29,321 nt of DNA from a virus. The DNA lies in IMG/VR virus record IMGVR_UViG_3300032291_004083, positions 1-29,321 of that record; one strand, 5' to 3'. The notes beneath the pieces were generated by a model that worked only from the letters and a program-made list of their open reading frames with translations, had not been told where the DNA came from and did no database searches. Positions 1 to 29,321 of this stretch are shown here, in pieces. Both the position numbers and the translations under genes were made by a program. Each line of letters opens with the position of its first letter. Position 1 is the first letter of the stretch.

Positions 1-1028
1 CCCTCGAACACGATGGTGCCACCTGTCAGCACATTGATGGCTGACGAATGAACTGCTCCCGTGATTTCTGTAGCAGTGATGGCCGTGGCATTTATAGTGC
101 CTGTTACATCAAGTTTGGTTGTTGGCGTTGTGGTTCCTATGCCCACCCTGCTGGTGGCGCCATCTATGGTCATCACCACTACTCCTGCAGATCCACCATC
201 ATTGACCTTGAATGTGATGTCGGCATCGGGAGTGAAGCTCTGCAACACAGGCCCCACGCTGCCGCCTGAGTCCACTGTGATTTTGAAATCGCTGTCCAGT
301 CCCACTGTGAGACCACCATCATTCAAGACACCCAAAGTGCCCGATGTGGTTTCGTTGGAATTCCGCGCCATGTATGATGCTGGCCCCAATCCACCTAATT
401 TGTCTGAGTCTGTGGATGTGCCTGTAAGTTTATTGCCCGTCACTGCTGTGGACAGCGTGATACCGGCATAGATTTGAGGGAATCCTGCAATTGCAATTTT
501 TGGTGTAAATGCGTCCTCACTTATGATTGCTATCTTGGTTCCATCATTATACCACACCGTGATGTTTTGGCTGACGTCAGTGGAGCTAGATATTGTCTCA
601 TATATGAAACCGTTCTGCTGACCTTCCGTCACTGTGGCCGGTGGTCCAACCAAGATATTACTTGCGCCGTTGTTGAAATACAATTGTTGTGTGTTGGAGT
701 CAATCCATAGGTCTCCTGCTATCAGCCCCGCTGGAGTGACGCTGGTGTAGCTTACCCCGCTGGATGGTTGAAAACTAGTGCCCGTGTAAATTTTTAACCT
801 TCCACTTGTCTCGTCATACCAAAGCTGGCCCTTTATTGGTTTGGATGGCGCGGTGGTGTTGCTGAAATTTTCCAACAAGTGTAGAAAATTTTCTGCTATG
901 ACCTCTCCATATCCCGCATATCCTTTGCCCACGAACGACAGATCTGTCTGCGTGTTAAGAATGGAATCCTGTACCACGTACTGATTTGGCGACGCTGCAG
1001 TGTTGACCTTATTGACTGTGTATGGCAT
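1..1028 (-). CDS. Tail-fibre-like virion structural protein, 3' truncated by window edge
   Basis: An open frame starts at ATG 1028 and runs off the left edge; 342 codons are visible without a stop. The N-terminus reads MPYTVNKVNT and is followed by LSFVGKGYAGYGEVIAENF and a QLWYDETSGRLKIYTG segment, a composition I associate with fibre and structural proteins of marine T4-like phages. Near the window edge it has VGIGTTTPTTKLDVTG, a motif that commonly precedes the C-terminal region of phage tail fibres and spikes, often ahead of an intramolecular chaperone; that part lies outside the window. A second LWIDSNTQQLYF segment resembles the first WYDE segment, so the N-terminal half may hold two related beta modules. 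It starts five bases after the stop of the upstream structural gene, with GGAA nearby as a weak ribosome site, so it is likely co-transcribed with it. Role as a host-contact fibre is inferred. Confidence 0.75.
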   Translation of the reverse strand, partial: MPYTVNKVNTAASPNQYVVQDSILNTQTDLSFVGKGYAGYGEVIAENFLHLLENFSNTTAPSKPIKGQLWYDETSGRLKIYTGTSFQPSSGVSYTSVTPAGLIAGDLWIDSNTQQLYFNNGASNILVGPPATVTEGQQNGFIYETISSSTDVSQNITVWYNDGTKIAIISEDAFTPKIAIAGFPQIYAGITLSTAVTGNKLTGTSTDSDKLGGLGPASYMARNSNETTSGTLGVLNDGGLTVGLDSDFKITVDSGGSVGPVLQSFTPDADITFKVNDGGSAGVVVMTIDGATSRVGIGTTTPTTKLDVTGTINATAITATEITGAVHSSAINVLTGGTIVFE

Positions 1029-1033
1029 CTATT

Positions 1034-1717
1034 TTATTCCGTGAATGTTGTTAACGACTGTATCCTCAACGTGTAATCAATTTGTATCAATCTATTCAAA
1101 CTTTTTTGTATGGGATGGAATATCACATGTGTCAATAATTTGTTGGATGTGCTGTTTTCTGCACCTTCCCATGATACCAATCCTAATTCGTCGAACACAT
1201 AGTCGCCATTGAAGTTCGTTGTGTTGTCAAAGGCCTCTTGGTTTGTAGGTTCACCGTAGTCCAAAGTACATGTGGCCACTATGTCAGTGTACTTGTTGCC
1301 CGCTGTGTGCCTGATCTCCATTTTATTCCTTGTGGTATCCTTGTTGGTGGCGGAGTTGTCATCGATCACTTTATAATATGTCTTGTTGTACAACGTGGCG
1401 TTGGTACCAGTGGTGTTGGGCGTCAAATAGGTTATTATTCCCGTGGCATCCACTGTGGTGCCACCGTTTCCAAATGCCATCTCATGAATGAAACCCGATG
1501 TCTTGTTTGCCAGGCTGCTGGCTAGTCCTATGCTCATGTTCTCATAGTGTATGGCGTTTCTCTTGTCCACTATGACTTCACCTGTTTTAGGATCCCATAT
1601 TTTTATGTGACCTTCAACTTTCACTCCGGACTGGTCCTGTGGCTTTTTTGTATCATTTTTCATGTTATTTTCTTTGATTTCTTGTTCTGTCATTGCGTTG
1701 TATTTATTCAGGTGCAT
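1034..1717 (-). CDS. Virion structural protein, 227 aa, probably tail or fibre associated
   Basis: This 227-residue protein has a short charged N-terminal stretch (residues 1-30), then GHIKIWDPKTGEVIVDKRNA and a conserved-looking core with MAFGNGGTTVDATGI. It ends in a beta-rich segment, TLRIQSLTTFTE. I recall this core from uncharacterised structural proteins next to fibre genes in marine T4-like phages, but I cannot name a function. The chosen start is 1717: AGGAG lies nine bases upstream, inside the last codons of the giant gene, and the two genes overlap by 14 bases, which suggests translational coupling. Alternative starts are Met9 (1693) and Met19 (1663); these would be used if the AATAAATA at 1701-1708 acts as a late promoter. 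No signal peptide or membrane segment is seen. Confidence 0.7.
   Translation of the reverse strand: MHLNKYNAMTEQEIKENNMKNDTKKPQDQSGVKVEGHIKIWDPKTGEVIVDKRNAIHYENMSIGLASSLANKTSGFIHEMAFGNGGTTVDATGIITYLTPNTTGTNATLYNKTYYKVIDDNSATNKDTTRNKMEIRHTAGNKYTDIVATCTLDYGEPTNQEAFDNTTNFNGDYVFDELGLVSWEGAENSTSNKLLTHVIFHPIQKSLNRLIQIDYTLRIQSLTTFTE
1701..1708 (-). promoter_or_regulatory. Possible late promoter, AATAAATA
   Basis: On the minus strand the octamer AATAAATA spans the stop codon of the giant gene. It differs from the T4 late consensus TATAAATA only at the first base and fits the NATAAATA form described for cyanophage late promoters. A start of transcription a few bases downstream would fall near 1694, so transcripts would favour the internal starts of the 227-residue gene. 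The match may be chance, because the region must also encode two overlapping proteins. Confidence 0.3.
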
Positions 1718-4700
1718 TTGTTGGTTCTCCTGATAGGAATCGTGCTTGGTTAGTTGTTGATTTTTGCAGGCCTTTGCCGTTGGCTGCAGTGCTTGCGCCC
1801 GCGGTGTACCAAACCCTGCCTCGTTTTTGTACCACTTTTACCTCAATCTCTGCCACGGGCATCTGTGCAAGTGTGATGTTGGCAGTGCTGCCGTCAATTG
1901 TAAAGTTCAGTGTGCTGCCGTCATCGCTAACGTATGGTAATCTCCTACCCCCCACGAAAACATCTAACTCATATGGTGTGGCCGGGGCCAATGATGTTGG
2001 GAAGGTGCTGGTGCTTCCGTCCGTTGTTGTTGTTTTGGCATAGATTGTCTCTGCATATGGCACTGTCTGTGATGCTGATGCATCAACCACTTGTGCGCCA
2101 GAGGCATGATTTTGCAAGGCCGTGCCCAACGTTGCCCTCCTAAGTTGGGACAAAGTGTTGCCCACTTTTATGAAATATTCTATTCTTTCTTCTCCAATGA
2201 ATAGTACCCCCGGCACCGATCCACCCGGAGGTGATGCCACCCTGCTTGCATCAGCTAGAGTGATCGATGCTGAAGTCGGAGTCACTGCCTCGGCTAATTT
2301 TGTTGTGCCCTGAGCGCTGATTCTCTTGAAGAAGTTCCTGTTCAGCATGTCCTTGAAAATTCTAAATCCAATTGCGTTCCCCGCACCTTCAACCGCAAAG
2401 TACATAACATCTATCCTGTCAGATGATGTCAGTGTCACTCCGCTTATTTTTAAAGTTCTTGGATTAGAGAAATAGTTTGCGCCTGTCAAGAAATTATATC
2501 CATGCGTCAGTGCTGTTCCATTCAACCAAACAAATACATAATTGCTGTTGAGTGGAGTTTCCTGCAAAGTAAATTCTCCAGAACCGTTTCCTTGAAATAT
2601 TTCTCTGCGTTGGTTCATCCCCACGGCGTTGTTGAAAGTGGTAGCGAAAAATTCAGTGCCCGCAGTCAGTGCGATGCCATCCGCTGCCAGCTGTGACGGC
2701 TTCAATATGATGTCATCACCTGTGTTATAATAATGATTATTCAGCAACACGGAAACCGCTATCACGTCCAAGCTGCCTGGAGCGGAAACGAATATCACCT
2801 GCTGAGAGCCAATGTTCACTGTGTAGTCCGTGAAAAGATCATTCTTGGTGCCATTCACATAAACCTCTATCTGGCTGGCATCGGTAACCGTGTTTGCTGG
2901 ATCTGTGCCAAGGCCATATGTGGTGGTGCTGCCATCGCCAGCGTAATAGGTGTTGTCCGGACCTCTCAATATCTTACCTCCAAGTTGCAACATAGTCAGT
3001 CCTGAGAATGGGCCGATAGCGCCCGGCGGATATGTCAAAGTTATTCTATTGGTGCTGCCATCATATGTAAATTGTTCAGATCTTATCTCTGCATGTGCCC
3101 TGCCGCTGGCGGCCGGCTGATTGAATGCTGCTATCTGTATGGACTTGCCCGACGCTGGGGGATTAGCTGTTGATCCGTCACCGGTGTGAAAAGTAATTGT
3201 GACCAATTTATCTGCCACTGCATACGTGTAATTGTTGGTAGGAACCCCGTCCACTGTGACATAAAGCTGACTTATAGCGCTGTCCAATTGGAACGATTCT
3301 CTTGCCGATGTTGTGAATGACACTGTTGAACCATCTCCTGTAAATGTATCCAACACCATGTAATTTTTTCCTGATATAGCAAAACTTTTGATAGATATTT
3401 TTTGACCTGCCGATGGCGCAGCAGTGAATGTCACTGTTTGATTTGTGATGTCTACCACGTGGGTCGTCGCTGTGCTATCTCCAGCATCTTCCGATTCCAG
3501 TGTCAGGCCATCCAGTGTGACAATGACTGACGCCTGTGTGCCTGGGGTTTGGCCAATATCAAACACTTTAGTTGTGCCATCTCCTGTGTAATTTTTATTG
3601 ATAATAAAAGGCACGCCTGATTCTGGTGCTGTGTAAACCTTTATATCTACTGTGTCAAACATAGATCCAGGCACGTTCTCTTCCGGGGCATAACTTGTGT
3701 CAGGAGTGATAAAACCATCGCCCTCCAATATCACATCACTTGGCGCTATGCCAACTGCGGAGCCAAATAATCCACCGCTTATCAAGGTGTCTAATGTGCG
3801 GTCATCTGTGGGTGTCAAAACTCCGTCATCGTCAAATGGTATGAATTCTATTTTATCGCCATTGCCAACAACCGAGCTGTCATCTGGTATGACTGTGAAT
3901 GTCTTCGTTGAACCATCGCCACGGAATACCAAAGAAGTCTGCCTTACACCATTCACGTAAACAGTGTACACGTCCGTTGCCAATGGAGCGCTGGAGAAAG
4001 TGAATGCCGTGCTGCTGCCATCACCATAAAAGGTCTGCACCCTGCTGAGTCCGTAGTTGTCCCACGGTGCTTCATACCAAAGTGATCTGTCCCATCCTTG
4101 GCTGCTGTTAAAGGCCAATCCAGTCACCATGACTCCACCGTAATCCACTCCGGTCATCAATTGTGAAAGTTCATTGCCCGGCATGCCTGTAGCAGGGCTG
4201 TACAATCCCAGAGTTCTTTCTGCCGCCGTAATATATGGTTCATCTCCTCTTAATTTCAACAGATTATCCAATCCGTCGTTGAAATCTGCTGTGCTGGTGA
4301 ACCCTGTGATCACCTTATAAAAATTATTGCCACGACGCAAAAGGTCATTGTAAGCATACGCAGTGGACTCTGTCCACTCTAAAATTGTGGCTGTGCTTTT
4401 CACTCTGTCAAATTTGATGATAGTGGACACATCTCGAACAAGATCATTCTGTAAATTTGCATAGGCCTTGGCAGTGTCTGCTGGCGTTGTTCCGTCCGCA
4501 CCCCCACCTATCAGCACCACTGTTGGGGTGGCAGTGTAATTTGACCCAGTGGTCAACACTGTTATTCTGCTCACTGACCCGTTTCTGATATCAGCTATGG
4601 CCGTGGCTTGTGTGTTTCCCGCTTCAGAATATAAAACATATCCTACCGGCCTATCAGCTATTGCTATGTTTTGATCCATTAATGGCATGTAGAATTCAGT

Positions 4701-7700
4701 GCCCACATGCTCTGCAAATGTGAAAATTTCGCTGACTCCGGCCCCACCTGCCAGGTTATCCGCTGATTTCGCATCTGCCTCGGAAGTGTATAGAGGATAG
4801 AAATATCCATATTCTCCAGACGTGTCTCCGCTAGCGCTTGTTCCAAGCAAGGCGAATGGACCAACGCTTGTTGTGGTGCCCCCAACTAGTCTGACCGTTG
4901 GAGCAGTGTCGTAACCACTGCCACCATTTGTCACTGTGATAGTGTTCACATATTTCTTATGATTGTCTCTCCAGAAGCGATAAGGATACTTTGACAATGT
5001 TGTAGTGTCAGTTATGGTGTTGATGTTTCTAATTCGTTCTCCATCATAGAAAGCGGGAAGATCAAAATCCGTATAGATTCCATCCTGCGTCTCGGTGCCT
5101 GTGTAACCTAATTTGTACTCTCTTATCTTTGTGTGGAAGGGCTTGACTTCGTTGATATAACTCTCCACGTAATCATCTGTGCCTATCTTGTATGTTTTTC
5201 TTTGATCCAACGGTCTCACACTATTTGTCACGTTGATAAATGAAGTTTTAAATAACCAGTCGACATAAAGCTGCTCTTCCAAAACTCTTCGCAGACCTAT
5301 AAAAAATAAATTATTGTATTCTACCTTTAAATCTCCAACAAATATGTCGTCTCTTAAAGCAGTCAGTATCTTTTTTGTTTCAAGAGTTGGTTGTTGATCA
5401 AAAAAGTTATTATCAAACGGATCCCCATCTTCGAAGCCCACGTTGTTGATATCGTAGTTGTAAAGTGCATTGCTCAGTTGAATGGTGCCGTTCTGTGTGG
5501 CGCAATTTTTAAATCCATCTGCTGTTTTTAAGAATATCTTCCAGCCGCCTGTGTCTGAATTTAAAACTTTTACATATTTGCCTGCGTCTAGATCTCTCAG
5601 TGTGTCTAGCTGGTATTGGAAGCTCAGCTGGCGATCAATAATAACATCACTGTCTATTCCTGTGTCATACCAATCCACGAAACTGTAATAATTGTTTGTT
5701 TTGTAGGTCTGTACTTTAAATCTGTTCCATTCGGTCCCATTCCAGTTGTATATGGCCCAGTAACCTTTGCTGTTTTGCTCATCTGCTCTGACCAATGCAT
5801 TGACTGATCCGCTGATATCATTTGTATTGATAAAAATTAGATCAGCATAGGTATCAACTAAGATGTCCCATTCTCCAGAGGTCTGCAGCGGCTCGGGATC
5901 AGCAGAATTAAGGTTAATAAAATTTACACTGTAGGCCAGTTGATACTTACGGAGAACGGTGTTGCTGTAGTTTATGATATCTTTAAGTGCGGCGAACCTG
6001 TCCTTGTACCAACTCTGCCTTGGTCTGATATTGTTGCCGTAGCGTTGATTAAGAGGCAATGTGAGATCAGGGACCTCGCCGCCTATATCATCCTCCCCTA
6101 TAAGGCTGTCCCACCATTTCTTTTCAACGTTCTCATTGGGCCTATCGTCCTTGTCGCCTTCTTTAAATATTTTCCAAACTGTGTGGACATCTGATTCGTT
6201 CTCGTTTTCTCTGTAATTTATGTTTAGCACTGTGTTCCGATTGACCAAGCTATCTCTCACATTGAAAGTGATGATAGAATTTCTATCTGATATCGTGAAA
6301 TATTTCACCCCACTTCCTAGAGGATTGATGATAATGTTGGCAATGTATGCAGTTGTATTTTTCCTTTCAGTGACCGAGACGTTTTTTGCTGGCAAGAATA
6401 CTGAATTCTTTACCCAAAAATAATAATGGTTTAGGAAACTGTCCGAGTTGGCGTCATATTTTTGTTTCACCGTAAGAACAGTGTTATCCGCATGCAGAGG
6501 AGTACCCGAGATTCTCCTCGACAATCCTTCTGTGGTGTCGGCTCTTGCAGCCCACTCCGACGGCAGGAAAGTTGATTCAACCCATTCGTAAATGTTTATG
6601 TTTGAGCCTGGAAATAAATTGCCCCAATTTTTAGTTTTGTGTTCTTGTCCCGCTTGCTCATACCATACCCATCTAGCCTGGCTTAGGTCCCACCAAACCT
6701 CTCCAACATGCTCCTCGCCCCAGGCAGTGTTGGTGCTAACAGTTTTACCCACTGTGCCAACAGTATAGATAGCTGGATCCCATTCGGTTTTATAATTTAT
6801 TTCTCTATCGGCTAATCCCAATATCCTGCCTTTTATCGGATCATAATAATCTAAATAATCTATAATTTCATTTTTAGCTGTGTCAAATATAAAAGCAGAT
6901 TCAATCTTGCTGCTGTCTACAAGTTCTTCTTCCGTAACTTGGGACTGCCATGCATATTGACCAGGTGTCTTAAGGTCATATAAGGCCACAGATCCATTAT
7001 TGGTGCCAAGTGTTGATCCATCATTCTGTAAAAGAGAATCGCCGGGTGCTCCAACATAGACAGCAGTATCAGTGACGCATACTCCTTTTCCAAAATCGTC
7101 GTTGGTGCTGACACGATCAGTAATCAATTTCTGATCTATCACAAACTTGTTGTTGTATTTGGTGGCCGTAAAAGCTCCACCCGATCCTATGTTTAGGTCC
7201 ACTATCCTAGTGTCTTGCAGATCCAGGGTGGTAGATCCGTTATCAAATTTCATCACTCTCTCGTTGCTGAAATTTTCCGCTCCTATCACTAATCTATTAG
7301 CAGAATGATTTATACTCAACGATGAACCAAATCGCATGTTGGTTTTAGTTTCTGGAGCCGGTATGGTCTGCTGTAATGTGTAAGTGTTTGTGGAGGCATC
7401 CGCGTTCCATTTGTAACAATACACTGCTCCCGCATCGTCCTGCGAGTTGCTGTCAACTCCGGAAGCTGACACAATAAGGGTGGTGCCATCCTTGCTCATT
7501 GCTATGCTGTCTCCAAAATTTAATTCATTAGAACTGCCGTCTGCGCTGACGCCAACCAATGTCTGTCTATGTGTGAATATCAGTGTTGTGCTGCCATCAT
7601 TATATTGATGATTACTTGTGAATATTTCAACTTTGCCCGAATTGCCCGGGCTCACTGAGCTTATTGCTAATATATCTCCATTGTCATTCACAGCTATCCT

Positions 7701-10700
7701 ATGACCAAATCTCTTGCCGGTGCCAGGCTCACTGCTTTGAATCGACGATGTCTGTGTCCATTGGGAATAGGTGCTATCGTTTGCCAGTCCCCAGGTGTAC
7801 ACGTAAACTATTCCATTCTCGTTGCTGTATCCTGGTGCCCCAACAAAAAGATATTTTGGTAATGTACTTCTCATGCTGCTCACCGTTGGCTCTGCCACCG
7901 CGGTTGACCAACCAAAGTTTAGGTTGTCTAATATGGTGCTGCTGTCAGACGGTGGGACTAAAGTATTAAGAGAATCATAATTTTTGCTGAAGTTGTTCCA
8001 GATGTAGGTCTTTATCAGTCCAGCATTCTGATGCCTGGAACTGTCGCTGCCTGGCACAATTGTGTTATTGTACGGAGCTCCAGCTACTACTATATTTTCA
8101 TCTGTGCTGATTGATAAACTTTCTCCCAATCTAGAAGTATAATCATCGTTGTCGGTCATTGACACACTGGCCACTATGTCATACGTGGTGCCGGCACTGT
8201 TTTTGGAGCGACGAAAGAAATGTATGGTTCCTTGCTCCATGCCTGGGGCAGACACTATCAAAAACTTACCATCGTTGCGACTCACTATCCTATAACCAAA
8301 CTCCTGATTATTGGGCGTGTCTGGTGCCGGCAGTGACACAGTTACGTATGGATCTACTTTTTCATAAATCTTCCATTTGTTTCCTACGTTGTCCACAAAC
8401 ACCTTGTCACCTGGCACATCGTTGTTTCTTTCTCGGTACCCCTTGTAGGAGATAGCGTCATTGACATTGTCCATTGACGACAACCTCACAGATACAAAAT
8501 TATAGAGATTTCCATAGCTGTCTTGCGTTGATCCGTCAACGCCTATGCCATTACGTGTGATAGTGTTGGCCTGGTCAAAAGCTATCACGATGCTTTTATT
8601 GGTGGGAGTCAACTGCACCCTGTACACGCCATTTAAGTTTCTGAATTGGCTGTTAGATATGCCAATGTAGTCTCCAACCACAAGAGAGTGTACTGATGTT
8701 AGACTAATTATTATACCTCTGAAATTATTAATTGCTGATATGGCAATTATTTTAGATCCTGTGAAAGTTAATCTTTTGACATCCCAGTCATTGTTGGATT
8801 TTTTAGCGATCCATACCAAATCATCCTGTTGTATCAGGTTCATGTCGAGATTTAAAAGATCCTGTTCATTGAACACCGTATGCTGTACATCTAGCAGTCT
8901 AGGATACCCAGCCGTTCGGAATTTTTGAATAACATCTCTATCCACTCCCTCTAGAGAGTAATCATATTTGTTAAAGGTTTGGGCGGCCGTATATTCAAGT
9001 GGAGTTTGATACATTTCACTTTTCCGTACAGCCACTGACTTGACCCAATTCACATCATCCGCGTCACTGTCCAGCAGTTCAATGCTTTGTATATTGTTAA
9101 CAAAAACGTCGTCCGGCATTCGTATCTGTATGGCATTCTTGCCTTGTATGTTGCCGAACTCTCCAACTTTGATCATCCATTCGGGATAAATGTTCAGAGA
9201 GATGTTCTCATCCAGGAACTTTGCCTTAAGCAGCTTGTCAATGGCGTTTTGCGTACCTTTCTCTCTTATAAATCCCTGATAGAACTTGTACTGGCTAACA
9301 TCGTTCAAGAATAAATTTTCTAAATAATCTCTACTCTGGTATCCCGTAAGATGCTGAGCTAATTTTTGTTGACCCTCATCAAAATTATCACTCTCCAGGT
9401 CATAAAAATCATTAAATTGTGATATCTTGTAATCAAAATTAGGTATTAATTGAGAAACTGGCTTTTCATTTTTGCTTTGCCAATACTCGCCATTGAAAAC
9501 ATTACCTGAATTATGATTTGTTTTGGCCACATAAAATTTTGCGTTGTATTCTACTGTACTACCAATCTGATAATCCGTATTGGCTGTCCATGCATTGATC
9601 TTTGCTTCATCAAACATAAATCCGGGAGAGTAGTAATCTCCGTTCCAATCTCCAGTCTTCCATCCAATCAGCTTGAGCCTCTCTTGTCGGAACCCGGTGG
9701 CCAATTGTAATATAATATCCGAAAAAACAGTCACATTGTCGAAAAGAAGCACATGTTCTTTTTGGACGGCATTCATGGTGACGTGATAAATCCCTATCTC
9801 TGTATTTTTGCTCACTATCTCAAATGTGCTGCCAATCCTCTTGGTGCTTATTGATTGAGTGTTAATAGTCTTGCCTGCGGAATCTAGCACAGTGTACTCG
9901 CCTTGCAGATTTTGTAATTTACCGATCACGCTGTCCACGGTGTTGAGACTGAATCCTTCTGCACCTGGACTGAGGGTGATTGCCGACCCGGGAGCCCATC
10001 CTTGACGAGTCCAATATAAGAACTCCTTTGCCGACATTACCCAATCCATGGTCTCTCCCAATTCATTGCTGAATCTTTCAAATACGAATCCTCGAGATTC
10101 CAAATATTTTCCGTATCCTATTAAAAAGTTTACTAATGATTGCGGGTCTCTGAATACAGTACCATATGGTACTATTTTTACACTGGTTGACCAGTCTTTG
10201 TAAACTACAGCCGTGCCACTGCCGACTTCTAGTGTGTAACTATTATTGTTTTGCAAAGGCTCAAATATCTTGAAGTAAGGTTTGATTGTGTTGTATCCAA
10301 TAATCTTGTATCCACCTTCGAGGGTGCTGCCATCATTTGCTACTGCACTGTTGAGCTCAACAAGCACGCCCGAATAATCAAACGTGTCCACAGGATTACT
10401 TGATCTAAATAATATTTTATAATTCTCGTCAGGTATGAACTGCGATCCGGCTGTTGATCCGGGACTGACACTGTCTGTCAAAATCTTTAAATTTTGTTTG
10501 TCTGTAAATCCTCCCAGTTTGTAAGCGAGCTGCACATTGAGATTTTTCATTTTGTCATAAAAATTTGGTGCCGGGTCAAGATTATTTTTAATAATATAAT
10601 TGACCACAAATGGTTGGTATCCTGCGGTCATGTATCTAGTAATCACTCCAGTGGTGGAATCAGTGGCTGTCTCCAAATGATATTTTGCGTTGCGCAGAGT

Positions 10701-13700
10701 CTGGGCAACACGTGTAACGCTATCTATTACGTTCCCGGCTGGATTAGTAGACAACCTGCTGTTGTCAAAAAAAGTTCCAAAAAACTTGGCCGGCCTGGTC
10801 AATGCCAACAACTTCATAATGGTGTATGGATATTGTGAACTTTTGCGCCATGCCGTTTCAACTGGTGATTGGTCTCCAAATTTCCAAGGAGCATCTACCC
10901 CTCTCTTTTCATATTGAGCGACAAGTCCAATGGCCAATGGTGATTTCAAATTTCCATTCACATCCACGGGCAGATAATTTAGGAGGTTTGGCCTGATGTA
11001 TCTTTTGATGCTTTTATGCAGTCCGTGATCAAACCCTGCTGCTAGATCATTCCATAACAGTTCGTTTCCAGAACTATATGGCGCAGGACCATAATGCTCT
11101 GCCCACCAAGTAGGTTGTTGACTGTAACCAAGCATTTCCCATGGGTGGGTGTGTGGACGATCGGTGTCATAGAAATAGTTGTAAATGCCTCTCCAGTGCC
11201 CAGGAAGATATTCTTGTTTCACTGCATCTTTGTTCCTTGCATAGTTGTATGTGAATTCGTTGCCCGCGGCATAGATATCATTATATTGATAATCTAAACT
11301 ATTTCTGCCTGTCCAGGTATAAAAATCATAGCTCAATATATTGTCGATTTCAGATAATTTATATTCACCCTGAACAAAAACTGATGGTTTAACCTCGTTC
11401 AGTGTCAACAAGTCCGGATTATATTGCGTCTTGCAATTATTATAAATTCTCTTTTCCAGCTCCATGAGTAGGTCGTCTCTGTAATCACCATAGGCCACGG
11501 TGCGACTTCCGTCGTGTCCTATAATGAGTTGAGTGGGTGTGACATATGTTGTGTCAGTCACTATCTCTGGCTTGTATTTTGGATAAAGTCCTAACTTGGT
11601 TGGGGTGGGCGGAACAAAACTTCCTGTGGTATTGTCATAATCCTTGATAGTGATAATGTCTCCTTCGGCAAGGACACAAGTTATCTCAACGCTATCATCA
11701 ACTGTGCTGAAGGTATAATCTAATCCTAATATTAATATCACATCATTAAGATAGACATACACTGCCCTGTTGCTCACTGCCGTAGTATCAAATTGTGAAT
11801 CAATTGCAAATTGGGTTTGAGTCACATCCTGAACCGTATAGTTTCGAGTGGTGGCCCTTTCTCCATATCCTATCATGTCCTCATAAAAGAATGGGAAAGA
11901 TGATGTTCTTTCGCCTGTCATATTTTTAATGATGGTGTCAACCTTGCTTGCTACTGTGCCCTCCCTTGCTAAATCACTAGCCTGTGATAAAAAGTTTTCT
12001 TTAAATTTTTGATATTCAAGAGAACAGTAATCAATTGCAGATATGGCGTTTGCATTTTGATCAATTAACAAGAACATAGCCGGTGGCAATGCTGCTGAAT
12101 GTTGTAATATAGTACCGCCCTGTAATCTTACGTCGGGTATGTCTCGCAGGTTGCTGTTTCCTGGCGTGCTTCCAACTAGTGTCTCATTCTTTTCATTTAT
12201 ATCATGCACATGGTTCAACACCTGTCCAAATGTGAATTCCGATATCTGTTCATTTAAAGGATTTGTTGAAAGATTCTCCGGGATTTCATACAATCCTTTA
12301 TTCTCTAGTTTCTTCTCGCTTGAAAAACATTGTATCTTGACTAGGTCATTTATGGATAAATTTTTTGAGAAGATTACAAATTTATTTGTAGTACCGTTGA
12401 CCAAGGTATAATCAGTGCCAAGGCTTTGGGCCTGGTCATTGACATCCACGTGTATCTGTAAATCTTGAATACTAGAACTATTATTATAAACGTCAATGGG
12501 GAATCTTTTTAATTCACTGCTGTCTACAGTAAAAGTCCTTATCACTCTTTGTTTGCTGAGCTCGTTTCTTTTCACCCATGATGTCTTGAATTGCACTGCG
12601 ACATTATTCTTATTACTATATGCAACCTGTGCCGTGGAAAAATTTTTCTTTACAAACTGTTCTCCACTTTTGTAGTTGAAAGATCCAGAAGATATGTCAG
12701 TTGTGAATACCATGTTTCCAACGTTGTTTATGGAACTATATTTGACTTTTAGGCCCAGCACGGTGTCAGTAGTTGCAGCGTCAGACACTTGATATGCAAA
12801 TACCTTAGCTCCATTGAAAGTAGAATTTGGATATGCAATTGAGTCGTTGAGAGGGATTGAGTTGTCATCATATAAGTTGAATAAAGGTTGTTGATTTAAT
12901 TTTGTTTTTTGCTGTCCGATCATCCAAGATGATTGTGCAGAGTCATAGAAAAAAGTTTTTCCTTGGTTAATTGTGCCTAATTCAACAAAAACAGATTCCC
13001 CATCCTGTGGCCCAGCAAGGTTATCGGAGGCAAGAGTCAGTGATATCACGGATTGATTGCCTATCTGAACAAAATTTACTGTGTAGATCTTGTTGTTTGC
13101 CCGTGGGTCTCGGTCATTGGTCAGCAATATCCTCATGCCATTCGCGAGTGCTACACCATCAACAATGTATCCGGTTTGTCTTACCATTGAAGAGAATGCG
13201 TCTGTGGTGGATGCGTCTATCAATGTAACAGATCTCTTAACAGTGATTCCGTGCTCATACAATCTTAATCCAGAATCAAATTCTATAATGGGTCTTTTCG
13301 CCCTGTCTGACTCCAAAAGATTTGGAGTGTGCCCATTTGCCGCGGCAGTTGCATCTATTACTGCCCTGTGGAACCATCTGTTGTATCTACTCCAAGCATT
13401 GCCATCGATGCTGTCTCTCTTAATGGTTATATAATCTGGTGTCTCTGGCCTGTAAAAACTAATGGCGTAGGGCCTGGTATCATACTGTACAGTGTCATAA
13501 AGTTCAGTGCTCTCAGTTGCATACGATTCAGGCGTGATCAGGGTTGACGAATCCGTAAGTGTGATTGATTGTCCTACTCCTTCAACATAAAATTCTTTGT
13601 TCCTGTATGTGTCGCTAATAACATTGTCTCCAAACCTTAATTTCATACCATTGCTTAAATGTACGCCAGATCCTGTGACGTAGTTTTTTGATCCCACTAT

Positions 13701-14600
13701 TTCATGCTCTGGATTTATTTTAGTAGTCGATGAAATTGTTTTTACAATAAAAATTCCCTGCATTGCTTGGTGATTGCCGCATTGATAGTACAACACATCT
13801 GGAGCGGCGGAGGGCACTGTAAAAGTTAACGTGCCTAAACTGGCTCCATTGTTGGTTACCCCGCTGCTGTAAATGACTGATGTGCTTCCATCCTCTGCAA
13901 ATCCTGTCTTGAATGGCTCGGTCATGATGTAAAACGGATGGCCGGCAGCATCAATAATAAATTTATATGTGTTGCCTCTGTATAGAGTTATAGATGGATT
14001 ATTTCCGGCATGCGTGCTGAATTGATATGCCGCTTGTCCTTGTGCCAACACTTTAATTTCCTGCGATGAATTTGGTCCATTGTTCGATATCAGTATAGGA
14101 TTCGGACCTTCGGGTAACCAATAATATTCTCTATAATTTATAAGTTTGTCAAAATCTACCGCGGGGTTCCAATTGTAAACCTCTTCCTTGTTCAACCTGT
14201 CGTGGTTATCTACATTGCCTCCAAAAAACTTAATCTGATTTATGTAGTCATCATACGTCGCAGTAAACTTTACCTGATCCTCTGGATTGATTGAAGAAGT
14301 GTCTTTGTCGGTGTAAGTTACCGCTGGCTCAAGTTGATAGTCATCTCTATCTTTGCTTGCACTTGTGATGTACTTGTCGGTGGGTTTCCTGGTGTAGGCA
14401 TATGTTCTTCCGATGTAACCGTCCAACCTAGTGAGGCTGCCTGGCTGTATCAATTGATCTAGTGTGCTGGTCAAAAATCTATGATTAGTATCGGTGCGAT
14501 AAAAAGATGGTAGATGTGCTATAGATCTCCTTAATATCGTGCCATTCTCATTCACGATCTCTTCGGAGTTAGTCTTGCTATTGATTGGCGAATCTACCAT
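1704..14600 (-). CDS. Giant modular baseplate/tail structural protein, 4298 aa
   Basis: A single uninterrupted frame of 12.9 kb directly follows gp6, in the slot held by gp7-gp10 in T4; it may be the counterpart of the large gp7-type wedge protein of marine relatives, but the sequence alone does not prove this. Modules in order: a baseplate-type N-terminus (about 1-190, with LPSFYRTDTNHRFL and YNWNPAVDFDKLINYREYYW); a cupredoxin domain (about 190-290, His221, Cys274, His277, Met280); two related segments with LSNGM and LANGM (about 317 and 485); a chitin-binding-like module (about 1668-1715); seven FG-GAP propeller blades (about 2090-2550); two GSGY-type segments (about 3222 and 3353); a second chitin-binding-like stretch (about 3405-3445); and a C-terminal array of GDGST beta modules (about 3520-4265). 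It starts two bases after the gp6 stop, with AGGA eight bases upstream inside the last gp6 codons. No signal peptide or membrane segment is evident. It is probably a wedge-attached fibre or scaffold bearing several binding modules. Confidence 0.85.
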   Translation of the reverse strand: MVDSPINSKTNSEEIVNENGTILRRSIAHLPSFYRTDTNHRFLTSTLDQLIQPGSLTRLDGYIGRTYAYTRKPTDKYITSASKDRDDYQLEPAVTYTDKDTSSINPEDQVKFTATYDDYINQIKFFGGNVDNHDRLNKEEVYNWNPAVDFDKLINYREYYWLPEGPNPILISNNGPNSSQEIKVLAQGQAAYQFSTHAGNNPSITLYRGNTYKFIIDAAGHPFYIMTEPFKTGFAEDGSTSVIYSSGVTNNGASLGTLTFTVPSAAPDVLYYQCGNHQAMQGIFIVKTISSTTKINPEHEIVGSKNYVTGSGVHLSNGMKLRFGDNVISDTYRNKEFYVEGVGQSITLTDSSTLITPESYATESTELYDTVQYDTRPYAISFYRPETPDYITIKRDSIDGNAWSRYNRWFHRAVIDATAAANGHTPNLLESDRAKRPIIEFDSGLRLYEHGITVKRSVTLIDASTTDAFSSMVRQTGYIVDGVALANGMRILLTNDRDPRANNKIYTVNFVQIGNQSVISLTLASDNLAGPQDGESVFVELGTINQGKTFFYDSAQSSWMIGQQKTKLNQQPLFNLYDDNSIPLNDSIAYPNSTFNGAKVFAYQVSDAATTDTVLGLKVKYSSINNVGNMVFTTDISSGSFNYKSGEQFVKKNFSTAQVAYSNKNNVAVQFKTSWVKRNELSKQRVIRTFTVDSSELKRFPIDVYNNSSSIQDLQIHVDVNDQAQSLGTDYTLVNGTTNKFVIFSKNLSINDLVKIQCFSSEKKLENKGLYEIPENLSTNPLNEQISEFTFGQVLNHVHDINEKNETLVGSTPGNSNLRDIPDVRLQGGTILQHSAALPPAMFLLIDQNANAISAIDYCSLEYQKFKENFLSQASDLAREGTVASKVDTIIKNMTGERTSSFPFFYEDMIGYGERATTRNYTVQDVTQTQFAIDSQFDTTAVSNRAVYVYLNDVILILGLDYTFSTVDDSVEITCVLAEGDIITIKDYDNTTGSFVPPTPTKLGLYPKYKPEIVTDTTYVTPTQLIIGHDGSRTVAYGDYRDDLLMELEKRIYNNCKTQYNPDLLTLNEVKPSVFVQGEYKLSEIDNILSYDFYTWTGRNSLDYQYNDIYAAGNEFTYNYARNKDAVKQEYLPGHWRGIYNYFYDTDRPHTHPWEMLGYSQQPTWWAEHYGPAPYSSGNELLWNDLAAGFDHGLHKSIKRYIRPNLLNYLPVDVNGNLKSPLAIGLVAQYEKRGVDAPWKFGDQSPVETAWRKSSQYPYTIMKLLALTRPAKFFGTFFDNSRLSTNPAGNVIDSVTRVAQTLRNAKYHLETATDSTTGVITRYMTAGYQPFVVNYIIKNNLDPAPNFYDKMKNLNVQLAYKLGGFTDKQNLKILTDSVSPGSTAGSQFIPDENYKILFRSSNPVDTFDYSGVLVELNSAVANDGSTLEGGYKIIGYNTIKPYFKIFEPLQNNNSYTLEVGSGTAVVYKDWSTSVKIVPYGTVFRDPQSLVNFLIGYGKYLESRGFVFERFSNELGETMDWVMSAKEFLYWTRQGWAPGSAITLSPGAEGFSLNTVDSVIGKLQNLQGEYTVLDSAGKTINTQSISTKRIGSTFEIVSKNTEIGIYHVTMNAVQKEHVLLFDNVTVFSDIILQLATGFRQERLKLIGWKTGDWNGDYYSPGFMFDEAKINAWTANTDYQIGSTVEYNAKFYVAKTNHNSGNVFNGEYWQSKNEKPVSQLIPNFDYKISQFNDFYDLESDNFDEGQQKLAQHLTGYQSRDYLENLFLNDVSQYKFYQGFIREKGTQNAIDKLLKAKFLDENISLNIYPEWMIKVGEFGNIQGKNAIQIRMPDDVFVNNIQSIELLDSDADDVNWVKSVAVRKSEMYQTPLEYTAAQTFNKYDYSLEGVDRDVIQKFRTAGYPRLLDVQHTVFNEQDLLNLDMNLIQQDDLVWIAKKSNNDWDVKRLTFTGSKIIAISAINNFRGIIISLTSVHSLVVGDYIGISNSQFRNLNGVYRVQLTPTNKSIVIAFDQANTITRNGIGVDGSTQDSYGNLYNFVSVRLSSMDNVNDAISYKGYRERNNDVPGDKVFVDNVGNKWKIYEKVDPYVTVSLPAPDTPNNQEFGYRIVSRNDGKFLIVSAPGMEQGTIHFFRRSKNSAGTTYDIVASVSMTDNDDYTSRLGESLSISTDENIVVAGAPYNNTIVPGSDSSRHQNAGLIKTYIWNNFSKNYDSLNTLVPPSDSSTILDNLNFGWSTAVAEPTVSSMRSTLPKYLFVGAPGYSNENGIVYVYTWGLANDSTYSQWTQTSSIQSSEPGTGKRFGHRIAVNDNGDILAISSVSPGNSGKVEIFTSNHQYNDGSTTLIFTHRQTLVGVSADGSSNELNFGDSIAMSKDGTTLIVSASGVDSNSQDDAGAVYCYKWNADASTNTYTLQQTIPAPETKTNMRFGSSLSINHSANRLVIGAENFSNERVMKFDNGSTTLDLQDTRIVDLNIGSGGAFTATKYNNKFVIDQKLITDRVSTNDDFGKGVCVTDTAVYVGAPGDSLLQNDGSTLGTNNGSVALYDLKTPGQYAWQSQVTEEELVDSSKIESAFIFDTAKNEIIDYLDYYDPIKGRILGLADREINYKTEWDPAIYTVGTVGKTVSTNTAWGEEHVGEVWWDLSQARWVWYEQAGQEHKTKNWGNLFPGSNINIYEWVESTFLPSEWAARADTTEGLSRRISGTPLHADNTVLTVKQKYDANSDSFLNHYYFWVKNSVFLPAKNVSVTERKNTTAYIANIIINPLGSGVKYFTISDRNSIITFNVRDSLVNRNTVLNINYRENENESDVHTVWKIFKEGDKDDRPNENVEKKWWDSLIGEDDIGGEVPDLTLPLNQRYGNNIRPRQSWYKDRFAALKDIINYSNTVLRKYQLAYSVNFINLNSADPEPLQTSGEWDILVDTYADLIFINTNDISGSVNALVRADEQNSKGYWAIYNWNGTEWNRFKVQTYKTNNYYSFVDWYDTGIDSDVIIDRQLSFQYQLDTLRDLDAGKYVKVLNSDTGGWKIFLKTADGFKNCATQNGTIQLSNALYNYDINNVGFEDGDPFDNNFFDQQPTLETKKILTALRDDIFVGDLKVEYNNLFFIGLRRVLEEQLYVDWLFKTSFINVTNSVRPLDQRKTYKIGTDDYVESYINEVKPFHTKIREYKLGYTGTETQDGIYTDFDLPAFYDGERIRNINTITDTTTLSKYPYRFWRDNHKKYVNTITVTNGGSGYDTAPTVRLVGGTTTSVGPFALLGTSASGDTSGEYGYFYPLYTSEADAKSADNLAGGAGVSEIFTFAEHVGTEFYMPLMDQNIAIADRPVGYVLYSEAGNTQATAIADIRNGSVSRITVLTTGSNYTATPTVVLIGGGADGTTPADTAKAYANLQNDLVRDVSTIIKFDRVKSTATILEWTESTAYAYNDLLRRGNNFYKVITGFTSTADFNDGLDNLLKLRGDEPYITAAERTLGLYSPATGMPGNELSQLMTGVDYGGVMVTGLAFNSSQGWDRSLWYEAPWDNYGLSRVQTFYGDGSSTAFTFSSAPLATDVYTVYVNGVRQTSLVFRGDGSTKTFTVIPDDSSVVGNGDKIEFIPFDDDGVLTPTDDRTLDTLISGGLFGSAVGIAPSDVILEGDGFITPDTSYAPEENVPGSMFDTVDIKVYTAPESGVPFIINKNYTGDGTTKVFDIGQTPGTQASVIVTLDGLTLESEDAGDSTATTHVVDITNQTVTFTAAPSAGQKISIKSFAISGKNYMVLDTFTGDGSTVSFTTSARESFQLDSAISQLYVTVDGVPTNNYTYAVADKLVTITFHTGDGSTANPPASGKSIQIAAFNQPAASGRAHAEIRSEQFTYDGSTNRITLTYPPGAIGPFSGLTMLQLGGKILRGPDNTYYAGDGSTTTYGLGTDPANTVTDASQIEVYVNGTKNDLFTDYTVNIGSQQVIFVSAPGSLDVIAVSVLLNNHYYNTGDDIILKPSQLAADGIALTAGTEFFATTFNNAVGMNQRREIFQGNGSGEFTLQETPLNSNYVFVWLNGTALTHGYNFLTGANYFSNPRTLKISGVTLTSSDRIDVMYFAVEGAGNAIGFRIFKDMLNRNFFKRISAQGTTKLAEAVTPTSASITLADASRVASPPGGSVPGVLFIGEERIEYFIKVGNTLSQLRRATLGTALQNHASGAQVVDASASQTVPYAETIYAKTTTTDGSTSTFPTSLAPATPYELDVFVGGRRLPYVSDDGSTLNFTIDGSTANITLAQMPVAEIEVKVVQKRGRVWYTAGASTAANGKGLQKSTTNQARFLSGEPTNAPE
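1880..4040 (-). repeat. Protein-level array of degenerate GDGST beta modules
   Basis: Within the C-terminal part of the giant gene, a motif of the form (F/Y)xGDGSTxxF, usually followed by a YVNG- or VTLDG-like turn, recurs with irregular spacing. Visible copies are near 4030 (GDGSSTAFTF), 3926 (GDGSTKTFTV), 3590 (GDGTTKVFDI), 3345 (GDGSTVSFTT), 3190 (GDGSTANPP), 3070 (YDGSTNRITL), 2950 (GDGSTTTYGL), 2600 (GNGSGEFTL), 2015 (TDGSTSTFP) and 1930-1885 (DDGSTLNF, then IDGSTANI). Codons differ between copies, so this is an old or selected protein repeat and not a fresh DNA duplication. Similar GDGST-F motifs are common in phage tail and fibre proteins. Confidence 0.7.
4275..4390 (-). other. Second chitin-binding-like (CBM5/12-type) segment in the giant protein
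   Basis: Around residues 3405-3445 the giant protein reads EWTESTAYAYNDLLRRGNNF followed by YKV. This follows the pattern W-x(5)-Y-x(3)-D-x(3)-R/Y-x(2)-N/K-x-Y-K/V that is typical of small chitin-binding modules. It is a weaker match than the copy near residue 1670, and the substrate, if any, is unknown. Confidence 0.35.
6960..8330 (-). repeat. Seven-bladed FG-GAP/integrin-like propeller in the giant protein
   Basis: Seven consecutive segments (about residues 2090-2550) share an (F/L)G-x(4)-(I/V) start followed by a hydrophobic (V/I)(V/S/G)(G/S)A strand. Starts read EFGYRIV, RLGESLS, NFGWSTA, RFGHRIA, NFGDSIA, RFGSSLS and DFGKGVC; matching strands include LIVSAPG, IVVAGAP, LFVGAPG, LIVSASG and VYVGAPG. 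This is the signature of FG-GAP repeats, which fold as a seven-bladed beta-propeller in integrin alpha chains and bacterial surface proteins. Several blades carry Asp/Asn-rich loops (for example NDNGD, SKDGT) that could bind calcium. Confidence 0.7.
9450..9605 (-). other. Chitin-binding-like (CBM5/12-type) module in the giant protein
   Basis: Residues about 1668-1715 contain Trp1671, then TANTDYQIGSTVEYNAKFY and an EYW near the end. This aromatic pattern (W near the start, a GxxVxYxxxxY core, a closing YW) matches the small carbohydrate-binding modules of families 5 and 12 found on chitinases. In a phage tail protein it would suggest binding to a surface glycan. Function is inferred. Confidence 0.5.
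13731..14033 (-). other. Cupredoxin (type-1 copper) domain in the giant protein
   Basis: Residues about 190-290 read as a plastocyanin/amicyanin-like domain. A beta strand with LYRGNTYKFII leads into GHPFYI (His221), and the far end reads YYQCGNHQAMQGIFIV (Cys274, His277, Met280). The Cys-x2-His-x2-Met spacing is that of the amicyanin copper loop, with the first His about 50 residues upstream, so all four ligands of a blue copper centre seem to be present. Copper binding is inferred from motif only. Confidence 0.7.
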
Positions 14601-14602
14601 GG

Positions 14603-17600
14603 CTAATATCCTGTGCCACTGCTACCACTGCTGCCTGAACTTCCACTTGAACCACTGCTGCCACTGGAGCTTGATGTGTAACTGGTTGTAGAACTCGAAC
14701 CAATCGTGGATGATACTGCAGACGTTGACCTGTTGCTGGTTGTTGTGCCTGTGGTGCTGGTCACAACTTGTCCACTGGCAGCAAGTTGATTGGCGCCTAT
14801 GGCATCAATTATTACTACATTATCAACTGTGGCCCCACTGATAAAAATCTCATCTGCGGCGCTGCTTATCTGAAATAGAGATCCAAAAACCTGTTCAGTT
14901 TGGTTTGGCACGATCACCACAGTAAGAAGATCCGGAGCCAGTTGTGAATGTATGTAAGCAGCTAGTTCTGTAAAGTAAAAAGTGTCACCAAAATCAAAAT
15001 TGTTTAGGGCAAAAAATTCATTTATTGCACGAATCACTCTCGTCTTTATCAATGCATTGGTCACATTGGTGGATGAATTTTTTACTACCTTGAAAGTGGC
15101 CTGGAACTCCTCATCCGCTTGATTGCCGAAAAGTATTTTATATTTCACAGGATGGTATATGATCTGATCCGACAAACCTTTTAAAGGATTCAACACGCCA
15201 GAATATGATATCCTCAGCTGGTCGGCAGTGGACGGTATTGGCTCGTCTCCGCCCTGGCTCAACCATGTTCTGTACAACTGATCATATGATCGTTCAAGCA
15301 TGTAGATATCCATTATATTAGTTTGCGAAGGATCTATCCTGACTTCTTGCCCTGCAAAGTGCTTGTATTGGAATTCCAGTGAGCCTCTGCCTACCCTTGC
15401 ATAATAATCGGTAGATGTTTGCAAGACTCCCAAGTCTGTGTTGTAAATTTTTATGACATCTTCCGATGTATCATAAAAATAAAATAGTTGTCCGTTGGCA
15501 TAGCTGCCGGGAAGCACTATGGTGCTTTCATTTTGTGTCACTATGAAATTGCTTGCGGGATAAGGCCTGTATCTTTCTATGTTGTCATAACTGACATATT
15601 TTTGGAAAAATACGTATTTGGTGCTGACGTTTAAGTTTGGTTCAACAATTATATCAAAGATATCTGGATTGTCCACTACGCCATCGTCGTCATCGTCAAA
15701 AAAACCTACCTTTACCTTTCTATTATCTTGATATCCATCCGTCTCCTGAACGGTATCCACTACTTGCCACTCTATCGGATAACCCACAGACGATCCGGTG
15801 CTGGGCACCGTGTTGCTTTTTAAAATTTTTACACTGTCTTTGACTGATTTGCCTGTAGTGTAATCGTAAATTCTTTCAGTTTTATCAAAATGGAATTTAT
15901 TTTCGCCTGCCGATTCATAAATGTAATCTATTTTCCGGTAAGTGACTGTGTACGTGTTTCCATCATTGGTGAATTTGAACCACCAGCTTGCGTCAAGGTT
16001 GGTTGATGTGGCGTCGCCGGCGTAATCCAATTCAAATGTTGACGACGTGCTTAGATTTGCTGCTGTGATTATTTTCCAGCTTGCGTCTTCTTCATCGTAT
16101 CTTAGTGCAAATTCCTCAAAAGTTTCTATCCTGTCCTGCAGATCTGTTTTCAATGACGAATCAAATACCGTAGAAAATTTAGGAAACACCGCATTCAGCA
16201 GCGCTCCCGCTGGAATAATGTCATTGATTGTTATAGGTCCCGCCCCTGACTCTAAGTTGCCTGCTCCCCCATTAGCTCCATCGCCGACCACACCTGAGAT
16301 CTTGGCCCATTGCCTGTCCTCTGCAAGATCCGTGCCTAGCGTAACAAGTTTTCCATTTAAGAACTTCCTGGTGTCGGGTGACGTAAATTTAATCAATGCT
16401 CCAGGCACAACATATTTTAGATTGCTGGTGGCAAAATCTCCCACAACCAAAGGACCTGCTGCCTGGAAGTAACCAGTGTTGGTGTTGGTGCCCACAGATG
16501 TGCTGAACCAGCTGGCAGCCAATGTGGATAAATTTTTTGTGCCATATTTTACGTAGAAAAATTGACGTGAATACGCCTCATTTAATTTTAGCTCCACTTG
16601 TCTATTAATTGTGTCCAATATCTCATTTCTATTAGTGAAAGTGAAAGTGAACTGAGGTGTGCTTTCCTCCCTATACAATATGCCGTCATCGGCAAATACA
16701 GACACGTTGCTGTAAGAACCTGTTGGATCTATGATCTCCTTCGCTCTACTGATGCCGCTGGCGCTCCTATTCACTGCTTTGACTTTGATGATTTCCTGAG
16801 ATGCTGACAATGGCACCACGTTGTAGTCCTCTGCTGTTATCATTCTATTTTGCGAATAATAAACCTGGGGGGCTTTTGTCCTAATACTTTCATTGCTTTC
16901 GGTGGCCGCTGAGTTGTATACACTCTGTTGCAATGATGCCACTACTGTGAGAGTCTGAAGCGATCCATTTGCATCTTGATACTGCATGTTAAATTGTATG
17001 TTTTGCATATCCGCAGGCTGTATAGAATATTTTGCGTTATCGCTGACCCTGTAATAGGCCCTGAATGTTCCCGATGGTACATTTGCAAAGTTTCCATCTC
17101 CGAACACAAGATCTATGGCGTCGTTGTTTTTAGTGACGACATTGTATATGTCTCTCACTCCAGCAGACAGTGAGTTGTAAATTGTGTTATTGCCTACAAG
17201 ATCCGGAACTCTGGTCCAGAGTTTCTCTATCTGTCCAAAGTCATCAAGCTCGTAAAGCCATACGTCGTCGTTGTTAATGTTGTTTATTGCTAAACTTTTC
17301 ACATAATTGGTTGTGGGTTGATCAATAGAAAATATGTTGCTGGCCAAAGATCCTTGTTTGAATAAAAAGAAAAATCCTGTGTTGGGACTAGAATCACCAG
17401 CTCCATCTGTCCTATAGGTATATGTCATGCCTCCTCCGGTAATTGGAGCCAGCTCATATATAGATTCAGAATTAGATATAGTGCATGGACACACCTCAAA
17501 ATTTCTAGTTATGCCACTAATGTTTTTTGAAAATTGGAACATTGGTATGTCAACATTGGTGGTATTGATTGTGTACACCTCTGTCTTGATTCCACCTATC

Positions 17601-18133
17601 CTATTTGCCTCGAGGGGCTTGCCAAATCTCTGTGTATCAGGATTGGCTGCGTTCAGTATGTTGATTATCTGCTCTCTGTAATTTCCATTGGTACTATCAT
17701 TCCATAGTATAGTTGAATTGCTTAAATTGGTGCCGGAGCTGTCATTGACATTCTGCGTTGTTCGCAGCGACACTAATTTCAGCAGTCCAGTGGCAGACTT
17801 GTTTCTCTTGGCATTGTAATTGATCAGTCTGGCCAGTCGCAATATTGAGTCTCTTCTGCTGGCAGTTTCAATAAAATTTTCTCGTGCATTCAGATCCACC
17901 CTGAAGCTTAGTGACTGAGCGACGTAGGCTATAAGATCTATTAGAGCCACATATTCCGAAGACTCCACAAAATCATTGAAGTCATCTGGATAATTCTCCC
18001 TAAGATATGCAACCATAGTACGCCGCAGCGTTTCGAAGTCGTAGGATTTGAAATCTGCCTGTTGGAAAGCAGTGTATATCTTACGCCAATCCTCGGCTAC
18101 AAGCAAGCGATTTTGTCTATCTGTAGAGGCCAT
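14603..18133 (-). CDS. 6: Baseplate wedge protein gp6-like, 1176 aa
   Basis: gp6 is the core wedge subunit of contractile-tail baseplates and belongs to the Baseplate_J-type family. The N-terminal 130 residues match this family, with EYVALIDLIAYVAQSLSFRV followed by the arginine-rich RRDSILRLARLINYNAKRN. The C-terminal part (about 985-1110: LKGLSDQIIYHPVKYKILFG, then RVIRAINEFFALNNFDFGDT) resembles the dimerisation domain. At 1176 residues it is much longer than T4 gp6 (660), so the middle holds extra beta-rich insertions. The extreme C-terminus is a Ser/Gly tail built of SSG triplets. An exact late promoter, TATAAATA, lies 26-33 bases upstream of the ATG, with no good Shine-Dalgarno site. 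The stop codon lies two bases before the start of the giant gene. Confidence 0.88.
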   Translation of the reverse strand: MASTDRQNRLLVAEDWRKIYTAFQQADFKSYDFETLRRTMVAYLRENYPDDFNDFVESSEYVALIDLIAYVAQSLSFRVDLNARENFIETASRRDSILRLARLINYNAKRNKSATGLLKLVSLRTTQNVNDSSGTNLSNSTILWNDSTNGNYREQIINILNAANPDTQRFGKPLEANRIGGIKTEVYTINTTNVDIPMFQFSKNISGITRNFEVCPCTISNSESIYELAPITGGGMTYTYRTDGAGDSSPNTGFFFLFKQGSLASNIFSIDQPTTNYVKSLAINNINNDDVWLYELDDFGQIEKLWTRVPDLVGNNTIYNSLSAGVRDIYNVVTKNNDAIDLVFGDGNFANVPSGTFRAYYRVSDNAKYSIQPADMQNIQFNMQYQDANGSLQTLTVVASLQQSVYNSAATESNESIRTKAPQVYYSQNRMITAEDYNVVPLSASQEIIKVKAVNRSASGISRAKEIIDPTGSYSNVSVFADDGILYREESTPQFTFTFTNRNEILDTINRQVELKLNEAYSRQFFYVKYGTKNLSTLAASWFSTSVGTNTNTGYFQAAGPLVVGDFATSNLKYVVPGALIKFTSPDTRKFLNGKLVTLGTDLAEDRQWAKISGVVGDGANGGAGNLESGAGPITINDIIPAGALLNAVFPKFSTVFDSSLKTDLQDRIETFEEFALRYDEEDASWKIITAANLSTSSTFELDYAGDATSTNLDASWWFKFTNDGNTYTVTYRKIDYIYESAGENKFHFDKTERIYDYTTGKSVKDSVKILKSNTVPSTGSSVGYPIEWQVVDTVQETDGYQDNRKVKVGFFDDDDDGVVDNPDIFDIIVEPNLNVSTKYVFFQKYVSYDNIERYRPYPASNFIVTQNESTIVLPGSYANGQLFYFYDTSEDVIKIYNTDLGVLQTSTDYYARVGRGSLEFQYKHFAGQEVRIDPSQTNIMDIYMLERSYDQLYRTWLSQGGDEPIPSTADQLRISYSGVLNPLKGLSDQIIYHPVKYKILFGNQADEEFQATFKVVKNSSTNVTNALIKTRVIRAINEFFALNNFDFGDTFYFTELAAYIHSQLAPDLLTVVIVPNQTEQVFGSLFQISSAADEIFISGATVDNVVIIDAIGANQLAASGQVVTSTTGTTTSNRSTSAVSSTIGSSSTTSYTSSSSGSSGSSGSSGSSGSSGTGY
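14615..14674 (-). repeat. SSG codon-triplet repeat at the gp6 C-terminus
   Basis: Six consecutive Gly-Ser-Ser units end in GTGY just before the stop. Third positions and serine codon choices vary (AGC, AGT, TCA) but a 9-base AGT-GGC-AGC pattern repeats, suggesting slippage growth. It is a flexible low-complexity tail, and its last codons also hold the ribosome site of the giant gene. Confidence 0.75.
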
Positions 18134-18158
18134 TTTTTATCTGTGTTTAATACACGGA

Positions 18159-18166
18159 TATTTATA
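18159..18166 (-). promoter_or_regulatory. T4-type late promoter for gp6 and downstream genes
   Basis: The minus strand carries an exact TATAAATA in the 53-base gap between gp25 and gp6, 26 bases ahead of the gp6 ATG. This octamer is the -10 element recognised by gp55-containing RNA polymerase in T4, and no -35 element is needed. The gap is one of only two longer gaps in an otherwise tightly packed operon, which supports a real promoter. It would allow gp6, the giant protein and the distal fibre genes to be expressed separately from the hub genes. Confidence 0.75.
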
Positions 18167-18186
18167 GATATTATTATGTGCGTAGA

Positions 18187-18594
18187 TTAAGAAAGGCGCA
18201 AAGCAGCGTTTTCGTCAAAACTGAATATCAATTTCTCTGTAATGTTGTAAGGCACATATTCTATGGTGGCCTGCACGGATATGCCATGCTCCGTCTCGCT
18301 GACTATGATTTCCTTGGTGCTGAGCCTGGGATCCGCGTTGAGATTTTCAGAAATGTCGTCAGCAACCGCTTGTTTCACTGCATCAGTCATGGGCTCAAAT
18401 ATTAGCCCGTAAATTATTGTGCCAAATTCGGGATTTTCTACCCTTTCTCCCTTGCGCACACTTAATCTATTGATCAAATCTTGTTTGATCAATTCAAAAT
18501 CATACAGCTTGAAGTTGGTGTTGCTTGATCGGGAACTGAATCCCTTGAACACCTGTGTTTTATTTGCACTTGAATTTTTATCTACATATGCCAT
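18187..18594 (-). CDS. 25: Baseplate wedge protein gp25-like, 135 aa
   Basis: gp25 belongs to the conserved gpW/gp25 family, which is lysozyme-like in name only and joins the baseplate wedge to the sheath. The length (135) is close to T4 gp25 (132). The recognisable core is LYDFELIKQDLINRLSVRKG followed by RVENPEFGTIIYGLIFEPM. The Arg-Gly-Glu-Arg and EFG residues are the family hallmark, and an acidic helix and a closing beta strand follow. It starts 13 bases after the gp5 stop codon; the TAGGAAA around that stop forms a reasonable ribosome site, so translation is probably coupled to gp5. Confidence 0.92.
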   Translation of the reverse strand: MAYVDKNSSANKTQVFKGFSSRSSNTNFKLYDFELIKQDLINRLSVRKGERVENPEFGTIIYGLIFEPMTDAVKQAVADDISENLNADPRLSTKEIIVSETEHGISVQATIEYVPYNITEKLIFSFDENAALRLS

Positions 18595-18607
18595 ATTTTA
18601 AAGTTTC

Positions 18608-21016
18608 CTAAAATCGAAATCCAAAAACACTGCCAATGTTAGAGGCTATGCTTGCTATTTCTGAGCCAATCGCACTACCAAAATCCGTCACCAGACTACT
18701 TATCTCAGTCACTGAAGTGATGTCGGATCCCATCACTGACTTGTAGATGCTGTTGACCATGTTGACTGTGCCTAGGGCCTGATTGACTGCACCGAATCCA
18801 GGTATCTGTGCTGCGAACTGTCCCAATCCTGGTATCTGGCCTATTCCTGGTATCTGTCCAATGCCCGAAAAAATGCCTTCCACGTTTGACGATCCAGCTT
18901 TGAATATATCACCAAAAATATTTTCTCCTGTGAACGGACCGGGTCCTGCGATGAATGCGTTGGCAATACCAACCTGGCCTAGATCATCTATGCCTTCAAC
19001 TCCAAATAATCTATCTTTGGCTTGACCAAATGCGCCCAACACACTGCCGGAGGTGGACACAATGTCTTTCACTGTGCTCAGTGCGCCGGTGGTAAAATTC
19101 AGTGGTGATGATATGGCCTTGGCCAAATTGCCTGTTGTGTATAGGAGTCCTCCTTGATCTATGAAAAGTGTTTTGCCCAAGACATCCTGTACGCCTCCGG
19201 TCAAGGCATTCACTGTCTGTTGAATAGTGCTGCTGACTCCTTCCGCTATGGCAGAGATATTGAACGGACCACCATCAGGCAAATTGTAGAGTTTGGTGTA
19301 ATTGTTGGCGATCTCATTGCAGACCTTTTGAATAGTTTGTATGTCTCCTATGGGCTGCTTGACAACATTTGAGACTTTGTTGACTGCTGATTGCAACTGC
19401 CCCAATCCTCGTTTTTCACATTCATGCTGCATGTCGGCCGCGAGCTGCATGAATCTCCTACTTGGATTATCACTCAATCTATTTCTCTGAGCTATAAATT
19501 CGGCAGTACCAGGCACGTTGCTCAAAGGACCAGGGCTGGTGCCCTTGAAGCTCACAACTTTGTCAAAATGGAATGGGAACGGCTCATGTGTACAGATCCG
19601 CATGCCCGACATAGTGATGTTGGCATTTTGGTCAACCTTGATAGGACCATAGGTATACTTGTTGGATGGATTGACATCTGGTATTCCTTCTCTCTTGGTT
19701 CCTGTGCCTGAGGGATCTTGCGCGATGGTCCTTTCGTACGTGGCTATAATGTTGGGACTGGTAGCTATGCTGTTGAAGTGCACCTGCTTGCCAGTTATGT
19801 GTGTCTGCCCGGTGGCCATGTGTAATTGGGTCTCTGCCGCATATGAAACTATCGAGCCTTCCGGCGCCTTGGTGGTGATGCTGCCGAACCTGGCCTGTGT
19901 CTGCACATCATAGTCGGCATATGTTTGCACCGCACCACCGTCAATGACTAATTTTCCCACGCTGCTTAATTTGATCTGCTTCCTGGCGAACATGTTGATG
20001 TTGGTGTCACTGTGGAAGTTCATGTCACCCCTGGATCTTATGTTCACGCCTCCACCGGCGTATATGTCGATAGATCCGTTGGCACTGAACTCCATCCAGA
20101 CGTTTCCTGATCCATTGGCTAGATATACCACTCCCTTGGTGTCATGTAACAATAATTGGTGACCCGAGGCAGATCTTAATCTTATAAGTTGGTTGTCACC
20201 GATGTTGTCACCATCGTCCATGACAAAAGTGTGGCCGGACAATCTGTCAATAATTTCTTCGTGCTTCGAATTGGCAACGCCCACGTTCCTGGGTGAAGAA
20301 CTGGTATCTCTACGTCCTGGCGTGCTGATCCCAAATACATTGCTTGGACTTTCTCTTCGGGCAGAGGACGTGGTAGTGCCTCTCACATCATCTTGTATCA
20401 ATCCCTGCTGCCTAAGCGTTTCTGCAAACGGATGTATGGGCTTCTTTAAAACAGGATCCACTTTATTTCCGCCTATGGAATCCAACGTTGCCCTGTTGAT
20501 CTCTCCCGCGGGTAGAATTTCTGTGCCATACATGGTTTGTTTGCTATCAACTTCTGACCCGGTGTCACTTAATCCTGTCCTGTCAGTGGCCGCTATTCCT
20601 GGCACCATGTGATTGGCTAGTGGCTCCTGTATGCAGCCTATCCAGAATGCCTGATCTGCTTTTCCCTTTGCAAAAATCACCAAGACCTTTGTGTCTATGT
20701 CTGGGGGTACCATCCACATTCCGTATGAATGTTGTGATGCCTTGTAGTTGTAGGGATCGCTCTCTCCCAAATATCTTGCTGTCTTTGCGCCATAGAAAGG
20801 CGAAAGGTATTCGCAAGTGACTAATTTTCCTGTGGATGATCCCCCGTACCCCGCCAGTGATTCTATGTAAACTCCCAGCCTGCCCATACGCAATGGATCC
20901 TGGTTTGATTTTACCACTCCTACATAGGGACCTGGATCGACTACGCCAAAACTTGTGTCTTCTATAGGAAGTCCCGGTGTGGCCGCATCTCCTCCAAGGT
21001 GTGTTTTTAAACTCAT
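18608..21016 (-). CDS. 5: Baseplate hub spike protein gp5-like, no lysozyme domain, 802 aa
   Basis: gp5 forms the central membrane-piercing spike. An N-terminal OB-fold (about residues 29-150) has YVGVVKSNQDPLRMGRLGVY and a MVPPDIDTKVLVIFAKG strand ending in AFWIGCI. In T4 a lysozyme domain follows; here residues 150-258 form only a polar linker with no catalytic Glu/Asp pattern. The VgrG-like beta-helix runs from about 259 to 416, with short repeats such as SIDIYAGGGVNIRSRGDMNF. A C-terminal extension of about 320 residues, absent from T4 gp5, is rich in Gly, Ala and Ile and contains three tandem GIGQIP-like units near 717-740, then small hydrophobic helices. The ATG at 21016 overlaps the stop of the upstream gene as TAATG. 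Cell-wall degradation must be supplied elsewhere or not be needed. Confidence 0.85.
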   Translation of the reverse strand: MSLKTHLGGDAATPGLPIEDTSFGVVDPGPYVGVVKSNQDPLRMGRLGVYIESLAGYGGSSTGKLVTCEYLSPFYGAKTARYLGESDPYNYKASQHSYGMWMVPPDIDTKVLVIFAKGKADQAFWIGCIQEPLANHMVPGIAATDRTGLSDTGSEVDSKQTMYGTEILPAGEINRATLDSIGGNKVDPVLKKPIHPFAETLRQQGLIQDDVRGTTTSSARRESPSNVFGISTPGRRDTSSSPRNVGVANSKHEEIIDRLSGHTFVMDDGDNIGDNQLIRLRSASGHQLLLHDTKGVVYLANGSGNVWMEFSANGSIDIYAGGGVNIRSRGDMNFHSDTNINMFARKQIKLSSVGKLVIDGGAVQTYADYDVQTQARFGSITTKAPEGSIVSYAAETQLHMATGQTHITGKQVHFNSIATSPNIIATYERTIAQDPSGTGTKREGIPDVNPSNKYTYGPIKVDQNANITMSGMRICTHEPFPFHFDKVVSFKGTSPGPLSNVPGTAEFIAQRNRLSDNPSRRFMQLAADMQHECEKRGLGQLQSAVNKVSNVVKQPIGDIQTIQKVCNEIANNYTKLYNLPDGGPFNISAIAEGVSSTIQQTVNALTGGVQDVLGKTLFIDQGGLLYTTGNLAKAISSPLNFTTGALSTVKDIVSTSGSVLGAFGQAKDRLFGVEGIDDLGQVGIANAFIAGPGPFTGENIFGDIFKAGSSNVEGIFSGIGQIPGIGQIPGLGQFAAQIPGFGAVNQALGTVNMVNSIYKSVMGSDITSVTEISSLVTDFGSAIGSEIASIASNIGSVFGFRF
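18800..18866 (-). repeat. 18-bp tandem repeat encoding GIGQIP units in gp5
   Basis: An 18-base unit containing CCTGGTATCTG on the plus strand is repeated in tandem near 18828 and 18846, with a diverged copy near 18797. In protein it gives GIGQIPGIGQIPGLGQF. It is a short in-frame expansion in the C-terminal extension of the spike protein. Confidence 0.7.
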
Positions 21017-23145
21017 TACATCTCCGCCGTTGCAACCGGTACAGTTCTGCCATCTGGAAAAATATAATATTTCTCCGTGAGTGATTGCGTCTTAGCAGTG
21101 TCCGATTGATTGTTAAATCTGGTCATGTGCAGGGTCTGCGTGAACGCCCCATTGTTGAAATTGCTCTCTACCTTATAAACTTGATATAGTCCGGAAAATA
21201 TTGCGCTTTGAGTTCTGCCCAGTTCATACACTCCTTTGGTATCGTCTAGATCTGCCGGCATTTTAAAATTCAATCTTATTATGGGGTCGGCTATGTCTGT
21301 GTTGTAAGACTTGTGCTTGTCACTCCATTGTCCAACGAATCCCAAATCTCTAATATTTTTGTCTGTTCCCACGCCTGTGGCGGTCTTATCAATATTCACA
21401 GGGAGGAATTGGCTTACTCCTATCCATGATGGATCACCAATGATCTTCAATTGAACCTTGACCATGTCTGCTGTGGGATTGGTCAGCACATCCATGAACT
21501 GATCTACATCCTGTTTCAATTCTGTGGCAAACAAACCAGAACGTGTGCTGCGCACAGATCCCGGAGCTGTTTGTGTTGGCAATAGATCTTCTATTTGATC
21601 TTCTGCTCCAGTCTGCGATAAAAACGCCACGTCCTCCTCAAATCCGATTCTGTCTTTGTTGTGCGGATTGACTGGTGATAGCTTGGTCACATACCAGGCC
21701 ACCTTGTAATTGATGTCCAGATCCATGATGTCGGTGTTGTTGCCCGTGAATATGTAGTCATAGAGCTTTTTGACTTTTACCTGACTCTGGCCACCCAAGG
21801 ACAGTCCTGGCCTAACCAGTCTAAAAATATGTAGGTCATAGGGCTCTATGTGATATTTTATTGTTTTTGGGTGTGCTTTGGTTATTCTGTCAAAACGAAA
21901 AATATCGGTCTCTAGGCTGGCTTTTATCCTAAACCATTTCACTGTGAAATCATCATTGCTGAGTCCTGCTATGTCCACATTGCTCAATATATCCTTGCTA
22001 TTTTTTGCCCTGAGATTGGCCGTGGTCTTTTGGAACCAATCCTTCCATACTTCTTGAACTGGCTGCAGGCTGGTCATTGCCTCTTCAAGTACTTTTATGA
22101 TGGCTGTGTTGGTGTTGATCTCTCCGGCCACATTGAAATTGTATGCCGAGGATTCCTGCTCGCGCTGCCTTAGGAAGGTGCTGTCGGGATCAACCTCATA
22201 GTCATTCAACGCTACCGACTTGCTGTTTTTCACTTGGTCCGCACTGACTTTCAATGGCACATCGGCAAATGAAGGATCTACTGTAATCTGATAGTTGTCC
22301 TGCATTCCTTTGGTGAATACGTTTCTGTCGGCCTCATCCTCTGTCATTTTATTTAATTTGTTAGTGAAGTCTTGCAAGAAAGTCCTAAGTCCGTTGGCTG
22401 CGCCGGTGAGCTGCATGTTGGTCCTGATATAATTGTATCTATTTAGATAGGGAGCCTCGTTGTATGCTATACAGTCGAGGTCATAAGTGGCTCCCGCGGT
22501 GTTGACTTTGATGCCCATCTTTACTATCTTGATCGGAATATGTCTTTTGGTCGCCTGCGCATCGGCCGTCATTATTCTGCCCTGATCGTCAAATCCCCTA
22601 AATTGCAAGGTCAGCAGATAGGGAGCACTTATATGATCCTTGTATCCGCTATTGCTGGCCGCGGCTTTGAGTTTTTCAAGAATGGTCACCCCAGATGGCT
22701 CGTTCAGCCTCATGGTTATCTTTGTCACCGAACCTGTGCGTCTCTCAGAATTGAATCCATGTATTGAGTCTATGTTGACGCTTTCAAAATATATATCTCT
22801 GCCTTGGCTCAAAATAGACTTGGCCCTATCGATGCTGCCTTGCTCTCTGTCATTTAGTAGTGTTCTTATCTCCTCTGGAACCGGGGAGCTCCCTTGTGCG
22901 GGATTACCAATGCCTGCTGTTTTGGCTATAACATCATGCGGTGCTGAAGTCATGAAGGACACAGGATTCCTGATTTCTGACTCTTTTAATCCACTCAAAG
23001 TAAAAATATAGTTGTACGAGGCAAACTGGTGAAGCTGATTTTGTTCAACAGAATCAAGCACGATCTTCCTGGTGGTGTTTGTGGCCTTTTCATATTCGCC
23101 GGCCATCTCCTTAGCGATGTTAATATCAAATCCATAGTTGGCCAT
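21016..23145 (-). CDS. Baseplate hub-like structural protein, 709 aa, gp27 position
   Basis: This protein lies between gp53 and gp5, where marine T4-like phages carry a large conserved structural protein, and is probably the hub component that holds gp5, as gp27 does in T4. Sequence similarity to T4 gp27 (391 residues) is not obvious to the eye, so the name is left open. Visible segments include LHQFASYNYIFTLSGL (38-53), SVTKITMRLNEPSGVTILEK (139-158), APYLLTLQFRGFDDQGRI (174-191) and KIVKMGIKVNTAGATYDLDC (206-225), a pattern of beta strands typical of tail hub domains. Its start is one base after the gp53 stop, and its own stop overlaps the gp5 start as TAATG, so synthesis of the three proteins is probably coupled. 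No membrane or signal segment is seen. Confidence 0.65.
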   Translation of the reverse strand: MANYGFDINIAKEMAGEYEKATNTTRKIVLDSVEQNQLHQFASYNYIFTLSGLKESEIRNPVSFMTSAPHDVIAKTAGIGNPAQGSSPVPEEIRTLLNDREQGSIDRAKSILSQGRDIYFESVNIDSIHGFNSERRTGSVTKITMRLNEPSGVTILEKLKAAASNSGYKDHISAPYLLTLQFRGFDDQGRIMTADAQATKRHIPIKIVKMGIKVNTAGATYDLDCIAYNEAPYLNRYNYIRTNMQLTGAANGLRTFLQDFTNKLNKMTEDEADRNVFTKGMQDNYQITVDPSFADVPLKVSADQVKNSKSVALNDYEVDPDSTFLRQREQESSAYNFNVAGEINTNTAIIKVLEEAMTSLQPVQEVWKDWFQKTTANLRAKNSKDILSNVDIAGLSNDDFTVKWFRIKASLETDIFRFDRITKAHPKTIKYHIEPYDLHIFRLVRPGLSLGGQSQVKVKKLYDYIFTGNNTDIMDLDINYKVAWYVTKLSPVNPHNKDRIGFEEDVAFLSQTGAEDQIEDLLPTQTAPGSVRSTRSGLFATELKQDVDQFMDVLTNPTADMVKVQLKIIGDPSWIGVSQFLPVNIDKTATGVGTDKNIRDLGFVGQWSDKHKSYNTDIADPIIRLNFKMPADLDDTKGVYELGRTQSAIFSGLYQVYKVESNFNNGAFTQTLHMTRFNNQSDTAKTQSLTEKYYIFPDGRTVPVATAEM

Positions 23146-23146
23146 T

Positions 23147-23446
23147 TTAAAAACCCAGATCGTTTTTTAGATTGCTTAATTTTGGCAATTGAATTGTTTT
23201 GCCCGGCGAGAAATCATAAATTGGGTCTTCAATAGAGTTGGGATTCCTTTGTGCGAAAACCCACCACAAGCGAGGGGTGCCGTACAAGTCATAGGCCAAA
23301 AGGTCTGGTCTATAAGCATATATCCGGTCTATGGTGTAGGAGACATCATCCTGTTCTGCAGTAATGGTCCTGGGTTGTAGGAGATCAAGGCTGATGTTGT
23401 TCTGCGTGGTGTTAAAATAAGGACTTGTGTTGCTGTAAGTGGCCAT
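23147..23446 (-). CDS. 53: Baseplate wedge protein gp53-like, 99 aa
   Basis: gp53 is a small wedge subunit that helps wedges join around the hub. The 99-residue protein has the family core YRPDLLAYDLYGTPRLWWVF followed by AQRNPNSIEDPI and a C-terminal GKTIQLPKL strand. It is about half the length of T4 gp53 (196) but similar to marine relatives as I recall them. A longer frame opens at 23584, but the start at 23446 is preferred: there ATG shares its A with the stop of the upstream gene (TAATG), and the 46 extra residues are basic, unlike the family, and lie wholly inside that gene. The stop is one base before the next ATG. Confidence 0.82.
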   Translation of the reverse strand: MATYSNTSPYFNTTQNNISLDLLQPRTITAEQDDVSYTIDRIYAYRPDLLAYDLYGTPRLWWVFAQRNPNSIEDPIYDFSPGKTIQLPKLSNLKNDLGF

Positions 23447-24327
23447 TAGATGTAACCTATTCCCCTTTCGCCTTTGCCGTTGAGCCTGCCGTTGACAAAA
23501 TCCTTCATTGAGAATTTCTTCACAGAATCTCTTGAATATATTGGTTGCAATTGCACGCTCACCAAACTCAAAGTTGGAGCCCATGTTTTATTTTCATTGG
23601 TGTTCACAACCACACGTGGATTGATATTGTTCCTGCCTGCGTTGTTCTGCGAAGTACAAATGTAGTCCACGTCTGCTCTAAGGTCTATGTTGAAGTTTGT
23701 GACTACTACTGGCACGTTGTTGAAAACATAATCGCCATACCCTGACAGATGCAATATCGGCGGTGGGTTGCCCTTGAGAGCATCATTCTGATCTCCACCA
23801 AAGAACATCTTGGTTACCGATCTAAAGAAATGCAACATTGCCACCCAGTACCTGGCATCTTCTTCATTTTGCACAGGAAATTCTGCGCTCACTGTGAAAG
23901 ATGGGGCCTCGCTGTGTCCGTATGCATAGTGAGGATAATTGCTGTGTGGCATGTTAAGTGGTGTGTAGCTGGCCGAATGCTGAATGATTATGGCTGGCGT
24001 CAAAGGAAATATCACACCCCCGGCATTGCCTAGTGGTTCCAGTACGCTGTTGGTCGCGCGACCTTCGCCTGAATCGACCGTGGCCTTATAAACTCCAAAA
24101 AAATCGCTCCAGAGATCACTCTTTGGTGGCAAAACTACCTTGACCCTGTAATCTGTCTGCCCGTTCCTAGTGGAAAATCTAGCCGAGGCACGCAATTTGT
24201 CATTGGCTTCTGCGCCCTTGCTCAAGCCCGCGCCAAATAAACGTCCCAGTGTAGGGTTAGTGGAAATTACATTGCCTATCGCACCCACTGTGCCCAGTAC
24301 CTTGCCTGCTGTGTCTAATATTCCCAT
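23446..24327 (-). CDS. 48: Baseplate tail-tube cap protein gp48-like, 293 aa
   Basis: This first gene of the baseplate operon looks like the tail-tube initiator/cap protein (gp48, with gp54 as the alternative assignment) that sits on the hub and starts tube polymerisation. It has a glycine-rich N-terminus (residues 1-40), a tube-like beta core with YRVKVVLPPKSDLW (60-73), and GHSEAPSFTVSAEFPVQNEE (137-156) leading to ARYWVAMLHFFRSVTKMFFG (158-177). The last block is highly recognisable in marine T4-like phages. The start at 24327 has AGGAA five bases upstream and follows an exact late promoter by 60 bases. The stop overlaps the gp53 start as TAATG. The choice between gp48 and gp54 needs a profile search. 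Confidence 0.72.
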   Translation of the reverse strand: MGILDTAGKVLGTVGAIGNVISTNPTLGRLFGAGLSKGAEANDKLRASARFSTRNGQTDYRVKVVLPPKSDLWSDFFGVYKATVDSGEGRATNSVLEPLGNAGGVIFPLTPAIIIQHSASYTPLNMPHSNYPHYAYGHSEAPSFTVSAEFPVQNEEDARYWVAMLHFFRSVTKMFFGGDQNDALKGNPPPILHLSGYGDYVFNNVPVVVTNFNIDLRADVDYICTSQNNAGRNNINPRVVVNTNENKTWAPTLSLVSVQLQPIYSRDSVKKFSMKDFVNGRLNGKGERGIGYI

Positions 24328-24386
24328 CTTGATTCCTGCTTATTAATAGGTTGTTTTTCCATATAAAATTCAGTATACTTGAACAA

Positions 24387-24394
24387 TATTTATA
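24387..24394 (-). promoter_or_regulatory. T4-type late promoter for the baseplate operon
   Basis: An exact TATAAATA lies on the minus strand in the divergent region, 60 bases ahead of the gp48-like ATG. It matches the gp55-dependent late element. It abuts, and overlaps by two bases, the -35 element of the proposed gp55 promoter on the other strand. Confidence 0.75.
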
Positions 24395-24421
24395 GGCATC
24401 ATAATAGGCGCACTTTATAAT
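24393..24421 (+). promoter_or_regulatory. Probable sigma70-type promoter for gp55
   Basis: TAGGCA (24393-24398, four of six matches to TTGACA) is followed after 17 bases by a perfect TATAAT (24416-24421). Transcription would start near 24428, giving a leader of about 34 bases before gp55. A second, poorer combination, TTGAAC (24379) with CATAAT (24400), is also present. Confidence 0.5.
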
Positions 24422-24461
24422 CTCCGGGCAGTACGGCAATAAACTAAAATAAGGAATTTTT

Positions 24462-25391
24462 ATGAAAAGAGTGAATTATTTAAACAACCGCGATCTGTTG
24501 GCGGAGATACACAAGAGCAAGAACAGCTATTCCTCATACATCAACCCCGAGGACGGGCAGTACGACATGATAGTTACGGAAGTTAAAAAGATCAACGGGG
24601 CCAACATAGCCCGGGCCAGGAAGATACAGGCCAAGCGTCTCACGGCACAGGCCTGGGAGGCCGCAAAGAAACTGGGCAACAAGAGGATCAAGATGAGCGA
24701 TTATGAAGTGTCACCTAGGAAGGTCAATAAGACGGACCTGGTGTTCAGGGTCATGACCTTTGATCACATCACCACTGACAGCGAGCGCAAGAAGAACCCC
24801 AAGACCCGTGCGGACCATCACACCAAGGTCAATTTCCCCCCCTTCCAGCATTTCAGAATAAATGAAAAAGGACAATTGGTGTGCGTGGGCAAAAGCCACT
24901 GGGTGGGCGGCATACACAACGGACACTTCAGCAATGACCACGGCAGAATCACTCCCACGCTGGCAAACATGTTTCTCAAGCTGGCGGAGAGGTACAGCCA
25001 GCGTAGCAACTGGCGGGGCTACACCTATGTGGACGAGATGAGGTCGCAGGCGCTGATGCAGTTGAGCCAGATCGGATTGCAGTTTGACGAGAGCAAGTCA
25101 GAGAATCCCTTCGCCTACTACACCGCGGCTATCACTAACTCCTTCACTAGGATACTCAACATTGAGAAGAAGAATCAGAACATTCGTGATGACATATTGG
25201 AAATGAATGAGATGATGCCTAGCTACACCCGACAGGCCAAGAATGAGAGCGAGACCGTGTCGGCAAAAAGAAGAATGGCCACTCAAAATGGTGAAGTCAA
25301 GGTCTACAGCAAAGCCGCCATTAAGGAATTAAACAAACAATTAAAAGGTTCTGGAAAATTATCACTTGCAGATAATAGCAAAAAAAAATAA
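24462..25391 (+). CDS. 55: Late-transcription sigma factor gp55-like, 309 aa
   Basis: gp55 is the sigma-family factor that directs host RNA polymerase to TATAAATA late promoters, two of which lie in this window. The N-terminus KRVNYLNNRDLLAEI matches the T4 gp55 start (YNYVNNKELLQAI). The sigma core is at about 165-245: LAERYSQRSNWRGYTYVDEM, then FDESKSENPFAYYTAAITNS and FTRILNIEKK, equivalent to T4 FDETKYKNPHAYITQA. It is longer than T4 gp55 (185) because of about 125 residues inserted between these blocks, including TKVNFPPFQHFRI and SHWVGGIHNGHFS, a feature I associate with marine relatives. The C-terminus is basic (KGSGKLSLADNSKKK) and lacks the hydrophobic-acidic tail by which T4 gp55 binds the sliding clamp. 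AAGGA is six bases before the ATG. The gene is clearly GC-richer than its neighbours. Confidence 0.88.
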   Translation: MKRVNYLNNRDLLAEIHKSKNSYSSYINPEDGQYDMIVTEVKKINGANIARARKIQAKRLTAQAWEAAKKLGNKRIKMSDYEVSPRKVNKTDLVFRVMTFDHITTDSERKKNPKTRADHHTKVNFPPFQHFRINEKGQLVCVGKSHWVGGIHNGHFSNDHGRITPTLANMFLKLAERYSQRSNWRGYTYVDEMRSQALMQLSQIGLQFDESKSENPFAYYTAAITNSFTRILNIEKKNQNIRDDILEMNEMMPSYTRQAKNESETVSAKRRMATQNGEVKVYSKAAIKELNKQLKGSGKLSLADNSKKK

Positions 25392-25400
25392 TAGCTAACC

Positions 25401-26423
25401 ATGGCATTTTTTAAAAAAGCTGCTTGTTTCACTGACATACATTTTGGATTGAAAGGCAACAGCCGAGTTCACAACGATGACGGAGAATCATTCTGTTATT
25501 GGTTCATTGAGCAGGCCAAAGCACACGGTTGTGAAACCTGCATATTTCTAGGGGATTGGCATCATCACAGGAGTGCTACCAATGTCAGCACCATGAATTA
25601 CACTGTCAGCAACATGGAAAGACTGGGTCAAGCATTTGAAAAAGTCTACGTGATCATGGGCAATCACGATCTATTCTACAGAGACAAGAGAGAAATCAAC
25701 AGCATGGAATATTGTAGAAATATTCCCAACATTGAGATCGTGAATGAGTGGATGCTGACCGATGACGTGGCCATAGTGCCGTGGATTGTGCATGACGAGT
25801 GGAGAAAGATACAGGATCTAAAACAGAGATATATTTTTGGACATTTTGAATTGCCTTATTTTAAAATGAATGCCATGGTAGACATGCCAGATGTGGGCAC
25901 TATCAAAGCAGAACACTTCGTAAATCAAGAGTATGTGTTCACAGGACACTTCCATAAGAGACAGATCAGGAACAACATACACTACATCGGCAATGCTTTC
26001 CCGCACAACTATGCTGATGCTGGAGATGACGACCGTGGCATGATGGTGTTGGAATATGGTGGTCAGCCCAAGTACATCAACTATCCCAACATGCCGAAGT
26101 ATAGAAATGTAAAAATATCACAGTTATTATCCGACGCTGACAGCATACTGGCACCACGAATGTATGTGCGTGTGGGATTGGATATCAAGATTTCCTACGA
26201 AGAGGCCAACTTCATCAGAGAAACATTCATGGAAAAATATCAATTGAGAGAATTACAATTGATCCCAGAACAACTGGATCAAGCAGATCAGCCCATGGTC
26301 ACTGTGGAAAAATTTGACTCTGTGGATCAAATTGTGATCAAGCAGTTGGAAGCAGTGGATTCACAAACCTATGATAAAAAAGTATTAATGGCAATTTATA
26401 ATAATTTAGATGTTAACAACTAA
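25401..26423 (+). CDS. 47: Recombination endonuclease subunit gp47 (Mre11-like), 340 aa
   Basis: gp47 is the calcineurin-like phosphoesterase subunit of the gp46-gp47 complex, which resects DNA ends for recombination-dependent replication and degrades host DNA. All metal-site motifs are present: DIHFG (Asp12, His14), GDWHHH (Asp52), GNHD (Asn88, His89, Asp90), GHFE (His about 147) and GHFHKR (His183, His185). The length equals that of T4 gp47 (about 339). The C-terminal part after residue 230 is the helical region expected to contact gp46 (KISYEEANFIRETFMEKYQL). It starts nine bases after gp55 without a clear ribosome site and lies seven bases before gp46, so the three form one operon. Catalytic residues appear intact. 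Confidence 0.95.
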   Translation: MAFFKKAACFTDIHFGLKGNSRVHNDDGESFCYWFIEQAKAHGCETCIFLGDWHHHRSATNVSTMNYTVSNMERLGQAFEKVYVIMGNHDLFYRDKREINSMEYCRNIPNIEIVNEWMLTDDVAIVPWIVHDEWRKIQDLKQRYIFGHFELPYFKMNAMVDMPDVGTIKAEHFVNQEYVFTGHFHKRQIRNNIHYIGNAFPHNYADAGDDDRGMMVLEYGGQPKYINYPNMPKYRNVKISQLLSDADSILAPRMYVRVGLDIKISYEEANFIRETFMEKYQLRELQLIPEQLDQADQPMVTVEKFDSVDQIVIKQLEAVDSQTYDKKVLMAIYNNLDVNN

Positions 26424-26430
26424 TTGATTT

Positions 26431-28227
26431 ATGTCACTCACGATTAGAGATCTCACAGTAAAAAACTTCATGAGCGTGGGTAATCATACCCAGGCAATAA
26501 ACTTTGCTGACAAACATCTGGTGTTGGTCATTGGTGAGAACATGGATCTGGGTGGCGATGACGCAGGTGCTCGAAATGGCACGGGCAAGACCACTATTAT
26601 AAATGCCATCAGTTATGTGTTCTTTGGGGAAGCACTGACACAGATCAGAAGAGACAATTTGGTTAATAAAACCAACAGCAAAGACATGTTGGTCACTGTG
26701 AATTTTGACAAGAACGGTGTGAGTTATAAAATTGAACGAGGTAGAAAACCACAGGTATTAAAATTCTTTATCAACGAGGTGGAACAGAATTCTGGAGCAG
26801 ATGGCACTGAAGATAACAATGAAGCACAGGGAGAGAATAGAGAGACACAGGAGGAGATCAATAAGTTGATTGGCATGACCCATGCCATGTTCAAGAACAT
26901 CATCGCTCTCAACACTTACACACAACCGTTTCTAGCAACCAAACAAGCCGAACAAAGAGAAATTATAGAACAACTGTTGGGCATAACTCTATTGAGTGAG
27001 AAAGCAGAACTGTTGAAAGAACAGATGCGAGTGGCCAAACTGGATCTGGCAGAAGAAAAGGTACGATTGGACGCTGTGTTACTCAGCAATAAAAAAGTGG
27101 AAGAATCCATTAAGACATTTGAATTGAGGAGCACTGCATGGCAAACGCAAAAGAATCAAGACATTGCGAAATTCAACTCTGCCATAGAAGAGCTGGAGCG
27201 AGTGGACATCCAGACAGAATTAGAATCCCACAAAAGATTGGCCAAACACACAGATGATTCAAAAACTTTAAGGAACTTGGAAAAAGAAAAGAGTTATCAT
27301 GAAGATTCTCTAACCAAGGCCACTCGGCAACGAGAACAAACCATAAAAGATCTAGAGTATGCTGAACGAGCCACTTGTCCCACTTGCGAGCAGGACCTAC
27401 ACGGGGAGAAGCATGAGCATCTTGTGGACAAACTTAAAAAAGATCTTGCTGAGCAGACTGAATACGAGCAGACACTATCCGTAAAATTAAAAGAGATACA
27501 CACTAACATGGAAACCATTGGAGATCTAGGCACAGTGCCAGACACCTATTATGACTCCATAGACGAAGCATACAATCACAAAGGATCTGTGGAAGATCTA
27601 AAAAGACAATTAGAACAGACTCGTGCAAAAGAAAATACATATCAAGAACAGATTGAAGAGTTGACTCGCACAGTGGTACAACAGATAGATTATACTCGAG
27701 CCAACGAGATGGAAGATCTATACCGACATCAAGAATTTTTGTACAAGCTATTAACTGCCAAGGATTCTTTTATAAGGACTAGGATCATAGAACAAAACTT
27801 GACCTATCTTAACCAACGATTGGCATTCTATCTCACACAGGTCAAATTGCCACACACAGTTGTATTCTTATCTGATCTAAATGTGAGGATTGAAGAGCTG
27901 GGCAGAGAGCTGGATTTTGATAATTTAAGCCGAGGAGAGAGAAACAGATTAATTCTGAGTTTGAGCTGGGCGTTCCGTGATGTATGGGAAGGTCTTTATC
28001 AACAGATCAACTTGTTGTTCATAGATGAGTTGATTGATGCTGGCATGGACGTGTCTGGGGTGGAAAGCTCCATGGCTGTGTTGAAAGAGATGAGTAGGAC
28101 GCAGAACAAGAACATATTCCTCATATCGCACAAGGACGAGTTGGTGAGCAGAGTTAACTCCGTGTTGAAGGTGGTAAAAGAAAATGGATTCACTAGCTAC
28201 GCCAATGACGTGGACATTGTAGTATAA
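26431..28227 (+). CDS. 46: Recombination endonuclease subunit gp46 (Rad50-like ATPase), 598 aa
   Basis: gp46 is the SMC/Rad50-type ATPase partner of gp47. The N-terminal lobe has RDLTVKNFMSVG and a P-loop, ARNGTGKTT (47-55), preceded by an extra acidic/glycine loop (about 36-46: ENMDLGGDDAG), unlike the GRNGGGKST of T4. The Q-loop region follows with KNIIALNTYTQPF. A coiled coil rich in Glu, Lys and Leu (about 190-430) is split by a zinc hook, CPTC (Cys316, Cys319). The C-terminal lobe has the signature LSRGERNRL (about 499-507), Walker B LLFIDEL (Asp532, Glu533) and the H-loop ISHKDE (His about 567). The length is near T4 gp46 (560). It is the last gene of the gp55 operon and ends four bases before the convergent oxygenase gene. 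Confidence 0.95.
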   Translation: MSLTIRDLTVKNFMSVGNHTQAINFADKHLVLVIGENMDLGGDDAGARNGTGKTTIINAISYVFFGEALTQIRRDNLVNKTNSKDMLVTVNFDKNGVSYKIERGRKPQVLKFFINEVEQNSGADGTEDNNEAQGENRETQEEINKLIGMTHAMFKNIIALNTYTQPFLATKQAEQREIIEQLLGITLLSEKAELLKEQMRVAKLDLAEEKVRLDAVLLSNKKVEESIKTFELRSTAWQTQKNQDIAKFNSAIEELERVDIQTELESHKRLAKHTDDSKTLRNLEKEKSYHEDSLTKATRQREQTIKDLEYAERATCPTCEQDLHGEKHEHLVDKLKKDLAEQTEYEQTLSVKLKEIHTNMETIGDLGTVPDTYYDSIDEAYNHKGSVEDLKRQLEQTRAKENTYQEQIEELTRTVVQQIDYTRANEMEDLYRHQEFLYKLLTAKDSFIRTRIIEQNLTYLNQRLAFYLTQVKLPHTVVFLSDLNVRIEELGRELDFDNLSRGERNRLILSLSWAFRDVWEGLYQQINLLFIDELIDAGMDVSGVESSMAVLKEMSRTQNKNIFLISHKDELVSRVNSVLKVVKENGFTSYANDVDIVV

Positions 28228-28231
28228 ATTA

Positions 28232-28798
28232 CTAAGAATACCTTACATAAACACTTTTCCGAAAACCTTTACTTACTTTAGAATCTAAACTGTGCCAACT
28301 TTTGTTATTATTGAACAAAGCATATCCTCGATTTTTCTTGTAAAGCACCCGGTGTATAGGATCATGGGCTTCAGTTGAATCATAAAAAGTTGTGCCTGGT
28401 TGTTCTTGGTTCCCTATATAGATTTGCAGAGCTAATTTTATCGAGGTATTATCGACATGGGGAGTCAACTGGTAACCGGAAAAGTCGAACCATATATCGG
28501 CCACCCCTGGTTTCAAACTTAATTTAAATTTTTGTTCTAATGTTTTTGTTATTAATGCATTTTTGAACAAGATGTTTATCTCTTTGCTAATTTTTTCTGA
28601 GTATTCTACCCTGAACCGATGGTCTTCTTCTTGATTTTCTAATTTGGTAGTTTTTATCTGATTAAAATCAAAATTCAATTTGTCCAACCAAAAATTATCA
28701 AAGAACTCGTTGTATTCTTGGTAAAATAATCCATTTAAATTTACCAAAGGCGATTTTTCTATTGACTTGACCACGAAGTCTACGCTAGAATTATGCAT
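28232..28798 (-). CDS. 2-oxoglutarate/Fe(II)-dependent oxygenase, 188 aa
   Basis: The C-terminal half has the double-stranded beta-helix signature of the 2OG-Fe(II) oxygenase superfamily. His114 and Asp116 in LTPHVDNTSIKLALQIYIG form the HxD pair; His169 in NNKSWHSLDSKVS is the distal iron ligand; and Arg180 in KGFRKSVYVRYS is the probable 2-oxoglutarate salt bridge. GTTFYD and the YALFNNN strand also fit the prolyl-hydroxylase-like branch. The first 90 residues are AT-rich and poorly conserved to my eye. Such genes are frequent in marine T4-like phages; proposed roles are protein hydroxylation or modification of nucleic-acid bases, and the substrate here is unknown. It stands alone on the minus strand, convergent with gp46 and divergent from the Hc1-like gene, with no good ribosome site. 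Confidence 0.82.
   Translation of the reverse strand: MHNSSVDFVVKSIEKSPLVNLNGLFYQEYNEFFDNFWLDKLNFDFNQIKTTKLENQEEDHRFRVEYSEKISKEINILFKNALITKTLEQKFKLSLKPGVADIWFDFSGYQLTPHVDNTSIKLALQIYIGNQEQPGTTFYDSTEAHDPIHRVLYKKNRGYALFNNNKSWHSLDSKVSKGFRKSVYVRYS
28762..28791 (+). promoter_or_regulatory. Possible sigma70-type promoter for the Hc1-like gene
   Basis: TTGACT (28762-28767, five of six) and TAGAAT (28786-28791, five of six) are 18 bases apart on the plus strand, inside the 5' end of the oxygenase gene. Transcription would start near 28798 and give a leader of about 39 bases with a strong ribosome site. Confidence 0.4.
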
Positions 28799-28822
28799 AT
28801 GTTAATTAATTAGCATCTAACA

Positions 28823-28828
28823 AAGGAG
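28823..28828 (+). promoter_or_regulatory. Strong ribosome binding site of the Hc1-like gene
   Basis: AAGGAG lies eight bases before the ATG at 28837. It is the best Shine-Dalgarno match in the window and suggests high-level translation of the small protein. Confidence 0.75.
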
Positions 28829-28836
28829 CATAAAAA

Positions 28837-29028
28837 ATGTCAACTACACATGACTCAATAATGGCAGCTATTCAGACTTACTCTGAGGAGAACCAAAAAT
28901 TCACTGAAAAGGGAATCAAGGCATCGGCCACAAGAGCTAGAAAAGCACTAGCAGAACTTGGCAAGCTAATAAAAGCCAGAAGAAAAGAGATCCAAGAAAC
29001 TAAGAACGCTGAAAAGAACGCAGCTTAA
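28837..29028 (+). CDS. Histone H1-like (Hc1-type) small DNA-binding protein, 63 aa
   Basis: This 63-residue protein is alanine-, lysine- and arginine-rich and predicted helical. Residues about 22-56 read FTEKGIKASATRARKALAEL followed by GKLIKARRKEIQETK, which matches the Hc1 family (histone H1-like proteins of chlamydiae, Bacteroidetes and some marine phages): a phase of KG-x-KA-x(2)-TRARKAL-x-EL. Such proteins bind DNA without sequence specificity and compact it. In a phage it could coat or condense replicated DNA, or displace host nucleoid proteins; these roles are inferred. The strong ribosome site, the likely own promoter and the hairpin terminator 19 bases downstream mark it as a single-gene, highly expressed unit. 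Confidence 0.72.
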   Translation: MSTTHDSIMAAIQTYSEENQKFTEKGIKASATRARKALAELGKLIKARRKEIQETKNAEKNAA

Positions 29029-29046
29029 TTTAGTATAAAGGAATTT

Positions 29047-29082
29047 AAAAAGCCTGTGCATGCAAGTGTGCAGGCTTTTTTT
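29047..29082. terminator. Rho-independent terminator, probably bidirectional
   Basis: A 10-bp stem (29051-29060 with 29067-29076, AGCCTGTGCA against TGTGCAGGCT, two G-U pairs) encloses the loop TGCAAG. It is followed by a run of seven T on the plus strand and preceded by four A, so both orientations give a stem plus U-tract. It ends the Hc1-like unit and probably also the minus-strand gene that stops at 29096. Confidence 0.85.
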
Positions 29083-29095
29083 ATGAGCTAGATTT

Positions 29096-29321
29096 TTATA
29101 ATTTTTTATCAATAATAAGTGATCCGTGTACACGCACTCGAATATGTCCGTTGTAGTACTGGTCCGATTCTAAAACTTTACGAGCAAACTGTTCGCGGGC
29201 CTCTATGTAATTTAATTCTGCTTTGCTCTTGCAATAATAAAGTATTTCCCTGCGGAATTTGTCCCGGCCCAGTGCCTGCAGGTCTCGATTGAGCTGATCG
29301 CTGGATCCATAGTAATCCTGC
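29096..29321 (-). CDS. 3' end of a GIY-YIG-like endonuclease-related protein (partial)
   Basis: The last 74 codons of a gene entering from the right edge are visible. The protein begins QDYYGSSDQLNRDLQALGRD and continues KFRREILYYCKSKAELNYIE, then ends with YYNGHIRVRVHGSLIIDKKL. The YYGSS-x(2)-L-x(2)-D-x(6)-G-x(3)-F-x(2)-EIL-x(5)-S-x(2)-EL-x(3)-E pattern resembles the second half of GIY-YIG nucleases and a conserved protein of T4-like phages thought to be related to them. The GIY motif and catalytic Arg would lie outside the window, so activity cannot be judged. It converges on the Hc1-like gene and shares its terminator. Confidence 0.5.
   Translation of the reverse strand, partial: QDYYGSSDQLNRDLQALGRDKFRREILYYCKSKAELNYIEAREQFARKVLESDQYYNGHIRVRVHGSLIIDKKL

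Follow-up and report, generated by a model that had tools for sequence, protein, structure and literature searches.

The window analysed here is the whole 29,321-nucleotide stretch of the IMG/VR virus record IMGVR_UViG_3300032291_004083. Its minus strand carries a giant open reading frame (1704-14600) coding for a virion structural protein of 4298 aa, all four quarters of which match PHROG 10938, 'virion structural protein', with E-values between 8.8e-17 and 3.9e-159. Upstream of this gene, and on the same strand, are found three baseplate genes, corresponding to a gp6-like baseplate wedge subunit that directly adjoins it (14603-18133; PHROG 10646, E 1.2e-290), a gp25-like wedge subunit (18187-18594; PHROGs 261 and 43) and a baseplate hub or tail lysozyme-like protein (18608-21016; PHROG 13211 and Phage_base_V). 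The initial annotation, made from sequence alone, had called the carrier a phage baseplate/fibre protein, and this is supported by the gp25-like and gp6-like neighbours, by PHROG 10938 and by the annotation of a homologue, gp355 of phage PA5oct, as detected in virions by ESI-MS/MS. We assign the source phage to the T4-like or jumbo-related aquatic myoviruses, with a module of interest close to the N-terminus of the giant tail protein encoded next after gp6.

This module spans residues 178-292 of the giant protein (13725-14069, minus strand) and is related to the C-terminal region of PHROG 677 (E 1.5e-17). Two jumbo-phage proteins of PHROG 10938, PA5oct gp355 and Atu_ph07 gp180, are homologous to the giant protein over most of its length, including both flanks of the module, and the gene of each adjoins a gp6-like gene as in the window, but between the matching flanks the module is missing. 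It is therefore regarded as optional, and is likely an insert in the giant protein, the alternative of an ancestral part lost in PA5oct and Atu_ph07 being less probable. Its GC content, 0.43, equals that of its gene, and so gives no sign of recent transfer, as far as a GC comparison alone, without a tree, can tell. The giant protein also harbors FG-GAP repeats and a chitin-binding CBM_5_12 motif, and thus resembles a scaffold decorated with surface modules. Neither it nor the gp6-like protein matched any PDB chain by sequence, hence no structure places the module in the virion.

AlphaFold2 was used to predict the fold of the module, with 34 divergent relatives aligned as input. The model (pLDDT 90.3, pTM 0.83) is an eight-strand sandwich, with strands at about residues 179-187, 191-194, 204-207, 211-217, 223-226, 255-261, 269-273 and 281-287. 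When it was compared with the PDB using Foldseek, all 50 listed matches were cupredoxins or cupredoxin-domain copper enzymes, headed by a pseudoazurin with an engineered amicyanin loop and followed by AcoP, rusticyanins, plastocyanins, nitrite reductases and laccases; an earlier model, built on a different alignment, matched the same structural families. TM-scores are moderate, from 0.4 to 0.57 at most, and the Foldseek rmsd is high, the former partly because strands 5 and 6 are separated by a long, less certain segment. The definition of the cupredoxin fold, a seven- or eight-strand Greek-key beta sandwich, is met, with a TM-score of only up to 0.57, and we consider it very likely that the module adopts this fold, as predicted by the model. 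The initial annotation had placed a cupredoxin domain at residues 190-290 (14033-13731) and had stated beforehand that a predicted fold other than a cupredoxin sandwich would refute it; the mapping is as given there and the claim was not refuted.

Sequence profiles give much weaker signals. Single-domain searches of Pfam and of PDB sequences returned no significant cupredoxin match; Pfam Copper-bind (PF00127) and Cupredoxin_1 (PF13473) stayed below their gathering cut-offs, and gave only marginal matches in a few relatives. The best PDB sequence matches were protein G fusions, matched through tag sequence. The nearest Pfam model is PF25489, the At5g54830-like domain, weakly matched by 39 of 42 close relatives; the window module reaches 24.3 bits against a cut-off of 27, and the founder protein of that family is eukaryotic. 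A PF25489 search of four genomes gave no match, and none in the controls either, and therefore carries no information. Matches to the NCBIfam amicyanin, rusticyanin and halocyanin models were marginal: the amicyanin model TIGR02657 did not match the window domain, and matched only 2 of 34 relatives (best E 0.062).

The four putative copper ligands, all encoded on the minus strand, are His221 (13938-13940), immediately before strand 5, Cys274 (13779-13781), the thiolate ligand, immediately after strand 7, and His277 (13770-13772) and the axial Met280 (13761-13763), both in the loop between strands 7 and 8. They occur in the contexts ...GHPFYI... and ...YYQCGNHQAMQGIFIV... of the giant protein, and the initial annotation, which had named these residues together with a Cys-x2-His-x2-Met loop and the YYQC and GIFIV strand contexts, holds in all these points. 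In the predicted model a His before strand 5 and a Cys, His and Met around the strand 7-8 loop correspond to the canonical type 1 copper layout, so that the type 1 pattern, a first His and then, within the last loop, a Cys, a His and a Met, is satisfied. The loop itself, CGNHQAM, also satisfies the Cys-x2-His-x2-Met pattern of amicyanin (TIGR02657), and the domain is best described as having a cupredoxin fold and an amicyanin-type loop, without being an amicyanin proper. A CuA domain was rejected, as it needs two Cys in the loop and CGNHQAM has a single one. Profile alignment with an azurin carrying a CAAHAAM loop (2xv0) brings the four ligands into register, at a weak E-value of 0.44. The site is thus likely copper-competent; copper binding is inferred, with no copper data available and the ligand distances unmeasured.

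Conservation of the ligands was analyzed at several depths. Among the 80 closest IMG/VR relatives, 79 keep His, Cys, His and Met, the exception (L047) having Gly for Cys. The search seeds for this set included ligand motifs, which could bias the count, and the census was therefore repeated with a 147-aa query taken downstream of the domain: the module was present in 80/80 of the homologues so obtained, with all four ligands in 77. The three exceptions are L298, with Asp, Ser, Thr and Met at the ligand positions, L345, with a single replacement of His221 by Met, and L300, in which the axial Met280 is a Gln. L298 has thus lost three ligands jointly, as has another copy, L097. Gln as axial residue is the natural variant found in stellacyanin. 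The single losses in L047 (Cys) and L345 (His221) are possibly sequencing errors.

In the wide family, 232 of 290 distinct copies have the complete set, and nearly all the remaining ones have lost it as a block; these block losses represent few independent events, because most are copies within one cyanophage protein, encoded by the gene after gp9. At 60% redundancy, the 25 Cys-bearing copies all have the four ligands, while 11 Cys-less copies keep none or one. The 25 divergent Cys-bearing copies (below 60% pairwise identity) share five 100% invariant positions, four of which are the proposed ligands; since Cys served to select this set, the independent part of the invariance concerns the other three. 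Ligand codons vary synonymously (CAT/CAC, TGT/TGC), showing that the constraint acts on the protein. In the wider relatives the ligands are in most cases retained or lost jointly, which points to selection for a metal site and not for the needs of the fold. The ligand motif is not a chance occurrence. The requirement that a type 1 site be conserved among homologues is met, and the loss of Cys274 or His277 in most close homologues, by which the initial annotation could have been refuted, is not seen: both residues are kept in nearly all.

A search of 50,697 phage records gave relatives of the module in 342-353. Nearly all of these are cyanophages, infecting Synechococcus and Prochlorococcus, joined by a few marine and Pelagibacter phages and one Actinomycetia phage. 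A second type of module, in the gene after gp9, occurs in 216 cyanophage records. Phage carriers comprise the C-termini of gp9 (tail-fibre connector), collagen-like fibres, podovirus proteins and proximal long tail fibres, among others; in aquatic phages the module is shared by many tail proteins that are unrelated to one another. Exported bacterial proteins bearing the ligands were found in metagenome-assembled genomes (MAGs) of Verrucomicrobiota and other bacteria; 7 of 195 Verrucomicrobiota genomes have the module, one of them (L355) resembling a phage contig, and no relative of the bacterial copy was found on plasmids. The absence of the module from the two jumbo-phage homologues, its recurrence in unrelated tail proteins and its exported bacterial versions all go beyond what the initial annotation contained.

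We propose that the giant tail protein has received, close to its N-terminus, an inserted and optional cupredoxin module whose type 1 copper site is intact. The site would hold a single ion, copper being inferred as the metal. Since bacteria keep their cytoplasm almost free of copper, the ion would be loaded mainly after lysis; loading outside the cytoplasm is likewise an inference. The module would be exposed on the tail, where its rigid, copper-locked surface may help the tail to hold or touch the host surface, acting in adhesion and not in electron transport; exposure and adhesion are inferred from context only, and the module most likely acts in host contact or in stiffening of the tail. 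What the computations themselves show is the cupredoxin fold of the model, the presence of all four ligands and their conservation as a unit, the insertion of the module and its spread in aquatic-phage tail proteins. Taken as a whole, a surface-exposed copper-binding tail module that aids host contact or grip seems to us as likely to be right as wrong. Points in favour of the proposal, besides the fold and ligand results above and the absence of the module from PA5oct and Atu_ph07, are its exposed carriers, which include gp9 connectors and collagen-like and other tail fibres, the mosaic neighbours CBM_5_12 and FG-GAP, and the exported bacterial versions. Points against the proposal are the lack of any copper measurement, the Pfam scores, the modest structural agreement and the single losses in L047 and L345.

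Several other explanations should be weighed, and none of the roles suggested in the initial annotation (metal-stabilised fold, copper-dependent adhesion, redox sensing) is settled. The strongest rival, a real possibility, is that the metal serves folding or stability only, the module being a metal-locked spacer in a long tail protein without direct host contact. It is favoured by the occurrence of the module in many different tail proteins, as is typical of spacer domains, and by known metal-stabilised phage tail parts such as the iron HxH motifs of T4 gp37 (PMC11705849). The related copies that lack ligands and still keep the sandwich cut both ways: they are consistent with a spacer, but they also show that metal is dispensable for folding of the sandwich, the ligands not being required for the fold as such. 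That the site binds Zn, Fe or no metal, with ligands kept for other reasons, is unlikely. No metal data exist, loading depends on the environment and a few single-ligand losses do occur, but a cupredoxin loop with a single Cys, two His and a Met is the textbook type 1 copper set, and without metal it is difficult to account for ligands that are invariant and are lost jointly.

Two further explanations give copper a more active part, and both seem improbable. As a redox or copper sensor, the module would be changed by the state of copper at the host's surface or in its periplasm and so help to trigger tail contraction, or would pass electrons. Complete type 1 sites are tuned for redox in known cupredoxins, and the carrier gene lies within a baseplate gene cluster; against this, neither a redox partner nor a second metal site was recognised beside the module, the jumbo-phage homologues function without it, and ordinary fibres that lie at a distance from the trigger region have it too. 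As a copper lure, by analogy with the iron Trojan horse, bound copper or a likeness to host cupredoxins would dock the tail on a metal-uptake or cupredoxin-partner protein. The published iron case in tail fibres (PMC11705849) is in its favour, as are the matches in annotated phage records, almost all from aquatic phages; however, no receptor is known to us, the module sequences are not close to host plastocyanin, and the tail parts that bear the module are many and not limited to receptor tips. The bolder reading, that aquatic-phage tails carry working blue copper centres with copper directly involved in infection, through host recognition or a redox trigger, is one we lean against.

Blue copper domains are known as cellular electron carriers and enzyme parts, for example in photosynthesis and respiration. 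Here a domain of this type appears as a reusable virion building block. The phages concerned include some of the most abundant on Earth, and annotations like 'tail fibre connector' or 'hypothetical protein' conceal the domain. No description of a cupredoxin in a virion was found in the literature searched, whose coverage is thin for subscription journals and preprints; neither Pfam nor PHROGs labels the module as a cupredoxin, and other databases may flag the cupredoxin superfamily. If copper is bound, phage tails would carry it in a copper-poor ocean, and infection may depend on it. The trait is testable in cultured cyanophages and by an easy optical assay, with the ligandless relatives as natural controls.

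Concerning known systems, the module shares with amicyanin, pseudoazurin, plastocyanin and rusticyanin the eight-strand sandwich, and with amicyanin the ligand order His ... Cys-x2-His-x2-Met. It differs from these small blue copper proteins in being part of a 4298-aa virion protein instead of a free electron carrier, in its long insert between strands 5 and 6 and in scoring under the family cut-offs. Among the closest phage proteins is PHROG 677, the cyanophage gp9 'baseplate wedge tail fiber protein connector', whose C-terminal region is the same module with all four ligands, but at the end of a different protein and without a cupredoxin annotation. Metal in phage tails is already known in the form of iron bound by HxH tail-fibre motifs, in T4 gp37 and in Alteromonas phage R22Y (PMC11705849). 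Here too a phage tail protein would carry metal, but there the iron is octahedral and held between His pairs of a trimeric fibre, whereas here the putative site is that of a cupredoxin.

Beyond the cupredoxin module, the 4298-residue giant protein carries FG-GAP repeats (window ~6900-8400 on the minus strand, residues ~2080-2560; Pfam E 3e-14), along which it is far longer than its homologue in the jumbo phage PA5oct; this region is likely a second inserted module, and possibly a propeller. Pfam also reports a CBM_5_12 chitin-binding motif (window 9501-9593, minus strand, residues 1670-1700), across which the PA5oct homologue can be aligned and where a close relative is annotated as chitin-binding. 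The same protein (window 1704-14600, minus strand) shows 13 DGST tetrapeptides against an expectation of ~0.3, or 15 copies of the pattern DGS[ST], and the DGST copies are encoded by differing codons. DGST was not found in the jumbo-phage homologues, PA5oct gp355 and Atu_ph07 gp180, while L082, a locus among the relatives, has 6 copies.

Concerning other minus-strand reading frames, window 28232-28798 resembles, by eye, a 2-oxoglutarate/Fe(II) oxygenase, an identity backed by no Pfam match. ORFs 23147-23584 and 23446-24327 overlap by 139 bases; the PHROG match of the gp53-like gene of this pair starts near residue 45, hence its true start is probably an internal Met.

Copies of the cupredoxin module in relatives vary in placement and ligands. 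L355, a contig from a Verrucomicrobiota MAG, encodes a giant-protein homologue whose copy lies elsewhere along the chain, suggesting that the module was inserted repeatedly. The cyanophage gene following gp9, the tail-fibre connector (e.g. loci L241 and L249), combines within a single protein copper-type copies and module relatives in which all ligands have been lost, which constitute natural controls for the role of the metal. At the level of fold, with no comparison of ligands, BFVD matches to the module include 'beta-sandwich proteins' of Pithovirus and marseillevirus.
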